Positions 1-64,000 of a stretch of DNA of 64,000 bases are shown piece after piece. The position numbers were made by a program, and so were the translations under genes. A model generated the notes under the pieces. That model searched no databases, was not told the DNA's origin, and worked only from the letters and a program-made list of their open reading frames with translations. The stretch is from NCBI RefSeq assembly GCF_001687105.1, contig NZ_CP014596.1, positions 427,501 to 491,500 on the forward strand. Direction: 5' to 3'. The first letter of the stretch is position 1. Each line of letters starts with the position of its first letter. This DNA is from Salipiger sp. CCB-MM3 (GTDB taxonomy: Bacteria > Pseudomonadota > Alphaproteobacteria > Rhodobacterales > Rhodobacteraceae).

Positions 1-303
1 CGCGAGCGCATCGTCGCGGACCTTGGCGACCATCCGGTGCTGATGCTGCGCAACCACGGGCTCATCGCTACGGGCCGCAGCGCCGCCGAGATGTTCAACA
101 ACATGTTCTATCTGGAACGCTCGTGCGAGATTCAGATCGCCGCCACCTCCAGCGGCCAGCCGCTGCGGCTGGTGGAGGATGCGATTGCCGCGCGGGTCTA
201 TCAGCAGACTGTGCAGATGAACGAGGATGACGGCGATCTCGAGCTTGAGTGGCAGGCGCATCTGCGCTCGATCGAGGGCATCGGCGCCGACTACCGCGCC
301 TAA
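1..303 (+). CDS. Class II aldolase/adducin family protein, C-terminal part (5' end outside window)
   Basis: The open frame runs in from base 1 and stops at 301-303, so only about 100 C-terminal residues are visible. They include an NHGLIATG segment followed by an E-M-F-N-N-M-F-Y-L-E-R helix, which is the typical C-terminal part of class II (zinc-dependent) aldolase/adducin domains (AraD, FucA and decarboxylase-like members). The upstream metal-binding histidines lie outside the window, so neither substrate nor exact reaction can be assigned. The next gene on the same strand begins 165 bases later, after a possible terminator, and need not be co-transcribed. Confidence 0.72.
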   Translation, partial: RERIVADLGDHPVLMLRNHGLIATGRSAAEMFNNMFYLERSCEIQIAATSSGQPLRLVEDAIAARVYQQTVQMNEDDGDLELEWQAHLRSIEGIGADYRA

Positions 304-348
304 CTATTGGGCCTGAGACAGGGGACCAAGACCCGGTACATGTGATAT

Positions 349-374
349 GGCGTGGGGCCAATCTGCCCCGCGCC
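349..374 (+). terminator. Hairpin after the aldolase-like gene
   Basis: Inverted repeat GGCGTGGGGC / GCCCCGCGCC with a 6-nt loop CAATCT; ten pairs, one of them G-U. It lies 46 bases after the stop codon. There is no T-run, so intrinsic termination is uncertain. Confidence 0.4.
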
Positions 375-468
375 CGCCATTGCGCCCTTCGGGACATTCT
401 TGCCGCAGGATGATGAGGCCGGGTGATGACGCTGGACAGCGGCGCCGCGCGGGTATCCTATCGCGCGC

Positions 469-1299
469 ATGACCCTAGACCTCGATCATCTGCGCGACTG
501 GATCGGGCGCGAAGAGCGCCAGTCCGAACTTCTCACCGCGGCTCAGGTGCAGCGGTTCAACGCGACCTTCGACCGTGAAGGCCCGCTCGAGGACGGGGCC
601 GAGGCGCCGCTGCTCATTCACCTGTGTCTGTGTCAGCCCGCCGTGCCCGGCGCGCAGCTTGGCCCGGACGGGCATCCGGCGCGCGGAGGCTTTCTGCCAC
701 CGGTGCCCCTGCCCCGCCGCATGTGGGCAGGCGGCGCTTTTGAGTTTCATGACGCACCGCGCATCGGCGAGACGATCACCCGCCGCTCGGTGATCGAAGA
801 TGTGACCCTGAAACATGGGCGCAGCGGTGTGCTGTGTTTCGTGACCGTCACCCATCATATCAGCGCGGGCCCGCGCCGGCTGCTCACCGAGCGGCAGGAC
901 ATCGTCTATCGCGAGGCCGGTGGGGCCGAGCCCCCTGCCCTGCCGCCCGCGCCCGCCGGGGCCGCGCGGCGGATGCTGCCGCCCGATCCGGTTCTGCTGT
1001 TCCGCTACTCGGCGCTGAGCTTCAACGGCCACCGCATACATTATGATACCCCCTATGCGAGTGGCGAAGAGGGCTATCCGGGGCTGATCGTGCACGGCCC
1101 GCTGCAGGCCACGCTGCTGGCGCAATTCGCTGCCGATTTGCGCGGCGCGGTGCCCGCGCGCTTCAGCTTCCGCAGCCTTGCGCCGATCTTCGACACCCAT
1201 GCCTTCTCGCTCAACGCCTGCGCCGAGGGCGACGGGCTGGGCCTGTGGACCGCTGCCGAGGATGGGCCGCTGGCGATGCATGCCGAAGCCGTGTGGTAG
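469..1299 (+). CDS. FAS1-like dehydratase / MaoC-type (mesaconyl-C4-CoA or itaconyl-CoA hydratase-like) protein
   Basis: 276 residues. The protein resembles the two-hotdog acyl-CoA hydratase family that includes mesaconyl-C4-CoA hydratases and is annotated 'FAS1-like dehydratase domain'. The N-terminal half has the proline-rich LPPVPLPRRMWAGG segment. The C-terminal half has F-R-Y-S-A-L-S-F-N-G-H-R-I-H-Y-D, the hydratase signature with the likely catalytic His. It probably hydrates a short dicarboxylyl-CoA in the cytoplasm, but no CoA-transferase or citramalyl-CoA lyase is visible nearby to fix the substrate. The ATG at 469 lacks a strong Shine-Dalgarno. Family assignment is good; substrate is unknown. 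Confidence 0.75.
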   Translation: MTLDLDHLRDWIGREERQSELLTAAQVQRFNATFDREGPLEDGAEAPLLIHLCLCQPAVPGAQLGPDGHPARGGFLPPVPLPRRMWAGGAFEFHDAPRIGETITRRSVIEDVTLKHGRSGVLCFVTVTHHISAGPRRLLTERQDIVYREAGGAEPPALPPAPAGAARRMLPPDPVLLFRYSALSFNGHRIHYDTPYASGEEGYPGLIVHGPLQATLLAQFAADLRGAVPARFSFRSLAPIFDTHAFSLNACAEGDGLGLWTAAEDGPLAMHAEAVW

Positions 1300-1425
1300 G
1301 CGGCGGTGCGTGATGCATTATCGTGCCGCAGGCAGCGGCGGGGCATGATTATCGCTCATCGTCCTTGCCTTGCGCGTGCTCCGATGCATCTTCTGCAATG
1401 TGTCCACCTTCAGCCTTACGCCGAG

Positions 1426-1974
1426 ATGACAGCCCCAGAGACCCTGCCCACGTCGCTTCGCGACTATATTCTAAAGTCCAACATCGCGCTTGCGGTGTCC
1501 CAGACCGAAGACGACGCGCCGCTCATCTTGGTAAATGACGCTTTCTGCAAACTGACCGGTTACAGCAATGAAGAGGTGGTCGGACACAACTGCCGCTTCT
1601 TGCAGGGCCCGGACACCAGCGAAGAGATGCGTCAGCCGCTGCATGATTTCGTGCATGGCGAGGGCCCGGACAATGGCCGCTTTCCGATCCTGAATTATCG
1701 CAAGGACGGCAGCAGCTTTCTCAACTTCGTCTTCATGACGCGGCTGCTTGGCGCGGAGCGCAAGCCGCGCTTTATTCTGGCCTCGCAGTTCGACATGACG
1801 ACGGCACTGCGCCGCTCGGGGCTGGCGCAGAATGATGAGACGCTGCGCCGCGTTCTGAGCGATGTGGAGCAGATCGGGCGCGAGTTCGGGCTGGCGATGG
1901 TGGGCTCGGCACAATTGATTGCGGACTCGATCGCGATGATGGCAAAGCTGTCACTCGACGAAGACGAGCGCTGA
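1426..1974 (+). CDS. Short LOV (blue-light sensing PAS) protein
   Basis: About 182 residues from the ATG at 1426. The same frame is open from 1306, but the first 40 residues of that longer version look like non-coding sequence. A single PAS/LOV core (about residues 12-120) carries the flavin-binding signature G-H-N-C-R-F-L-Q; Cys56 would form the photo-adduct with FMN. After the core comes a helical tail of about 60 residues (roughly 122-182) with no enzymatic domain, as in the 'short LOV' proteins of Rhodobacteraceae. The kinase gene follows 36 bases downstream, suggesting a cassette in which a light signal is passed on by protein contact or dimer rearrangement. Function by family is firm; the partner is inferred. 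Confidence 0.88.
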   Translation: MTAPETLPTSLRDYILKSNIALAVSQTEDDAPLILVNDAFCKLTGYSNEEVVGHNCRFLQGPDTSEEMRQPLHDFVHGEGPDNGRFPILNYRKDGSSFLNFVFMTRLLGAERKPRFILASQFDMTTALRRSGLAQNDETLRRVLSDVEQIGREFGLAMVGSAQLIADSIAMMAKLSLDEDER

Positions 1975-2010
1975 GACGGCAGGCGCGAACAGGCAGCGAG
2001 CGGACCCCAG

Positions 2011-5000
2011 ATGAAAGACAAGGATCTCCAGCAGGGCGAGATGACCCGCGAAGAGCGCGAGCGCCTCTGCATTGTCGGCATCGGCGCGTCCGCAGGCGGG
2101 CTCGAAGCGATCCGCGAGATGCTGGCGGAGGCGCGGGCCGAGAGCAATCTGGCCTATGTGGTGATCCAGCACCTCGATCCGAACCACGAAAGCCTGCTGG
2201 CCGAGCTTCTGGCGCGCCATACCGAGCTGCGTGTGCGGCAGGCCTCGGGCGGCGAGAAGATCGAGGTGGGCAATGTCTATATCATCCCGCCGGGGCATGG
2301 GCTGTCGGTGACGGATGGCGTGCTGAACCTGACCGAGTTCGCGCAGCCGCGCGGGCTGCGGCGGCCGATCGACGATTTCTTTGAGAGCCTCGCGGTGGAT
2401 CAGGGGCGCTTTGCCGCCTGCGTGATCCTGTCGGGCACCGGGGCGGACGGCAGCGCCGGGCTGCGGGCGATCAAAGAGCATGGCGGGCTGTGCCTCGTGC
2501 AGGAGCCGGGCACCGCGAAATATGACGGCATGCCGACCTCGGCGCAGAACACCGGTCTGGTGGATTTTGTGCGCCGTCCCGACCAGATCGTCGAGGCGAT
2601 CGAGCAGTTTTATTCGCATACGCTTGTCGATACCGCCGACCGGCAGCTGGCGAACACCGTCGAGGCGCATCTGGAAGACATCTGCTCGGTGGTGCGCAAC
2701 TTCGTCGGGCATGACTTCTCGGGCTACAAGAAGTCGACGCTGATCCGCCGGGTGCAGCGGCGCATTCAGGTGCTCGACCTGCCCGACGCCAGCGCCTATC
2801 TCAAGCGGGTGCGGGCAGACTCGCGCGAGTGCGAGGTTCTGTTCCGCGAGCTGCTGATCAACGTCACCCGTTTCTTCCGCGACCCGGCGCATTTCGACCG
2901 GCTGCGCGAGACGGCGGTGAAGCCGCTGATCCGGGATGCGGGCAGCGATGACGAGATCCGCATCTGGGTGCCAGGCTGCTCCAGCGGCGAGGAAGCCTAT
3001 ACCATCGCGATGATGTTCGCCGACGAGGCGCGGCAACAGCAGCGCACGGTCAATATCCAGCTTTTCGCCACCGACATCGACGAGCAGATGCTGCGGATCG
3101 CGCGCGAGGCGACCTATCCGCAGGCGGCGCTGGCCGACATCCCCGAAGCGATGCGCGACAGTTACACGATCGCGCTCGACGGGCGGTTCCGCATCTCGGC
3201 CAAGATCCGCGACATGATCCGTTTCTCGGTGCATTCCATCGTGCGCGATCCGCCGTTTTCGAACATCGACCTGCTGTCCTGCCGCAACCTGCTGATCTAC
3301 TTCGGCGACACGCTGCAGTCCTCGGCGCTGCCGATCTTCCATTACGCGCTGAAGCCCGGCGCGACGCTGTTCCTTGGCCCGTCCGAGACCGTCGGGCGCT
3401 ATGACCATATCTTCAAGCCGCTGGATCAGAGCGCGCGGATCTTTCAGCGCAACAACAGCAGGCCGGAATATCCGCTGCATCTGCGCAGCCCGCAGCGCAC
3501 CCAAAGCTCGGGCCGCCGCCACGCGGAAACCGATTCCGAGCCGCCGACCCGCCTCGATTGGGGCCAGAGCGATGTCGCCGAGCGGATCCTCTCGGCCTAT
3601 GCGCCGGCGACGCTGCGCGTGACGCCGCGCGGCGAGATTCTGCGCTCGACCGGCAAGCTGGGCAAATATCTCGAGGTCACGCCCGGACAGGACAGCGACA
3701 ATTTCGCCCCCTCGCTGGCACGCGCGGGCGTGCGCGAGGCGCTTTCGGCGATCCTGCGGCAGGTGGCGCGCGGCAAGAAGCGCACCATTTCGCGCGATCT
3801 TTCGGCGCGGTCGGAGTTCGGCCAGCAGTCGTTTGACCTGATCGCCGACCCGCTGGAGGATGGCACGATCCTTCTGGTGTTCCGCGACCGCGACCGCTTC
3901 GAGGCGCTGGACGACGACGAGTTTGAAGAGCTCGACCCCACCGACAGCCATGTGCAGAGCCTAGAGCACGAGCTGCGCGACACCCGCGCCCGGCTGCACA
4001 CCACGGTGGAGGAACTGGAGACCGCGAACGAGGAGCTGAAAAGCTCCAACGAAGAAATGATGTCGATGAACGAGGAGCTTCAGTCGACCAACGAAGAGCT
4101 TTCGACGGTCAACGACGAGCTCAAGAGCAAGGTCGACGAGCTTTCGGTGGCCAATGCCGACCTGACCAACTTCTTCGTGTCGACAGCGCTGCCGCTGGTG
4201 GTGGTCGATCAGCGCATGGCGATCCGCAATTTCACCGATGCGATCCAGTCGATCTATCCGTTCCGCGGCACCGACCGGGGCCGCCCGCTGACCGAAGTCA
4301 CCAGTACGCTGCGCCAGAACGAAGAGGTGCTGACCGCCATCGGCGAGGTGATGCGCGACGGCGACGTGCGCCATATGCGGGTCAACGACCGGGCGGACAG
4401 CCGCACGTGGTCGCTGGTCATCACGCCCTATCGCAGCCGCGATGGCGATCTGAACGGCGCGACGCTGGTTTTCACCGAAGTGACCGACTCGCTGCGGCTT
4501 GAGGCGGCGCTGAAGCATGAGGGCGAACGCCTGCGGCTGGCGCTCGACGTCTCGGGCCTTGCGGTCTGGGAGTGCGATCCCAAGGCGGGCACGCTTGCGC
4601 TCGACGACAGTGGCAGGCGGATGCTGGGCATCGACGCGCAGCAACTGTCGGTGGAGCAGTTCCTGCACTTGGTGGAGCCGGGGCAGCGCGACGCCGTCGC
4701 CGGTGCCCTGCAGAACGCGCTGACCGGCGGCGAGGTCATCGACGTGATCGCCAAGCTGGCCTCGGACGGGCCGCACGCGCGCTCTATCCAAGTGGTCGGA
4801 CGGCGCATCGCGACCCAAAGCGCCGAGCGGGTGCTGGGCGTGCTCTTCGACGTGACCGAAGAGCAGGACGCCAAAGACGTGCGCGAGATGATGCTGCGCG
4901 AGATGAACCACCGCGTGAAGAACATGTTCTCGATCATCTCGAGCATGGTGCGCATGGCCGGGCGCCGGGCCGAGTCGATCCCCGGTCTGGTCGATGGCGT

Positions 5001-5457
5001 GCAGACGCGGATCAACGCTCTGGCGCGGTCGCATGACCTGACGCAGCGCTCGCCGCGCGCCCGTCACTTCAGCCTAGAGGATGCGGTCCGCGCCTCGATC
5101 GAGCCCTATCAGGGCGACGCCGAGGTGACGATTTCCGGTCCGGCGGTGCCCGTGGCCAATCATGAGCTGACCTCGCTCTCGCTGCTGCTGCACGAGTGGT
5201 CGACCAACGCGTCGAAATACGGAGTCTTTGGGCATTCTCCGGGCCGACTTGAGGTGAATTGGACACAGGACGGCGGAACCGTCGAATTGATATGGAACGA
5301 AATCCACGAAGCGCGTGTTGAACCTGACAACGGAGCCGAGGGCTTCGGCTCGACGCTGGTCCAACTTTCGGCCGTGCAGCTGAACGGAACGGTCTCTGTC
5401 GAATACGGTGATCACGAACGAAGGATGGTGCTGCGCTATGTCCCCGATGAGCGGTGA
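2011..5457 (+). CDS. CheB-CheR-PAS-HWE histidine kinase fusion protein
   Basis: 1148 residues. The CheB methylesterase domain (about 20-200) has the Ser27, His54 and Asp146 triad in GIGASAGG, QHLD and SGTGADG. The CheR methyltransferase domain (about 220-480) has the SAM motif VPGCSSGEEAY. A strongly heptad-patterned coiled coil (about 645-725) leads to two PAS-like regions (about 725-945). The HWE-type kinase core follows: MNHRVKN with His967 as phospho-acceptor, an N-box HEWSTNASKYG, and the W-N-E motif that names the family. No transmembrane segment is evident, so it should be cytoplasmic. No mcp, cheA or cheW gene is near, so it is more likely a stress- or light-signalling kinase than part of a flagellar array. 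Its 3' end overlaps the response-regulator gene. Confidence 0.9.
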   Translation: MKDKDLQQGEMTREERERLCIVGIGASAGGLEAIREMLAEARAESNLAYVVIQHLDPNHESLLAELLARHTELRVRQASGGEKIEVGNVYIIPPGHGLSVTDGVLNLTEFAQPRGLRRPIDDFFESLAVDQGRFAACVILSGTGADGSAGLRAIKEHGGLCLVQEPGTAKYDGMPTSAQNTGLVDFVRRPDQIVEAIEQFYSHTLVDTADRQLANTVEAHLEDICSVVRNFVGHDFSGYKKSTLIRRVQRRIQVLDLPDASAYLKRVRADSRECEVLFRELLINVTRFFRDPAHFDRLRETAVKPLIRDAGSDDEIRIWVPGCSSGEEAYTIAMMFADEARQQQRTVNIQLFATDIDEQMLRIAREATYPQAALADIPEAMRDSYTIALDGRFRISAKIRDMIRFSVHSIVRDPPFSNIDLLSCRNLLIYFGDTLQSSALPIFHYALKPGATLFLGPSETVGRYDHIFKPLDQSARIFQRNNSRPEYPLHLRSPQRTQSSGRRHAETDSEPPTRLDWGQSDVAERILSAYAPATLRVTPRGEILRSTGKLGKYLEVTPGQDSDNFAPSLARAGVREALSAILRQVARGKKRTISRDLSARSEFGQQSFDLIADPLEDGTILLVFRDRDRFEALDDDEFEELDPTDSHVQSLEHELRDTRARLHTTVEELETANEELKSSNEEMMSMNEELQSTNEELSTVNDELKSKVDELSVANADLTNFFVSTALPLVVVDQRMAIRNFTDAIQSIYPFRGTDRGRPLTEVTSTLRQNEEVLTAIGEVMRDGDVRHMRVNDRADSRTWSLVITPYRSRDGDLNGATLVFTEVTDSLRLEAALKHEGERLRLALDVSGLAVWECDPKAGTLALDDSGRRMLGIDAQQLSVEQFLHLVEPGQRDAVAGALQNALTGGEVIDVIAKLASDGPHARSIQVVGRRIATQSAERVLGVLFDVTEEQDAKDVREMMLREMNHRVKNMFSIISSMVRMAGRRAESIPGLVDGVQTRINALARSHDLTQRSPRARHFSLEDAVRASIEPYQGDAEVTISGPAVPVANHELTSLSLLLHEWSTNASKYGVFGHSPGRLEVNWTQDGGTVELIWNEIHEARVEPDNGAEGFGSTLVQLSAVQLNGTVSVEYGDHERRMVLRYVPDER

Positions 5458-5857
5458 GACGACCTCGGCTAAGGGCCCGGCTAAAGGCAAGGTGATGATC
5501 TGCGAGGACGAGGTGATCGTCGCGATGGATCTGCAGATGCTCCTCGAGGATTTTGGCTATGAGGTGATCGGCCCCTTCCCCAGCGTGGCACAGGGGTTCG
5601 CCGCCATAGAGGGGCTGCGCCCTGATGTTGCGCTGCTCGACGTGCGGCTGAAGGATGGCGAGGTCTATCCGCTGGCAGACCGGCTGCAGGAGTTGGGCGT
5701 TGGCCTGGTGTTCCAGTCCGGGCACGTCAACGAAGAAGAGATCGCCGCGCGCTATCCGCAGGCGCGCTGCAGCCTCAAGCCGATCAACCCGGCAGGCCTG
5801 CAGATGGCGCTGACCAAGGCGGCGATGACGGGGTCGACCTGCGGCGCCACCAGCTAA
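5438..5857 (+). CDS. Single-domain response regulator
   Basis: 139 residues from the ATG at 5438, which overlaps the kinase gene by 20 bases; an in-frame ATG at 5447 is an alternative. It is one receiver (REC) domain with no output domain. The acidic pair Glu23/Asp24 (ICEDE), phospho-acceptor Asp68 (LLDVRLKDG) and conserved Lys (S-L-K-P-I) are all present. Stand-alone receivers of this kind usually accept phosphate from HWE kinases and act as sinks or pass the signal to another protein. The overlap implies translational coupling with the HWE kinase, which is the obvious cognate partner. Confidence 0.88.
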   Translation: MSPMSGETTSAKGPAKGKVMICEDEVIVAMDLQMLLEDFGYEVIGPFPSVAQGFAAIEGLRPDVALLDVRLKDGEVYPLADRLQELGVGLVFQSGHVNEEEIAARYPQARCSLKPINPAGLQMALTKAAMTGSTCGATS

Positions 5858-5877
5858 CGGCGCTTGCGGATGGCGCT

Positions 5878-6471
5878 TTAGGCGGGCAGCACCGCCGCCA
5901 TGGCGCTCATCGCGACCACCCAAGAGGCCAGCACCGCTCCGGCGACACGGCCCAGCTTCGCCTGAGCGATATCGGCAATTCCCCAGACCAGCAGGCTGAA
6001 GGCGGCGATCCCCAAGAGCCCGCCCAGACCGGATAGCAGGCCTTGTTGCGAGAGACCCGCCGGGTCCCCGGCAAGACCCGCGAGCGCCCCTGTGGCCGCC
6101 GCCAGCACAGCCACCAGAGCCCGCGGCAGCGCCGCGCCCCAGAGCGCCAGCGCCCCCAGCAGCAGCGCCGACAGCGCGGTGACGCGCAGCGGCAGGCTTG
6201 TTGCGGGCCAAAGCGGATGCAGGATTATTGCCGCCGCCGAGGCTAGTAGCAGGACCGGCAGGGCGATGCGCACATTGGCAATCGGCTGGCGCGCCAGAAA
6301 GATCGCCAGCGCGGCCAGCAGCAGCGTCTGTTCGGGCGCCATCAGCGGATGCAGCAGCCCCGCGTAGAACGGCCCCAGGTCCCCGAACGCGTTATGCGCC
6401 GAGGCCGCGCCCGGCAACGCCAGAAGCGGCGCTGCCAGCAGCGCACGCCGCGCCGCGGTGCCGATGCTCAC
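5878..6471 (-). CDS. HupE/UreJ family membrane protein, second paralogue
   Basis: 197 residues from a GTG at 6471-6469. The open frame continues upstream to 7299, but that part is antisense shadow of hupE. The GTGA overlap with the stop of the upstream hupE gene indicates coupled translation. An N-terminal signal-like segment ends in GAASAHN, followed by F-Y-A-G-L-L-H-P-L-M-A-P-E-Q and about five hydrophobic helices, as in the divergent second HupE/UreJ copies found in tandem in Rhodobacteraceae. It lacks the His-rich FHGHAHG segment of its neighbour. Metal (Ni/Co) transport is suggested by family only; no urease or hydrogenase gene is in the window. Confidence 0.75.
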   Translation of the reverse strand: MSIGTAARRALLAAPLLALPGAASAHNAFGDLGPFYAGLLHPLMAPEQTLLLAALAIFLARQPIANVRIALPVLLLASAAAIILHPLWPATSLPLRVTALSALLLGALALWGAALPRALVAVLAAATGALAGLAGDPAGLSQQGLLSGLGGLLGIAAFSLLVWGIADIAQAKLGRVAGAVLASWVVAMSAMAAVLPA

Positions 6472-7067
6472 AGCGCGCCGACCAGAAACACCGCACCGAA
6501 GGCCGCGATTACCCCGCCAGCGCCGCGCACGGCCAGCGTGCCCAGCTTGGTGCGGGTGAGCATCCCGAAGGCGATCCCGGCAAGGTGCAGCAGCCCGGTG
6601 CCGATCACGAAACCGCCCGCATAGGCCAGCGGATGCACCGCGCCAGGCATCTCGGCGCCATGGGCGTGGCCGTGGAAGATCGCAAAGACCGCCACGACGA
6701 TTGCCGCCACCGTCAGCGGCGGGCGGGCGGCGAAGAGCACCGCGAGGCCGATCACCACGCCCGAGGCGGCGATGCCGATCTCGATCCCCGGCAGCGGCAC
6801 GCCGGTGGCGCCCAGCATACCGCCAAACGCCATGACCAGCGGGAAGGTCACCGGCAGCAGCCAGATCGCGGGCTGACCGAGGAACGCGCCCCACAGGCCC
6901 ACGGCAACCATGGCGATGACGTGATCCCAGCCAAATATCGGATGCAGGAAGCCGGTGATGAACCCGCCCGCGGCAACATCCCCGGCATGCGCCAGCGCGG
7001 GCGCGGCGGAGATCAGAGTGATCAGGGTGAAGCTCGCCGCAGCGGCGGCAATCTGTCTGGAATGCAT
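6468..7067 (-). CDS. hupE: HupE/UreJ family metal transporter
   Basis: 199 residues. The start at 7067 is preceded by AAAGGA, and it places a clear cleavable signal peptide (S-A-A-P-A-L-A-H-A) at the N-terminus; the frame is also open from 7124. Family signatures are visible: H-P-I-F-G-W-D-H-V-I-A-M after the signal peptide, and a His-rich F-H-G-H-A-H-G-A-E loop. Five to six further membrane helices make this an inner-membrane protein. HupE proteins facilitate nickel or cobalt uptake. It is first of an overlapping pair with the paralogue at 5878-6471 and lies 75 bases downstream of the methyltransferase gene. Confidence 0.82.
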   Translation of the reverse strand: MHSRQIAAAAASFTLITLISAAPALAHAGDVAAGGFITGFLHPIFGWDHVIAMVAVGLWGAFLGQPAIWLLPVTFPLVMAFGGMLGATGVPLPGIEIGIAASGVVIGLAVLFAARPPLTVAAIVVAVFAIFHGHAHGAEMPGAVHPLAYAGGFVIGTGLLHLAGIAFGMLTRTKLGTLAVRGAGGVIAAFGAVFLVGAL

Positions 7068-7142
7068 GGCAAAAATCCTTTCTCGCCCGAAATAGCCGGA
7101 CCCGGCGAAGAGTGCCACGCACAAAAGCGAAAGGCGAGCGAT

Positions 7143-8156
7143 TTACTCTGGCTTCTGCGCTTGGGCGAGCATCGTCATCTCTGGGATCATTGGCCCGACC
7201 GTGACCTCGGCGAACCCGGCCTGCCCAAGCGCCGAAGACAGACCCGAAGCGTCGAGCGAGGCGGCCTGCGGCGTGAAGGCGGTGTGCTGCAACTGCCAAA
7301 GCGCGGTGAGATGCGGCCCGCTCCGGTCGCCGCGCACCACAAAGTCATGCACCAGCAGCAGCCCGCCCGGACGCAGAGCACGGAAAGCGGCCTCGAAAAG
7401 CGGCGCATGGGCTGCGGCGGGCACGCCCGACAGAAGATAAGACATCAGCACGACGTCCTGCCCCTCTGGCCAGTCGAGGTTGGTGGCATCGGCTTCCTTA
7501 TAGGTGATGCGCGCCTCAAGGCCCGCCTCCGCCACCTTCTCGCGCCCGACGGCGACGACATTGGGGAAATCGACGATGGTCGACTGCAGCTGCGGGAAGG
7601 CTTTGCAGAAGGTGATCGAGAAGGCCCCGGTGCCGCCGCCCACGTCCAGCATCCGCCGCGCATTCGACAGATCGAGCCGCCTTGCCAGAACGCCCGCCGG
7701 ACCCAGCGAGCCCGCGTGCTGGCTGTCGGAATAGAGCCGCGCCTCTTCGGGATCAGAAAACCATTGTGCGTAAGACCCGGTGGCGCCCTCGGGCAGATCG
7801 TCCTTCAGCGCCGCTTCAAGCTGGCTCATCAACGGGTACATCTGGCGCCCAACCTGAAGGCGCAGGTAGTCGCTGAAATCATATTTCTCGCCCTTCACCA
7901 GAAAAGCGGCGGCGGCGGGGGAATTGGCAAAGCGGCCTCCTTCGACCGACACCACCCCCAGCCCGGTCAGCGCAGTGAGCAGCGTGCGCGCGCGTTCGGG
8001 ATGCAGATCGCAGGCGGCGCCGATCTCCTCGGCGCTGCGCGGCCCCTCGGCCAATGCGTCGAACAGGCCAAACTCCAGCGCGGCAAACAGCGCCTTTGAT
8101 CCCATGAAGCCGAAGGCGATGTCGGAAATCTCGTGTGCTTCGCTGAGCAATGTCAT
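7143..8156 (-). CDS. SAM-dependent O-methyltransferase (acetylserotonin/hydroxyneurosporene methyltransferase-like)
   Basis: 337 residues from the ATG at 8156, preceded by GGAGAGGGAG. The N-terminal part (about 1-100) is a winged-helix dimerisation domain (E-F-G-L-F-D-A-L, then H-P-E-R-A-R-T-L-L). The catalytic half has the SAM glycine loop L-D-V-G-G-G-T-G, and L-R-P-G-G-L-L-L-V-H-D near the end. This architecture is that of the plant-type O-methyltransferase family, which includes CrtF and acetylserotonin methyltransferase. No carotenoid or bacteriochlorophyll gene is nearby, so the acceptor is unknown. It is 76 bases downstream of the GntR gene on the same strand and may share its transcript. 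Confidence 0.72.
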   Translation of the reverse strand: MTLLSEAHEISDIAFGFMGSKALFAALEFGLFDALAEGPRSAEEIGAACDLHPERARTLLTALTGLGVVSVEGGRFANSPAAAAFLVKGEKYDFSDYLRLQVGRQMYPLMSQLEAALKDDLPEGATGSYAQWFSDPEEARLYSDSQHAGSLGPAGVLARRLDLSNARRMLDVGGGTGAFSITFCKAFPQLQSTIVDFPNVVAVGREKVAEAGLEARITYKEADATNLDWPEGQDVVLMSYLLSGVPAAAHAPLFEAAFRALRPGGLLLVHDFVVRGDRSGPHLTALWQLQHTAFTPQAASLDASGLSSALGQAGFAEVTVGPMIPEMTMLAQAQKPE

Positions 8157-8232
8157 GCGGTCTCCCTCTCCGTTGACCCTCAAGACGTAGCAAGCGGGGC
8201 CCTCGAAAGACAGGAAAAGCCGGAAAGCGTGC

Positions 8233-8877
8233 TTAGAGGTCGCGGCGCGAGAGGATGTCGGCGAGCACGATATAAGAGGCCGCCACATGGCTGCGCATCA
8301 GCCCGCGCGCGGCCTCGGCATCCTGCGCGAGGATCGCTTGGGCGATGGAATCATGCTCGGCGCGCGAGCTGCCCAGCCGCGAGGTGTCCACATGGAAGTT
8401 CGCCGTCCGCCACGCCTGCGTGCGCAGATTGAGCTCATCCAGAACCGACGAAAGCGCGGCGTTGCGCGCGCCGGTCTTGAGCGTGGCATGGAAGCGCGCG
8501 TTGATCGCACTGTAGCGCTCGGCATCGTCGCCGCAGTTTTTACCCTCTTCGAGAATGGCCTGCATGTGCTGACGCTCGATCTCGGTCATCCGATGCGCCG
8601 CGAGCGCGGCCAGAACGCTTTCCACCTCGCCCACCGCCTCGAAGAGCTCGGCCAGATCGCTGGCCTTCATCTGGCGGACCACGAAGGCGCGCCGCGCGCC
8701 GCGCTCGGCGAGGTTGGCCTGCTCGAGCCGGTGCAGCGCCTCACGGACCGGGGTGCGCGAGACACCGAATTGTTCGGCCAAGGCCTGCTCGGCCAGCGGC
8801 TCACCGGGCTGCATCCGGCCCGCAACGATCCGGTCCACAAGCGTGTCGAAAATGCTTTCTGCTGTCCGAATAATCAT
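8233..8877 (-). CDS. GntR family (FCD/FadR subfamily) transcriptional regulator
   Basis: 214 residues. The N-terminal winged helix (about 8-70) has the GntR signature G-E-P-L-A-E-Q-A-L-A-E-Q-F-G-V-S-R-T-P-V-R-E-A-L. The C-terminal all-helical FCD domain (about 75-205) carries the ligand/metal-site histidines in A-R-F-H, E-H-D and S-H-V. It is divergent from the peptide-type ABC operon, with a 218-bp spacer containing the palindrome ATGTATACAT. This is a typical layout for a repressor controlling both itself and the transporter. Target and effector are inferred from position only. Confidence 0.88.
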   Translation of the reverse strand: MIIRTAESIFDTLVDRIVAGRMQPGEPLAEQALAEQFGVSRTPVREALHRLEQANLAERGARRAFVVRQMKASDLAELFEAVGEVESVLAALAAHRMTEIERQHMQAILEEGKNCGDDAERYSAINARFHATLKTGARNAALSSVLDELNLRTQAWRTANFHVDTSRLGSSRAEHDSIAQAILAQDAEAARGLMRSHVAASYIVLADILSRRDL

Positions 8878-8919
8878 CCGCCGCGCGCCTTCGCTAAAAT
8901 GAACACTTTTATCTTGTTT

Positions 8920-8929
8920 ATGTATACAT
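8920..8929. promoter_or_regulatory. Probable GntR/FCD operator ATGTATACAT
   Basis: A perfect 10-bp palindrome in an AT-rich patch between the divergent GntR gene (start 8877) and the ABC operon (start 9096). FCD-type GntR regulators often bind short palindromes with a TATAC core, so this is the best operator candidate. Binding is inferred. Confidence 0.5.
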
Positions 8930-9095
8930 GTGCCCGCAACCTGAAATCACGTGACGACAGGTCGGTACCGGAGGAAACAGAAAAAATGCCGTCCATTTGG
9001 GCTGAACGCCAAGAAAACCGGGGGAACCGGGCAGATTCGGCCCTTTGCACTCGTCCGTACAAGGGAGGAGATCATGCCAACAGGAGAGACAAGAC

Positions 9096-10703
9096 ATGAC
9101 GCAAGTCGACCACAAGAAAGTGCTCGCCGAGCGCCTCTCGGCCCGCTTCGGCCGCCGGGCGGTCCTCAAGGGTCTCGGGGCCGGCATCGTCGCCGCCACC
9201 AGCGCCGGCAGCTTCCCGGCCATCGCGCGCGCGCAGCAGAGCGGCCATCTGAAGATCGCCTCGGTCAAGGTGATCGACACGCTTGATCCGCATTTCACCG
9301 GCTTCCTGTCGGCGATCCAGATCATCAACAACATCCACAACGGCCTGCTGAAGATCGCCTATGACGGCGAGCAGGTGACCTTTGAGCCCGATCTGGCCGA
9401 GACCTGGGATCTCGAAGACGACAAAACCCATGTGTTCAAGCTGCGCGAGGGCGTGAAATTCCACGACGGCACCCCCTGCGACGCCGAAGCGGTGAAATTC
9501 TCGCTGCTGCGCGTCAAGGAAGGCGAGCCGAAATCGCCGCACGCGTGGAAGCTGGAACTGCTCGAAGAGATCGAGGTCGTCGACGATCTGACCGTGAAGC
9601 TGCACTTCTCGCAGCCCTATGCGTTCCTGCCCGTTGCGCTGAACGGCTCGACCGGCCGCGCCGGCACCATCGTCAGCCCCGCCGCCGCGCAGAAATACGG
9701 CACCGACTATGGCCGCAACCCGGTCGGCACCGGCCCGTTCAAATTCGTCTCGTGGCGCGAGAATGACGCCATCGAACTGGAGGCCAACACCGAGTATTTC
9801 GAGGAAGGCCTGCCCAAGCTCGAGCGCGTCACCTTCGTGCTGATGAACGAGGCTTCGACCGCGCTGGCCGCGCTGATGTCGGGCCAGATCGACGGCATGA
9901 CCGATTGCCCGATGCAGCTGGTGGATCAGGTCGACGCCTTCCCCAAGGCGACGCTCTACGGTGAGATCGAAGGCAACTACACGTTCGTCGGTATGAACTG
10001 CAAGAAAGGCCCGTTCACCGACATCAATCTGCGCCGCGCCGTCGCTTGGGCGCTGGACCGCGAGAAACTGGTGAAACAGGCCTATTTCGGGCGTGCCCAG
10101 CAGGCCTATACCCCGATCTCGCCGCCGATGACCGGCTTCTTCGATCCCGACATCGCGACCTCGGGCCGCGGCCAGTGGTTCGACCTCGAGAAGGCCAAGG
10201 AATTCCGCGCCATGGCGGAAAATCAGGACGAGATCGAGGTCACTTACATGATGGCCGAGCGTGGCCCGGTGGGCACCCGCGTGGCACAGACCGTGGCACC
10301 GATGCTGGCCGAGATCGGCATCAAGGTGAACCTCGAGCTGATCGAACCCGCCGCATGGGTCAAGCGCCGCAACGAGGGCGACTTCGACCTTTACGATTTC
10401 GAATGGGTGGCCGACCTCGACCCCGACGAGACCATCTACCCCGAGTTCAAATCGGACGGGGCGTGGAACTTCTGCGGCTGGGTCAACACCGACTTCGACG
10501 ACCTGTGCAAGCAGGCGCAGGTGATCCTTGAAACCGAAGAGCGCGCCAAGCTCTACCATTCGGCAGAAGACCTGCTGATGGATGAGGCGCCGATCGCGAT
10601 CATGGCGCATATGCCGATCTACAAGGTGTTCTCGGACAAGGTGCAGGGCTTCAACTACATCCCCGCCGACCTCGTGAACCTGCATACGGTCAGCCTCGCC
10701 TGA
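9096..10703 (+). CDS. ABC transporter substrate-binding protein, family 5 (peptide/opine/nickel type)
   Basis: 535 residues from the ATG at 9096, preceded by AGGAGAGAC; the frame is open from 9045. The N-terminus has a twin-arginine pattern (G-R-R-A-V-L-K-G-L) followed by a hydrophobic stretch and A-R-A-Q-Q, so Tat export is likely. The mature part is a typical SBP_bac_5 protein: L-D-P-H-F-T-G near the start, K-L-R-E-G-V-K-F-H-D-G-T-P, and N-P-V-G-T-G-P-F-K-F. It is the first gene of a five-gene importer operon, and its stop overlaps the permease start (TGATG). The downstream gamma-glutamyltranspeptidase suggests a gamma-glutamyl peptide or glutathione ligand. Confidence 0.88.
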   Translation: MTQVDHKKVLAERLSARFGRRAVLKGLGAGIVAATSAGSFPAIARAQQSGHLKIASVKVIDTLDPHFTGFLSAIQIINNIHNGLLKIAYDGEQVTFEPDLAETWDLEDDKTHVFKLREGVKFHDGTPCDAEAVKFSLLRVKEGEPKSPHAWKLELLEEIEVVDDLTVKLHFSQPYAFLPVALNGSTGRAGTIVSPAAAQKYGTDYGRNPVGTGPFKFVSWRENDAIELEANTEYFEEGLPKLERVTFVLMNEASTALAALMSGQIDGMTDCPMQLVDQVDAFPKATLYGEIEGNYTFVGMNCKKGPFTDINLRRAVAWALDREKLVKQAYFGRAQQAYTPISPPMTGFFDPDIATSGRGQWFDLEKAKEFRAMAENQDEIEVTYMMAERGPVGTRVAQTVAPMLAEIGIKVNLELIEPAAWVKRRNEGDFDLYDFEWVADLDPDETIYPEFKSDGAWNFCGWVNTDFDDLCKQAQVILETEERAKLYHSAEDLLMDEAPIAIMAHMPIYKVFSDKVQGFNYIPADLVNLHTVSLA

Positions 10704-11656
10704 TGATACTGGTCCAGACTCTCGGAAAGATCGGGCAGACGCTCGTCGTGCTGTTCATCGTCTCGGTGGCCACCTTCGGACTTCTGAAGCTGGCGCCGGG
10801 CGACCCGGTGCAGATCATGCTCGGCTCGGAATACTCGCAAGAGGCCTATGAGTCGCTCACCGCCGAAATGGGTCTGGACCGGCCCTTTCTGGCCCAATAC
10901 GCCGATTGGGCGGTAAACTTCGTGTCGGGCGACTGGGGCACCTCCTTTGTCGCCCGCACCGACATCTTCACCTATGCCTTCAAAGAGGCGCTGCCGGTGA
11001 CGCTGACGCTGGCGAGCTTCTCGCTCGCCTTCGCGGTGCTGATCGGGGTGCCGCTTGGCGTGCTGTCGGCGGTCAAGAAAGACACCGCCTTCGACGCGGG
11101 CTCGGCGGTGTTTGCGCTGACCGGCACCGCCTTTCCGTCGTTCCTGCTTGGCATCCTGTTGATCTGGTTCTTCGGGGTGAAACTGGGGCTGTTTCCGGTG
11201 ATGGGATATGTCTCGCCGTGGGAGGATTTCTGGGGCGGCATCTATCACATGATCCTGCCGGGGCTGACGCTGTCGACGTATTTCATCGCGATGATCACCC
11301 GCCTCACCCGCGCCACGCTGATCGAAGTGCTCGACCAGCCCTATATCGCCGCCGCCCGCGCGCGCGGCGAGCCAAGCTGGCGGGTGATCTGGGTGCATGG
11401 CGTGCGCAATATCGCCATGCCGCTGGTCACCATCCTCGGGCTGCAACTGGGCACGCTGCTGCAGGGCACCGTGCTGACCGAAACCGTGTTCAACCTGCCG
11501 GGCATCGGCCAGATGCTGACCTCGGCGGTGCTGGGGCGAGAATACATGGTGGTGCAGGCAGGCGTGATGATGACCGCCTTCCTGTTCATCGCGGTCAACC
11601 TGCTGGTGGACCTGTCCTACCCGATCCTTGACCCAAGACTGAGAGACCGCAAATGA
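10703..11656 (+). CDS. ABC transporter permease, DppB/GsiC type
   Basis: 317 residues. It has an N-terminal membrane anchor, the L-A-P-G-D-P-V motif typical of DppB proteins after the first helix, and the EAA loop around A-A-R-A-R-G-E-P-S-W-R-V. Six membrane helices are expected. It begins in TGATG overlap with the binding-protein gene and ends in ATGA overlap with the second permease, so the three are translationally coupled. It forms the heterodimeric inner-membrane channel with the next gene product. Confidence 0.9.
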   Translation: MILVQTLGKIGQTLVVLFIVSVATFGLLKLAPGDPVQIMLGSEYSQEAYESLTAEMGLDRPFLAQYADWAVNFVSGDWGTSFVARTDIFTYAFKEALPVTLTLASFSLAFAVLIGVPLGVLSAVKKDTAFDAGSAVFALTGTAFPSFLLGILLIWFFGVKLGLFPVMGYVSPWEDFWGGIYHMILPGLTLSTYFIAMITRLTRATLIEVLDQPYIAAARARGEPSWRVIWVHGVRNIAMPLVTILGLQLGTLLQGTVLTETVFNLPGIGQMLTSAVLGREYMVVQAGVMMTAFLFIAVNLLVDLSYPILDPRLRDRK

Positions 11657-12576
11657 GCGCAGAGGCCACCAATTCCCCGGCCCCCGCAACGCTGCCGCCC
11701 GCCGGGCCGCAGCCCGGCCACAGAAGCCCCGGCAAGGCGCGCCGCGCCCGGCGCTCGATCTTCCTGCGCCGCCCGTTCTTCACCGTGGCGCTGATCGTCG
11801 CACTTGGCTACGTGCTGGCCGCCGTCTTCGCGCCCTTCGTCGCGCCCTATGATCCGGTCATGCAGTCGATGGAGGCGATGATGCAGCCGCCCAGCGGCGC
11901 GCATCCGCTGGGCACCGACAGCTATGGGCAGGACATCCTCTCGCGGGTCATCTACGGCGCGCGCTACGCGCTGGTGATCGGCATCTTCTCGGTGCTCATC
12001 GGCGCCGCCGGTGGGCTGGTGATCGGCCTTGCCGCCGGGCTGTCGGGCGGTTGGGTGGAATGGGCGCTGATGCGGCTCATCGACTCGATCCTCGCCCTGC
12101 CCTCGCTGATCCTCGCCGTCGCCTTCATCGCCATTCTCGGGCAGGGCGTCGACAAAGTGGTGATCGCCGTGGGGCTTTCCATGGTCGGGCCGTTCTCGCG
12201 CACCGTGCGCGCCGACGTCATGCAGGTGAAAGTGCAGGGCTTTGTCGAGGCGGCGCACCTCATGTCGATCCCCTCGCTGCAGGTGATCCGCCGCCACATC
12301 CTGCCCAATGTGATCTTTCCGCTGGCGGTGCAGGTGACGATCCGCATCTCCGAGGCCATTCTTGTGTCGTCCTCGCTGTCCTTCCTCGGCATCGGCGTGA
12401 CACCCCCCACCCCCGATTGGGGCCTGATGATCGCCGAAGGGCGCGATTTCGTCAGCTTCGCGCCGTGGATGTCGGCGATGCCGGGCTTCGCGCTCGCACT
12501 GCTGCTGATCGCGCTGTCGATCGTCGGCGACGGCATCCGCGAAGAATACGACCCCAAGAGCCGGAGGGGCGCATGA
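11653..12576 (+). CDS. ABC transporter permease, DppC/GsiD type
   Basis: 307 residues. A proline- and arginine-rich cytoplasmic N-terminus of about 35 residues precedes the first helix. H-P-L-G-T-D-S-Y-G-Q-D-I-L-S-R is the characteristic DppC motif, and the EAA-like loop around E-A-A-H-L-M-S-I-P-S follows. The ATGA overlaps at both ends place it firmly in the importer operon as the second permease half. Confidence 0.9.
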   Translation: MSAEATNSPAPATLPPAGPQPGHRSPGKARRARRSIFLRRPFFTVALIVALGYVLAAVFAPFVAPYDPVMQSMEAMMQPPSGAHPLGTDSYGQDILSRVIYGARYALVIGIFSVLIGAAGGLVIGLAAGLSGGWVEWALMRLIDSILALPSLILAVAFIAILGQGVDKVVIAVGLSMVGPFSRTVRADVMQVKVQGFVEAAHLMSIPSLQVIRRHILPNVIFPLAVQVTIRISEAILVSSSLSFLGIGVTPPTPDWGLMIAEGRDFVSFAPWMSAMPGFALALLLIALSIVGDGIREEYDPKSRRGA

Positions 12577-13553
12577 TGGTGCAACAAATAAACGCCGAGG
12601 CGCTGCTGAGCGTCTCGGATCTGACGGTGTATCGCGGTCCGGCGAAAATCCTCGATCGGGTGAGCCTGTCGCTCGCCAAGGGTGAAACGCTGGCCTTGGT
12701 CGGCGAAAGCGGCGCGGGCAAATCCACCATCGCCACCGCGCTGATGCAACTGCTGGACGGGGCCGATGTGGAGGGCAGCGCCGAATTCGAAGGCGCGGGC
12801 GATCTGCTGTCGCTGCGGCCGCGCCAGATGGTGAAGCTGCGCGGCCAGCGCCTGTCGATGATCTTTCAGGACGCGGGCGCGGCGCTCAACCCGGCCTATA
12901 CGGTGGGGCGGCAGCTGATCACCACGCTGCGCCGCAACCTTGGCCTCTCGCGCCACGAGGCGCGGACCCGTGCCATCGAACTTTTCACCCAAGTCGGCAT
13001 CAATGACGCCGAGGCGCGGCTTTCGGCTTTCCCGCATCAGCTTTCGGGCGGCATGCAGCAGCGGGTCATGGTGGCCATCGCGCTGGCCTGTAACCCCGAT
13101 CTTCTGCTGGCGGATGAGCCCACATCGGCGCTCGATGTGACCATTCAGGCGCAGATCATCCGGCTGATCCTGCAGCTCACCCGCGAACGCGGCGCGAGCT
13201 GTATCTTCGTGCTGCACGATCTGGCGCTGGCGAGCCAGTCCTGCGACCGGATCGTGGTGCTCTATGCCGGGCAGGTCGTGGAATCCGGCCCCGCCGAGGA
13301 GGTGCTGAAACGGCACCGCCACCCCTACACGCGCCAATTGGAAAGCTGCGTGCTGGAGATCGGGCGCAAGGATCTGGTGGCCCCCGAGGGCACCGTGCCC
13401 TCGCATGACCAGATGCCCACCGGATGCCGCTTTGCCACCCGCTGCCCGCGGGCGCTGGCGAAATGCGCCGGAGACGCGCCGCCGCTGACCCCCGCCGACC
13501 CGGCGCGCAGCGGCGCGCGTGACCATCTCTTTGCCTGCTGGAACCCGGAATGA
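12573..13553 (+). CDS. ABC transporter ATP-binding protein, DppD/oligopeptide type
   Basis: 326 residues from the ATG at 12573 (Met-Met start), overlapping the permease stop as ATGA; the frame extends upstream to 12051 only as shadow. Walker A is G-E-S-G-A-G-K-S-T, the signature is L-S-G-G-M-Q-Q-R-V, and Walker B is L-L-L-A-D-E-P-T-S-A-L-D. The C-terminal extension has the cysteine pattern C-R-F-A-T-R-C-P that marks oligopeptide/dipeptide ATPases. It energises import with the DppF-like partner that follows. Confidence 0.9.
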   Translation: MMVQQINAEALLSVSDLTVYRGPAKILDRVSLSLAKGETLALVGESGAGKSTIATALMQLLDGADVEGSAEFEGAGDLLSLRPRQMVKLRGQRLSMIFQDAGAALNPAYTVGRQLITTLRRNLGLSRHEARTRAIELFTQVGINDAEARLSAFPHQLSGGMQQRVMVAIALACNPDLLLADEPTSALDVTIQAQIIRLILQLTRERGASCIFVLHDLALASQSCDRIVVLYAGQVVESGPAEEVLKRHRHPYTRQLESCVLEIGRKDLVAPEGTVPSHDQMPTGCRFATRCPRALAKCAGDAPPLTPADPARSGARDHLFACWNPE

Positions 13554-14566
13554 TGCTCGATACCGCCAAAGCCGAAACCGCCCCGGCCCGCACCGCGCCC
13601 GTCTTCGAGCTCATTGAGGTCGAGAAGGTCTTTCAGGTGCGCCCGCCGGGCCGCCGCTTCACCCGCGAGAAAGTGGGGCTGCGCGCGCTCGACGGGGTGC
13701 GGCTCAGCGTCGAAAAGGGCGCGTCGCTGGCGCTGGTGGGCGAAAGCGGCTCGGGCAAGTCCACCCTGCTGCGCGTGTTGCTGGGGCTTGATGCGCCAAG
13801 CGGCGGGCGGGCGCTCTACCATGGCCGTCCGATCCGCGAGGTGCGCGCCGAAGGGCCGGGCTTTGCCCGCGATGTGGCCATGGTCTATCAGGATGCGCGC
13901 GGCTCGCTCGATCCGCGGATGACCATCGGCGCGCTGATCGCCGAGCCCTTGCGCCATTTCGGCATCGTGCCGAAGGCGCAGGAAGAGGCGCGGGTGGCCG
14001 AGCTTTTGCAGCGCGTTGGCCTGCCCGCCGATGCGGCGAAACGCTATCCCTCGGCGCTTTCGGGCGGTCAGGTGCGCCGCGTCGCCATCGCCCGCGCGCT
14101 GGCCTCCGAGCCTTCGGTGCTGGTGGCCGACGAGGCGGTCTCGGGGCTGGATGTCTCGACCCAGGCGCAGCTTCTGACGCTGCTGCGCAGGCTGCAGCAG
14201 GAGATGGGGCTGACGCTGGTCTTCATCACCCATGATCTGGGCGTCGCCAGCTACCTCTGCGAGCAGATCGCCATCATGTACCTTGGCCGCATCGTCGAGA
14301 CCGGCCCCACGGACGCCGTGTTGAACAACCCCGCGCATCCCTATGCCGCCGCGCTGCGCGGTGCCGCGCCGCGCTTCTTCGAGCCGATGCCCGAGCCGCT
14401 GCCGGGCGAGATCCCCAGCCCGCTCGATCTGCCCAAGGGCTGCCGTTTCTCGACCCGCTGCCCCATGGCGCGCGAGGATTGCCGCGCCCGCGACCCGCAG
14501 CTTGGACGCTACGGCACCGGTCGCGCGGTGGCCTGCCTGCATCCGCTCAGCCCATCAGACACTTGA
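13550..14566 (+). CDS. ABC transporter ATP-binding protein, DppF/oligopeptide type
   Basis: 338 residues, ATGA overlap with the previous ATPase gene. Walker A is G-E-S-G-S-G-K-S-T. The signature is L-S-G-G-Q-V-R-R-V; the usual QQ has become QV. Walker B is V-L-V-A-D-E-A-V-S-G-L-D, with Ala-Val in place of the common Pro-Thr/Val, as in some DppF proteins. The C-terminal C-R-F-S-T-R-C-P cysteines are present. It completes the importer. Confidence 0.9.
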   Translation: MMLDTAKAETAPARTAPVFELIEVEKVFQVRPPGRRFTREKVGLRALDGVRLSVEKGASLALVGESGSGKSTLLRVLLGLDAPSGGRALYHGRPIREVRAEGPGFARDVAMVYQDARGSLDPRMTIGALIAEPLRHFGIVPKAQEEARVAELLQRVGLPADAAKRYPSALSGGQVRRVAIARALASEPSVLVADEAVSGLDVSTQAQLLTLLRRLQQEMGLTLVFITHDLGVASYLCEQIAIMYLGRIVETGPTDAVLNNPAHPYAAALRGAAPRFFEPMPEPLPGEIPSPLDLPKGCRFSTRCPMAREDCRARDPQLGRYGTGRAVACLHPLSPSDT

Positions 14567-14641
14567 CGAGACTCTGCCGAGACCGCCATCACTCACGGAA
14601 AAACACTCGGCACCTTTTATCACCGACAGGACGACCCACGC

Positions 14642-16231
14642 ATGTTCGACTTCTTTTCTGCCCGACGCCCCAGCACGCTGGCCTCGCAGGCGATGATCGC
14701 CACCTCGCATCCGCTGTCCACCGCCGCTGGCCTCGAGGTTCTCTCGGCGGGTGGCAATGCGGTCGATGCGGCCATCGCCGCCGTCGCGGTGCAATGCGTG
14801 GTGGATCCGCTGATGACCGGCATCGGCGGCGATTGCTTTGCGCTCTACGCGCCGAAGGGCGGCGCGGTGAAGGCGCTGAACGGCTCGGGCCGCGCGCCCG
14901 CCGCCGCCACGGTCGCGGCGCTGAAGGACGCGGGACTTGGCGATGAGATCCCCCAGACCAGCCCGCATTCGGTGACCATCCCCGGCGCGATCTCGGCATG
15001 GTGCCGCCTGCATGAGGACCACGGCTCTATGCTGCTGGCGAAGCTCTTCGAGCGGGCCATCGGCTATGCGGAAAACGGCTATGCGGTGACGCCGCGGGTG
15101 GCGCAGGACTGGGCCGAGAATGCCGAACTGGTGGGCAAGGACGAGCACGCCGCCAAGGTCTTCTTGCCCGGCGGGCGCGCCCCGGTGGCGGGCGAGCGCC
15201 ACGCGCAGCCGCTGCTGGCGGACCGTCTGCGCGAGATCGCCGAGAAGGGCGCGGCGGGCTTCTATCAGGGCGAGACCGCCGCGAAGATGGCGACGCATCT
15301 GCAATCGCTGGGTGGGCTGCACACGACCCAGGATTTCCACGACGGCACCGATCAGGCGTTCTGGACCGATCCGATCTCGGCCCCCTACGGCGGTTATGAC
15401 GTGGTCGAATGCCCGCCCAACGGGCAGGGGCTCGCGGCGCTGCTGATCCTGCGCATCCTGTCGAAATTCGACATGGCCGCCGAGATGTCCGAGGCCGACC
15501 GCATCCACCTGCACGCCGAGGCCACCAAGCTGGCCTACCACCACCGCGACGCGCTGATCGCCGATCCGGCGCATTGCGAGGGCGTGGTGGAAACCCTGCT
15601 GTCGGATGAGGTCATCGACACGCTCGCCGCGCGCATCGACATGGGCCGCGCCATGCCGCCTGCGCTCTGGGACGAGCCCGAGCACAAGGACACGATCTAT
15701 CTGTCGGTGGTCGATGCCGAGGGCAATGCGATCTCCTTCATCAACTCGATTTTCCATGGCTTCGGCTCCACCCGCCTCGACCCCGAGACCGGCGTGCTGT
15801 TCCACTCGCGCGGCGCGTCCTTCCGGCTGATCGAGGGGCACCCGAACGCCATCGCGCCGCACAAGCGCCCGATGCACACGATCATCCCCGGCATGCTGTG
15901 CAAGGACGGCGTGGCGGTGATGCCCTTCGGCGTGATGGGCGGGCAATATCAGGCGGCGGGCCACGCGGCCTTCCTGTCGGGCGTTCTGGACCTCGGGCTG
16001 GACCTGCAGGCGGCGATGGACGCGCCGCGCAGCTTCGCCTTCGGCGATGAGTTGCAGATCGAGCCAAGCGTGTCCGAAGAGGCGCGCGCCGAGCTTGAGG
16101 CGCGCGGCCACAAGCTCAAGGTCATGGACAGCCCCATCGGCGGCAGTCAGGCGATCCGCATCAGCGAGGAGACCGGGCTGCTCTCGGGCGGGTCGGACAC
16201 GCGCAAGGACGGCATGGCGCTCGGCTTCTGA
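14642..16231 (+). CDS. Gamma-glutamyltranspeptidase family protein (cytoplasmic, YwrD-like)
   Basis: 529 residues. This is the Ntn-hydrolase fold of gamma-glutamyltransferases: early A-G-G-N-A-V-D-A-A-I-A, G-I-G-G-D motifs, and the autoprocessing site K-D-T-I-Y-L-S with Thr351 as predicted nucleophile of the small subunit. The C-terminal F-G-V-M-G-G-Q-Y-Q-A motif also fits. No signal peptide is visible, so it probably acts inside the cell, like YwrD-type enzymes. It follows the ABC operon by 75 bases on the same strand. Uptake of glutathione or gamma-glutamyl peptides followed by removal of the glutamyl group is a coherent reading; the true substrate is not shown by the sequence. Confidence 0.85.
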   Translation: MFDFFSARRPSTLASQAMIATSHPLSTAAGLEVLSAGGNAVDAAIAAVAVQCVVDPLMTGIGGDCFALYAPKGGAVKALNGSGRAPAAATVAALKDAGLGDEIPQTSPHSVTIPGAISAWCRLHEDHGSMLLAKLFERAIGYAENGYAVTPRVAQDWAENAELVGKDEHAAKVFLPGGRAPVAGERHAQPLLADRLREIAEKGAAGFYQGETAAKMATHLQSLGGLHTTQDFHDGTDQAFWTDPISAPYGGYDVVECPPNGQGLAALLILRILSKFDMAAEMSEADRIHLHAEATKLAYHHRDALIADPAHCEGVVETLLSDEVIDTLAARIDMGRAMPPALWDEPEHKDTIYLSVVDAEGNAISFINSIFHGFGSTRLDPETGVLFHSRGASFRLIEGHPNAIAPHKRPMHTIIPGMLCKDGVAVMPFGVMGGQYQAAGHAAFLSGVLDLGLDLQAAMDAPRSFAFGDELQIEPSVSEEARAELEARGHKLKVMDSPIGGSQAIRISEETGLLSGGSDTRKDGMALGF

Positions 16232-16235
16232 CCCC

Positions 16236-16256
16236 CTGCCCTGCGGCGCAGGGCAG
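16236..16256 (+). terminator. Hairpin after the transpeptidase gene
   Basis: A perfect 9-bp stem CTGCCCTGC / GCAGGGCAG with a GGC loop starts five bases after the stop codon. No T-run follows, so it may serve RNA stability, with termination at the stronger hairpin at 16328. Confidence 0.5.
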
Positions 16257-16284
16257 CCATGCGCAAAGCGCGCGGGGGCGGCCA

Positions 16285-16325
16285 TTGAACCGCCCCTCTG
16301 CCGACAATAAATAGACTGCAGTCTA
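16285..16325 (+). promoter_or_regulatory. Candidate macAB promoter with TetR-type palindrome TAGACTGCAGTCTA (16312-16325)
   Basis: TTGAAC (16285) and TAAATA (16308) are 17 bases apart and form a plausible sigma-70-like promoter. The perfect 14-bp palindrome TAGACTGCAGTCTA starts inside the -10 region. The same core, TRGACTnnAGTCYA, occurs twice upstream of the TetR gene at 28496. This suggests that macAB is also a target of that TetR, or of a relative. Promoter and binding are inferred from sequence only. Confidence 0.5.
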
Positions 16326-16327
16326 CG

Positions 16328-16355
16328 AGGCGCCCGCAGACCGGGCGCCTTTTTT
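16328..16355 (+). terminator. Intrinsic terminator (transpeptidase operon, or leader of macAB)
   Basis: Perfect 9-bp stem AGGCGCCCG / CGGGCGCCT with loop CAGAC, directly followed by a run of T. This is the best intrinsic terminator in this part of the window. It stands after the palindrome at 16312 and 100 bases before macA. Transcripts from a promoter at the palindrome would therefore have to pass it. Confidence 0.75.
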
Positions 16356-16454
16356 CGTTCCATGGTCCCCGCACGCGTTTCTGAAGGCAAAGTTTTTGCG
16401 ACGGAAGCCGCGGCGGTCCCCGTGTAACCCTCTGAAAGCAATTCGGAGCAGCCC

Positions 16455-17657
16455 ATGAGTTTGCGCAAAACAGCCGTGATCATCGCCCTGCTCGCCCTTG
16501 CTGGCGCAGGGGCGGGCTGGGCCTATCTGGACCATAGCGCCGCCCCCGCCGAGACCGCGCCGCAGACCGTCGCCGTCTCCACGGGCACGGTCGAAAGCAC
16601 CGTGCTGGCCACCGGGCTGATCGAGGCCGAGAACCTCGTTTCGGTGGGTGCCCGCACCTCGGGGCTGATCGAGGAGCTGGCGGTTTCGGTCGGCGACGAG
16701 GTGGCGCAGGGCGATCTCATCGCGCGCATCGACTCGCTGGAGCAACAGAACGCGGTGGCGCAGGCCAAGGCCGATCTGGCGCAGATCGAGGCGGAGATCG
16801 AAGCCAAACAGGCCGAGATCCGTCAGTCCGAACTGGACCTCGAACGTCAGCAGGGATTGAGCGCGAAGCGCCTGTCGGCCACATCGGACCTCGAAGCCGC
16901 AGAGGCGACGCTGGCGATGAACAAGGCCAACCTGCAATCGCTGAACGCACAGCAGGCGCGGGCCGAGATCGAGGTGTCGACCGCCGAGCTTGATCTCGAG
17001 CGCACCAAAATCACCGCGCCGATCGATGGCACCGTGGTGGCGGTGGTCAACGGCGAGGGCACCACGGTGAACGCCTCTCAGGAGGCACCGACCATCGTCA
17101 AACTGGCGCAGCTTGACCGGATGGAGGTGAAGGCCGAGATCTCCGAGGCCGATGTGGTGAACGTGAAGCCGGGCCAAGAGGTGGAGTTCACCCTGCTCGG
17201 CGCGCCGGATCTGACCTATCGGGCGGAACTGGCCTCTGTCGAACCGGCGCCCTCGTCGATCGAGGATGACGACGAGATCGATACCGACAGCGCTATCTAT
17301 TACAACGCCCGCTTTACCGTCGAGAACGCCGATCGTCTGCTGCGGATCGGCATGTCGGCGGATGTGACGATCTTCCTTGGCCGCGCCGAGGATGTGCCGA
17401 CCCTGCCGCTGGCGCTGCTGCCCAATGCCGGACCCGACGGGCGCACCATGCTCGACGTGCTGGGCGCGGACGGGCGCCCCAAACGGCAGGTGATCGAGGT
17501 CGGGCTGAAAGGCGCCACCTCGTTCGAGGTCACCGCCGGGCTGGAGCCGGGGGATGAGGTGATCTCTTCCGCCCCGCCCGCACCGCCAAGCGGCGCGCAG
17601 GACAGCGGTCGCGGGCCGGGGGGCCGGGGCGGCCCGCCGCCGATGATGGGCCTGTAA
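16455..17657 (+). CDS. macA: MacA-like periplasmic adaptor (membrane fusion) protein
   Basis: 400 residues. One N-terminal membrane anchor (about 5-24) is followed by a biotinyl-lipoyl half-motif (V-G-A-R-T-S-G-L-I-E-E-L). A long alpha-hairpin coiled coil runs from about 90 to 170, then the second lipoyl half (I-T-A-P-I-D-G-T-V) and beta-barrel domains. The C-terminus ends in a Gly/Pro-rich low-complexity tail. GGAGCAGCCC precedes the ATG. It bridges the MacB-type ABC protein encoded 10 bases downstream to an outer-membrane TolC-like channel, which is not encoded here. Exported substrate unknown (macrolides, peptides or siderophores in known systems). Confidence 0.85.
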   Translation: MSLRKTAVIIALLALAGAGAGWAYLDHSAAPAETAPQTVAVSTGTVESTVLATGLIEAENLVSVGARTSGLIEELAVSVGDEVAQGDLIARIDSLEQQNAVAQAKADLAQIEAEIEAKQAEIRQSELDLERQQGLSAKRLSATSDLEAAEATLAMNKANLQSLNAQQARAEIEVSTAELDLERTKITAPIDGTVVAVVNGEGTTVNASQEAPTIVKLAQLDRMEVKAEISEADVVNVKPGQEVEFTLLGAPDLTYRAELASVEPAPSSIEDDDEIDTDSAIYYNARFTVENADRLLRIGMSADVTIFLGRAEDVPTLPLALLPNAGPDGRTMLDVLGADGRPKRQVIEVGLKGATSFEVTAGLEPGDEVISSAPPAPPSGAQDSGRGPGGRGGPPPMMGL

Positions 17658-17667
17658 GGAGCACGTC

Positions 17668-19602
17668 ATGGCACTCATAGAGCTTTCCGATATCGAGCGG
17701 TCCTTCACCGCAGGCGAGCAGACCGTGCGCGTGCTGCGCGGCATCGACCTTTGCATCGAGGCGGGCGAGATGGTCGCGATCATCGGCCAGTCCGGCTCGG
17801 GCAAGTCGACGCTGATGAACATCCTCGGCTGCCTCGACCGACCCACCACAGGCAGCTACCGTTTCGACGGACGCGATGTGCAGCAACTGAGCGATCTCGA
17901 TCTGGCCGAGCTGCGCCGAGACCACTTCGGCTTCATCTTCCAGCGTTATCAGCTGATGGCCGAACTGGATGCGGTGGGCAACGTCGAGATCCCCGCCGTC
18001 TATCGCGGCGCGGCGCGCAAGGCACGGCGCGAGCGGGCGAAGGCGCTGCTCACCCGACTGGGCCTTGGCGAGCGGCTTGGCAACAAGCCCGGCGCTCTCT
18101 CGGGCGGCCAGCAGCAGCGGGTCTCGGTGGCGCGCGCGCTGATCAACGGCGGCGCGGTGATCCTTGCCGACGAGCCCACCGGCGCGCTCGACAGCGCCTC
18201 GGGGGCCGAGCTGATGGCGCTTCTGCGCGAGCTTCATGCCGAGGGGCACACGGTGATCCTCGTCACCCACGACCCGCAGATCGCCGAGGCCGCCGACCGG
18301 GTGATCGAGATCTCCGATGGCGAGATCACCGCCGACACCCGCAAGCGCCCGCACAATGCACCGGCCCGCGTGGAGACGGATCACCCCGCCGCTTCGGGTC
18401 TTGGCGCGCTGGCCGACCGGCTGCGCGAGGCGACGCGTATGGCGCTGAAGTCCATGGCCTCGCACAAGCTGCGCTCGTTCCTGACCATGCTCGGGATCAT
18501 CATCGGCATCACCTCGGTGGTCTCGGTGGTGGCGCTTGGCAACGGCAGCCAGCAGAAGGTGCTGGAGAATATCTCGTCGATCGGCACTTCGACCATCGAC
18601 ATCCGCCCCGGCACCGGCTTCGGCGACCGGCGCGCCAACCGCGTCGACACGCTGGTCGGCGGCGATGCGGATGCGCTGGACGGGCGCGCCTTCGCCGCCT
18701 CGGTCTCGCCCGAGGTGTCGACCACCGCGACGGTGATCCACGCGGGCACCAGCGCCTCGGCCTCGGTCAAGGGCGTCTCGGCGGGCTATTTCCAACTGGG
18801 CGCCTACTCGGTGACCGAGGGCGCGACATTCACCGAGGCCGACCTCAAGGCCCGCGCGCAGGTGGCGGTGCTCGACAGCGACGCCGCCGAGACCTTCTTT
18901 GGCACCGAAAGCCCGCTTGGCCAGCGCGTGATGATCGGCCGCGTGCCGCTGCAGGTGATCGGCGTGGTCGAGGCCTCGGGAGCCAGCTTTGGCCCGCAGT
19001 CGATCAAGGTCTTCACCCCCTACACCACCGCCATGGCGCGGATCACCGGTGGCGAGACGGTGGATTCCATCTCGGTGCAGGTGGTCGATGATTACGACAT
19101 GGATCAGGCCGAGCAGGAGATCACCGCGATCCTCAGCCAGCGCCACGGCACGGTGGATTTCTTCCTGACCAACACCGACACGATCCGCGAGACGATCCAG
19201 AGCACCTCGCAGACGCTCACATGGCTGATCTCGGCCATCGCGCTGATCTCGCTCTTCGTCGGCGGCATCGGGGTGATGAACATCATGCTGGTCTCGGTCA
19301 CCGAGCGCACGCGCGAGATCGGCATCCGCAAGGCGGTGGGGGCGCGGCAGTCGGACATCACCGCGCAGTTCCTGATCGAGGCCGTTCTGGTGTGCCTGAT
19401 AGGCGGCGCACTGGGGGTGGTTCTGGCCTTCGGCTTCGGCGCGTTGATGGGCGTCGTGGCCCCCTCGATGCGGATGGTCTACTCCGGCGCGACCGTGGCG
19501 GCGGCCTTCGGCTCGGCAACGCTGATCGGCGTGGTGTTCGGCTATCTGCCCGCGCGCTCGGCCTCGAAGCTCGACCCGGTGGTGGCGCTGGCGCGGGAGT
19601 GA
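17668..19602 (+). CDS. macB: MacB-like ABC export ATPase/permease
   Basis: 644 residues. The N-terminal nucleotide-binding domain has Walker A G-Q-S-G-S-G-K-S-T-L-M-N-I-L-G-C-L-D, signature L-S-G-G-Q-Q-Q-R-V and Walker B I-L-A-D-E-P-T-G-A-L-D. A membrane helix follows at about residue 270, a large periplasmic MacB core domain (about 290-510), and three C-terminal helices with G-G-I-G-V-M-N-I-M-L-V-S-V-T-E-R-T. This is the standard MacB order and length. It forms a tripartite efflux or lipoprotein/siderophore export system with MacA. No own terminator is clear downstream, where a dispersed repeat lies. Confidence 0.9.
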   Translation: MALIELSDIERSFTAGEQTVRVLRGIDLCIEAGEMVAIIGQSGSGKSTLMNILGCLDRPTTGSYRFDGRDVQQLSDLDLAELRRDHFGFIFQRYQLMAELDAVGNVEIPAVYRGAARKARRERAKALLTRLGLGERLGNKPGALSGGQQQRVSVARALINGGAVILADEPTGALDSASGAELMALLRELHAEGHTVILVTHDPQIAEAADRVIEISDGEITADTRKRPHNAPARVETDHPAASGLGALADRLREATRMALKSMASHKLRSFLTMLGIIIGITSVVSVVALGNGSQQKVLENISSIGTSTIDIRPGTGFGDRRANRVDTLVGGDADALDGRAFAASVSPEVSTTATVIHAGTSASASVKGVSAGYFQLGAYSVTEGATFTEADLKARAQVAVLDSDAAETFFGTESPLGQRVMIGRVPLQVIGVVEASGASFGPQSIKVFTPYTTAMARITGGETVDSISVQVVDDYDMDQAEQEITAILSQRHGTVDFFLTNTDTIRETIQSTSQTLTWLISAIALISLFVGGIGVMNIMLVSVTERTREIGIRKAVGARQSDITAQFLIEAVLVCLIGGALGVVLAFGFGALMGVVAPSMRMVYSGATVAAAFGSATLIGVVFGYLPARSASKLDPVVALARE

Positions 19603-19618
19603 GGACGGAACGCGAGCC

Positions 19619-19790
19619 GGGCGGGCGCCTGCCCGTGGGATGGCGCTGCAAACGATGAGGTCTGCGCTTTATCCCAGCCAAGTCCGTCCAAGACTTGAGC
19701 GTCGTGCTTCATGCCCAAAGCGCCAGCCCTCCGGGGCGGGCAGGCGCTCGCCCGGCGGCTTCGCCTTGATTCCGGTCGCGATTGCGCGCT
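19619..19790. repeat. Dispersed ~170-bp palindromic intergenic repeat, copy 1
   Basis: Matches the sequence at 57887-58058 in three blocks. Left arm 19619-19647 and right arm 19719-19753 are imperfect inverted repeats of each other (GGGCGGGCGCCTGCCCGT..TGGCGCT against AGCGCC..CGGGCAGGCGCTCGCCC). A shared GCTTTATCCC lies between the arms, and GGCGGCTTCGCCTTGATTCC follows the right arm. It lies between the convergent macB and rpiR genes, with no coding content. Confidence 0.7.
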
Positions 19791-19802
19791 GGCCCAGTCA
19801 GC

Positions 19803-20663
19803 CTACCGATACGCCCCCGCCTCGTGCAGGCCCTGCTCGAAGCGGGTGATATGCGAGAGCGCCCCGTCTGACTGCACGATCATCGCCGCCACGATGGCCT
19901 CGGCCATGGCGAAACTGCCCAGCATGCTCGGCAGCGGCTGCGGCCCATGCATCTGCGGCATCAGCACCACATCGGCGCCATGGGCCAGAGGACTGTCCGT
20001 GGTATCGGTGATTGCGATGGTCCGCGCGCCTTGCCGCAGCGCCAGCTCATGCGCAGCGATGGTCTCGACCGAGTAGTGCCGGAAGGAGATCGACAGCACC
20101 ACATCCGCCGGACCCGCAAGCGCGATCCGGTCGCGGATATCGCCGGGCGCGGAGGCGCGCGGCGCGATATTGTCAAAGGCCATGCGGGCGACATAACCAA
20201 GATAGTCGGCAATGGCGTAGCAACTGCGCACCCCAAAGACATGCACCTGCCGCGCGTTCAGCATCAGGGCGGCCGCCGCCTCGATCGCGGCGCAGTTCTT
20301 CTCGGTAAAGGCGCTGTCGAGATTGCGATGACCCGACTCGTGGATGGCATCCAGAACCGACGCGGCATCATGCCCCGAGAGCGCACCGGCGCGAGGCCCA
20401 TAAAGATCGCCGCCCCGGCGCAGCGCGTCCTGAAAGGCGTTGCGGCAGGCCTCATAGCCGGAAAATCCCAGCGCCTGCGACAGGCGCACAACCGTGTTTG
20501 CATTCGCCCCGGACCGGTCGGCCAGCCCGCGCACCGAGTTCAGCGCGATCTCTTCGGGTTGCTCCGCAGCCCAGCGGGCCAAGGCCGCCACGCGCGGCGC
20601 GCCGGACTCTCCGAGCCGTCGCAGCGCGCCCGCAAGTTCATCGAGGGATAGGGACGTTGTCAG
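19803..20663 (-). CDS. RpiR family (HTH + SIS domain) transcriptional regulator
   Basis: About 286 residues if started at the CTG at 20663-20661, which has GGGGAG six bases upstream. The first conventional start in frame is a GTG at 20591 (262 residues), which would remove the first helices of the HTH_6 domain, so the CTG start is preferred. The N-terminal HTH (N-A-N-T-V-V-R-L-S-Q-A-L-G-F-S-G-Y) is followed by a sugar-isomerase (SIS) fold from about 125. It is divergent from the TAXI-TRAP operon, with inverted repeats between them. Likely local repressor or activator responding to a pathway intermediate. Confidence 0.85.
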   Translation of the reverse strand: MTTSLSLDELAGALRRLGESGAPRVAALARWAAEQPEEIALNSVRGLADRSGANANTVVRLSQALGFSGYEACRNAFQDALRRGGDLYGPRAGALSGHDAASVLDAIHESGHRNLDSAFTEKNCAAIEAAAALMLNARQVHVFGVRSCYAIADYLGYVARMAFDNIAPRASAPGDIRDRIALAGPADVVLSISFRHYSVETIAAHELALRQGARTIAITDTTDSPLAHGADVVLMPQMHGPQPLPSMLGSFAMAEAIVAAMIVQSDGALSHITRFEQGLHEAGAYR

Positions 20664-20718
20664 AGCAGTCTCCCCAAGGCTTTACCCGGCAGAATTCCGT
20701 CCTAGGTAAACGGTATTG

Positions 20719-20772
20719 GCAAAACGATACAAATGTTTTGTTTTGCTTGACCGGGGGGAATGAAATGTTTCA
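20719..20772. promoter_or_regulatory. Candidate RpiR operators between rpiR and the TRAP operon
   Basis: Two inverted repeats stand in the AT-rich spacer: GCAAAAC (20719-20725) with GTTTTGC (20740-20746), and TGAAATGTTTCA (20761-20772, TGAAA-TG-TTTCA). The second starts 49 bases before the binding-protein ATG. RpiR-family sites commonly have TGAAA..TTTCA half-sites. A TTGACC at 20747 may be a -35 element, but no good -10 was found at the right distance. Confidence 0.42.
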
Positions 20773-20820
20773 CTGACACGTGAGATCCGAATCTCGGACA
20801 AACTCAGGGAGACATTCAAC

Positions 20821-21792
20821 ATGACCAAACCGCTGATCGGCGCCCTCGTCGCTGCCGCAACGGCCTTTGGCGCAGGCGCTGCCGCCGCGCAGGACCAGAC
20901 CTTCATTTCGATCGGGACCGGCGGCGTCACCGGCGTCTACTACCCCACCGGCGGCGCGATCTGCCGTCTTGTGAACCGTGGCCGCTCCGAGCACGGCATC
21001 CGCTGCGGCGTGGAGTCGACCGGCGGCTCGGTGTTCAACATCAACGCCATCCGTGGCGGCGAGCTGGAATTCGGCGTCGCCCAGTCCGACTGGCAGTACC
21101 ACGCCTACAACGGCACTTCGCGCTTTGAGGAAACCGGCGCCTTCGAAGGCCTGCGCGCGGTTTTCTCGGTGCACCCCGAGCCCTTCACCGTGGTCGCCCG
21201 CGCCGATGCGGGCATCGAGACCTTTGAGGACCTCAAGGGCAAACGCGTGAACGTCGGCAACCCCGGCTCGGGCCAGCGCGGCACGATGGAAGTGCTGATG
21301 GGCAAGCTGGGCTGGACGATGGACGATTTCGCCGTGGCCTCCGAGCTGCAGGCGGCTGAACAGTCGCAGGCGCTCTGCGACAACAACATCGACGCGATGG
21401 TCTACACCGTCGGCCACCCGTCGGGCTCGATCCAGGAAGCCACCACCGCGTGCGACTCGGTGCTGGTCGAAGTGTCGGGCGAAGCGGTTGATGAGCTTGT
21501 CTCCGAGAACCCCTTCTACCGCACCGCCACCATCCCCGGCGGCATGTATCGCGGCAATGACGAAGACACCCACACCTTCGGTGTCGGCGCGACCTTCGTC
21601 AGCTCCGAAGACGTTCCGGAAGATGTGGTCTACGAAGTGGTGAAAGCCGTGTTCGAGAACATCGACCAGTTCCGCGGCCTGCACCCGGCCTTCGCCAACC
21701 TCGACCCCAAAGAAATGGCGTCTGCCGGTCTGTCGGCGCCGCTGCACGCAGGTGCCGAGCGCTATTTCAAGGAAGCTGGCCTGATCGAGTAA
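20821..21792 (+). CDS. TAXI family TRAP transporter solute-binding protein
   Basis: 323 residues. Cleavable signal peptide (A-G-A-A-A-A-Q-D), then [18 protein letters not shown], the N-terminal signature of TAXI binding proteins, and [12 protein letters not shown]. These periplasmic proteins deliver ligands to a fused TRAP permease, which is encoded next. Two cysteines near the N-terminus (in A-I-C-R and I-R-C-G) are conserved features of some subfamilies. The ligand is unknown; downstream enzymes suggest an amino compound. Confidence 0.9.
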
Positions 21793-21820
21793 GATCGGCA
21801 CAGCTTTCGCAAAGACAGTC

Positions 21821-21850
21821 GGCCCGGGCGCTCAGAGCAGCGCCCGGGCC
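21821..21850 (+). terminator. Strong hairpin between TRAP binding protein and permease genes
   Basis: Perfect 12-bp stem GGCCCGGGCGCT / AGCGCCCGGGCC with 6-nt loop CAGAGC, lying 28 bases after the stop codon. It lacks a T-run. It probably stabilises the binding-protein message or attenuates read-through, giving more binding protein than permease. Confidence 0.6.
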
Positions 21851-21882
21851 TTACCGGAAGACGGCATCAGAGGGGCCTCAGC

Positions 21883-24519
21883 ATGAGCGACAATCCACAG
21901 CAGGGCGGACGCCAGTTCAGCGACGAGGAGCTTCAGGACCTCGTTGCCAGCACGGACAGTGGCGCGCGCGCACCGAGCAACCGCTACGTCGCGATGCTGA
22001 TCGCCGGGCTGGCGCTGGCGTGGTCGCTGTTCCAGCTTTGGATCGCGCAGCCGCAGCTTTGGTTCGCCGACATCCTGCCTGCGCTGAACTCGTCGCAGAC
22101 CCGGCCCATTCACCTCACCTTCGCCATTCTTCTGGCCTTCCTCGCCTATCCGGCGCTCAAGTCCTCGCCGCGCGACCGCGTGCCGCTGACCGACTGGCTG
22201 CTGATGGCGGTGGGCGGCTTCTGCGCCTTCTACGTGTTTCTCTTCTCCGACCACCTCGCGATGACCGCCCGCTCAGGCTTGCCGACGCAGCTGCAGGTGA
22301 TCATCGGCGCGGTCGGCCTGCTGATCCTGCTCGAAGCCAGCCGCCGCGCGCTGGGACCGGCGCTGACCATCGTCGGCGCGCTGTTCTTGCTGTACGCCTA
22401 TATGGGCACCGGCTGGCTGATCCCCGAACTGATCGAGCACGAGGGCCTGTCGTTCACCGCACTGATCAACGCGCAATGGCTCGACACCGCGGGCGTCTTT
22501 GGCATTCCGCTGGGCGTTTCGACCGCCTTCGTCTTCCTCTTCGTGCTGTTCGGCTCGCTGCTCGATAAGGCGGGCGCGGGCAACTACTTCATCAAGCTGG
22601 CCTTTGCCGGTCTTGGCCACCTGCGCGGCGGCCCGGCCAAAGCCGCGGTGGTGGGCTCGGCGATGACCGGCCTGATCTCGGGCTCGTCGATCGCCAACGT
22701 GGTGACCACCGGCACCTTCACCATCCCGCTGATGAAGCGCGTCGGCTTTTCCAACGAGCAGGCGGGTTCGGTCGAGGTCGCCTCTTCGGTCAATGGCCAG
22801 ATCATGCCGCCGGTGATGGGCGCCGCCGCCTTCCTGATGGTCGAATTCATCGGCATCTCTTACGTCGAGGTGATCAAACACGCCTTCATCCCGGCGGTGA
22901 TCTCTTACATCGCGCTGGTCTACATCGTGCATCTTGAGGCGCTGAAAAAGGACATGCCCGCGCTTGGCGAGGCCAAATCCTTTGCCGGGATGATCCTCAA
23001 GTTCTTCATCGGCTTTGCCGTCGCCGGTGCCGGGTTCACCGCGCTGATCTACGTCGTCGGCGCGCTGAAGGGCGCGATGCCCGCGCTGGCCGGGCCGATC
23101 ATGATGCTGGTGCTGGCCGGGCTCTACCTCTGGCTGGTGGCCATCGCCGCACGCCGCCCCGATCTCGAGGTCGACGATCCGAGCAACCCCAACATCAAGC
23201 TGCCCACGGTGGGCGAGGTCTATGCCACCGGCCTGCACTACATCCTGCCCATCGTGGTGCTGGTGTGGTTCCTGATGGTCGAACGTCAGAGCCCGGCGAA
23301 ATCGGCCTTCTACGCCACCGCACTGATGCTGCTGATCATTATCACCCAGCGCCCGCTGAAGGCGGTGTTCCGCGGCGAAGGCGCGCATCTGGCGGCGGAG
23401 TTCAAGGCGGGCTTTGGCGATCTGATTGAGGGGCTCATCGCCGGGGCACGCAACATGATCGGCATCGGCGTCGCCACGGCGGCGGCGGGCATCATCGTCG
23501 CCACCGTCACCAAGACCCCCATCGGCACCGAGCTTGCAGGCCTCGTCGAGCAGCTTTCGGGCGGCAGCCTGATCATCATGCTGATCCTCGTGGGGCTTTT
23601 CTCGCTGATCCTTGGAATGGGCCTGCCGACCACTGCCAACTACATCGTGGTCTCGTCGCTGATGGCCAATGTGGTGGTCTCGCTTGGCGCCCAAGAAGGG
23701 CTGATCGTTCCGCTGATCGCGGCGCATCTCTTCGTGTTCTACTTCGGCATCATGGCCGATGTGACGCCGCCCGTGGGCCTTGCCTCCTTCGCCGCCGCCG
23801 CCGTGTCGGGAGGCGATCCGATCAAGACCGGCTTTACCGCCTTCTTCTACTCGCTGCGGACCGTCGCGCTGCCCTTCCTGTTCATCTTCAACCCCACGCT
23901 GATCCTCTATGGCGTCGACCTCGGCACTGCCTCGGGCATCTTCCACGCGGCCTTCGTCTTCGTGGTGGCGACCTTCGCCATGCTGCTCTTCGCCGCTGCG
24001 ACGCAGGGCTATTTCCTGGCCCGGTCGCGCATTTGGGAAAGCGCGGCGCTGCTTTTGGTCGCCTTCACCCTCTTCGTGCCCAACGTCTGGCTGAACTGGG
24101 TGCAGAGCCCGTTCGAGAATGTGCCCCCCGCGCAGTTCGAGCAGGTGCTGGCCGATCTGCCCGAAGGCAGCCGCATCCGGCTGGAAATCGCGGGGCCGGA
24201 CTTCAACACCGGCGAGACCGCCTCGACCACGCTGGTCATGGACGCCCATGGCGACAGCGCGCAGGAGCGGATCGACAATTCCGGCCTGATGCTCTTCCCC
24301 GAGGGCGATGTGGTGAAGCTTGACGAGCCGATGTTCGGCACGCCCACCGCCGAGAAACTGGCGAACTTCGACTTCTACGCCGACACGCCGGTCACCCTCG
24401 CCTCGGTTCTCGTGCCGCAGGATCGTCTGCCCGCACAGATCTTCTACATCCCCGCGCTGCTACTGCTGGGGCTGGTCATCCTGATGCAACGCCGTCGCCA
24501 GACCAAGCCGGCCTTCTGA
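21883..24519 (+). CDS. TRAP transporter fused permease (4TM/12TM), TAXI type
   Basis: 878 residues. A short hydrophilic N-terminus is followed by about four helices corresponding to DctQ and then the large DctM-like part. It contains G-L-I-S-G-S-S-I-A-N-V-V-T-T-G-T-F-T and G-M-G-L-P-T-T-A-N-Y, both hallmarks of fused TRAP permeases, and P-P-V-G-L-A-S-F-A-A-A near the end. After the last main helices there is an extra hydrophilic stretch (about 745-850) and a final helix. With the TAXI protein it forms an ion-driven importer. The Usp gene follows 11 bases later. Confidence 0.9.
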   Translation: MSDNPQQGGRQFSDEELQDLVASTDSGARAPSNRYVAMLIAGLALAWSLFQLWIAQPQLWFADILPALNSSQTRPIHLTFAILLAFLAYPALKSSPRDRVPLTDWLLMAVGGFCAFYVFLFSDHLAMTARSGLPTQLQVIIGAVGLLILLEASRRALGPALTIVGALFLLYAYMGTGWLIPELIEHEGLSFTALINAQWLDTAGVFGIPLGVSTAFVFLFVLFGSLLDKAGAGNYFIKLAFAGLGHLRGGPAKAAVVGSAMTGLISGSSIANVVTTGTFTIPLMKRVGFSNEQAGSVEVASSVNGQIMPPVMGAAAFLMVEFIGISYVEVIKHAFIPAVISYIALVYIVHLEALKKDMPALGEAKSFAGMILKFFIGFAVAGAGFTALIYVVGALKGAMPALAGPIMMLVLAGLYLWLVAIAARRPDLEVDDPSNPNIKLPTVGEVYATGLHYILPIVVLVWFLMVERQSPAKSAFYATALMLLIIITQRPLKAVFRGEGAHLAAEFKAGFGDLIEGLIAGARNMIGIGVATAAAGIIVATVTKTPIGTELAGLVEQLSGGSLIIMLILVGLFSLILGMGLPTTANYIVVSSLMANVVVSLGAQEGLIVPLIAAHLFVFYFGIMADVTPPVGLASFAAAAVSGGDPIKTGFTAFFYSLRTVALPFLFIFNPTLILYGVDLGTASGIFHAAFVFVVATFAMLLFAAATQGYFLARSRIWESAALLLVAFTLFVPNVWLNWVQSPFENVPPAQFEQVLADLPEGSRIRLEIAGPDFNTGETASTTLVMDAHGDSAQERIDNSGLMLFPEGDVVKLDEPMFGTPTAEKLANFDFYADTPVTLASVLVPQDRLPAQIFYIPALLLLGLVILMQRRRQTKPAF

Positions 24520-24530
24520 GGAGCGAAGCC

Positions 24531-24959
24531 ATGTATAAGACGATCCTTCTGCCCGTCGATCTCTCGGCCCCCACCAGTTGGACCAAGGCGCTGCCCACCG
24601 CGCTGCAACTGGGCGGCGAGGGCGTGGTGCTGCATGTGGTGACGGTGCTGCCCGATTTCGGCATGTCTGTGGTCAGCGGCTTCTTCAAGGAGGGCTTCGA
24701 GAAAGGCGCCCTGCAAGAGGTCGGCGAAAAGCTGAAGACTTGGGTGAATGAGAACGTCCCCGATAGCGTCACCGTGCATCCGCATGTGCTGCACGGGCGC
24801 ATCTACGACGAGATCCTGCGCGCCGCCGACAAGCTCTCGGTCGATGCCATCGTGCTGGCCTCGCACACCCCCGAACTTGCGGACTACCTGCTGGGGCCGA
24901 ACGCCGCCCGGGTGGTCCGCCATGCCAAACAATCTGTCTTCGTCGTGCGCGGCGAATAA
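24531..24959 (+). CDS. Universal stress protein (UspA family), TRAP-associated
   Basis: 142 residues. The Usp fold is recognisable from K-T-I-L-L-P-V-D-L-S at the N-terminus and D-A-I-V-L-A-S-H near residue 105, followed by G-P-N-A-A-R-V-V-R-H and S-V-F-V-V at the end, the usual nucleotide-binding layout. Usp proteins encoded with TRAP permeases (TeaD is the known example) bind ATP and modulate transport. Its place between permease and enzymes supports such a role. Confidence 0.85.
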   Translation: MYKTILLPVDLSAPTSWTKALPTALQLGGEGVVLHVVTVLPDFGMSVVSGFFKEGFEKGALQEVGEKLKTWVNENVPDSVTVHPHVLHGRIYDEILRAADKLSVDAIVLASHTPELADYLLGPNAARVVRHAKQSVFVVRGE

Positions 24960-24972
24960 TCGGAGAACTTCA

Positions 24973-26295
24973 ATGGGACATGTCTTCGGACGCTCGAACG
25001 CGCAGCTGCCTTTGGCGGTGCGCGGCGAGGGATGCTATATCCACGACGCGGAGGGCCGCGCCTATCTCGACGGCTCGGGCGGCGCGGCAGTGTCCTGCCT
25101 CGGGCATTCCGACCCGGACGTGCGGGCCGCGATCCATGCACAGCTCGACCAGCTGGCCTTTGCCCACACCGGCTTTTTCACCTCCGAGCCTGCCGAGGGG
25201 CTGGCCGATCTGCTGATCCAGAACGCCCCGCAGGGGATCGACAAGGTTTACCTGCTGTCGGGCGGGTCGGAAGCGGTCGAGGCGGCGATCAAGCTCGCGC
25301 GGCAGTATTTCCTCGAGACCGGCCAGCCGCGGCGCCACCGGGTGATCGCCCGCCGCCAGAGCTATCACGGCAACACGCTGGGGGCGCTGGCCGCCGGGGG
25401 CAACGCATGGCGCCGCGAGAAATACGCGCCGCTGCTGGTCGAGACCTCGCATATCGCGCCCTGCTATGAGTACCGCCTGCGCGAAGACGGCGAAAGCGCC
25501 GAGGCTTACGGGCTGCGCGCCGCCGATGAGTTGGAAGCGGAGATCGAGCGCCTCGGCGCAGAGTCGGTCATGGCCTTCATCGCCGAGCCGGTGGTGGGTG
25601 CCACGGCGGGCGCGGTTCCGGCGGTCGAGGGGTATTTCAAGCGCATCCGCGAGATCTGCGACCGCCACGGCGTGCTGCTGATCCTCGACGAGGTGATGTG
25701 CGGCATGGGCCGCACCGGCACGCTGTTTGCCTGCGAGCAGGACGGGGTCTCGCCCGACATCGTCACCATCGCCAAGGGCCTTGGTGCGGGCTACATGCCC
25801 ATCGGTGCGATGCTCTGCACCTCGGCTATCTATAATGCCATCGCCGAAGGCTCGGGCGCGTTCCAGCACGGCCACACCTACCACGGCCACCCGCTGGCCG
25901 CCGCCGCCGGGCGCGCCGTGCTCACCGCCATTCAGGAGCGTGATCTGCTGACGCAGGTGCGCAGCCGGGGCGCCTCTCTGCAGGCGGCGCTGACCGAGGC
26001 GCTCGGCCAGCATCCGCATGTGGGCGACATCCGTGGGCGCGGCCTCTTCCGTGGCGTCGAACTGGTCGAGGACCGTGCCAGCAAGACCCCCTTCGACCCG
26101 GCGCTGAAGATCAACGGCAAGGTGAAGAAATTCGCGATGGAAGAGGGGCTGATCTGCTACCCGGCGGGCGGCACGCTCGACGGCAAGCATGGCGATCACG
26201 TGCTGCTGGCACCGCCCTTCATCATCTCCGAAGAGCAGATCGGCGAGTTGGTCGGCAAACTGAGCCGCGCCATTGATCGGGCCATCGCCGCATGA
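24973..26295 (+). CDS. Class III PLP-dependent aminotransferase
   Basis: 440 residues from the ATG at 24973; the longer open frame from 24748 overlaps the Usp gene and is rejected. The class III fold shows G-S-E-A-V-E-A-A-I-K-L-A-R, Y-H-G-N-T-L-G-A, the D-E-V-M-C-G-M-G-R-T-G motif, and the PLP lysine Lys268 in T-I-A-K-G-L-G. Members use omega-amino acids, taurine, diamines or beta-amino acids as donors. Coupling to a BKACE enzyme by an ATGA overlap suggests that it makes a beta-keto acid from an imported amino acid. Confidence 0.88.
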   Translation: MGHVFGRSNAQLPLAVRGEGCYIHDAEGRAYLDGSGGAAVSCLGHSDPDVRAAIHAQLDQLAFAHTGFFTSEPAEGLADLLIQNAPQGIDKVYLLSGGSEAVEAAIKLARQYFLETGQPRRHRVIARRQSYHGNTLGALAAGGNAWRREKYAPLLVETSHIAPCYEYRLREDGESAEAYGLRAADELEAEIERLGAESVMAFIAEPVVGATAGAVPAVEGYFKRIREICDRHGVLLILDEVMCGMGRTGTLFACEQDGVSPDIVTIAKGLGAGYMPIGAMLCTSAIYNAIAEGSGAFQHGHTYHGHPLAAAAGRAVLTAIQERDLLTQVRSRGASLQAALTEALGQHPHVGDIRGRGLFRGVELVEDRASKTPFDPALKINGKVKKFAMEEGLICYPAGGTLDGKHGDHVLLAPPFIISEEQIGELVGKLSRAIDRAIAA

Positions 26296-27083
26296 GCCGG
26301 TTGGCACATCTGCCGCGCATCATGCTGGCCCCCAATGGCGCGCGCCGCACGCGCACGGACCACCCTGCCCTGCCCGAAACGATCCCGCAGATCGTGGGTG
26401 CGGCGAAAGACGCTTTCGCCGCCGGCGCAGAAGCGCTGCACGCCCATGTGCGCGACGCCGCGGCCAAGCACGTGCTCGACGCCGGGCTCTACCGCGAACT
26501 GCTGGCAGAGATGGCGCGCGCGGTGCCCGAGATGCCGGTTCAGATCACCACCGAGGCGGTCGGGCTCTACAGCCCCAACGCGCAGCGCGCTTTGGTGCGC
26601 ACGCTCAGGCCCGAGGGTGTCTCGGTGGCCCTGCGCGAGATGTGGCCCGATCCCTGCCCGGACGCCGAAGCGCAGCGCTTCTATGCAGAGACCGACGCCG
26701 AGGGCATCGCCCTTCAGCACATCCTTTATGCCCCCGAGCAGGTGACGCTACTGGCACATCTGGCAACCGAGGGGCTGATCCCGCCGCCCGGGCAGGTGCT
26801 CTTCGTTCTTGGCCGCTACGCGCCGCCGACACTGGCCCAGCCCGAAGACCTCGATGGTTTCCTGCGCGCGGCGGAGGCGCTGCCGCAGGGCGTGCAATGG
26901 GCCGCCTGCGCCTTCGGGCGCACCGAAGAGACCTGCCTGCTGCGCACGGCTGAACTGGGCGGCGGCATGCGGATCGGTTTTGAGAACAACATCGAGCGCC
27001 CCGATGGCAGCCCGGCCAAAGACAACGCGGGACAGGTCGCCGCGCTTGTCTCGGTGCTGGCCGCGCGGGCAGAAAAGGTCTGA
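26292..27083 (+). CDS. BKACE family beta-keto acid cleavage enzyme (DUF849)
   Basis: 263 residues, starting in ATGA overlap with the aminotransferase. The family fold is clear from L-H-A-H-V-R-D (zinc-binding histidines), I-T-T-E-A-V-G and R-I-G-F-E-N-N-I, equivalent to the GxEDN motif near the C-terminus. BKACE enzymes split a beta-keto acid with acetyl-CoA into acetoacetate and a CoA thioester; 3-keto-5-aminohexanoate cleavage enzyme is the founder. It is about 30-40 residues shorter than many members. The natural substrate here is unknown but should be the aminotransferase product. Confidence 0.82.
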   Translation: MSRLAHLPRIMLAPNGARRTRTDHPALPETIPQIVGAAKDAFAAGAEALHAHVRDAAAKHVLDAGLYRELLAEMARAVPEMPVQITTEAVGLYSPNAQRALVRTLRPEGVSVALREMWPDPCPDAEAQRFYAETDAEGIALQHILYAPEQVTLLAHLATEGLIPPPGQVLFVLGRYAPPTLAQPEDLDGFLRAAEALPQGVQWAACAFGRTEETCLLRTAELGGGMRIGFENNIERPDGSPAKDNAGQVAALVSVLAARAEKV

Positions 27084-27116
27084 GCCGGAACAGGCCCAGA
27101 CCAAACGCGTAAGCGC

Positions 27117-28358
27117 TTAGGCCTCGGCCATCTCCGCCTCGGCACCCTGCCCCCGGTGCCCGACCGTCCACAGCAGCCACGCCAGCGACGCGGGCACCAG
27201 CAGCCCCAGCGCCATCGGCAAGGGCGTCCCGCTGCCCCCCAGCGCCACGCAGGACGACACCGAGAAGGCCAAGCCGAACTGGATCGCCCCAAGCAGCGCC
27301 GAGCCGATGCCCGCGCCCTCGCGCGCCGCGCCCATGGTGATCGCCATGGCGTTGGCGCTCAGCAGGCCGACCATGCCGATCGCCAGCCACAGCGGTGCCA
27401 CGAAGACCCACAGCGCCTCGGTGCCCGAAAGCACGACCAGCGCCAGCCCCGCCAGCGCGTAGACCGGCAGTCCTGCCGCCATGATGCGGGCCGGGTCGAA
27501 CCGGTCGAGCAGCTTGTTGTTGAGCTGACCCGACAGGAAAAGCGCCGCCGCAATCGCCGCGAAGAGCAGGCCGTAGGATAGCGAGCTGAGCCCGAAGACG
27601 CCCTGAAACACGCCCGACGAGCCGGTGATGAAGGCGAACATGCCGCCTTGGATCAGCCCCGCGACCACAGCCGGGACGACAAACTCGCGCCGCGACAGCA
27701 GGTGGCCCGCGGTGCGGGCGGCGCTGCGGAACGGCGCCGAGACCCGGCGCTCGCGCGGCAGCGTTTCGGGGATCACCAGCGCCGAAAGTGCAAGCGCCAG
27801 CAGACCCACCAGCACCATCGCCACGAAGATTGCACGCCAGCCAAAGCCTTCGAGCAGCAGGCTGCCCAGCGTCGGCGACACGATCGGCCCGAGGGTCATC
27901 AGCATCACCAGAACGGTCATCGCCTTGGCCGCCTGCCGCCCCTCGTAAAGATCGTTGACCACCGCGCGGCCCACCACCATGCCCGCGCAGGCCCCGACCG
28001 CCTGCAGCAGACGCAGCGCGTTGAAAACCGCGATGTCCTCGACCATGAGCAGCGCCACCGAACAGCCCGAGAAGAGCGCGACGCCCGCCAGCAGCGGGCC
28101 CTTGCGCCCATAGGCGTCAAGCAGCGGCCCCATCACCAGCTGACCAAGGCAGAGCCCGAGAAAGAACAGCGACAGCGACAGTTCGATGGTGGAATGGCCG
28201 GTGCCGAAGGCCTCGGCGATATCGCCCATGGCGGCAAGATACATGTCGGTCGCAAGCGGCGGAAAGATCGACAGCAGCGCCAGCGTCGCGGTGATCGCGG
28301 TGCGGCGGCCTTGGCTGAGCGAAATGGGTGGAGAGCTTGCGGGCTGCGGTTGCTGCAT
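27117..28358 (-). CDS. Bcr/CflA family drug-resistance MFS transporter
   Basis: 413 residues with twelve predicted membrane helices. The first-loop motif D-M-Y-L-A-A-M-G-D-I follows helix 1. The MFS motif G-P-L-L-D-A-Y-G-R-K lies between helices 2 and 3. R-L-L-Q-A-V-G-A-C-A-G-M-V-V-G-R-A is the Bcr/CflA helix-4 segment. These are proton-driven exporters of drugs or small metabolites. The gene is divergent from a TetR gene with two operator-like palindromes between them, a classical efflux/repressor pair. It converges with the BKACE gene, 33 bases between stops. Confidence 0.9.
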   Translation of the reverse strand: MQQPQPASSPPISLSQGRRTAITATLALLSIFPPLATDMYLAAMGDIAEAFGTGHSTIELSLSLFFLGLCLGQLVMGPLLDAYGRKGPLLAGVALFSGCSVALLMVEDIAVFNALRLLQAVGACAGMVVGRAVVNDLYEGRQAAKAMTVLVMLMTLGPIVSPTLGSLLLEGFGWRAIFVAMVLVGLLALALSALVIPETLPRERRVSAPFRSAARTAGHLLSRREFVVPAVVAGLIQGGMFAFITGSSGVFQGVFGLSSLSYGLLFAAIAAALFLSGQLNNKLLDRFDPARIMAAGLPVYALAGLALVVLSGTEALWVFVAPLWLAIGMVGLLSANAMAITMGAAREGAGIGSALLGAIQFGLAFSVSSCVALGGSGTPLPMALGLLVPASLAWLLWTVGHRGQGAEAEMAEA

Positions 28359-28409
28359 GGCGAATTTTCCGATCTGCTATGAACGCCCGCTCCGGCGCGG
28401 GCTGAATAA

Positions 28410-28449
28410 TGGACTTGAGTCTAGAAAGCACTTAATAGACTACAGTCCA
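28410..28449. promoter_or_regulatory. Two TetR-type operator palindromes between MFS and tetR
   Basis: TGGACTTGAGTCTA (28410-28423) and TAGACTACAGTCCA (28436-28449) share the pattern TRGACTnnAGTCYA and have centres 26 bp apart. They lie between the divergent starts at 28358 and 28496. The spacing, two and a half helical turns, puts the two sites on opposite faces, so they may be independent operators for the two genes. The same motif appears at 16312. Confidence 0.65.
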
Positions 28450-28495
28450 TAAATCAATGCGGTCGTTCTGTGCGGCGGCAGACAGGAGAATGTGC

Positions 28496-29074
28496 ATGTC
28501 GGACGAGGCAAGGCAGAGCGGCAGACCGCGCGACGAGGAAGCGGGCCGCGCGTTGAAGGCGGCGGCGTTGCGCCTCGTGCGGGAACGCGGCTATGCGAAG
28601 ATGTCGATCGCCGCTATTGCCCAAGCCGCCGGGGTGGCGCGACAGACGCTCTACAATCGCTGGAACACCAAGGCCGATCTGGTGCTCGACGCGGTATTCG
28701 AGGAAGCCGGTCGCAATGTCGCTCTCCCGGCTGCGGACGAAAGCAGCAGCTTTGCCGCGCAGCTCGAAGCCTTCCTCGCGCAGGTCTTCACGCATCTCAC
28801 CGAGGATGGCGACACGCTCTGCGCGCTGATCGCCGCCGCTCAGGAAGACGGCGGATTCCGTACGGCGCTGCACACGCGGTTTGTGGCGCCACGCGAAGCG
28901 ATCGTCACCGACCTGCTGCGCCGGGCGCAAGCGCGCGGCGAGCTTGCCGCAGGGCGCGATCCGCTGATCCTGTCGCAGATGATCCACGGCGCCTTCTGGT
29001 ACCGGCTGCTCAATGGCGCGCCGGTGGATGCGCATCTGGCGCGGGCGCTTGCCGCCGAGGTCTTCGCGCGTTGA
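28496..29074 (+). CDS. TetR/AcrR family transcriptional regulator
   Basis: 192 residues from the ATG at 28496, chosen because AGGAG at 28484 gives normal spacing; an ATG at 28490 would be too close to it. The N-terminal HTH (about 15-60) has S-I-A-A-I-A-Q-A-A-G-V-A-R-Q-T-L-Y-N-R-W-N-T-K, a TetR recognition helix. The C-terminal ligand domain matches the common TetR_C family (Q-M-I-H-G-A-F-W-Y-R-L-L). It likely represses the divergent exporter and itself through the two palindromes upstream. Confidence 0.9.
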   Translation: MSDEARQSGRPRDEEAGRALKAAALRLVRERGYAKMSIAAIAQAAGVARQTLYNRWNTKADLVLDAVFEEAGRNVALPAADESSSFAAQLEAFLAQVFTHLTEDGDTLCALIAAAQEDGGFRTALHTRFVAPREAIVTDLLRRAQARGELAAGRDPLILSQMIHGAFWYRLLNGAPVDAHLARALAAEVFAR

Positions 29075-29252
29075 AGTCAGGGATATCGGCCTGCGGCGCG
29101 CGGGGATTTGTCACCGGTTCACCACAACTTGACCGGGATACCGGGGATCAGTCTGACGCCACGGCAAAACTTGATTGAAACACTCATCTATGCGCGCGAT
29201 ACCGCCCGCAACGCCCGCGCGTTTCTTTTGATGATTGCCGACCCGAGCCCTG

Positions 29253-29831
29253 ATGCCCCTCGCCCAAGCCCTCTCTTCCAGCCCTGCCGACTGCCGGCCG
29301 CGTCTTGCCGCGATGAACGCGCGTCTGGCCCGGATCGAGGCCGGGCTCGCAGGGCTCATGCTCGCGGCGGTGCTGCTGATCAGCTGTGCTGGCGCTGTGG
29401 CACGCAGCCTTGGCACACCGCTGATCTGGGCCGATGAGGCGGCGGTGGCTGCCATGGTCTGGTCGGGCTTTCTCGGCGCTGCGGCGCTGTTTGGCCGCCG
29501 CGGGCATATGGCGCTGACCTTCCTGCCCGAGCGCCTTGGCCGCCGCGGCACCGCAGCGCTGCGGGTGCTGGCGGATGCGCTGCTGCTGACGGGTTTTGCC
29601 GGGCTCGGGCTTGTGGTCTGGCGCTGGTTCGACCTGCCGGGGCTGCGCGCCGCCGGTTCGGCGCAGGCGCTGGCGGATGCGAGCTTCAACTTTCTTTACC
29701 TCGAACCGACGCAGACGCTGGGCATCCGCAAGATCTGGATCTGGCTGGTGCTGCCGCTCTTCACCCTTGGCGGCACGCTGCACGCCGCGCTGCTGCTGGC
29801 CATGGACCTGCGCGGAGAGACCCCGCAATGA
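29253..29831 (+). CDS. TRAP transporter small permease (DctQ)
   Basis: 192 residues from the ATG at 29253; an internal ATG at 29313 (173 residues) also fits the family length, and neither has a strong Shine-Dalgarno. Four membrane helices are present, with W-A-D-E-A-A-V-A-A-M-V-W and R-R-G-H-M-A in the loop between the second and third, the usual DctQ signature. Its stop overlaps the dctM start (ATGA). It is the small membrane subunit of a tripartite importer. Confidence 0.8.
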   Translation: MPLAQALSSSPADCRPRLAAMNARLARIEAGLAGLMLAAVLLISCAGAVARSLGTPLIWADEAAVAAMVWSGFLGAAALFGRRGHMALTFLPERLGRRGTAALRVLADALLLTGFAGLGLVVWRWFDLPGLRAAGSAQALADASFNFLYLEPTQTLGIRKIWIWLVLPLFTLGGTLHAALLLAMDLRGETPQ

Positions 29832-31117
29832 TCCCCGTCTTTGCCTTTGCCGGGATGCTGACCCTTGCCGTCCCGATCGCGGCGGCGCTGGCGCTGAGCG
29901 CGGTGCTGCTGATCATCCTGCGCGGCGACATGATCCTTTTTGCCAGCCTGCCGCAGCAATTCGTCGCCGGGATCGAGAGCTATGGCTTGCTGGCGCTGCC
30001 GCTCTTCATTCTGCTGGGCGAGGCGATGAACGCGGGCGGCACGGGACGGCGGCTGATCGCGCTGGCGGGGCTGCTGGTCGGGCCGGTGCGCGGCGGGCTG
30101 GCCTATGTGAGCCTCATCGCCAACGTCATGCTTGCCGCGATCCTCGGCTCGACCGTCGCCCAGCTGACGGTGATGAGCCGTATGGCGGTGCCGCAGATGG
30201 TCCGGGCGGGCTATCCGCGCGCCGATGCCGTGGCGCTGACCGCCGCGGGCGCGATGCTGGCGCCGGTGATCCCGCCGTCGATGCTGTTCATCCTCTACGG
30301 GGTGATCGCGCAGGTGCCGATCGGCGATCTCTTTGTCGCCGGGCTGGTCCCAGGCGCGCTGATGGGGCTGGCGTTCTTCGGCGTGATCTACTGGCGGGCG
30401 CGGCGGGTGCCATGGCCGGGAGGAGCGACAGGCGATGCCGCCTCTGGCGAGGTCGAAGCTGCGTATTTGGGGAACAATGAAAGGGCGCGGGTGCTGCGCG
30501 AGGCGCTGCCGGCGCTGCTGATCCCGCTCTTTGTCGTGGTCTCGATCCTCTGCGGGATGGCCACACCGACCGAAGCTGGCGGGCTGGCGGCGCTGCTGGC
30601 ATTGGGTCTGGGGCTTTTTGTCTACCGCGAGATCACCCTTTCTGATCTGCCGGGGCTGTTCACCCGCGCCGCGCTCGGGGCGGCGGTGGTGCTGTTTCTG
30701 GTGGCCTGCGCGCAGCTTCTGGCGTGGGTGTTGGCCTATGCGGGCATCCCGGCGCAACTGGGCAGCTGGCTTTCCGCCAGCACCGAGAGCCCGCTTGTCT
30801 TCCTGCTGCTGCTGAACCTGCTGCTGCTCGGCGTCGGCATGGTGATGGACCCGATCCCGGCGCTGCTGCTGACGGTGCCGGTGCTGCTGCCGCTGGGGAC
30901 CGGGCAATACGGGCTCGATCCGGTGCATCTGGGGCTGGTGATCTGCATGAACCTGTCGCTTGGCCTGCTGACGCCGCCCGTCGGCGCCGGGCTCTTCGCG
31001 GCGGCGAGCCTTTCGGGCGAGCCCGCCGGACGCATCGCCGCGCGGCTGATGCCCTTTCTTGCCGCCGCTTTCGCAGTGCTGATCGCCGTGTCGATCTGGC
31101 CGCTGCTGACCATCTAG
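29828..31117 (+). CDS. TRAP transporter large permease (DctM)
   Basis: 429 residues, about twelve membrane helices. Typical DctM features are L-P-L-F-I-L-L-G-E-A-M-N-A-G-G near helix 2, I-P-P-S-M-L-F-I-L-Y-G after helix 4, A-T-P-T-E-A-G-G-L-A-A near the middle, and N-L-S-L-G-L-L-T-P-P-V-G-A-G-L-F near the end. It carries the ion-coupled transport path. It overlaps dctQ and is followed 11 bases later by the binding-protein gene. Confidence 0.92.
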   Translation: MIPVFAFAGMLTLAVPIAAALALSAVLLIILRGDMILFASLPQQFVAGIESYGLLALPLFILLGEAMNAGGTGRRLIALAGLLVGPVRGGLAYVSLIANVMLAAILGSTVAQLTVMSRMAVPQMVRAGYPRADAVALTAAGAMLAPVIPPSMLFILYGVIAQVPIGDLFVAGLVPGALMGLAFFGVIYWRARRVPWPGGATGDAASGEVEAAYLGNNERARVLREALPALLIPLFVVVSILCGMATPTEAGGLAALLALGLGLFVYREITLSDLPGLFTRAALGAAVVLFLVACAQLLAWVLAYAGIPAQLGSWLSASTESPLVFLLLLNLLLLGVGMVMDPIPALLLTVPVLLPLGTGQYGLDPVHLGLVICMNLSLGLLTPPVGAGLFAAASLSGEPAGRIAARLMPFLAAAFAVLIAVSIWPLLTI

Positions 31118-31128
31118 GAGGACCCCCC

Positions 31129-32112
31129 ATGGACCGTCGTACGTTCGTGAAAACCGTCATCGCGGGCAGCGCCCTGAGCGCCGCCCCTGCCCTGCCAGCG
31201 CTGGCCGGTCCCGGCACGCTGCGCATCGGGCTGATCACCCCGCCGAGCCACCAGTGGAGCAAGAGCGCCGAGGCGCTGGCCGCGCGGCTGGCAGAGGCCA
31301 GCGGCGGGCGCATTGCGCTGTCGGTACATGCGGCGGGTCAACTCGGCAGCGAGGCGCAGATGCTGCAGCAGTTGCAGGCAGGCGCGCTTGATATGGCATT
31401 CCTGACGCTGGGCGAGCTGTCGAACCGGAACGCTCAGTTCGGCGCGCTCACCGCGCCCTATCTGGTGCGCGATATGGGTCAGGCGCGGCGCTTGCTGGCA
31501 GGCGCCACGGCGCAGGAACTGCTGGCCAAGGCCGGGCGGTTGGGGCTGGTCGGGCTGGGCTTTGGCATGGCGGGGATGCGGCAGGTGCTGCTGCGCGAAC
31601 CGGCCCCGGCCGGGGAGGCGCTGCAGGGGCGCAAGATCCGCACCGTGCCTCTGGCGCAAGAGCTGGACTTCTGGCGCCGCGTCGGGGCCGCGCCGACGCC
31701 CCTGCCGCTGCCCGCGCTTTACGATGCGCTGGCGAACGGCCAGATCGACGGCATGCAGATCGACTTCGAAGGCACGTGGAACAGCCGCTATTTCGAACAT
31801 GCCTCCGAGATGCTCGCCTCGGATCACATGATCTTCCCGATGATCGCAGTGGGGTCGGGGCGGCGATGGGCGACGCTGTCGCATGAGGACCGCGCGCTGA
31901 TCGACGGCGCGGTGGCAGAGACGCTGGAAGAGCTGCGCGCGACCTATGAGGAAATCGACGCGATCTACCGCGCGAAGATCGAGGAGGCGGGTTTCCCGGT
32001 TCGATCGGTGGACCGCAGCTACTTCGGCGGTGCCGTGGACGCATGGTACAGCGAATGGCGGGTCATGACGCCGGTGCTGGAACGGCTCGAGGCCGAGGCG
32101 GCCGAGCTTTAA
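31129..32112 (+). CDS. TRAP transporter substrate-binding protein (DctP)
   Basis: 327 residues from the ATG at 31129, preceded by AGGAGGACC. The N-terminus has a twin-arginine pattern (D-R-R-T-F-V-K) and a signal peptide ending L-P-A-L-A-G. The mature protein shows L-G-S-E-A-Q-M-L-Q-Q-L-Q-A-G-A-L-D-M, the conserved DctP element, and G-R-K-I-R-T-V-P before the position that usually holds the carboxylate-binding Arg. Ligand unknown. The Q-M-P gene order, with the binding protein last, is a common roseobacter arrangement. Confidence 0.88.
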   Translation: MDRRTFVKTVIAGSALSAAPALPALAGPGTLRIGLITPPSHQWSKSAEALAARLAEASGGRIALSVHAAGQLGSEAQMLQQLQAGALDMAFLTLGELSNRNAQFGALTAPYLVRDMGQARRLLAGATAQELLAKAGRLGLVGLGFGMAGMRQVLLREPAPAGEALQGRKIRTVPLAQELDFWRRVGAAPTPLPLPALYDALANGQIDGMQIDFEGTWNSRYFEHASEMLASDHMIFPMIAVGSGRRWATLSHEDRALIDGAVAETLEELRATYEEIDAIYRAKIEEAGFPVRSVDRSYFGGAVDAWYSEWRVMTPVLERLEAEAAEL

Positions 32113-32118
32113 GGTGCC

Positions 32119-32152
32119 GCGCGGGGCACCGCCATGTGGCGGCGCCCCGCGC
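32119..32152. terminator. Bidirectional hairpin between dctP and cytochrome b561 genes
   Basis: Stem GCGCGGGGC / GCCCCGCGC (9 bp) with an inner CCGCC / GGCGG stem and loop ATGT, between convergent genes whose stops are only 46 bases apart. No T-run on either strand. Confidence 0.55.
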
Positions 32153-32158
32153 TAGGTC

Positions 32159-32701
32159 TCAGCCGCGGCCCGCCATGCGGCGCAGCGTGCCATCGCGCCA
32201 CAGCCCTTCATGCAGCGCGACCATGGCGATGTGACCGGCGATCACCACGGCCATGACCCAGCCAAGCTCGCCGTGCACCAGATTGCCCGGTGCCGTGGCC
32301 CAAGCCAGTTCCGCCTCGCGCGGGGCGAAAATCTGCGTGCCAAAAGGAGCAAAGCCGCGGGTGCCGCCCCATGCCCGCAGCAGCGCCAGCGTCGGGATCG
32401 CCAGCATCAGCAGGTAGAGCACGCCATGCCCCGCCGCTGCCGCCTTGCCCAGAGCGCCCTCGCCATGTGACGGGCGGCGCTTGCGGCTCAGGATCGCCCA
32501 GGCCACCCGCAGCACCACCAGCAGGAAGATCACGAAGCCCACGCTCTGGTGCGTGCCGACGAAAAACCCGGTAAACCCATTGCGCCCAAAGAGCAGCTTC
32601 AATCCCATGCCGAGGAACTGCCAGAGGATCAGCGCCGCCAGCGCCCAGTGCAGCAGCCGCGAGATGGCGCCATAGCGCGTTTCACTGTCGAGCAATTGCA
32701 T
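32159..32701 (-). CDS. Cytochrome b561 family membrane protein
   Basis: 180 residues with four membrane helices and histidines placed as in bacterial di-haem b561 proteins: His18 and His51 in the first half, His92, His143 and His157 in the second. It starts Y-G-A-I-S-R-L-L-H-W-A, the standard N-terminal helix. It lies 22 bases downstream of the iron ABC ATPase gene on the same strand and so is probably the last gene of that operon. Electron transfer to superoxide or to ferric iron after uptake is possible. The neighbourhood favours a role in iron release, but this is inference. Confidence 0.85.
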   Translation of the reverse strand: MQLLDSETRYGAISRLLHWALAALILWQFLGMGLKLLFGRNGFTGFFVGTHQSVGFVIFLLVVLRVAWAILSRKRRPSHGEGALGKAAAAGHGVLYLLMLAIPTLALLRAWGGTRGFAPFGTQIFAPREAELAWATAPGNLVHGELGWVMAVVIAGHIAMVALHEGLWRDGTLRRMAGRG

Positions 32702-32723
32702 GTGTCTAATATCTCCGAGAAAT

Positions 32724-33509
32724 TTAGGGGCCCGAGAGCCCGTCTACCATGACCATGACGCGCCCTTCCGAGCAACGTTCGACCCGTGCGTCGATGCCGT
32801 AGACCCGCGACAGGCTGTCCGGCGTCAGCACCTCCGAAGGCGCGCCCGCCGCGTGCAACGCGCCGCCTTCCAGCAGCACCACCCGGTCGGCCCATTGCGC
32901 CGCCAGCGCCAGATCGTGCAGCACCGCGATCACGATGCGCCCCTCGCGCGCCAGCTTGCGCGCCTCCGACAGCAGGTGGAACTGCCGCGCCAGATCAAGC
33001 GCCGAAGTCGGCTCATCGAGCAGCAGAAGCTGCGGATCGCGGATCATCGCCTGCGACAGACCCACCGCCTGCCGCTGACCGCCCGAGAGCGCCGCCATCG
33101 GGCGCATCGCCAGATCGGACAGCCCGAAACGCTCCAGCACTTCCAGCGCGTGGCGTGCCGCCGCCGGGCCGCGCAGCGTGCGCCCGGTCAGCCCGCCGCC
33201 CGCATTCATCGCAACAATCAAGCTGTCGAGCACCGAAAGCGCCGAGCGGCTTTCCAGCGTCTGCGGCATGAAGCCGACGCGCTTGGCCTGTTCGGCGCGG
33301 GAAAGACCGTGCAGCGCTTGCCCTTCCAGCGTGATCTCGCCGCTCGAAGGCAGCAGCCCGGCGATGGCCCGCAGCAGCGTGGATTTGCCGGCCGCGTTGG
33401 GCCCGGCGATCACCGCGAACTCGCCCATGGCGAAAGGCGGCAGCGTCAGCCCGTCGATCACCTTGCGCGCGCCGCGCGCCACTGAAAGGCCCTTGATCTC
33501 GAGGCTCAT
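32724..33509 (-). CDS. Iron-siderophore ABC transporter ATP-binding protein (FecE/FepC type)
   Basis: 261 residues. Walker A is G-P-N-A-A-G-K-S-T-L-L-R, signature L-S-G-G-Q-R-Q-A-V, Walker B L-L-L-L-D-E-P-T-S-A-L-D, and V-L-H-D-L follows. The sequence order and length are those of FecE/FepC/BtuD ATPases. Its start overlaps the permease stop (ATGA). It provides energy for ferric-siderophore import with the two upstream gene products. Confidence 0.9.
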   Translation of the reverse strand: MSLEIKGLSVARGARKVIDGLTLPPFAMGEFAVIAGPNAAGKSTLLRAIAGLLPSSGEITLEGQALHGLSRAEQAKRVGFMPQTLESRSALSVLDSLIVAMNAGGGLTGRTLRGPAAARHALEVLERFGLSDLAMRPMAALSGGQRQAVGLSQAMIRDPQLLLLDEPTSALDLARQFHLLSEARKLAREGRIVIAVLHDLALAAQWADRVVLLEGGALHAAGAPSEVLTPDSLSRVYGIDARVERCSEGRVMVMVDGLSGP

Positions 33510-34549
33510 CGCATGTCCTTCCGCAGTACGAGGGCGAAGAACACCGGCAGGCCGACCAGCGAGGTCACGATGCCCACCGGCAGCAGGATGCCCGGCACCA
33601 GCAGTTTCGAGGCGACCGAGGCCAGCGACATCAGCAGCGCCCCGGTGAAGAGGCTTGCAGGCAGCAGGAAGCGGTGATCCTCGCCCACCGCCATGCGCGC
33701 GATATGCGGCCCGGCAAGGCCAACGAAGCCGATCACCCCGACCATCGAGACAGAAGCGGCGGCCAGCAGGCTCACCCGCACCAGCGTCCAGCGCCGCAGG
33801 TGCGCCACGTCGAGGCCGAAGCCCTGCGCCTGATCATTGCCAAGCCGCAGCGCCGTAAGCCGCCACGAGGCGGCCAGCGAGAACGGCAGGCAGGCGGCCA
33901 GCACCAGCGCCAGCACCGCGATGCCCTCCCATCGCGCGTTGACGAGGCTGCCCATGGTCCAGAACACCAGTTGTTGCAGCGCATCGGGGGAGGCCACGAA
34001 TTGCACCAGCGCCAGCAGCGCCGCAGCGGTGAAGTTGACCGCGATGCCAAGCAGGATCACCACCTCAGAGCCGCCGCCGCGCAGGGCCGAGGCCAGTTGC
34101 AGCAGCCCCAGCGCCAGCAGCGCAAAGAGAAAGGCATTGCCCGAGACAGCCCAGAGCGCCGGGATGCCGGGGATCGCAAGGCCGAGCACGATGGCGACCC
34201 CCGCGCCAAGCGCCGCTGAGGCCGAAATGCCCAGCGTGAAGGGCTCGGCCAGCGGGTTGTCGAGCACGGTCTGCATCTCGGCCCCCGAGAGCGACAGCGC
34301 CGCGCCCACCAGCAGCGCCATGACCGCCACCGGCAGGCGCACCTGCCAGACGATCACCTCTGCCGCCTTGGGCACCTCGCCCAGCCCGGTCAGCGCGCGC
34401 AGCACCTGATCGAGCGGCAGGCCAGAGGGGCCCGACACCAGATCGAGCAGCACCGAGGCCAGCGCCCCCAACCCCAGCAGAACGACCAGCAGAACCCGCC
34501 GCTGGCTGCGCCGGGACTGCTCGGCCAGAATGGTCTCGATCGCGGTCAT
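33506..34549 (-). CDS. Iron-siderophore ABC transporter permease (FecCD family)
   Basis: 347 residues, about nine to ten membrane helices. FecCD hallmarks are R-L-P-V-A-V-M-A-L-L-V-G-A-A-L-S-L-S-G near the N-terminus, N-P-L-A-E-P-F-T-L-G-I-S, and G-F-V-G-L-A-G-P-H-I-A-R near the C-terminus. Only one permease gene is present, so the channel would be a homodimer, as in BtuC, unlike the FepD/FepG pair. ATGA overlaps on both sides join it to the binding-protein and ATPase genes. Confidence 0.92.
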   Translation of the reverse strand: MTAIETILAEQSRRSQRRVLLVVLLGLGALASVLLDLVSGPSGLPLDQVLRALTGLGEVPKAAEVIVWQVRLPVAVMALLVGAALSLSGAEMQTVLDNPLAEPFTLGISASAALGAGVAIVLGLAIPGIPALWAVSGNAFLFALLALGLLQLASALRGGGSEVVILLGIAVNFTAAALLALVQFVASPDALQQLVFWTMGSLVNARWEGIAVLALVLAACLPFSLAASWRLTALRLGNDQAQGFGLDVAHLRRWTLVRVSLLAAASVSMVGVIGFVGLAGPHIARMAVGEDHRFLLPASLFTGALLMSLASVASKLLVPGILLPVGIVTSLVGLPVFFALVLRKDMR

Positions 34550-35682
34550 TCGCTTTCGATCCAGTAGCTTCCGGTCATATCGACGGGTGAGAACCGCGCT
34601 TCGAATTCGGCCATGGTGGCCTTGGGGTCGAGATCGGCGAAAACCTCGGGATGGAAGCGTTTGGCCAGCGCCTCGATGAGCGCGATATGGGCGGGGAAAT
34701 CGTTGAACAGATGCCAGATGCCGATGGCGTGCCCTTCGGAGACCGCGCGCAGATCGGCAAAGCCGTGCGCTGCGAGCAGCTGCGCAAAGCTGTCCTTCGC
34801 GGTGTCTTCTTCGATGCCCGCGCCCAGCACCAGCCCGCCGCGCGCCTGCATATGGGCGCCGCCCGTGGCGAGATAGACGTCCGGGTCGGCCGCCAGCAAA
34901 TTCTCGAGCCCGACGTTGCCCATCACGCCGGGCACGCTATCGCGGCCGATGTTGTAGCCGCCCGCCGCCTCGACAAATTCGTCGAACACGCCCGGCCCGA
35001 TGGTGGCGCAGCAATTGGTCGGCGCGGCATGCACATGGATGAAGACGCGCGGCGGCTCGGGCTGGGCGGCCTTCAGCTTTGCGCGGATCGCACCCAGATG
35101 CTCCTCGTAGAAGGCGGCGAACTCCTCGGCCCGCGCCTCGGCCCCAGTGAGCGTGCCGATCAGCCGCAGGCTGGGCAGCGTGTTCTCGAGCGGCGCGGTG
35201 AAGAAATCGACAAAGGCCACCGGGATGCCAGCCGCCTGAAGCTGGCGCAGCGGCATCTCCATCTGCGGCGCGTCCGCATCCATCACGCTCAGCAGCACCA
35301 GATCGGGCATCAGTGCGATGGTGCTCTCGACCGAGAGCAGCCGGTTGCCCGCCCCCACCGGCGCCACATCCTTCAGCGCCGGAAACTTGGCGAGATAGGC
35401 GTCATAGGTGGCCGGGTCGAGCCCCTTGTCCTGCCGCCAGCCGGCGACCAGCGACACCGGATTGTCATGCAGCATCCCCAACACCGCAAGATGCCGCCCC
35501 TCGCCCAGCACGATGCGTTTCGCAGGCGCGTCCAGAACCACTTCGCGCCCGGCAATATCCGTCACGCGGATCTCGGCCTGCGCCGGCAGCGCCAAAAACG
35601 TCAGCAGCGGCACGAGAGCCAGAAACAATGCCGGGAGCCATCCCGCCCGGATATTGCGCGGATGCCTGAGACACAGTGTCAT
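34546..35682 (-). CDS. Iron-siderophore ABC transporter periplasmic binding protein
   Basis: 378 residues from the ATG at 35682, preceded by AAAGGAC; the frame is open to 35727. A signal peptide ends at about L-P-A-Q-A. Then I-R-V-T-D-I-A-G-R-E-V-V-L opens the FecB/FepB-type fold, followed by R-I-V-L-G-E-G-R-H and P-D-L-V-L-L-S. A C-C-A-T segment mid-protein is unusual for the family. It is first gene of the importer operon, transcribed away from the esterase gene and from a TTGA-N9-TCAA iron-box-like site at 35738. Ligand presumably the siderophore made by the adjacent NRPS operon. Confidence 0.85.
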   Translation of the reverse strand: MTLCLRHPRNIRAGWLPALFLALVPLLTFLALPAQAEIRVTDIAGREVVLDAPAKRIVLGEGRHLAVLGMLHDNPVSLVAGWRQDKGLDPATYDAYLAKFPALKDVAPVGAGNRLLSVESTIALMPDLVLLSVMDADAPQMEMPLRQLQAAGIPVAFVDFFTAPLENTLPSLRLIGTLTGAEARAEEFAAFYEEHLGAIRAKLKAAQPEPPRVFIHVHAAPTNCCATIGPGVFDEFVEAAGGYNIGRDSVPGVMGNVGLENLLAADPDVYLATGGAHMQARGGLVLGAGIEEDTAKDSFAQLLAAHGFADLRAVSEGHAIGIWHLFNDFPAHIALIEALAKRFHPEVFADLDPKATMAEFEARFSPVDMTGSYWIESE

Positions 35683-35737
35683 GGGGGTCCTTTCTTCAGC
35701 GCGATCGGCCATTGCAGCCGGCGCCAAGGGAAATTAC

Positions 35738-35754
35738 TTGAGTGGTATTGTCAA
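35738..35754. promoter_or_regulatory. RirA-type iron-responsive (IRO) element TTGA-N9-TCAA
   Basis: TTGA (35738-35741), nine bases, TCAA (35751-35754). This matches the alphaproteobacterial IRO/RirA motif TGA-N9-TCA and sits between the divergent binding-protein gene (start 35682) and esterase gene (start 35780), where it could repress both when iron is sufficient. The match is short, but its location is highly appropriate. Confidence 0.6.
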
Positions 35755-35779
35755 CTAATAAGCCCGCGAGCGGAATGTC

Positions 35780-36658
35780 ATGCGCGACCCTGCCCCTCAG
35801 CCCTCCCTGCCGCCGCATCGCGGACAGGCTGCGACGCTGGAAATCCTTGCGACTCCGGTTTCTTCTCATGTGCTGAGCAGCCGGGTGCTGCCGCGCGAGA
35901 CCTGCGGCCCCGAGGCGAAAGAGGCTCCGGCGACGCGCGTCTTCCTCGCGCTGCCCAAGGCCCCGGCGCCCGAGGGCGGCTGGCCGATCCTCTATATGCT
36001 CGATGGCAATGCCGCCTTCGATTTCCTGACGCCCGCACTGCTCGAAGCGGTTCCGGGTCTGATCGTCGTCGGCATCGGCTATGACACCGACAAGCAATTC
36101 GCCCGCGCCCATCGCATCTTTGACTATTCGCCGCCCGAGACGCCGGGCGCCACGCCGAGGCCCGACCCGCATCACCCCGAGCGCATGGCGGGCGGCGGCG
36201 AGCGGTACCTTGACCGGCTGACCGGCGGCATCCGCACAGAGATTGAGCAGGGCCTGCAGGTGGACGCAGCACGCCGCACGCTCTGGGGGCACAGCTTCGG
36301 CGGGCTCTTCACGCTCTATACCGCGCTGAGCGTACCCGCCGCCTTTGCCCGCTACGCCGCGATCAGCCCCTCGGTCTGGTGGGACGAAGCTTTGGTGACC
36401 CGGCTGATCGACACGCGCAAGATCACCGACGGCCCCGCGCGGACGCTGCATTTCGGTGTCGGCGACCGCGAGAAACGCACCGGCAGCACAGGTGCGCAGC
36501 CCGACGGACCGCCGCCGCCGACCCTGCGGATGATCGAGCGGCTGCGCGGCACCCCCGCCGGGCTGGAGATCAGCGCGCAGGTCTTTCCCGGCGCTGTGCA
36601 TATCGCTTCGCTGCCCGCTTCGCTGCCGGGCTCGCTGGCGCTGGCCGCCCGCGCCTGA
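35780..36658 (+). CDS. Alpha/beta-hydrolase siderophore esterase (IroE/Fes-like)
   Basis: 292 residues. It belongs to the putative-esterase family: Y-M-L-D-G-N-A-A-F near residue 75, and the nucleophile elbow G-H-S-F-G-G with Ser172 at the expected place, followed by A-I-S-P-S-V-W-W. A His in A-V-H-I-A-S near the C-terminus would complete the triad. No signal peptide is evident, so it is probably cytoplasmic. Enzymes of this group hydrolyse tri-serine lactone siderophores to release iron. Its place between importer and NRPS operons supports that function. Stop codons of this gene and of the NRPS are 2 bases apart. Confidence 0.85.
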   Translation: MRDPAPQPSLPPHRGQAATLEILATPVSSHVLSSRVLPRETCGPEAKEAPATRVFLALPKAPAPEGGWPILYMLDGNAAFDFLTPALLEAVPGLIVVGIGYDTDKQFARAHRIFDYSPPETPGATPRPDPHHPERMAGGGERYLDRLTGGIRTEIEQGLQVDAARRTLWGHSFGGLFTLYTALSVPAAFARYAAISPSVWWDEALVTRLIDTRKITDGPARTLHFGVGDREKRTGSTGAQPDGPPPPTLRMIERLRGTPAGLEISAQVFPGAVHIASLPASLPGSLALAARA

Positions 36659-36660
36659 CC

Positions 36661-40542
<3,882 letters not shown>

Positions 40543-40543
40543 G

Positions 40544-40780
40544 TCAGGCCCCCGCGCGCTGCGCGGCGACCACGCCCCACCAGGCGCCGAAGGTCTGATG
40601 CTCCCAAATCTCCGAAAGATCGCCCTCTTCGCCCTCGTCCTGCCATGTCATCACCAGCGACATCAGGCGCATGGAATCGAGCCCCAGATCGAAGAGGTTG
40701 GCCTCATCGGTGATCTCTTCGGGGGCGATCTCCAGCGCTTCGGCGATATCGGCGCGCATCTTGTCCTTACTGAGGCTCAT
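40544..40780 (-). CDS. Stand-alone aryl carrier protein
   Basis: 78 residues. It has the carrier-protein core F-D-L-G-L-D-S-M-R-L-M with Ser36 as phosphopantetheine site and matches the C-terminal aryl carrier domain of EntB, but the isochorismatase domain is missing. It overlaps the aryl-AMP ligase gene (ATGA) and precedes the NRPS gene by one base. It receives the activated aryl acid and presents it to the NRPS condensation domain. Confidence 0.9.
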   Translation of the reverse strand: MSLSKDKMRADIAEALEIAPEEITDEANLFDLGLDSMRLMSLVMTWQDEGEEGDLSEIWEHQTFGAWWGVVAAQRAGA

Positions 40781-42405
40781 GCGGCGTCTCCTTTGTTCAG
40801 GTAATTGTCTTTCAGCGCCGCGCGCAGTGCCTTGCGGCTGACTTTGCCCACGGCGGTGGTCTGGAACTCGGGCACAAAGACGATCTGGTCGGGCACCTTG
40901 AACTCGGCGATGCCGCGACCGCGGACAAAGGCCTTGAGGTCTTTGGACTGCACGTCCCCCGCTTCCGCGCGCACCACGAAAGCGCAGGTCTTCTCGCCAA
41001 GGAACTTGTCGGGCAGCGCCACGACGGCGGCATCGAAAACCCCTTCATGGGCGATCAGGTGATCTTCGACCTCTTCGGCAGAGATCTTCTCGCCCGCGCG
41101 GTTGATGTGATCGCCAGCGCGGCCGCGCACCTCGAGGTAGCCGCCGGGCAGACGCCGCACCACATCGCCGGTGCGGTAAAAGCCGTCGGGGGTGAAGCTG
41201 CGGGCGTTGGCCGAAGGCTCGGCGTGGTAGCCCCGGATCGTGTAGGGCCCGCGGGTGTAGAGATTGCCGGGCTCGCCCTCGGGCACCGGCTTGCCGTCGT
41301 CGTCGAGCACCAACACCTCGTCGTGGGGGCTGATCGGGCGGCCCTGGGTGTTGATGATCATCTCTTCGGGATCGTCGAGACGGGTGTAATTCACCAGCCC
41401 CTCGGCCATGCCAAAGACCTGCTGCAGCGTGCAGCCCAGCACCGGGCGCACTTTCGCCGCCGCCTCGGGGATGAATTTCGCGCCGCCGACGCCCAGAACC
41501 TCGAGGCTCGACAAATCGTGTTTGCTGCGCGGCGCGGCCTGCATCCACAGCAGCGCCAGCGGCGGCACAAGGCCGGTGATCGTCACACCATGTTCGGCGA
41601 TCAGCCGGAAGGCGATATCGGGCTGCGGGTTCGGGCTCATGACCACGGTGCCGCCCACATGCAGCACGCCAAGATAGCCGGGCGAACTCATCGGGAAGTT
41701 ATGCGCCGCGGGCAGCGCGCAGAGATAGACGCTGCGCGCGCTCAGCCCGCAGATCTCGGCCGAGGCGCGGACGCTATAGAGATAATCGTCATGGGTGCGC
41801 GGGATCAGCTTCGGCAGGCCAGTGGAGCCGCCGGAGATCTGCAGAAAGGCCACCGCCTGCGGATCGCGCGGCACCGGGGCGCTCAGCCCCTCCCCGCCCA
41901 GCGCGTCAAACGCGGTGAACTCGCCGGGATCGCCCGCGACGATCACATGCTCGACGCCCTCGACCTCGGCCAGCACGCGGCGGGCAAGCGGCAGATAATC
42001 GAACCCGTCGTGCCGGTCAGCGACCACATAGGCGCGCGCGCCGGATTTGGCGGCGAGATGGAGCACCTCGGTCTCGCGGTGCGCGGGCAGCGCGTAGACC
42101 GGGATCAGCCCCGCATAGAAGAGACCGAAGGCTGCGGCGAGGAACTCGGCCCGGTTCGGCATCTGCAGCAGCACCCGCTCGCCCGGCTCCAGCCCCAGTT
42201 CGGCAAAGCCCTCGGCTGCGATCCGGGCGCGGCGCGCCAGTTCGGCATAGCTCCAACGGGCCTCACCGGCGATCACGGCCATGCGCTCGGGATACGCCTG
42301 CGCCAGCCGGTCGAGCATCTGACCGAAGGTTTCGCCCTGCCAATAGCCCTTTTCGACGTAGGTTTGCGCCAGTTTCTCGGGCCAAATTTGCTCGGGGGTC
42401 GTCAT
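40777..42405 (-). CDS. entE: 2,3-dihydroxybenzoate-AMP ligase (EntE/DhbE-like)
   Basis: 542 residues from the ATG at 42405, with GGAG nine bases upstream; the frame is open from 42468. It is a stand-alone adenylation enzyme: G-G-S-T-G-L-P-K-L-I-P-R phosphate loop, Q-Q-V-F-G-M-A-E-G-L-V-N-Y-T-R-L-D, and a C-terminal K-V-S-R-K-A-L lysine. In the aryl pocket, A-H-N-F-P-M-S-S-P-G has Asn and Ser at the positions that in DhbE contact the 2- and 3-hydroxyls, favouring dihydroxybenzoate over salicylate. It is first gene of the operon. It activates the aryl acid and loads the carrier protein. Confidence 0.9.
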   Translation of the reverse strand: MTTPEQIWPEKLAQTYVEKGYWQGETFGQMLDRLAQAYPERMAVIAGEARWSYAELARRARIAAEGFAELGLEPGERVLLQMPNRAEFLAAAFGLFYAGLIPVYALPAHRETEVLHLAAKSGARAYVVADRHDGFDYLPLARRVLAEVEGVEHVIVAGDPGEFTAFDALGGEGLSAPVPRDPQAVAFLQISGGSTGLPKLIPRTHDDYLYSVRASAEICGLSARSVYLCALPAAHNFPMSSPGYLGVLHVGGTVVMSPNPQPDIAFRLIAEHGVTITGLVPPLALLWMQAAPRSKHDLSSLEVLGVGGAKFIPEAAAKVRPVLGCTLQQVFGMAEGLVNYTRLDDPEEMIINTQGRPISPHDEVLVLDDDGKPVPEGEPGNLYTRGPYTIRGYHAEPSANARSFTPDGFYRTGDVVRRLPGGYLEVRGRAGDHINRAGEKISAEEVEDHLIAHEGVFDAAVVALPDKFLGEKTCAFVVRAEAGDVQSKDLKAFVRGRGIAEFKVPDQIVFVPEFQTTAVGKVSRKALRAALKDNYLNKGDAA

Positions 42406-42573
42406 GCTCGATGCTCCGGCTTTGCAATGCAGGGTGGCGCGGCGCGCGCCGTTCCTTCGCGCTATCAATCACTACAAATTTGGTCAACTTACAATACCGT
42501 GTATTTTGATCAGGTATTGATCCGCGAGAAACCGCCTGACAAATCGAGGAAATTTTTGAGGTGCCACAGGCCG

Positions 42574-43488
42574 TCAGCTGTCGAGCCGCGCAATCCGCTC
42601 GCGGGCCGCTTCGGCCATGAAGTCGACGAAGAGGCGGATCTTGGGGTCCTGCAGCTTTCTGTGCAGGAAGAGGCAGCCAAAGGTCGACGGCAGCGGTGGC
42701 GTTGTGGGCAGCACTTCGACCAGCGCGCCGCTGCCCAGGTGGCGCGCCACCTCCAGCCGTGGTCGATTGGCGATTCCATGCCCCTCCAGCGCCCAGGCGG
42801 TCAGCACATCGCCGTCGTCGGCATCGAACCGGCCGGCGACCTCAAGACGGCGTAGCCCGGTCTCGGTCTTCAGTTGCCAGAAGTATTCGGGCGAGCGCGG
42901 GTAGCGCAGCAACAGGCAGTTGTGCCGCCCGCCCAGAAGGTCCTCGGGCGTTTCGGGCATGCCGCGCTTTTCGAGATAGGAGGGCGCTGCGCAAAGCACG
43001 CGCGGGCAGTCGTAGATCTGTCGCAGCTTGAAGTTGGAATCCTTCGCCACCCCCAGGAAGAATGCCACATCCAGCCGCTCTGCCATCAGGTCGACCTGCC
43101 GGTCCGACAGGCGCATCTGCACTTGCACCTCGGGGTATTTCTCAGTGAAGGCGGGCACCAGCGGCGCGATGATCCGGCGTCCGATGCCAAGCGGCGCGGT
43201 CACGCGCACCGCCCCGCGAGGTGTTTCCGAGAAATTGGCCACCACCGCTTCGGCCTCATCGACCGAGGCCAGCACCGTCTTGGCCTGATCGTAGAACACC
43301 CGCCCCACCTCTGTCGGGCTGATGGAGCGTGTGGTGCGGTTGAACAGGCGCACGCCAAGGCGGCTTTCGAGTTCCTTGATCCGCTTGCTGGCCACCGCGG
43401 GCGTCAGCCGCAGGTCGCGCCCGCCCGAGGTGATGCTGCCCAGTTCGACCACCCGGACAAAGACCCGCAGGCTTTCGATATATTGCAT
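42574..43488 (-). CDS. LysR family transcriptional regulator (divergent from xdhA)
   Basis: 304 residues from the ATG at 43488, preceded by GGAGGTCAGC; the frame is open to 43512. The N-terminal HTH (F-V-R-V-V-E-L-G-S-I-T-S-G-G-R-D-L-R-L-T-P-A-V-A-S-K-R) and the LysR effector domain from about 90 are complete. It is clearly paralogous to the LysR gene at 61723-62658: both share the V-E/Y-E-L-G-S start, A-P-L-G-I/V-G-R-R and D-V-L-T-A/D-W-A-L. It is divergent from xdhA and is the natural candidate regulator of the purine genes, not of the siderophore operon downstream of it. Confidence 0.88.
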   Translation of the reverse strand: MQYIESLRVFVRVVELGSITSGGRDLRLTPAVASKRIKELESRLGVRLFNRTTRSISPTEVGRVFYDQAKTVLASVDEAEAVVANFSETPRGAVRVTAPLGIGRRIIAPLVPAFTEKYPEVQVQMRLSDRQVDLMAERLDVAFFLGVAKDSNFKLRQIYDCPRVLCAAPSYLEKRGMPETPEDLLGGRHNCLLLRYPRSPEYFWQLKTETGLRRLEVAGRFDADDGDVLTAWALEGHGIANRPRLEVARHLGSGALVEVLPTTPPLPSTFGCLFLHRKLQDPKIRLFVDFMAEAARERIARLDS

Positions 43489-43646
43489 TGCTGACCTCCG
43501 TGCCCCCGGCATACTACGGCGGGCGACAGATTATTATCAACAATCCGTATAAAGTCCTTGGCGAAACCACGCGTATTCAGAGAGAGTGCGCGCTGCTAGC
43601 GTCCCCCTCCGTAAACCCAGCCACATGCTCAGCCACGGAGGGATGC

Positions 43647-45098
43647 ATGACGCACCGGAGCGAGATCCGTTTTCTGCTCAACGGGAGGACCGTGAGCCTG
43701 CCTCAGGTTCCGGCGACGCAGACCCTGCTCGATTTCCTGCGGCTTGATCGTCGCCTCACCGGCACCAAGGAAGGCTGCGCCGAGGGTGACTGCGGGGCCT
43801 GCACCGTGCTGGTCGGGCGTCTGCATGAGGGCGCATTGCGATATGAGGCGGTCAACGCCTGCATCCGCTTCGTCGCCTCGCTCGATGGCTGCCACGTGGT
43901 GACGGTCGAGCACCTCACGGGCCCGGACGGCGCGCTGCACCCGGTGCAGCGGGCGATGGTCGAGCATCACGGCGCGCAATGCGGCTTTTGCACGCCGGGC
44001 ATCGTCATGTCGCTCTATGCGCTCTGGATGCAGACCCCGCAACCGAGCGAGGCGCAGGTGGAGACGGCACTGCAGGGCAACCTCTGCCGCTGCACCGGCT
44101 ACGCGCCGATCATTCGCGCCGCCGTGGCGGTGAGCGAGTATGGAACGCCCGAGGCGGATCATCTGATGCAAGAGCGCGGGCGCGTGGCGGCGGAGCTGCT
44201 TGCCTTCAAGGATGGACGCCGGGTCGAGACCGGCCCCGACGGCGACCGCGCGATCCTGCCCGCCGATCTGGATGATTTCGCGGACGCCTATGCCGCGCAT
44301 CCGCAGGCGACGGTGATTGCCGGATCGACCGATGTGGGCCTCTGGGTCACCAAGTTCCTGCGCCCGATCTCGCCCGCGATCTTCATCGCCCATCTCGATG
44401 CGTTGAAAGCCGTGGAGGTCACCGAAGGCGCGATCACCCTTGGCGCAGGCGTCAGCTATTCTGAAGTGCAGCCGCTGATCGCCGAGCATCTGCCGCATCT
44501 TCAGGAATATTGGAACCGTATCGCGGGCTGGCAGGTGCGCAACATGGGCACGGTCGGCGGCAATATCGCCAATGGCTCGCCCATCGGCGACACGCCCCCG
44601 GTGCTGATCGCGCTTGGAGCCGAGGTCACGCTGCGCCACGGTCAAACCCGCCGGACCCTGCCGCTCGAGGCGTTCTTTATCGACTATGGCAAGCAGGACC
44701 GTCGCCCCGGTGAGTTCGTCGAAAGCATCCGCGTGCCGCTGCCATCGCCCGCCACGCGCTGCGCCGCCTATAAAATCTCGAAGCGCCGCGACGAAGACAT
44801 CTCTGCCGTCGCCGCCGGGATCAGCGTCAGCGTCGAGGGCGGTGTGATCCAGAGCGCCCGCATCGCGCTTGGCGGGATGGCGGCCACCCCGAAACGCGCC
44901 GGAAAGGCCGAGGCCGCGCTGCTGGGCCAGCCGTGGAGCGAGGCCAGCTTTGCCGCTGCCGCCCGCGCCATGGCCGAAGATTTCGCGCCGCTCAGCGACT
45001 GGCGCGCCTCGGCAGGCTACCGGATGCGCGTCGCCCAGAACCTGCTGCGGCGGTTCTTTCTCGAACAGGATGGCCAGCCCGTCCGTCTGAGCGCCTGA
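43647..45098 (+). CDS. xdhA: Xanthine dehydrogenase small subunit (Fe-S and FAD domains)
   Basis: 483 residues from the ATG at 43647, preceded by GGAGGG; the frame is open from 43488. The first 2Fe-2S cluster has Cys44, Cys49, Cys52 (G-C-A-E-G-D-C-G-A-C) and Cys72. The second has Q-C-G-F-C-T-P-G and C-R-C-T-G-Y. The FAD-binding domain begins near residue 195 (A-G-S-T-D-V-G-L-W-V) and has the T-V-G-G-N-I-A-N-G-S-P-I-G-D motif. It passes electrons from the molybdenum subunit to FAD and NAD+. The large subunit follows after 12 bases. Confidence 0.95.
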   Translation: MTHRSEIRFLLNGRTVSLPQVPATQTLLDFLRLDRRLTGTKEGCAEGDCGACTVLVGRLHEGALRYEAVNACIRFVASLDGCHVVTVEHLTGPDGALHPVQRAMVEHHGAQCGFCTPGIVMSLYALWMQTPQPSEAQVETALQGNLCRCTGYAPIIRAAVAVSEYGTPEADHLMQERGRVAAELLAFKDGRRVETGPDGDRAILPADLDDFADAYAAHPQATVIAGSTDVGLWVTKFLRPISPAIFIAHLDALKAVEVTEGAITLGAGVSYSEVQPLIAEHLPHLQEYWNRIAGWQVRNMGTVGGNIANGSPIGDTPPVLIALGAEVTLRHGQTRRTLPLEAFFIDYGKQDRRPGEFVESIRVPLPSPATRCAAYKISKRRDEDISAVAAGISVSVEGGVIQSARIALGGMAATPKRAGKAEAALLGQPWSEASFAAAARAMAEDFAPLSDWRASAGYRMRVAQNLLRRFFLEQDGQPVRLSA

Positions 45099-45110
45099 GG
45101 GAGGAGAGAC

Positions 45111-47435
45111 ATGAAACACCAGCCCAACATCCGCGGCGCGGTCCACGAGGATCGCCAGCACGACAGCGCGATCAAACATGTGCGCGGCCTCGCCGAATAC
45201 ACCGACGATATCGCCGAACCCATTGGCACGCTGCACGCCTATCTCGGGGTCTCTTCGGTGGCCCATGCCACGCTGAAGGGGCTCGACCTTTCCGCCGTGC
45301 GTGCTGCCCCCGGCGTGGTCGATGTGCTCACCGCCGCCGACATTCCCGGGCACAACGACATCAGCCCCACCGGGCGCGGCGATGAGCCGGTCTTCCCCAC
45401 CGAGAAGATCGAGTTTCACGGCCAGCCGCTCTTTGCGGTGATCGCCGAAACCCGCGATGCCGCCCGCCGGGCCGCCGCGCTTGCCAAGGTCGAGGCCGAA
45501 GTGCTGCCCCATGCGCTGGGTCCGATCGAAGCGCAGGAGGCGGGCTATCCGCATATCACCGACCCGCTGAAGCTCGAACGTGGCGAGGTCGAGACCGCGA
45601 TGGCCACCGCTCCGCACCGGCTGCAGGGGCGGCTCGCGGTGGGCGGGCAGGATCACATGTACCTCGAAGGGCAGATCGCCTTTGCCCTGCCCGGCGAAGA
45701 TGAAGACGTGATCGTGCATTGCTCGACCCAGCACCCGAGCGAGGCGCAGCACATGGTGGCGCATGTCTTGGGCGTGCCCTCGAACGCCGTGGTGGTGAAC
45801 GTGCGGCGCATGGGCGGCGGCTTTGGCGGCAAGGAAAGCCAGATGAACCTCTTCGCCGTGGTCGCGGCGATGGCCGCCAAGCGGCTGAACCGCCCGGTGA
45901 AGATCCGCCCCGACCGCGATCAGGACATGACCGCCACCGGCAAGCGGCACGACTTCGTCATCGATTACGACGTAGCGTTTGACGGCGCGGGCCGCATCCG
46001 CGCGGTGGACGGCAGCTTTGCCGCGCGCTGCGGCTGGTCGTCGGATCTGTCGGGTCCGGTCACCGACCGCGCGCTCTTTCACGCCGACAACGCCTATTTC
46101 TACCCGCACGTCCGCCTGCAGAGCCGCCCGATGAAGACCAACACCGTCTCGAACACCGCCTTTCGCGGCTTCGGCGGGCCGCAGGGCGTGGTCGCCGCCG
46201 AGCGGATGATCGAAGAGATCGCCTATGCGCTCGGCAAGGACCCGCTGGAGGTCCGCAAGGCGAACTTCTACGGCGACGCGCATGATGGGCGGAACCTGAC
46301 GCCCTACCATCAGGAAGTGGCCGACAACATCATCGGCCGCGTGGTCTCGGAACTGGAAGAGAGCTGCGACTACCAGCAGCGCCGCCGTGACATCCTCGCG
46401 TTCAACGCGCAGGGCGGCGTGCTGCGCAAGGGGATCGCGCTGACCCCGGTGAAGTTTGGCATCTCCTTCACCGCAACCCACTACAATCAGGCAGGCGCGC
46501 TGATCCACGTCTATTCGGACGGCTCGATCCACCTCAACCACGGCGGCACCGAGATGGGCCAAGGGCTCAACACCAAAGTCGCGCAGGTGGTGGCCGACGC
46601 CTTCCAAGTGGATTTCGAGCGCATCAAGATCACTCGCACCACCACCGAGAAAGTGCCCAACACCTCGGCCACCGCCGCTTCGTCGGGCTCGGATCTCAAC
46701 GGCATGGCGGCGCTGGATGCCGCCGATCAGATCAAGGCACGGCTGATCGACTTTGCCGCCGGGCATTGGGGCGTGCGCCCCGAAGAGGTGCGCTTTGTGC
46801 CGGGCCATCTGCAGGTCGGCGCGCAACTGCTGCCGTGGAACGAGGTGATCAAGGCTGCCTATATGGCGCGCGTGCATCTTTCGGCGGCGGGGTTCTACAA
46901 GACGCCCGACATCCATTGGGACCGCGCGGCGGGCAAGGGGCGGCCCTTCTACTACTTCGCCTATGGCGCGTCCTGCTCGGAGGTCACCATCGACACGCTG
47001 ACCGGCGAGTACCGCGTCGAGCGCACCGATATTCTGCACGACGTGGGACGCTCGCTGAACCCGGTGCTCGACCGCGGGCAGGTCGAGGGGGCCTTTGTTC
47101 AGGGCATGGGCTGGCTGACCACCGAAGAGCTGTGGTGGGACGACAAGGGCGCGCTGCGCACCCATGCGCCCTCGACCTACAAGATCCCGCTCGCCTCGGA
47201 CCGGCCGCGCGTCTTCAACGTGGACCTCGCCGAATGGTCGCAAAACCGCGAGCGCACCATCAAGCGCAGCAAGGCCGTGGGCGAGCCGCCTTTCATGCTG
47301 GGCATCTCGGTCTTTGAGGCGCTGTCGATGGCCGTCGCCAGCGTCGCGGACTACCGCGAATGCCCGCGCCTCGACGCCCCCGCCACGCCCGAGCGCGTGC
47401 TGCTGGCGGTCGAACGGCTGGCGGGGCGGTCATGA
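45111..47435 (+). CDS. xdhB: Xanthine dehydrogenase large (molybdopterin) subunit
   Basis: 774 residues. Molybdenum-cofactor motifs M-G-G-G-F-G-G-K-E, A-F-R-G-F-G-G-P-Q-G (with the substrate-binding Arg) and Q-G-L-N-T-K are present, and the catalytic Glu lies in V-G-E-P-P-F-M-L-G near the C-terminus. It oxidises hypoxanthine to xanthine and xanthine to urate. GGAGGAGAG precedes the ATG, and the stop overlaps xdhC as ATGA. Confidence 0.95.
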   Translation: MKHQPNIRGAVHEDRQHDSAIKHVRGLAEYTDDIAEPIGTLHAYLGVSSVAHATLKGLDLSAVRAAPGVVDVLTAADIPGHNDISPTGRGDEPVFPTEKIEFHGQPLFAVIAETRDAARRAAALAKVEAEVLPHALGPIEAQEAGYPHITDPLKLERGEVETAMATAPHRLQGRLAVGGQDHMYLEGQIAFALPGEDEDVIVHCSTQHPSEAQHMVAHVLGVPSNAVVVNVRRMGGGFGGKESQMNLFAVVAAMAAKRLNRPVKIRPDRDQDMTATGKRHDFVIDYDVAFDGAGRIRAVDGSFAARCGWSSDLSGPVTDRALFHADNAYFYPHVRLQSRPMKTNTVSNTAFRGFGGPQGVVAAERMIEEIAYALGKDPLEVRKANFYGDAHDGRNLTPYHQEVADNIIGRVVSELEESCDYQQRRRDILAFNAQGGVLRKGIALTPVKFGISFTATHYNQAGALIHVYSDGSIHLNHGGTEMGQGLNTKVAQVVADAFQVDFERIKITRTTTEKVPNTSATAASSGSDLNGMAALDAADQIKARLIDFAAGHWGVRPEEVRFVPGHLQVGAQLLPWNEVIKAAYMARVHLSAAGFYKTPDIHWDRAAGKGRPFYYFAYGASCSEVTIDTLTGEYRVERTDILHDVGRSLNPVLDRGQVEGAFVQGMGWLTTEELWWDDKGALRTHAPSTYKIPLASDRPRVFNVDLAEWSQNRERTIKRSKAVGEPPFMLGISVFEALSMAVASVADYRECPRLDAPATPERVLLAVERLAGRS

Positions 47436-48259
47436 GCACGCTCGACGCCTTCCTGAGCGCACCCGGCCCGCTCGCGCGGGTGCGGCTGAGCCGGGTGCGC
47501 GGCTCCTCGCCGCGTGAGGCAGGATGCGAGATGTATGTCGGCGAGAACTCCCGCCATGGCACCATCGGCGGCGGCCAGCTCGAACACCGGGCCATCGCCG
47601 CGGCGCGGGCGCTGCTGGCGCGCGGCGATCTGGCCGAGACGCTGGATGTGCCGCTCGGTCCCGAGATCGGGCAATGCTGCGGTGGGCGGGTCGAGGTCTC
47701 GCTGAGCCGCATGAGCGCAAAGGACCGGCACGCGGCGCAGGCGCGGGCGGCAGAGGAGGCCGCTGCGCTGCCCATGGTGCAAATCCACGGTGCGGGCCAC
47801 GTGGGCCGGGCGCTGGCGGATCTGCTGCAGCACCTGCCGGTGCGCTGCGTTCTGATCGACAGCCGTGCAGAGGAACTGGCGCTGAGCGCCGCGCGGGTCG
47901 AGACCCGTCTCACCCCCCTGCCCGAACTTGAGATCGCCATGGCCCCACCGGGCAGCGCCTTCGTCGTGCTGACCCATGACCATGCGCTCGACTTTCTCTG
48001 CGCTTCGGCGGCGCTGCAGCGGGATGATGCGCGCTACGTCGGGCTGATCGGGTCGGCCACAAAACGCGAGAAGTTCCGCCGCTTCGCGCGGGATCAGTGC
48101 GATGGGCTGGAGACCCACGCGCTCACCTGCCCGATCGGCGCACAGGGCAGCCGCGACAAACGCCCCGAGGTGATCGCCGCCTTCGTGGTGGCCGAGGTGC
48201 TGACCGCCCTCACCCGCCAGCAGGCCACGGCGCAGCCCGTGGCCATCGCCGCCGAGTAA
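47432..48259 (+). CDS. xdhC: Xanthine dehydrogenase accessory protein XdhC
   Basis: 275 residues from the ATG at 47432, coupled to xdhB by an ATGA overlap. It has the N-terminal XdhC/CoxI domain (R-G-S-S-P-R-E-A-G-C, E-N-S-R-H-G-T-I-G-G-G-Q-L-E) and the C-terminal nucleotide-binding fold (H-G-A-G-H-V-G-R-A-L; Y-V-G-L-I-G-S-A-T-K-R). XdhC binds sulfurated molybdenum cofactor and inserts it into the large subunit. Complete and normal in length. Confidence 0.93.
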   Translation: MSTLDAFLSAPGPLARVRLSRVRGSSPREAGCEMYVGENSRHGTIGGGQLEHRAIAAARALLARGDLAETLDVPLGPEIGQCCGGRVEVSLSRMSAKDRHAAQARAAEEAAALPMVQIHGAGHVGRALADLLQHLPVRCVLIDSRAEELALSAARVETRLTPLPELEIAMAPPGSAFVVLTHDHALDFLCASAALQRDDARYVGLIGSATKREKFRRFARDQCDGLETHALTCPIGAQGSRDKRPEVIAAFVVAEVLTALTRQQATAQPVAIAAE

Positions 48260-48261
48260 CC

Positions 48262-48296
48262 CCCGCGCCCGCCCGAAGAGGAGCGGGCGGCGCGGG
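48262..48296 (+). terminator. Hairpin between xdhC and the NCS2 permease gene
   Basis: CCCGCGC plus CGCCCG pair with CGGGCG plus GCGCGGG, 13 bp with one bulged C, three bases after the xdhC stop. No T-run, so partial termination or message stabilisation. Confidence 0.45.
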
Positions 48297-48326
48297 ACAA
48301 TCGCAAGCAACCCGAGGAGATCCCAC

Positions 48327-49910
48327 ATGCGGGAAGGGAGTTACACCTACAAGCTGTTCTCACGCAGCGATTTCAGCGCCTTCTGGGCGCTGTTCACCGA
48401 CAATCTGATCAACCTGATGGTGCTGGCGGGTGTCTGCCAGTTCGTCTTTGGCATGCCGTCCGAGATCGTCTATGGCCGCATCCTGCCCGGCGCGGCAGTG
48501 GCGATCCTGTCGGGCGTCGCGGCCTATGTGGTGCTGGCCAAACGCGCCGCTGCGCGCCACGGGCGCGATGTCACCGCCCTGCCCTACGGCATCTCGACGC
48601 CGGTGATGTTCGTCTATCTCTTCGGGGTCATCGGCCCGATCTACTGGGCCACCAACGATCCCACGCTGGCGTGGCAGGTGGGCATCGGCGCGGGCTTCAT
48701 CGGCGGCATCGTCGCCGCCTTCGGGGCCATCGTCGGGCCTTGGCTGAAGCGGGTCACCCCGCGCGCCGGGATGCTTGGCACGCTCTGCGGCATCGCGCTG
48801 GTGTTCATCGGCACCGTGCCGCTGGCGACGATCTTCGAGCAGCCCTACATCGGTTTTGCCTCTTTGATCATCATCCTCTGGGGCCTTGTCGGGCGCTTCC
48901 GCCTGCCGTTCAACATTCCCGCGGGCCTGCTGGCGCTGATCGTCGGCACCGCCGTGGCCTTCAGCATCGGCGAGGCGCGGATCAGCCTCGAGGGCACCGG
49001 CTTTTACCCGCCGCTGCCCTATGTGGGCGATCTGATCGCGGGCATTCTGCACCTCTTTGCCAACCCCGAGCTCTTCCTCGTGCTGGTGCCCGTGCAGATC
49101 TACAATTTCATCGAAACGATGAACAACGTCGAGAGCGCCGAAAGCGCCGGGGATCACTACCCGGTCGGCGTCTGCCAGATCACCGACGGGCTTGGCACGA
49201 TGATCGGCGCGGTCTTTGGCTCGCCCTTCCCCACAACCGCCTATATCGGCCACCCGGCCTATAAGCGTATGGGCGCGCATGCGGGCTATATCATCGGTGT
49301 CGGCACGGTGATCCCGCTCGCTGCCTTCCTTGGCCTGCTGGCCTTTCTCAACAACCTGATCCCCGAGGCCGCCGCCGCACCGGTTCTGGTCTTCGTGGCG
49401 CTGAGCCTGATCACCAACACCGCCCATTGCGTGAAGCCCGCGCATATGGCTGCCGTCACCATCGCGATGATGCCGCATGTCTCGTCCTTCCTGATGATCA
49501 AATGGGGGGCGCTGATGGGCGCGCTGCAGGCGACCGGCGTCGAGGGCCTGCCGCAGCTTGGTGACGAGGCGCTGACCGCCGCGCTGCTGCAACAGGGCGC
49601 GCATTTCGCCGGGCATCTCTCGCTGAGCCAAGGCGCGATCCTGACCGGGCTCATCTGGGGCGCCATCGTCGCCAGCGTGATCGACGGGAGGTTCCGCAAC
49701 GCCGGGGGCTTCGCGCTCGCTGCCGCGCTGATGTCGCTGGTGGGGATCATCCACGGTGCCAGCCTGCATTGGCCCGCGCTCGGCCCGGTGTCGGCCGGTT
49801 ACCTGATCGCCGCCGCCTTCCTCTATATCTACCCGCTGTTCCACCGCGAGGGCGCTGCGCACAACGAACATCTGGTGGTCGAAGAACCGCCCGCCGCGCC
49901 CGCCGAATAA
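48327..49910 (+). CDS. NCS2 family purine permease (AzgA/hypoxanthine-guanine branch-like)
   Basis: 527 residues with twelve or more helices. T-A-L-P-Y-G-I-S-T-P and N-N-V-E-S-A-E-S-A-G-D are features of the AzgA-like branch of NCS2 transporters, which differs from the UraA/XanQ branch represented at 58161. The N-terminus (S-D-F-S-A-F-W-A-L-F-T-D-N) matches permeases often annotated as purine/xanthine permeases in roseobacters. It sits between xdhABC and guanine deaminase. Proton-driven uptake of guanine, hypoxanthine or xanthine is likely. Confidence 0.85.
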   Translation: MREGSYTYKLFSRSDFSAFWALFTDNLINLMVLAGVCQFVFGMPSEIVYGRILPGAAVAILSGVAAYVVLAKRAAARHGRDVTALPYGISTPVMFVYLFGVIGPIYWATNDPTLAWQVGIGAGFIGGIVAAFGAIVGPWLKRVTPRAGMLGTLCGIALVFIGTVPLATIFEQPYIGFASLIIILWGLVGRFRLPFNIPAGLLALIVGTAVAFSIGEARISLEGTGFYPPLPYVGDLIAGILHLFANPELFLVLVPVQIYNFIETMNNVESAESAGDHYPVGVCQITDGLGTMIGAVFGSPFPTTAYIGHPAYKRMGAHAGYIIGVGTVIPLAAFLGLLAFLNNLIPEAAAAPVLVFVALSLITNTAHCVKPAHMAAVTIAMMPHVSSFLMIKWGALMGALQATGVEGLPQLGDEALTAALLQQGAHFAGHLSLSQGAILTGLIWGAIVASVIDGRFRNAGGFALAAALMSLVGIIHGASLHWPALGPVSAGYLIAAAFLYIYPLFHREGAAHNEHLVVEEPPAAPAE

Positions 49911-49927
49911 CCGCGACACACTCTCTG

Positions 49928-49958
49928 GCGGCGCGGGCCCCATCCCGGCCCGCGCCGC
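49928..49958 (+). terminator. GC-rich hairpin between permease and guaD
   Basis: Perfect 12-bp stem GCGGCGCGGGCC / GGCCCGCGCCGC with loop CCATCCC, followed by TCTTT. It lies 17 bases after the permease stop and 37 before guaD. Possible terminator or attenuator inside the purine gene run. Confidence 0.55.
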
Positions 49959-49994
49959 TCTTTCCCTCCCCGCCCGTTCCCGAAAGGTATCCCC

Positions 49995-51332
49995 ATGAAG
50001 ACCGACCAAGTGCTCCTGCGCGGACGCATCCTCAGTTTCACTGCCGAACCGCAGGGCCCCGAGGATCATGCCGCCTATCGCTATATCGAGGATGGGGCGA
50101 TCCTGATCGCGGGCGGGATCATTCGTGGCACCGGCAGCTACGATCAGCTGGCCCGGCAAGCGCCGAGCGTGCCGGTGGTGGACCACCGCCCGCATCTGCT
50201 TATGCCCGGTTTCATCGACACCCACATCCATTTCCCGCAGGTGCAGGTCATCGCCTCCTGGGGCGCGCAACTGCTGGATTGGCTTAACAGCTACACATTC
50301 CCCGAAGAGACCCGTTTCGCCGACCCCGCCCATGCCGAAGCCACGGCAGACTGGTTCATGGGCCAGCTTTGCGCCCATGGCACCACCAGCGCCGTTGCCT
50401 ATGCGTCGGTGCATGAGACCTCTGCCGAGGCGTTCTTCAGCGCCGCCGCGCGCCGCGACATGCGGATGATCACCGGCAAGGTGATGATGGACCGCAACGC
50501 GCCCGAGGCGCTGCGCGACACGCCGCAATCGGGCTATGACGCCACCAAGCGGCTGATCGCCCGCTGGCATGGCAAGGGCCGCGCCAGCTATGCCATCACG
50601 CCGCGCTTTGCCATCACCTCGAGCCCCGAGCAGATGGAGATGGCGGGCGCGCTCACCGCCGAGCACCCCGAGTGCTATGTGCAGACCCACCTGTCAGAAA
50701 ACCGCGACGAGATCGCCTATACGCTGAGCCTTTATCCCGAGGCGCCCGACTACCTTGGCGTCTATGAGCGCTATGGCCTGCTTGGCCCCAAGGCGCTGCT
50801 GGGCCATTCGATCCACCTTGAGCCGCGCGAGATTGACCTGCTGGCCGAGACCGGCGCGAAGCCGGTGTTCTGCCCGACCTCGAACCTCTTCCTTGGCAGC
50901 GGGCTTTTTGACGATGCGGGGCTGCGCGGCCGTGGGATCACCAATGCCATCGCGACGGATGTCGGCGCGGGCACCAGCTACTCGATGCTGCAAACGCTGA
51001 ACGAGGCCTACAAGGTGCTGCAGTTGCAGGGCCAGAAACTGCACCCGTTGCGTGCCTTCCATTGGATCACCCGCGGCAATGCCGTGGCGCTGGGGCTGGA
51101 AGACAAGATCGGCACGCTTGAGCCGGGGACCGAGGCGGATATCGTGGTGCTCGACAGCGCGGCGACCGAGCCGATGGCGCTGCGGATGCAGCGGGCCGAG
51201 ACGCTGAGCGAAGAGCTTTTTGTGCTGCAAATGCTGGGTGATGATCGTGCGGTGGCTGAGACCTATGTGGCTGGCACCCCGCAGAAGATCGGCGCGCGCG
51301 CGGCGAGGCAACCGGCGTTGCAGCCGGCCTGA
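49995..51332 (+). CDS. guaD: Guanine deaminase
   Basis: 445 residues. It is a metal-dependent amidohydrolase with P-G-F-I-D-T-H-I-H-F-P-Q (first metal histidines), then Q-T-H-L-S-E-N, G-H-S-I-H-L and A-T-D-V-G-A-G-T-S-Y-S-M, the guanine-deaminase pattern with the catalytic Asp. It converts guanine to xanthine, feeding xanthine dehydrogenase encoded upstream. AAAGGT precedes the ATG. Normal family length. Confidence 0.93.
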   Translation: MKTDQVLLRGRILSFTAEPQGPEDHAAYRYIEDGAILIAGGIIRGTGSYDQLARQAPSVPVVDHRPHLLMPGFIDTHIHFPQVQVIASWGAQLLDWLNSYTFPEETRFADPAHAEATADWFMGQLCAHGTTSAVAYASVHETSAEAFFSAAARRDMRMITGKVMMDRNAPEALRDTPQSGYDATKRLIARWHGKGRASYAITPRFAITSSPEQMEMAGALTAEHPECYVQTHLSENRDEIAYTLSLYPEAPDYLGVYERYGLLGPKALLGHSIHLEPREIDLLAETGAKPVFCPTSNLFLGSGLFDDAGLRGRGITNAIATDVGAGTSYSMLQTLNEAYKVLQLQGQKLHPLRAFHWITRGNAVALGLEDKIGTLEPGTEADIVVLDSAATEPMALRMQRAETLSEELFVLQMLGDDRAVAETYVAGTPQKIGARAARQPALQPA

Positions 51333-51340
51333 CGCGCAAG

Positions 51341-51365
51341 GCCGGCCCGCCGCTGGTGGGCCGGC
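51341..51365 (+). terminator. Hairpin after guaD
   Basis: GCCGGCCC / GGGCCGGC, 8-bp perfect stem with a 9-nt loop, eight bases after the guaD stop; TTTT follows about ten bases later. Plausible end of the xdh-guaD run. Confidence 0.5.
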
Positions 51366-51409
51366 AGAGCGGCTTTTCCTTTCTGCATTGCCGAAAAACC
51401 GGGCACGAT

Positions 51410-51428
51410 TTTCTTGTTTTCCAAGAAA
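51410..51428. promoter_or_regulatory. Inverted repeat TTTCTTG-N5-CAAGAAA upstream of ureidoglycine aminohydrolase
   Basis: Perfect 7-bp arms separated by TTTTC, about 80 bases before the ATG at 51510, in an otherwise GC-rich spacer. The size suits an IclR- or GntR-type operator. The binding protein is unknown; the IclR gene next door is one candidate. Confidence 0.4.
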
Positions 51429-51509
51429 GACCTTTCGTCTCGCGCCCTGTCGCGCCCGGCGCAGCCGCCGCCCATACTCGGGGCAATGCCTCTCCGACCG
51501 GAACCAGAA

Positions 51510-52385
51510 ATGACCCCCAACTACTACGCCCCCACCGGCGGCCACCCACCGCAGAGCCAACTGCTGACCGACCGCGCGGTGTTCACCGACGCCTACGCGG
51601 TGATCCCCAAGGGCACGATGCGCGACATCGTCACCAGCTTCCTGCCCTTCTGGGAAGAAACCCGCCTCTGGGTTCTGTCCCGCCCGCTCAGCGGCTTTGC
51701 CGAGACCTTCTCACAGTACATCATGGAAGTGCAGCCGGGCGGCGGCTCGGACCATCCCGAAACCGAAGCGGGCGCCGAGGGTGTGCTCTTCGTCGTGGAG
51801 GGCGAAGCTACGCTCACCGTCGAGGGCGAGAGCCATGTGCTGCGCGAAGGCGGCTATGCCTTCCTGCCGCCCGCCACGCTCTGGACCCTGCGCAACAAGG
51901 GTGATGACACCCTGCGCTTCCATTGGATCCGCAAAGCCTATGAGGCCGTGCCCGGCCTGCCCCACCCCGAGGTGATCATCGCCAACGAGCAGGACATCGC
52001 GCCCACCCCGATGCCCGGCACCGACGGCAAATGGGCGACCACCCGTTTCGTCGACCCCAGCGACCTGCGTCATGACATGCATGTCACCGTGGTGACCTTC
52101 GAGCCCGGCGCGGTCATCCCCTTTGCCGAGACCCATGTGATGGAGCACGGGCTTTACGTACTGGAGGGCAAGGCGGTCTACCGGCTCAATCAGGACTGGG
52201 TCGAGGTCGAGGCCGGGGATTACATGTGGCTGCGCGCTTTCTGCCCGCAGGCCTGCTACGCGGGCGGGCCGGGCCGCTTCCGCTACCTGCTCTACAAGGA
52301 CGTGAACCGGCATATGGCGCTGCGCCCCTCTGGCGCCGCCCAGCCCATGCCTGCGGCAAAGAAGATCAGCGCTCCGGCGGAGTGA
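51510..52385 (+). CDS. allE: (S)-ureidoglycine aminohydrolase
   Basis: 291 residues from the ATG at 51510; an ATG at 51486 is in frame but less well placed. Two cupin domains are visible. The first has S-D-H-P-E-T-E-A-G-A-E-G-V and a G-Y-A-F-L-P-P turn. The second has the Mn-site E-T-H-V-M-E-H-G and a Y-M-W-L-R-A-F-C-P-Q-A-C-Y segment, both characteristic of UGlyAH (E. coli YlbA/AllE). It releases ammonia from (S)-ureidoglycine to give (S)-ureidoglycolate, substrate of the lyase at 59677. Its 3' end overlaps the convergent bhcR gene by 20 bases. Confidence 0.9.
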   Translation: MTPNYYAPTGGHPPQSQLLTDRAVFTDAYAVIPKGTMRDIVTSFLPFWEETRLWVLSRPLSGFAETFSQYIMEVQPGGGSDHPETEAGAEGVLFVVEGEATLTVEGESHVLREGGYAFLPPATLWTLRNKGDDTLRFHWIRKAYEAVPGLPHPEVIIANEQDIAPTPMPGTDGKWATTRFVDPSDLRHDMHVTVVTFEPGAVIPFAETHVMEHGLYVLEGKAVYRLNQDWVEVEAGDYMWLRAFCPQACYAGGPGRFRYLLYKDVNRHMALRPSGAAQPMPAAKKISAPAE

Positions 52386-53211
52386 CCCCACCAATCGCCG
52401 ACGTCAATTCCCGAGCCGCGCGCATCACCGCGCGGCTCGTTTCATCCGTCATGTCCTCGCGCATGCGGATCGTCGGGCCGGAGACGGAAATCCCAGCCGC
52501 CGCCTCGCCCGAGGCATCGAAGACCGCCGCCGCGATGCAGCGCATCCCGAGGTTCTTTTCCTCTGCATCAATGGAATAGCCCCGCGCCCGGATCGCCGCG
52601 AGATCGGCGCGCAGCGCCTCGGGCTCGGCCAGCGTATGCGCGGTGAACCGCTCCATCTTACGCGCCAGCAGCTTCTCCAAACGCTCCCCAGCCATCTCGG
52701 CCAGCAGCGCCTTGCCGATGCCCGAGGCATGCAGCGGCGACAGCGTGCCCGGCGGAAAGAAGGCGCGGATGCTCTCATGCGTTTCGACCTGACTGACAAA
52801 CAGCACCGAGGCTTCGCGCACGATGCCCAAGTTGGCGGTTTCCCCGGTCTCCTCCATCAGTGCGCGCAGGATCGGTCGGGCCCGCTCCACAAGGCTGGTG
52901 CGCCGCAGGAAGCGCGCGCCGATGACGAAGGCCTGCGGGCCGATGTGCCAAAGCTGTTCGGCAGGATCGAACTCGACCAGCCGCCGCCCCTCGAGCGTGA
53001 CCAGAATACGGTAAACCGTGGCCGGAGACTGCCGCAGGTCGCCCGCCAGTTCCGAGAGGGTCAGGCCGGGATGGGCGCTCAGGTAGTCCAGCACCTCCAT
53101 CGCCCGGTCGAGCGATTTGATGGTGTTCTGCGCGCTGTTGTCCTCCCAGCCGCGCGGCCTGCCACGCGCGCGGCGGGGGCTGGTTTCGGCATCTTTCGGA
53201 GAATCCATCAA
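52366..53211 (-). CDS. bhcR: IclR family regulator, probable BhcR of the BHAC operon
   Basis: 281 residues. A basic N-terminus (R-R-A-R-G-R-P-R-G) precedes the IclR HTH (L-T-L-S-E-L-A-G-D-L-R-Q-S-P-A-T-V-Y-R-I-L) and the effector domain from about 105, with A-S-G-I-G-K-A-L-L-A. It is divergent from bhcABCD, exactly as in known BHAC clusters, where BhcR senses glyoxylate. Start at 53211 (Met-Met). The inverted repeat at 53296 in the shared spacer is the likely binding site. The name is assigned by family plus synteny. Confidence 0.88.
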   Translation of the reverse strand: MMDSPKDAETSPRRARGRPRGWEDNSAQNTIKSLDRAMEVLDYLSAHPGLTLSELAGDLRQSPATVYRILVTLEGRRLVEFDPAEQLWHIGPQAFVIGARFLRRTSLVERARPILRALMEETGETANLGIVREASVLFVSQVETHESIRAFFPPGTLSPLHASGIGKALLAEMAGERLEKLLARKMERFTAHTLAEPEALRADLAAIRARGYSIDAEEKNLGMRCIAAAVFDASGEAAAGISVSGPTIRMREDMTDETSRAVMRAARELTSAIGGVTPPER

Positions 53212-53295
53212 ATCTCTTTCATTCTACTTGAAAGCCGAATTCACGATATGAAAAAATCAACCCTCTGACAACGCTTGATCTTCTCGACAATTACA

Positions 53296-53318
53296 TTTTT
53301 GAAAAACGATTTCAAAAA
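53296..53318. promoter_or_regulatory. Probable BhcR operator: TTTTTGAAA-N5-TTTCAAAAA
   Basis: Perfect 9-bp inverted repeat with spacer AACGA, between divergent bhcR (start 53211) and bhcA (start 53377). Its core TGAAA-N5-TTTCA has the geometry of IclR-family sites such as KdgR boxes. Its distance to both starts allows control of both genes. Confidence 0.6.
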
Positions 53319-53376
53319 AATTTCCACACGCGGACAGCCCGGCTACGGTGGCTTTCAGCGACCAAAGGAGGTGGCC

Positions 53377-54576
53377 ATGAGCTTTCAGAACCCCGTTTTC
53401 ATTCCGGGCCCGACCAACATCCCCGAGAGCCTGCGCAAGGCCTGCGACATGCCGACGATCGACCATCGCTCGCCGCTGTTTGGGCAGATCCTGCACCCCG
53501 CGCGCGAGCGCGTGCGCCGTGTGCTGAAGAGCGCCAGCGCCGAGGTGTTCATCTTTCCCTCGACCGGCACTGGCGGCTGGGAGACGGCGCTGACCAATAC
53601 GCTCTCGCCGGGCGATACCGTGCTGGCGGCGCGCAATGGCATGTTCAGCCACCGCTGGATCGACATGTGCCAGCGCCACGGGCTGACCGTCGAAGTGGTG
53701 GAAACCGCGTGGGGCGAGGGCCTGCCCGCAGACCGCTACGCCGAGATCCTCGCCGCCGACAAAAGCCGCCGCATCAAGGCCGTGCTCGCCACTCACAACG
53801 AGACCGCCACCGGCGTGCGCTCGGACATCGCCGCAGTGCGCCGCGCGCTCGACGACGTGGATCACCCGGCGCTGCTGTTTGTCGATGGCGTCAGCTCGAT
53901 CGCCTCGATGGATTTCCGGTTTGACGACTGGGGCGTCGATGTCGCCGTCACCGGCTCGCAGAAGGGCTTCATGCTGCCTCCGGGCCTTGCCATCACCGGC
54001 TTCAGCGAGAAGGCCATGGCGGCGACGCAAACCGCAAAACTGCCGCGCACGTTCTTCGACGTGCATGACATGGCCAAGGGCTATGCCAATGATGCCTACC
54101 CCTACACGCCCGCCGTCGGCCTGCTGAACGGGCTCAACGAGGCCTGCCGGATGCTGCTGGACGAGGGGCTGGAGAATGTCTTTGCCCGACACCACCGCAT
54201 CGCCGAGGGCGTGCGCGCCGCCGTCGGCGCATGGGGGCTGGAGCTTTGCGCCGCCTCGCCCGATCTCTATTCGGACACGGTCAGCGCGATCCGCACGCCG
54301 GAAGGGTTCAACGCCACCGATATCGTCAGCCACGCCGCGCAGACCTATGGCGTCGCCTTCGGCACGGGGCTTGGCGAGGTTGCCGGGAAAGTGTTCCGCA
54401 TCGGGCATCTGGGCAGCCTGACCGACGTCATGGCGCTGTCGGGTCTTGCCACGGCCGAGATGTGCATGAAGGATCTGGGGCTGAAGATCACTCTGGGCTC
54501 GGGTGTCGCGGCGGCGCAGGAGGTTTACCGCACCAGCACCGCCACCGCCCGCACCGCCAGTCAGGAGGCCGCGTGA
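53377..54576 (+). CDS. bhcA: Aspartate-glyoxylate aminotransferase BhcA
   Basis: 399 residues from the ATG at 53377, preceded by AAAGGAGG; the frame is open from 53275. It is a class V-type aminotransferase (serine-glyoxylate family): N-P-V-F-I-P-G-P-T-N-I-P at the start, and the PLP lysine Lys196 in T-G-S-Q-K-G-F-M-L-P-P-G. In the BHAC it transfers the amino group of aspartate to glyoxylate, giving glycine and oxaloacetate. The function is fixed by the operon with bhcB, bhcC and bhcD; out of context it could be read as serine-glyoxylate aminotransferase. Confidence 0.92.
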   Translation: MSFQNPVFIPGPTNIPESLRKACDMPTIDHRSPLFGQILHPARERVRRVLKSASAEVFIFPSTGTGGWETALTNTLSPGDTVLAARNGMFSHRWIDMCQRHGLTVEVVETAWGEGLPADRYAEILAADKSRRIKAVLATHNETATGVRSDIAAVRRALDDVDHPALLFVDGVSSIASMDFRFDDWGVDVAVTGSQKGFMLPPGLAITGFSEKAMAATQTAKLPRTFFDVHDMAKGYANDAYPYTPAVGLLNGLNEACRMLLDEGLENVFARHHRIAEGVRAAVGAWGLELCAASPDLYSDTVSAIRTPEGFNATDIVSHAAQTYGVAFGTGLGEVAGKVFRIGHLGSLTDVMALSGLATAEMCMKDLGLKITLGSGVAAAQEVYRTSTATARTASQEAA

Positions 54577-55547
54577 TGAAAGATATCGCGCTGAACATCC
54601 CTACCTATGACGACATGCTGGCGGCGCATGATCGCATCGCACCGCACATCCATCGCACCCCGGTGCTGACCTCTTCGTTGCTGAACGAGCTCACCGGCGC
54701 GCAGCTGTTCTTCAAGTGTGAGAACTTCCAGAAGGCCGGGGCCTTCAAGGTGCGCGGCGCGTCCAACGCGGTCTTTGGCCTGACCGAGGCCGAGGCAGCC
54801 AAGGGCGTCTGCACCCACAGCTCGGGCAACCATGCGCTGTCGCTGAGCTACGCCGCCGGGCGGCGCGGCATCCCGTGCAATGTGGTCATGCCGCGCAGCG
54901 CGCCGCAGGCCAAGAAGGACGCAGTGCGCGGCTACGGCGGGATCATCACCGAATGCGAGCCGTCCACCTCGTCGCGCGAGGCGGTGTTCGCCGAGGTGCA
55001 GGCGGCCACGGGCGGCGATTTCATCCACCCCTACAACGATCCGCGCGTCATCGCGGGGCAAGGCACCTGCTCGCGCGAGTTCATGGAACAGACCGATGGT
55101 CTCGACATGGTGCTCGCCCCGATCGGCGGCGGCGGGATGATCTCGGGCACCTGCCTGACGCTCTCCACGCTGGCCCCCGAGGTGCAGGTCATCGCCGCCG
55201 AGCCCGAGCAGGCCGACGACGCCTACCGCAGCTTCAAGGCCGGGCACATCATCGCCGATGACGCCCCCGAGACCGTCGCCGACGGGCTGAAGGTGCCACT
55301 CAAGGATCTGACGTGGCATTTCGTCTCGAGCCATGTGAGCGACATTCTCACCGCGTCTGAAGACGAAATCATCGACGCGATGAAGCTGATCTGGAAGCGC
55401 ATGAAAATCGTGATGGAGCCCAGCAGCGCCGTGCCGCTTGCCACCCTCCTCAAGAACCGCGACCGTTTCGCTGGCAAGCGCGTCGGTCTCATCATCACCG
55501 GCGGCAATGTCGATCTCGACCGCCTGCCCTGGACCAAAGGAGCCTGA
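54576..55547 (+). CDS. bhcB: beta-Hydroxyaspartate dehydratase BhcB
   Basis: 323 residues, starting in TGATG overlap with bhcA. It has the serine/threonine dehydratase fold: PLP lysine Lys58 in F-Q-K-A-G-A-F-K-V-R-G-A, H-S-S-G-N-H-A-L-S substrate loop, and the Gly-rich phosphate loop P-I-G-G-G-G-M-I-S-G. It dehydrates (2R,3S)-beta-hydroxyaspartate to iminosuccinate, which BhcD then reduces. Next to bhcA and bhcC this is far more likely than a threonine dehydratase. Confidence 0.92.
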   Translation: MKDIALNIPTYDDMLAAHDRIAPHIHRTPVLTSSLLNELTGAQLFFKCENFQKAGAFKVRGASNAVFGLTEAEAAKGVCTHSSGNHALSLSYAAGRRGIPCNVVMPRSAPQAKKDAVRGYGGIITECEPSTSSREAVFAEVQAATGGDFIHPYNDPRVIAGQGTCSREFMEQTDGLDMVLAPIGGGGMISGTCLTLSTLAPEVQVIAAEPEQADDAYRSFKAGHIIADDAPETVADGLKVPLKDLTWHFVSSHVSDILTASEDEIIDAMKLIWKRMKIVMEPSSAVPLATLLKNRDRFAGKRVGLIITGGNVDLDRLPWTKGA

Positions 55548-55550
55548 GCC

Positions 55551-56714
55551 ATGAACGCACCCGTGACTTTCGACCAACTCGAGGTGGGCTATGACGTGCC
55601 GGCGCTGCCCGGCATGGACGAGGCAGACATCCAGACGCCCTGCCTCGTGCTCGATCTGGACGCGCTCGAGCGCAACATCCGCAAGATGGGCGACTACGCC
55701 CGCGCCCACAACATGCGCCACCGCGTGCACGGCAAGATGCACAAATCCGTGGACGTGGCGAAGCTGCAGATGCGGCTTGGCGGCGCGGTCGGCGTGTGCT
55801 GTCAGAAGGTGTCGGAGGCCGAGGTCTTCGTGCGCGGCGGCATCAAGGACGTGCTGGTCTCAAACCAAGTGCGCGATCCGCGCAAGATCGACCGGCTGGC
55901 GCGGCTGCCGAAACTGGGCGCAAAGATCATTGTCTGCATCGATGACCTCGCCAATGTCGCCGAGCTGTCGGAGGCCGCGCAGCGCCACGGCACCACGCTC
56001 GAGTGCTTTGTCGAGATCGACTGCGGCGCAGGCCGCTGCGGCGTGACCACCGCCACGGCGGTGGTAGAGATCGCGCAGGCCATCGACGCCGCCGAGGGGC
56101 TCAAATTCACCGGCATTCAGGCGTACCAAGGCGCGATGCAGCACCTCGACAGCTATGAGGCGCGGCGCGAGAAACTGGCCATCGCCATCGCACAGGTCGA
56201 AGAGGCCGTGGCGGCGCTGGAGGCAGCGGGGCTGAAGCCCGAGCTGGTCTCGGGCGGCGGCACCGGCAGCTACTATTTCGAGAGCAACTCGGGCGTCTAC
56301 AACGAGCTGCAGTGCGGGTCTTACGCCTTCATGGATGCGGACTATGGCCGCATCCGCGACAAGGACGGCAACCGCATCGACAACGGCGAGTGGGAAAACG
56401 CCTTTTTCATCCTCACGCAGGTGATGAGCCACGCCAAGCCCGAGATCGCGGTCTGTGACGCGGGCCTCAAGGCGCAGTCGGTGGACAGCGGCCTGCCGGT
56501 GATCTTTGGCCGGACCGACGTGGACTACACCAAATGCTCGGACGAGCATGGCGTGATCGCCGACCCGAGCGGCGTGCTGAAGGTGGGCGACAAGCTGAGG
56601 CTCGTGCCCGGCCACTGCGATCCCACCGCCAATGTGCACGATTGGTACGTCGGCGTGCGCGGCGGCAAGGTCGAGACGCTCTGGCCGGTCTCGGCCCGCG
56701 GCAAGGCCTACTGA
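55551..56714 (+). CDS. bhcC: beta-Hydroxyaspartate aldolase BhcC
   Basis: 387 residues. It is a D-threonine-aldolase-like alanine racemase-fold enzyme: H-R-V-H-G-K-M-H-K near residues 57-65, with Lys62 as probable PLP lysine, and conserved E-I-D-C-G-A-G-R-C-G-V. The N-terminus (V-G-Y-D-V-P-A-L-P-G-M-D-E) is as in characterised BhcC proteins. It condenses glycine and glyoxylate to beta-hydroxyaspartate. GGAGCCTGAGCC precedes the ATG, three bases after bhcB. Confidence 0.93.
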   Translation: MNAPVTFDQLEVGYDVPALPGMDEADIQTPCLVLDLDALERNIRKMGDYARAHNMRHRVHGKMHKSVDVAKLQMRLGGAVGVCCQKVSEAEVFVRGGIKDVLVSNQVRDPRKIDRLARLPKLGAKIIVCIDDLANVAELSEAAQRHGTTLECFVEIDCGAGRCGVTTATAVVEIAQAIDAAEGLKFTGIQAYQGAMQHLDSYEARREKLAIAIAQVEEAVAALEAAGLKPELVSGGGTGSYYFESNSGVYNELQCGSYAFMDADYGRIRDKDGNRIDNGEWENAFFILTQVMSHAKPEIAVCDAGLKAQSVDSGLPVIFGRTDVDYTKCSDEHGVIADPSGVLKVGDKLRLVPGHCDPTANVHDWYVGVRGGKVETLWPVSARGKAY

Positions 56715-56724
56715 TCCTCCAGCA

Positions 56725-56756
56725 TCACTCTTTGCCCCGTTCACTCTTTGCCCCGT
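56725..56756 (+). repeat. Perfect 16-bp tandem duplication in the bhcC-bhcD spacer
   Basis: TCACTCTTTGCCCCGT occurs twice head to tail, at 56725-56740 and 56741-56756, immediately after the bhcC stop. Likely a slippage product; no coding role. Confidence 0.85.
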
Positions 56757-56782
56757 GCCCGGACCGACCTCCGGGTACGCCT

Positions 56783-56821
56783 CGCCCGCGCGCTCTCTTG
56801 TCCCGGCGCGCGGGCGCTTTT
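56783..56821 (+). terminator. Terminator-like hairpin inside the bhc operon
   Basis: Perfect 11-bp stem CGCCCGCGCGC / GCGCGCGGGCG with a 12-nt loop, followed by CTTTTCT, 69 bases after the bhcC stop and 19 before bhcD. Its form is that of an intrinsic terminator or attenuator, which would lower bhcD expression relative to bhcABC unless read through. Confidence 0.65.
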
Positions 56822-56839
56822 CTTTGAAAGGAGAGCTTC

Positions 56840-57805
56840 ATGCTCATCGTTCCCGAACGCGAGATCGCCAGCCTGATGACCCGCGACGCCGCCTTTGCTG
56901 CGGTCGAGAAAGTGTTTGCCGCAATGGCCGCCGGTGACGCCTACAACTTCCCCGTCGTGCGCGAGGCCATCGGCCATGAAGACGCGCTCTACGGCTTCAA
57001 GGGCGGCTTTGATCGCTCGGGCCTGACGCTGGGGCTGAAGGCCGGAGGCTACTGGCCCAACAACCTCGCGACGCGTGGCATCATCAACCACCAGTCCACG
57101 GTGTTTCTCTTTGATCCGGACACCGGCAAGGCCAAGGCGATGGTGGGCGGCAATCTTTTGACCGCGCTGCGCACCGCCGCGGCCTCTTCGGTGTCGATCC
57201 GGCACCTTGCGCGCGAAGACGCACGGGTGATCGGCATGGTCGGCGCGGGCCATCAGGCGACCTTCCAACTGCGCGCCGCGCTCGAGCAGCGCGAGTTCGA
57301 CAAGGTCATCGGCTGGAACCTGCACCCCGAGATGCTGCCCAACCTCGAAAAGGTGGCCGCCGAGGCGGGCGTGCCCTTCGAGGCGGTGGACCTGCCGGGC
57401 ATGCGTGAGGCCGATGTGATCATCTCGATCACCTCGTCGTTCGACGCGATCCTCATGGCAGAGCACGTCTCGCCCGGCTGCCACATCGCCTGCATGGGCA
57501 CCGACACCAAGGGCAAGCAGGAGGTCTCTCCGGCGCTGCTGGCCAAGGCCACGGTGTTCACCGACGAGGTGGCGCAGTCGGTGTCGATTGGCGAAGCGCA
57601 GCACGCGGTGGCGCAGGGGCTGATCGACGAGAGTGCCATCACCCAGCTCGGCGCGGTGATCAATGGCGCGCATCCGGGGCGCGCTTCGGCCGAAGAGATC
57701 ACCCTCTTCGACGGCACCGGCGTGGGCCTGCAGGACCTCGCGGTCGCCGCGGCAGTGGTCGATCTGGCGGTCGAGAAGGGCATCGCGATTGAGGTCGATT
57801 TCTGA
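56840..57805 (+). CDS. bhcD: Iminosuccinate reductase BhcD
   Basis: 321 residues. It is an ornithine cyclodeaminase/mu-crystallin family protein: the NAD(P) loop G-M-V-G-A-G-H-Q-A near residue 134, L-R-T-A-A-A-S-S-V-S, and D-G-T-G-V-G-L-Q-D-L-A near the C-terminus. In the BHAC this fold reduces iminosuccinate to aspartate, closing the cycle with BhcA. AAAGGAGAGC precedes the ATG. A terminator follows at 57830. Confidence 0.92.
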   Translation: MLIVPEREIASLMTRDAAFAAVEKVFAAMAAGDAYNFPVVREAIGHEDALYGFKGGFDRSGLTLGLKAGGYWPNNLATRGIINHQSTVFLFDPDTGKAKAMVGGNLLTALRTAAASSVSIRHLAREDARVIGMVGAGHQATFQLRAALEQREFDKVIGWNLHPEMLPNLEKVAAEAGVPFEAVDLPGMREADVIISITSSFDAILMAEHVSPGCHIACMGTDTKGKQEVSPALLAKATVFTDEVAQSVSIGEAQHAVAQGLIDESAITQLGAVINGAHPGRASAEEITLFDGTGVGLQDLAVAAAVVDLAVEKGIAIEVDF

Positions 57806-57829
57806 CGACAGCGTTCAGATGGAGACGCC

Positions 57830-57858
57830 AAGGGCGGGGGCTTTGCCTCCGCCCTTTT
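57830..57858 (+). terminator. Intrinsic terminator of the bhc operon
   Basis: Stem AAGGGCGG / CCGCCCTT extended inward to 11 pairs (one G-U), with a 5-nt loop, then TT. It lies 24 bases after the bhcD stop. It is the first feature of the 355-base gene-free stretch 57806-58160, which otherwise holds the repeat at 57887 and the minus-strand terminator at 58110. Confidence 0.7.
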
Positions 57859-57886
57859 CCGTTGACCACGAGGCGCCACCAAAGCT

Positions 57887-58058
57887 GGGCGAGCGCATGC
57901 CCGTGGGGTGGCGCTCTGACTTGGGAAGTCGCCGCTTTATCCCCATCACATCCGGATGACCTCAATCCCCGCAAGAGGATGAAGAGCGCCAGCCCGCCGG
58001 GACGGGCAAGCGCTTGCCCGGCGGCCTTCGGCCTTGGTTCCGGGCCACTTGCGCGCAG
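57887..58058. repeat. Dispersed ~170-bp palindromic intergenic repeat, copy 2
   Basis: Second copy of the element at 19619-19790. Left arm 57887-57915 and right arm 57985-58019 are imperfect inverted repeats of each other (GGGCGAGCGCATGCCCGT.. against ..ACGGGCAAGCGCTTGCCC), with GCTTTATCCC between them and GGCGGCCTTCGGCCTTGGTTCC after the right arm. It is again placed between convergent genes. A folded transcript would form a long stem of roughly 25 pairs. Confidence 0.7.
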
Positions 58059-58109
58059 ACCATTCGCCGGAACTGCCGAACCAGACACCCACGCAACATC
58101 CAATACAAA

Positions 58110-58135
58110 CGGCGCGCCCCCGAAGGGACGCGCCG
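58110..58135 (-). terminator. Terminator of the minus-strand purine permease/allantoin genes
   Basis: On the minus strand, CGGCGCG / CGCGCCG with an inner CCC/GGG stem and TTCG loop is followed by TTTGTATT. It lies 26 bases downstream of the permease stop at 58161. Confidence 0.65.
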
Positions 58136-58160
58136 CAGCTTCCACCTAAGGTCGATCGGG

Positions 58161-59624
58161 TCAGACCCTCTCGCCGCGCGGCTCCTCTCCGCGATGGCCG
58201 GCGAGGCCACCCGAGACCTCTTCGGTGGATTCCTCGGCCAGTTCCTCCGGCAGCACGAGGTTGAGCACGATGGCGATCAGCGCGGCGGGCAGGATCCCCG
58301 AAGCCCCCAGAATGCGCAGCGTGTCGGGCAGGTGCTGCAGCGCATTGGGCGCGCCCGGCGCGACGTTCAGCACCTCCAGCTGCAGCCCCAGACCGATCGA
58401 AAGCGCCACGGCGAAGATCACCATGTTGCGCCGCGTCCAATCGACGTCGGACAGCATCGAGATGCCCGAGGCCACGACCATGCCGAACATCACGATCACG
58501 CCGCCGCCCAGCACCTCGATCGGCACGGTGCGGATCACCCCGCCGACCTTCGGCACCAGCCCGCAGACGATCAGGAAGATCGCGCCGATGGTCACCACAT
58601 GGCGGCTCATCACGCCGGTCATCGCGATCAGCCCGACGTTCTGGCTGAACGAGGTGTTGGGAAAGCCGCCGAAGATGCCCGCGATGGCCGAGCCGATGCC
58701 GTCGGCATAGGTGGCGCCAGAGATCTCGCGGTCGCTCGCCTCGCGGCCCGCGCCACCCTTGGTGATACCCGAGACGTCACCGACGGTTTCAACCGCCGAG
58801 ACGAAAGCCATCAGGCAAAAGCCGATCACCGAGGCGATGGAGAACTCGAGACCATAGCGGAACGGTTCCGGCAGCGCGAAGGCGGCGGCGTTCTGCCACG
58901 AGCCGGTGATGGCCTCCAGGGTCAGCATGCCGGTGAAGAGCGCATAGACATAGCCCACTAGGATGCCGATCAGCACCGCCGAGATGCTCAGCATGCCACG
59001 GGCAAAGAACTTCAGCCCCAGCGTCACCGCCAGCACCACCAGCGCCGCCGACCAAGAGGCCCAAGAGCCGTAGCTTTCGGCGCCGCTCGCCTTGGCGGGC
59101 ACACCGCCCGCGGCATATTCGATGCCCACCTTGACCAGCGCGAGGCCGATCATCGTCACCACAAGGCCGGTCACCAGCGGCGGCAGGGCAAAGCGGATGC
59201 GCCCGATCACCGTGCCAAGCAGCGCGTGGAACACGCCGCCCACGAGGACCCCGCCGAACATGGCAGCCAGCCCGTCCACACCCTTGCCCGCAACCAGCGG
59301 GATCATGATCGGGATGAAGGCAAAGGATGTGCCCTGCACGATGGGCAGCGCCGCGCCCACGGGGCCGAGGGTGATCGTCTGCAACAGCGTCGCCACCCCG
59401 GCGAACAGCATCGACATCTGGATGAGATAGAGCAGTTCGGGAAAGTCCGGGCTGTTCGAGCCAAAGCCGAAGCCCGCGGCGCCGGCGACGATGATCGCGG
59501 GCGTCACGTTCGAGACGAACATCGCCAGCACATGCTGAATCCCGAGCGGGATCGCCTTGTGCAGCACGGGGGTGAAATCCGGATCGCGCAATTGCTCCGG
59601 TGTTCCGAGACTGTGGTCGGTCAT
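58161..59624 (-). CDS. NCS2 family urate/xanthine permease (UraA/XanQ/UacT branch)
   Basis: 487 residues with about fourteen helices. The nucleobase-transporter signature is present: S-Q-N-V-G-L-I-A-M-T-G-V. G-T-S-F-A-F-I-P in helix 3 and E-T-V-G-D-V-S-G in helix 8 also match this branch. The C-terminal tail is Glu-rich and hydrophilic. Together with the downstream-pathway genes it probably imports urate or xanthine. It stands downstream of allA on the same strand, 52 bases away. Confidence 0.9.
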   Translation of the reverse strand: MTDHSLGTPEQLRDPDFTPVLHKAIPLGIQHVLAMFVSNVTPAIIVAGAAGFGFGSNSPDFPELLYLIQMSMLFAGVATLLQTITLGPVGAALPIVQGTSFAFIPIMIPLVAGKGVDGLAAMFGGVLVGGVFHALLGTVIGRIRFALPPLVTGLVVTMIGLALVKVGIEYAAGGVPAKASGAESYGSWASWSAALVVLAVTLGLKFFARGMLSISAVLIGILVGYVYALFTGMLTLEAITGSWQNAAAFALPEPFRYGLEFSIASVIGFCLMAFVSAVETVGDVSGITKGGAGREASDREISGATYADGIGSAIAGIFGGFPNTSFSQNVGLIAMTGVMSRHVVTIGAIFLIVCGLVPKVGGVIRTVPIEVLGGGVIVMFGMVVASGISMLSDVDWTRRNMVIFAVALSIGLGLQLEVLNVAPGAPNALQHLPDTLRILGASGILPAALIAIVLNLVLPEELAEESTEEVSGGLAGHRGEEPRGERV

Positions 59625-59676
59625 GTCTTAGTCAGATCCCTGTTGGGGCGCGGGGCCGGTCTTGCTGCCGACATCC

Positions 59677-60165
59677 TCACGCGGTGGCGTGAATGAGGTA
59701 GGGTTCGTCGAACCAGTGCTCCTCGAGGTTGGGCCCCTCGCCGATCCGGTCGATCACGGCGAAAAGTCCCGGCGCGTGCAGCGGGGTCAGCACCCCGTGC
59801 CACGTGCCGCGGTGGAAATTGATCCCCTGACCGGGGCGGGTCAGGAAGGCGCGGGGCGCGCCGGGGCGGCCGCCTGCGTCCGGGGCGACCACCACGAGGA
59901 AAGGATCAAAGCTCATCGGCACGAAGGCCTGACTGCCCTGAGGATGCCGCTCGACCATCTCGAGCCGCAGCGGCAGTTGGCGCGGCTCGGCCTTGAACAG
60001 GCTGATCCCGGCGCGGCCCCCGGTGATGTCGAGCGTGGCGCGGTCGTGGAACCGCCCGCAAAGCCCCTGATTGATGATCTTGTCGGGCGTGCCGTCCGCC
60101 TCCAGCACCTCGCCAAACGGGGCGAAGGCTGCGGCAGTCAGCGGCGCGGCGTCGATCCGGCTCAT
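59677..60165 (-). CDS. allA: Ureidoglycolate lyase
   Basis: 162 residues, the normal AllA length. Conserved V-E-R-H-P-Q-G-S-Q-A-F-V-P and F-H-R-G-T-W-H-G-V-L-T-P-L motifs carry the cupin-fold metal/catalytic residues. It splits (S)-ureidoglycolate into urea and glyoxylate. The start overlaps the puuE stop as ATGA. The released glyoxylate is the entry compound of the BHAC encoded at 53377-57805. Confidence 0.92.
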   Translation of the reverse strand: MSRIDAAPLTAAAFAPFGEVLEADGTPDKIINQGLCGRFHDRATLDITGGRAGISLFKAEPRQLPLRLEMVERHPQGSQAFVPMSFDPFLVVVAPDAGGRPGAPRAFLTRPGQGINFHRGTWHGVLTPLHAPGLFAVIDRIGEGPNLEEHWFDEPYLIHATA

Positions 60166-61598
60166 GCGCCGAGCTTGTCGATCAGCCGCAGTTCGGCGAT
60201 CCGTTCGACCTGACAGCAGGCCTCGGCGAACTCGGTGGCGCGGTCGTTCTCGATGCGGCGGCGGAAGGCCTGCATGATCGACGCCTTGTCGTTGTCGCGC
60301 ACCGCGATGATGAAGGGAAAGCCGAATTTCGCGGTGTAAGCCTCATTGAGCTCGGTGAAGGCAGCGCGCTCGTCGTCGGTGAGCGCGTCGAGCCCGGCGC
60401 CTGCCTGCTCCGAGGTCGACTCCGCCGTCAGGCGCTTGGCCTGCGCCAGTTTTCCCGCAAGGTCGGGGTGCGCGGTCAGCACCGCCAGCCGCTTCTCGTC
60501 AGGGGCGTCGCGGAACACCCGCGCCAGCACCGAATGCACGCCCAGCGCGCTGTCATGCGTCGGGCCAAGCTGCAGCGCATGGGCGCCCTCGGCGATCCAC
60601 GGGCTGTGCTCGAAGACACCGCCGAAAGCCTCGGTGAAGCTGGCCCGGTCCATCTCGGAGGGACGCGGGCCCGCCTTCGCAGGATGCTGCGCCGCCCAAT
60701 GATCGGCGATCTGCTCGCGCGTGGCGAACCAGACCCCGTCGTGCGAGGCCATATACGCCAGCACCCGCTTCAGCGCCGCGACACGGCCCGGGCGACCGAC
60801 CAGACGGCAGTGCAGCCCGATCGACAGCATCTTCGGCGCGCCCTCCTGCCCTTCCTCATAGAGCGTGTCGAAACTGTCGCGCAGGTAGCTTTCGAACTGG
60901 TCGCCAGAGTTGAACCCCTGCGGCGAGGCAAACCGCATGTCATTGGCATCCAGCGTATAGGGCACGATCAGCTGATCCTTGCCCGCGACCCGGCTCCAAT
61001 AGGGCAGATCATCGGCGTAGCTGTCGGCGATATAAGCGAAATCGCCCTCTTCGGCGGCGAGCCGGACCGTGTTCATAGAGCAGCGCCCGGTGTACCAGCC
61101 GCGCGGCGGCGCGCCGGTCACCAGCGTGTGCAGGCGGATCGCCTCACGGATCTGCGCGCGCTCTTCTTCCTCGGGCATATCCTTGTGCTCGACCCATTTG
61201 AGCCCATGCGAAGCGATCTCCCAACCGGCGCGCTTCATCGCGGCAACCTGCTCGGGCGCGCGGGCAAGCGCGGTGGCGACGCCATAGACGGTGACGGGGA
61301 TATCCTTCAGCAGCCGATGCAGCCGCCAGAACCCGGCGCGGGCGCCGTATTCATAGATCGACTCCATGTTCCAATGGCGCTGGCCGGGCCATTGCGCGGC
61401 ACCGACGATCTCTGAAAGGAACGCCTCGGACGCCGCATCACCGTGCAGGACGTTGTTCTCGCCGCCCTCCTCGTAGTTGACCACGATCTGCACCGCGATC
61501 TTGGCGCCGTTCGGCCAGCGGGCATCAGGCGGGGTCTCTCCATAGCCGGTCAGGTCGCGGGGATAGCGGGTCGCGGGCAGCGGGCTCAACAGCGTCAT
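60162..61598 (-). CDS. puuE: Bifunctional allantoinase (PuuE) / OHCU decarboxylase (UraD) fusion
   Basis: 478 residues from the ATG at 61598 (AAGGAG ten bases upstream); the frame is open to 61673. Residues about 1-305 form a polysaccharide-deacetylase-type allantoinase (N-Y-E-E-G-G-E-N; E-I-A-S-H-G-L-K-W; G-W-Y-T-G-R-C-S). Residues about 315-478 form an OHCU decarboxylase (A-F-G-G-V-F-E-H-S-P-W-I-A-E with catalytic His; A-H-P-D-L-A-G-K; K-F-G-F-P-F-I-I-A-V-R near the end). The two domains act on successive steps: OHCU to (S)-allantoin, then allantoin to allantoate. Such fusions are known in proteobacteria. Confidence 0.93.
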   Translation of the reverse strand: MTLLSPLPATRYPRDLTGYGETPPDARWPNGAKIAVQIVVNYEEGGENNVLHGDAASEAFLSEIVGAAQWPGQRHWNMESIYEYGARAGFWRLHRLLKDIPVTVYGVATALARAPEQVAAMKRAGWEIASHGLKWVEHKDMPEEEERAQIREAIRLHTLVTGAPPRGWYTGRCSMNTVRLAAEEGDFAYIADSYADDLPYWSRVAGKDQLIVPYTLDANDMRFASPQGFNSGDQFESYLRDSFDTLYEEGQEGAPKMLSIGLHCRLVGRPGRVAALKRVLAYMASHDGVWFATREQIADHWAAQHPAKAGPRPSEMDRASFTEAFGGVFEHSPWIAEGAHALQLGPTHDSALGVHSVLARVFRDAPDEKRLAVLTAHPDLAGKLAQAKRLTAESTSEQAGAGLDALTDDERAAFTELNEAYTAKFGFPFIIAVRDNDKASIMQAFRRRIENDRATEFAEACCQVERIAELRLIDKLGA

Positions 61599-61722
61599 GG
61601 GGGACGGGCTCCTTCGGTGTTGCCTCCGGGTCATCCCACACGTGTAATCCGGAAAATACCGGATGATTTTCAAATTCCGTTTGAAGCTGCCTCAACCGCC
61701 TTGCGGGCGCGCGGGAACACCC

Positions 61723-62658
61723 CTACCGCCCGCTTTCCGCCGCGCGCTGCTCGGCCTGCCGGATCGCTGCGCCGATGCGGTCGGTCACATAGTCCATGAA
61801 AAGCCGCGTCTTTGGATCCTGCCCGCGGCGATGCGTGAACAGACAGGCCATCTGGATCGGCTCCGGCGGGGTGGCCTCGGCCACCGGCACGAGTCGCCCG
61901 CTGCGCAGATACTCGGCCACCTCGAAGACCGGCTTCAGCGCAATCCCCTCGCCCGCCAGAGCCCAATCGGTCAGCACGTCGCCGTCGTCGGACTCATAGC
62001 GCCCCGAGACGGCAAAACGCTTCGTGCCCTCGGGCGTGCGCAGCGGCCATTGAAACTCCGTCGCGCCGGGGAAGCGCAGGTTGAGGCATTCGTGCTTTTC
62101 CGCGATCAGCGCCTCGCCCGAGGCCGGGTTGCCACGCCGCGCAATATAGGTCGGCGCGGCGCAGAGCACGCGCGCGACGTCGGCGATCTTGCGCATACGC
62201 AGGGTGCTGTCTTCAGGCTGGCCAAGGAAGAACGCCAGATCGAGTCCTTCGGTCGTAAGATCGACCTTGCGGTCCGACAGGCGCAGGCGGATCTGCACCT
62301 CGGGATATTCGCGCAGGAACCCCGGCACCTGCGCAGCGATCAGCCGCCGCCCCACCCCCAGCGGCGCCGCGACAAAGAGCGAGCCCTTGGGATTTTCGGT
62401 GAGTTGCGCCACCTGCGCCTCGGCGCTCTCGAGCGCCTCCAGAACCTCGCGCGCGCCGGTATAGAAGGCGCGGCCCTGCTCTGTGGCGGTGAGATTGCGG
62501 GTGGTGCGCTGGAACAGCCGCACGTTCAAATGGTCCTCGAGCTGCGAGATTCGCGCCGAGGTGACCGCCGGCGAGATGCGCAGGTCGCGACCCGCGGCGG
62601 ACATGCTGCCCAACTCATAGACACGCACGAAGGTCCGGATATTGTCGAGGTAGGACAT
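61723..62658 (-). CDS. LysR family transcriptional regulator (divergent from puuD)
   Basis: 311 residues from the ATG at 62658; the frame is open to 63120, which would run antisense through puuD. HTH is V-R-V-Y-E-L-G-S-M-S-A-A-G-R-D-L-R-I-S-P-A-V. The effector domain is complete, with a longer C-terminal tail than the paralogue at 42574-43488. It is divergent from puuD with 99 bases between, and its 3' end lies 124 bases before the puuE start. Probable regulator of urate breakdown. Confidence 0.88.
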   Translation of the reverse strand: MSYLDNIRTFVRVYELGSMSAAGRDLRISPAVTSARISQLEDHLNVRLFQRTTRNLTATEQGRAFYTGAREVLEALESAEAQVAQLTENPKGSLFVAAPLGVGRRLIAAQVPGFLREYPEVQIRLRLSDRKVDLTTEGLDLAFFLGQPEDSTLRMRKIADVARVLCAAPTYIARRGNPASGEALIAEKHECLNLRFPGATEFQWPLRTPEGTKRFAVSGRYESDDGDVLTDWALAGEGIALKPVFEVAEYLRSGRLVPVAEATPPEPIQMACLFTHRRGQDPKTRLFMDYVTDRIGAAIRQAEQRAAESGR

Positions 62659-62757
62659 TTTTCGGAATTTCTTGAAACTGCTTGGTAGAACCCGGAGATA
62701 GCAGAATAATCGACGCCGAACTAGGGTGCGGCATAACCATAAGAGGGAGACACCGGG

Positions 62758-63990
62758 ATGTATGATCTCGCCATCATCTGGGACTGGCTGGGCTTTGCCG
62801 TGCGCTGGCTGCACGTGATCACCGCAATCGCGTGGATCGGCTCGTCGTTCTATTTCATCGCGCTCGACCTCGGTCTGCGCAAGGTGCCGCATCTGCCCGT
62901 CGGCGCCCATGGCGAGGAATGGCAGGTCCACGGCGGCGGTTTCTACCACATCCAGAAATACCTCGTGGCCCCCGAGCAGATGCCCGACCACCTGACGTGG
63001 TTCAAATGGGAAAGCTATGCCACATGGCTTTCGGGCGCGGGCCTTCTGATGATCGTCTACTGGGCAGGCGGCGAGCTTTTCCTGATCGACCCCACCAAAG
63101 CGGACATCTCGCTGTTCCAAGGCATCGTGATCTCGGCGCTGTCGCTGACCATCGGCTGGCTGATCTACGACCGGCTGTGCAAATCGAAGCTCGGCGAGAC
63201 GCCGACGCTGCTGATGGTGCTGCTCTTCGTGATGCTGGTGGTGATGTCATGGGGCTACAACCATGTGTTCACCGGCCGCGCCGCGCTGCTGCACCTTGGG
63301 GCCTTCACCGCCACGATCATGACCGCAAATGTGTTCTTCATCATCATGCCGAACCAGCGCATCGTGGTGGATGACCTCAAGAACGGCCGCACCCCCGATC
63401 CCAAATACGGCAAGATCGCCAAGCTGCGCTCGACCCATAACAACTATCTGACGCTGCCCGTCGTCTTCCTGATGCTGTCGAACCACTACCCGCTGGCCTT
63501 CGCCACCGACAATGCGTGGATCATCGCCAGCCTTGTCTTCCTGATGGGCGTGACGATCCGCCATTTCTTCAACTCGATGCACGCCCGCAAGGGGGCGCCC
63601 TACTGGACATGGGTCGCCACCGCGCTGCTCTTCATCGCCATCGCGTGGCTGTCCACGGCCCCGATGATGGACAGCTACGAGGAGGCCGCAGCGCGGCCCC
63701 TCACCCCCTATGAGGAGAAATTCGCCGGGGCAGATGGCTTTGAGGATGCCTATTACGCGGTCGTCGGCAATTGCTCGATGTGCCACGCGCGCGAGCCTTC
63801 GTGGGACGGTCTGAACCATCCGCCCAAAGGCGTCGTGCTGGAGACGGAGTCTGATGTGGCCCGCCACGCCAAGCTGGTGTTCCTGCAGGCCGGTGCCAGC
63901 CACGCGATGCCGCCGCCCAACGCGATCCAGATGGATCCCGAGGCGCGCCGCGAGATCGTCAACTGGTATCACGCCGCGACCAAAGGCTGA
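62758..63990 (+). CDS. puuD: Membrane-bound urate hydroxylase with C-terminal cytochrome c domain
   Basis: 410 residues. About eight membrane helices begin with W-L-H-V-I-T-A-I-A-W-I-G-S-S-F-Y-F; histidines suitable for haem or metal are spread through the core (for example F-Y-H-I-Q and T-I-R-H-F). A C-terminal cytochrome c domain carries C-S-M-C-H (Cys339, Cys342, His343), with M-P-P-P-N as likely Met ligand. PuuD oxidises urate to 5-hydroxyisourate and feeds electrons to the respiratory chain instead of oxygen directly. AGAGGGAGA precedes the ATG. The gene is complete, ending ten bases before the window edge. Confidence 0.93.
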   Translation: MYDLAIIWDWLGFAVRWLHVITAIAWIGSSFYFIALDLGLRKVPHLPVGAHGEEWQVHGGGFYHIQKYLVAPEQMPDHLTWFKWESYATWLSGAGLLMIVYWAGGELFLIDPTKADISLFQGIVISALSLTIGWLIYDRLCKSKLGETPTLLMVLLFVMLVVMSWGYNHVFTGRAALLHLGAFTATIMTANVFFIIMPNQRIVVDDLKNGRTPDPKYGKIAKLRSTHNNYLTLPVVFLMLSNHYPLAFATDNAWIIASLVFLMGVTIRHFFNSMHARKGAPYWTWVATALLFIAIAWLSTAPMMDSYEEAAARPLTPYEEKFAGADGFEDAYYAVVGNCSMCHAREPSWDGLNHPPKGVVLETESDVARHAKLVFLQAGASHAMPPPNAIQMDPEARREIVNWYHAATKG

Positions 63991-64000
63991 GCACCAGCGG

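Follow-up and report, generated by a model that had tools for sequence, protein, structure and literature searches.

Purine-derived glyoxylate as a probable input to the beta-hydroxyaspartate cycle in Rhodobacterales, suggested by gene linkage

The genes of the beta-hydroxyaspartate cycle (BHAC) are known for turning algal waste glycolate into cell carbon, and the cycle has been presented as a marine bacterial answer to the petagram amounts of this glycolate. In Salipiger sp. CCB-MM3, a set of these genes sits among genes for purine and ureide degradation, in a 64,000-nucleotide stretch of contig NZ_CP014596.1 (hereafter the window), which raises the question of whether purines, too, supply glyoxylate to the cycle. 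We consider it probable that the BHAC is here the carbon-assimilating end of purine/ureide catabolism, and the comparisons described below suggest that bacteria with the linked gene sets also make biomass from purine-derived glyoxylate.

Gene content of the locus

The first-pass annotation had placed bhcR-bhcABCD between ureide genes; the coordinates (52366-57805) hold, and all five products exceed the NCBIfam equivalog cut-offs (Table 1). The four cycle enzymes BhcA-D are thus all present at the equivalog level; BhcC aligns over its full length with 6qkb, and residues 1-320 of the 321 of BhcD are alignable to 6rqa. The purine/ureide cluster proved wider than first claimed, with xdhABC upstream and a LysR gene and puuD downstream, such that the bhc set sits inside a cluster that spans xdhA to puuD and encodes xanthine dehydrogenase, urate oxidase, OHCU decarboxylase, allantoinase, ureidoglycine aminohydrolase and ureidoglycolate lyase. 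No glycolate oxidase was found among the genes scanned at 42.6-64.0 kb of the window.

Table 1. Features of the window; gene starts are our choice of start codon
Feature	Position	Strand	Evidence
LysR-family regulator, divergent from xdhA	42574..43512	-	Pfam LysR_substrate + HTH_1
xdhA, xanthine dehydrogenase small subunit	43647..45098	+	TIGR02963, 672.6 bits (cut-off 467); start from translation
xdhB, xanthine dehydrogenase molybdopterin subunit	45111..47435	+	TIGR02965, 1317.7 bits (849.5)
xdhC, xanthine dehydrogenase accessory protein	47432..48259	+	TIGR02964, 267.7 bits (161.6)
Permease, probably for purines	48327..49910	+	97% identical Alloyangia pacifica counterpart annotated xanthine/uracil/vitamin C permease
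guaD, guanine deaminase	49995..51332	+	TIGR02967, 568.8 bits (375.4)
(S)-ureidoglycine aminohydrolase	51510..52385 (ATG at 51510)	+	NF008376, 537.5 bits (338)
bhcR, IclR-family regulator	52366..53208	-	NF045644, 401.7 bits (350)
bhcR-bhcA control region	53229..53322		Two conserved putative sites
bhcA, L-aspartate--glyoxylate aminotransferase	53377..54576	+	NF045640, 752.6 bits (650)
bhcB, beta-hydroxyaspartate dehydratase	54576..55547	+	NF045641, 602.3 bits (550)
bhcC, 3-hydroxy-D-aspartate aldolase	55551..56714	+	NF045642, 765.4 bits (690)
bhcD, iminosuccinate reductase	56840..57805	+	NF045643, 588.4 bits (500)
NCS2 nucleobase:cation symporter, xanthine-permease type	58161..59624	-	TIGR00801, 318 bits (291.8)
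allA-type ureidoglycolate lyase (to glyoxylate + urea)	59677..60165	-	NF002952, 294.9 bits (260); PF04115
puuE-uraD fusion, allantoinase + OHCU decarboxylase	60162..61598	-	TIGR03212, 518.7 bits (424.6); TIGR03164, 205.9 (96.25)
LysR-family regulator between puuE and puuD	61723..62658	-	Pfam
puuD, urate oxidase	62758..63990	+	PF06181 (Urate_ox_N), 448 bits

The aminohydrolase gene, which the 3' end of bhcR overlaps by 20 bp, also passes NF040771, the model for a bifunctional allantoicase/(S)-ureidoglycine aminohydrolase (511.7, cut-off 350), and the closest solved chain of its product is 1sq4, Glyoxylate-induced Protein. The NCS2 permease scores slightly below the cut-off of TIGR03173 (412.3 against 414.15), the permease upstream of guaD matches neither an NCBIfam model at 1e-3 nor a Pfam family at 1e-5, and puuD has no NCBIfam match. 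The position of the LysR gene next to puuD is kept in many relatives. Elsewhere in the genome, TIGR02962 (HIU hydrolase) is over its cut-off at C4:202438, and the model for AllC, a candidate for the step from allantoate to ureidoglycine or ureidoglycolate, is matched below its cut-off only (at most 251.6 bits against 597.75).

BhcA is related to the aminotransferase PucG, whose chain 3isl is matched at 129.8 bits; the protein assigned as BhcA might therefore be a PucG-like ureidoglycine--glyoxylate aminotransferase, in which case the set would act directly on ureidoglycine. This we regard as most improbable, given the equivalog score of BhcA (752.6 bits against 650), its top solved chain (6pk1, 386.3 bits), that of a serine--glyoxylate aminotransferase, and the completion of the cycle by BhcB, BhcC and BhcD.

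Linkage of the two gene sets across relatives

Co-occurrence in relatives, set in advance as a test that could refute a link between the two gene sets, favours it. The comparison covered 149 bhcC regions of the order. A purine gene lies within 9.4 kb in 72 of them, which represent 35 of 62 genera, and a ureide gene (UGHY, AllA, PuuE or PuuD) in 70; when a rescan took in the permease, oxoguanine deaminase and uraH of Paracoccus, the counts stayed at 72 regions and 35 genera, with uraH in 52 of the 149. GlcD and GlcE (glycolate oxidase) were found in none of these regions. Among the matches listed, BhcC and PuuE are at most 10 kb apart in 39 of the 99 genomes that have both; the corresponding counts, likewise among the matches listed, are 0 of 79 for the control pair GlcD-PuuE, 0 of 23 for that of an IlvB-like anchor with PuuE, and 0 of 85 for BhcC-GlcD. 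The bhc-purine linkage exceeds chance, and the control pairs are unlinked. Linked loci show ten coarse gene arrangements, and at least 24 changes between the linked and unlinked states are forced by the tree. As for the 80 named loci, a ureide gene is present in 58 and glcDE in one, with linkage in 51 of 65 from Rhodobacterales and 6 of 10 from Hyphomicrobiales; on a Leisingera plasmid, a single stretch contains modABC, the aminohydrolase gene, bhc, permease, lyase, PuuE, uraH, PuuD and xdhA, together with the beginning of xdhB. The purine input that had been read from gene order is supported by this linkage, whereas its physiology is something that we infer, as is the notion that purine-derived glyoxylate is the flux maintaining the linkage.

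The link is not obligatory. No purine gene is in reach in 77 of the 149 regions, which speaks against strict coupling, and none was found within 12 kb of the bhc cluster of R. pomeroyi DSS-3. Counting for the purine link, the non-bhc ones among the 40 widest ORF clusters neighboring the 77 unlinked bhc clusters span at most seven genera. Many genomes have purine genes but lack bhc: PuuE is present in 286 of 292 genomes and BhcC in 179, and the same-genus genomes G066 and G159 have PuuE and lack BhcC. The window's genome encodes malate synthase G and a second PuuE-UGHY-AllA-permease operon, without bhc. Glyoxylate carboligase (TIGR01504) is over its cut-off in none of the 292 genomes, that of the window included, and in 1 of 14 control genomes. 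Neither BhcC nor the carboligase is over cut-off in 113 of the 292, so that purine glyoxylate must have other fates in relatives. GlcD-like genes occur in all 292 genomes, though none is over the curated cut-off.

The malate synthase, the ubiquitous GlcD-like genes, the bhc-free ureide operon, the 77 unlinked clusters and the 113 genomes with neither route would all fit an island for nitrogen scavenging into which a glycolate-assimilating bhc set has come by chance, with purines serving as a source of nitrogen only and the small glyoxylate load from purines being passed to malate synthase G with acetyl-CoA. Nevertheless, we consider such an arrangement unlikely, because ten arrangements and linkage in 35 of 62 genera are hard to explain by hitch-hiking, glycolate oxidase adjoins bhc in none of the 149 regions, and the Paracoccus layout (see below) is operon-like.

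BhcR and the probable route of coupling

The bhcRABCD locus of P. denitrificans resembles the set in the window in its five genes and their identical order, in the divergent bhcR-bhcA control region, and in eight of nine BhcR ligand positions, as judged by eye from an IclR alignment against Table 1 of PMC11323563. The available portions of PMC11323563 and PMC12214560 describe a glyoxylate response and an activator role for P. denitrificans BhcR. In the control region of the window, site 2 (53300-53322) holds the palindrome TGAAA-N5-TTTCA, spotted by eye, and site 1 (53229-53256) an imperfect TGAAA-N5-ATTCA plus an extra TGAAAAA. Of 204 bhcR-bhcA intergenics, 201 match site 2 at no fewer than 14 of its 23 positions, and 148 match site 1 at no fewer than 12 of 18. 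A divergently encoded BhcR with a predicted glyoxylate-type ligand site is accompanied by a palindromic candidate site upstream of bhcA. A site search detected no bhc site upstream of the purine genes of the window and no shared operator, and a similar motif upstream of puuE is present also in genomes without bhc.

A parallel is offered by E. coli AllR, according to PMC11323563 a glyoxylate-sensing IclR-family regulator that governs glyoxylate use together with allantoin genes. However, AllR is a repressor, with binding at gcl and allS-allA, whereas BhcR is an activator of bhc for which no site shared with the ureide genes was found. In rhizobial glcDEF-bhc clusters (Sinorhizobium, Rhizobium plasmids), bhc likewise adjoins a glyoxylate-producing pathway, although the source there is glycolate oxidase rather than ureidoglycolate lyase. 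These glcDEF neighbors and the lack of a shared operator, along with the unlinked clusters, the genomes with neither route, the malate synthase and the bhc-free operon noted above, disfavor strict coupling. Most likely, coupling proceeds via the metabolite, with BhcR sensing glyoxylate, and in Paracoccus also via a shared transcript; a single regulator binding both promoters is most likely not the route.

In P. denitrificans HAMBI_2443, whose BhcC shows no differences from 6qkb when aligned, bhcD is followed codirectionally by genes for a xanthine-type permease and an 8-oxoguanine deaminase and by uraH (41 bp gap, 1 bp overlap and 16 bp gap, respectively), and then by puuD. The stretch from bhcD to the permease start showed no terminator-like site; the longest G+C-rich site of this type lies 56 bp past uraH. 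In 15 more Paracoccus-type loci (7 of the 149 and 8 of the 80), 42-78 bp separate the bhcD match from the permease match. The published work on P. denitrificans, as far as passages of PMC11323563 and PMC12214560 go, deals with bhc on glycolate, glyoxylate and ethylene glycol and leaves purine neighbors unmentioned (the terms permease, urate and xanthine do not occur in the main texts); in contrast to this glycolate setting, such neighbors are seen here, including in a P. denitrificans strain.

A proposed route from purines to central metabolism

Under the proposed route, guanine and xanthine would be imported and then deaminated and oxidized to urate by GuaD and XdhABC, and urate would be converted to allantoin by PuuD, HIU hydrolase (encoded elsewhere) and UraD. 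PuuE would yield allantoate, which the aminohydrolase, possibly catalyzing both steps, would turn into ureidoglycolate, and the lyase would release glyoxylate and urea. Via BhcR, glyoxylate would activate bhcABCD, and BhcA-D would convert two glyoxylate to one oxaloacetate with no CO2 lost, a stoichiometry reported for P. denitrificans (PMC11323563, PMC12214560, both in part). A comparable tie between a glyoxylate-assimilating module and allantoin catabolism is known from Pseudomonas aeruginosa, in which PA1498-PA1502 (gcl, glxR) form an allantoin-inducible glyoxylate pathway required for allantoin as carbon source, according to the accessible text of PMC12694930. The route in P. aeruginosa is glyoxylate carboligase, whereas here no Gcl is over cut-off and the BHAC takes its place where bhc is present.

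It is very unlikely, in our view, that bhc lies beside ureide genes mainly for the removal of toxic glyoxylate, with carbon gain as a side effect: the product of the ureidoglycolate lyase family is a reactive aldehyde and the carboligase is missing over cut-off, but a four-enzyme cycle with a dedicated activator exceeds the needs of detoxification, and malate synthase is present. Detoxification and carbon assimilation overlap, and sequence cannot separate them.

If roughly half of the order's bhc carriers indeed keep the cycle among purine genes, bhc genes or transcripts in marine samples would not be readable as glycolate use alone. Purines and allantoin would then supply carbon in addition to nitrogen, and would reach central metabolism with no CO2 lost. 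Furthermore, bhc offers a reason for carboligase-free purine degradation in bhc-bearing Rhodobacterales, although the 113 genomes with neither stay unexplained by it.

More tentatively, as a reading that we judge less likely than not to hold as a whole, we envisage that the BHAC of Rhodobacterales is primarily a purine/ureide carbon module, kept or rebuilt beside purine genes; that it replaces the glycerate pathway of other bacteria, with glycolate as a second input from elsewhere in the genome; and that the bhc operon of P. denitrificans extends to the genes for a permease and a deaminase of purines and to uraH. With purine genes in the bhc operon, glyoxylate sensed by BhcR would turn on more purine uptake, a positive feedback that, if true, would operate in the very organism from whose study the glycolate view arose. 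P. denitrificans strains and a promoter reporter already exist (described in part of PMC11323563).

Gene identities at the purine-bhc locus

Judging from gene content and order, the beta-hydroxyaspartate cycle (BHAC), reportedly described in a 2019 Nature paper, probably serves as the carbon-assimilating tail of purine catabolism in these bacteria, although our confidence is slightly lowered by the 113 of 292 Rhodobacterales genomes in which neither BhcC nor a glyoxylate carboligase exceeds the cut-off. Among the papers listed by a full-text literature search, judged by titles and opening lines, there is no report of bhc beside purine genes, and an earlier mention is possible; one sentence in the introduction of PMC11323563 gives purines and allantoin as glyoxylate sources.

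The first-pass annotation placed bhcR-bhcABCD inside a purine-degradation cluster of the window (427501-491500 of contig 2; genome of 5.52 Mb), and the gene identities in the 43.6-64.0 kb interval confirm this placement (see table). All five bhc genes exceed the NCBIfam equivalog cut-offs; full-length alignments pair BhcC with 6qkb, a D-3-hydroxyaspartate aldolase of solved structure, and BhcD with 6rqa, a solved iminosuccinate reductase, and for BhcA the dedicated model scores far above other aminotransferase models, PucG being a distant match. Among the matches listed, the nearest named loci by BhcC are those of Salipiger and Alloyangia (93-95%). Moreover, a plasmid of Alloyangia pacifica carries 16 genes of the window in identical order, at 85-97% identity, with the counterpart of (S)-ureidoglycine aminohydrolase (UGHY) annotated as a bifunctional allantoicase/(S)-ureidoglycine aminohydrolase.

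Features of the window's genome and of the Paracoccus denitrificans HAMBI_2443 replicon
Feature	Location	Strand	Score (cut-off), bits
EntF-like NRPS and 2,3-dihydroxybenzoate-AMP ligase	window 36661-42468	-	
xdhABC, permease, guanine deaminase, UGHY	first block in window 43.6-64.0 kb, in this order		
bhcR, then bhcABCD	window 52366-57805, after UGHY	- (bhcR)	
NCS2 permease, ureidoglycolate lyase, PuuE-UraD fusion	window, after bhcD	-	
LysR gene, then urate oxidase PuuD	last in window 43.6-64.0 kb	- (LysR gene)	
Second PuuE-UGHY-AllA-permease operon (L234)	contig 1, G000:C1:1125263-1129481		
bhcABCD to puuD, HAMBI_2443	L266:12996-21980		
Xanthine-type permease, HAMBI_2443	41 bp after bhcD	same as bhcD	510.8 (414.15)
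8-oxoguanine deaminase, HAMBI_2443	1 bp overlap with permease		698.1 (532)
uraH, HAMBI_2443	16 bp after 8-oxoguanine deaminase		124.3 (87.45)

In a genome of the same genus without BhcC, the matching 9 kb contains UGHY, a gene of another kind, the permease, the LysR gene and PuuD; in this single case bhc, ureidoglycolate lyase (AllA) and allantoinase (PuuE) are missing from the stretch, and one PuuE is found elsewhere in the genome. The window's own genome encodes, again as a single case, a second ureide operon without bhc (L234), the proteins of which are 56-72% identical to those of the window. Close by, upstream of the purine genes, lies what is probably a catechol siderophore locus, its NRPS and ligase both scoring under the curated cut-offs.

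Linkage of bhc and purine genes across the order

BhcC is matched at E 1e-60 or better in 179 of the 292 genomes, whose order is taken as Rhodobacterales from the named relatives; in a few of the 179, with E values of roughly 1e-129 to 1e-146, paralogues may account for all matches. Since PuuE is matched in 286, bhc and purine degradation cannot usefully be correlated by their presence and absence. Linkage was assessed in 149 regions from 147 genomes, fetched for the 150 BhcC matches listed (identity 76% or more) with the window's own omitted and reaching at most 9.4 kb to each side of bhcC; a contig end shortens 18 of them, and the counts are accordingly lower bounds. At least 70 of the 149 regions contain one or more ureide genes (UGHY in 50, AllA in 52, PuuE in 52, PuuD in 43) and at least 72 contain any purine gene; within the same reach, none has GlcD or GlcE. 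A rescan with three added Paracoccus purine genes again yielded 72 linked regions, in 35 of 62 genera, with uraH in 52 of the 149. Among the matches listed (for PuuE and GlcD, the best 150 each), BhcC and PuuE lie no more than 10 kb apart in 39 of the 99 genomes present in both tables, and at the same distance the control pairs GlcD-PuuE, IlvB-like anchor-PuuE and BhcC-GlcD are found in 0 of 79, 0 of 23 and 0 of 85 genomes, respectively.

Among 80 named loci, which are the best sequence matches listed and include MAGs and two pairs from one genome each, a ureide gene is present in 58, any purine gene in 64 and glcDE in one (Ensifer), this last match indicating that the glcDE search was capable of detection. 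Linked named loci comprise 51 of 65 from Rhodobacterales, 6 of 10 from Hyphomicrobiales (Stappia, Roseibium, Roseitalea, Nitratireductor, Rhizobium tropici and a Phyllobacteriaceae bin) and one from an unplaced alphaproteobacterium; none was found among two from Oceanospirillales, one from Rhodospirillales and one from Spirulinales. The purine-BHAC link that had been inferred from this one locus is thus supported by comparison, being widespread, present in several arrangements and found also in a P. denitrificans strain; it is not universal among relatives. An 11 kb contig filed under the cyanobacterium Spirulina subsalsa FACHB-351 (L023) encodes bhcBC at 83-84% identity, which is contamination or recent transfer.

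Sorting the 72 linked regions by a coarse, author-set rule gives ten arrangement classes, two of them single regions. The arrangement of the window is the commonest (47 of 72, six of these with UGHY as the deciding gene). In a Paracoccus-like class, PuuE and UGHY in reverse orientation precede bhcR, and PuuD follows bhcD. Elsewhere bhcR is preceded by forward PuuE-UGHY-AllA or by the entire ureide block, and in other classes bhcD is followed by reverse AllA-UGHY-PuuE, by xdhAB, by reverse GuaD and xdh, or by forward permease-GuaD-PuuD. On a FastTree tree of BhcB+BhcC with 143 rows (142 and the window; two regions without BhcB and five shorter than 12 kb were dropped), the linked/unlinked label switches 32 times, gain and loss not being told apart, with at least 24 switches forced by starred branches; shuffled labels give a mean of 48 changes, so that linkage is also partly inherited. 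Another locus of the same genus (L206) and the window have identical gene order and fall into different supported groups of this tree, a pattern suggestive of in-place replacement or transfer.

Beside the 77 unlinked bhc clusters, no other family recurs widely among the 40 widest ORF clusters: those found in more than 7 genera overlie the bhc genes themselves, many being spurious antisense ORFs, and off the bhc genes the widest are ABC-transporter-ATPase-like (7 genera) and GAPDH-like (4), as named by eye.

Glyoxylate as the probable joint between the two pathways

Ureidoglycolate lyase releases glyoxylate and urea. Upstream of this reaction, the window's genome encodes HIU hydrolase, and its AllC model matches are all below the cut-off, so that the allantoate step rests on UGHY itself or on an unproven homologue. 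With respect to the fate of glyoxylate, malate synthase, present in this genome as malate synthase G, also consumes it and requires acetyl-CoA. The glycerate pathway requires glyoxylate carboligase (Gcl), a gene carried by E. coli; a match over the cut-off was found in one of 14 control genomes and in none of the 292 genomes of the order, that of the window included. Gcl as a substitute tail in relatives lacking bhc was likewise considered, and none exceeds the cut-off; the weaker matches in 78 genomes (337-355 bits versus a cut-off of 711.2) are, we infer, acetolactate-synthase relatives. Given that a section of PMC11323563 names the glycerate pathway and the BHAC as the two known routes of net glyoxylate assimilation, only the BHAC of these two is seen in the window's genome.

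As for regulation, the bhcR-bhcA intergenic region contains a conserved TGAAA-N5-TTTCA near bhcA and an imperfect copy near bhcR; PMC11323563 describes a potential palindromic BhcR site upstream of bhcA. Compared by eye, the BhcR of the window agrees with that of P. denitrificans at eight of the nine ligand positions given in the same paper, residue 143 being Ser instead of Thr. A matrix derived from 201 intergenics between bhcR and bhcA found no bhc-type site upstream of the purine genes of the window, its puuE upstream scoring low. A shared BhcR operator at purine genes was first suggested by matrix matches of at least 18 bits in 22.7% of 97 puuE upstreams, versus 0-1% for UGHY, PuuD, LysR and XdhA and 0.2% for shuffles, but this candidate failed the control with bhc-lacking genomes: 4 of 10 bhc-lacking and 4 of 10 unlinked-bhc genomes (20 picked by the author from 60 searched) have TTTC-N8..12-TTGA.A ahead of puuE. 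The same element is present in 38 of the 97 puuE upstreams (e.g., those of L120 and L209), a set taken from loci with bhc apart from L234, and in 22 of 47 xdhA upstreams; elsewhere its counts are 1 of 99 for UGHY, 1 of 78 for PuuD, 6 of 93 for AllA, 8 of 217 for bhcA and 9 of 204 for bhcR, and it is absent upstream of LysR, XanP, GuaD, BhcD and XdhB. We read it as a purine-regulon element rather than a BhcR site; it may be where some purine regulator binds as to its operator. The lack of a BhcR-type site at the window's purine genes, together with the look-alike in bhc-lacking genomes and upstream of xdhA, makes the metabolite the most plausible place for the coupling: glyoxylate from ureidoglycolate lyase would activate BhcR.

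Paracoccus and plasmid settings

The 1.73 Mb replicon of P. denitrificans HAMBI_2443, a different strain from that of the published P. denitrificans work, encodes a BhcC without difference to 6qkb. From the spacing of the genes downstream of bhcD (see table), a bhcABCD-permease-8-oxoguanine deaminase-uraH operon is predicted in this strain, with puuD next after uraH. In a scan that found 8 terminator-like hairpins versus 5.5 expected by chance, the interval from bhcD to the permease start has none, two weak ones fall within the permease gene, and the longest G+C-rich hairpin is 56 bp past uraH. The gap between the bhcD and permease matches is 42-78 bp in 15 further Paracoccus-type loci, and in P. 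ferrooxidans, a close relative, LysR and xdhABC-guaD come next.

BhcC was found in 118 plasmid records, 16 of which, picked by the author, were examined for setting. Purine genes stand beside bhc in seven: Alloyangia, Methylobacterium (8-oxoguanine deaminase and an NCS2 permease), Pseudosulfitobacter, P. versutus, P. denitrificans, P. ferrooxidans and Leisingera (a purine island with modABC). Three plasmids (Sinorhizobium twice, Rhizobium) have glcDEF and one (Agrobacterium) an alpha-hydroxy acid oxidase in this position. The BHAC thus moves in company with glyoxylate sources of more than one kind. In Sinorhizobium americanum (L269) and Rhizobium sp. N324 (L270), urea amidolyase-like and biotin carboxylase-like genes precede glcDEF/bhcRABCD. 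The other five plasmids have neither source beside bhc; these include Ruegeria pomeroyi DSS-3, Aminobacter and Rhizorhabdus, the remaining two being small conjugative plasmids with bhcBC only, Phaeobacter gallaeciensis pP75_g (L257) and Yoonia vestfoldensis pSMR4r-2 (L259). On the latter two, bhcB and bhcC are accompanied by genes for RidA proteins, an FAD oxidoreductase, a TRAP transporter and mercury resistance, and perhaps form a route for another hydroxy-amino acid.
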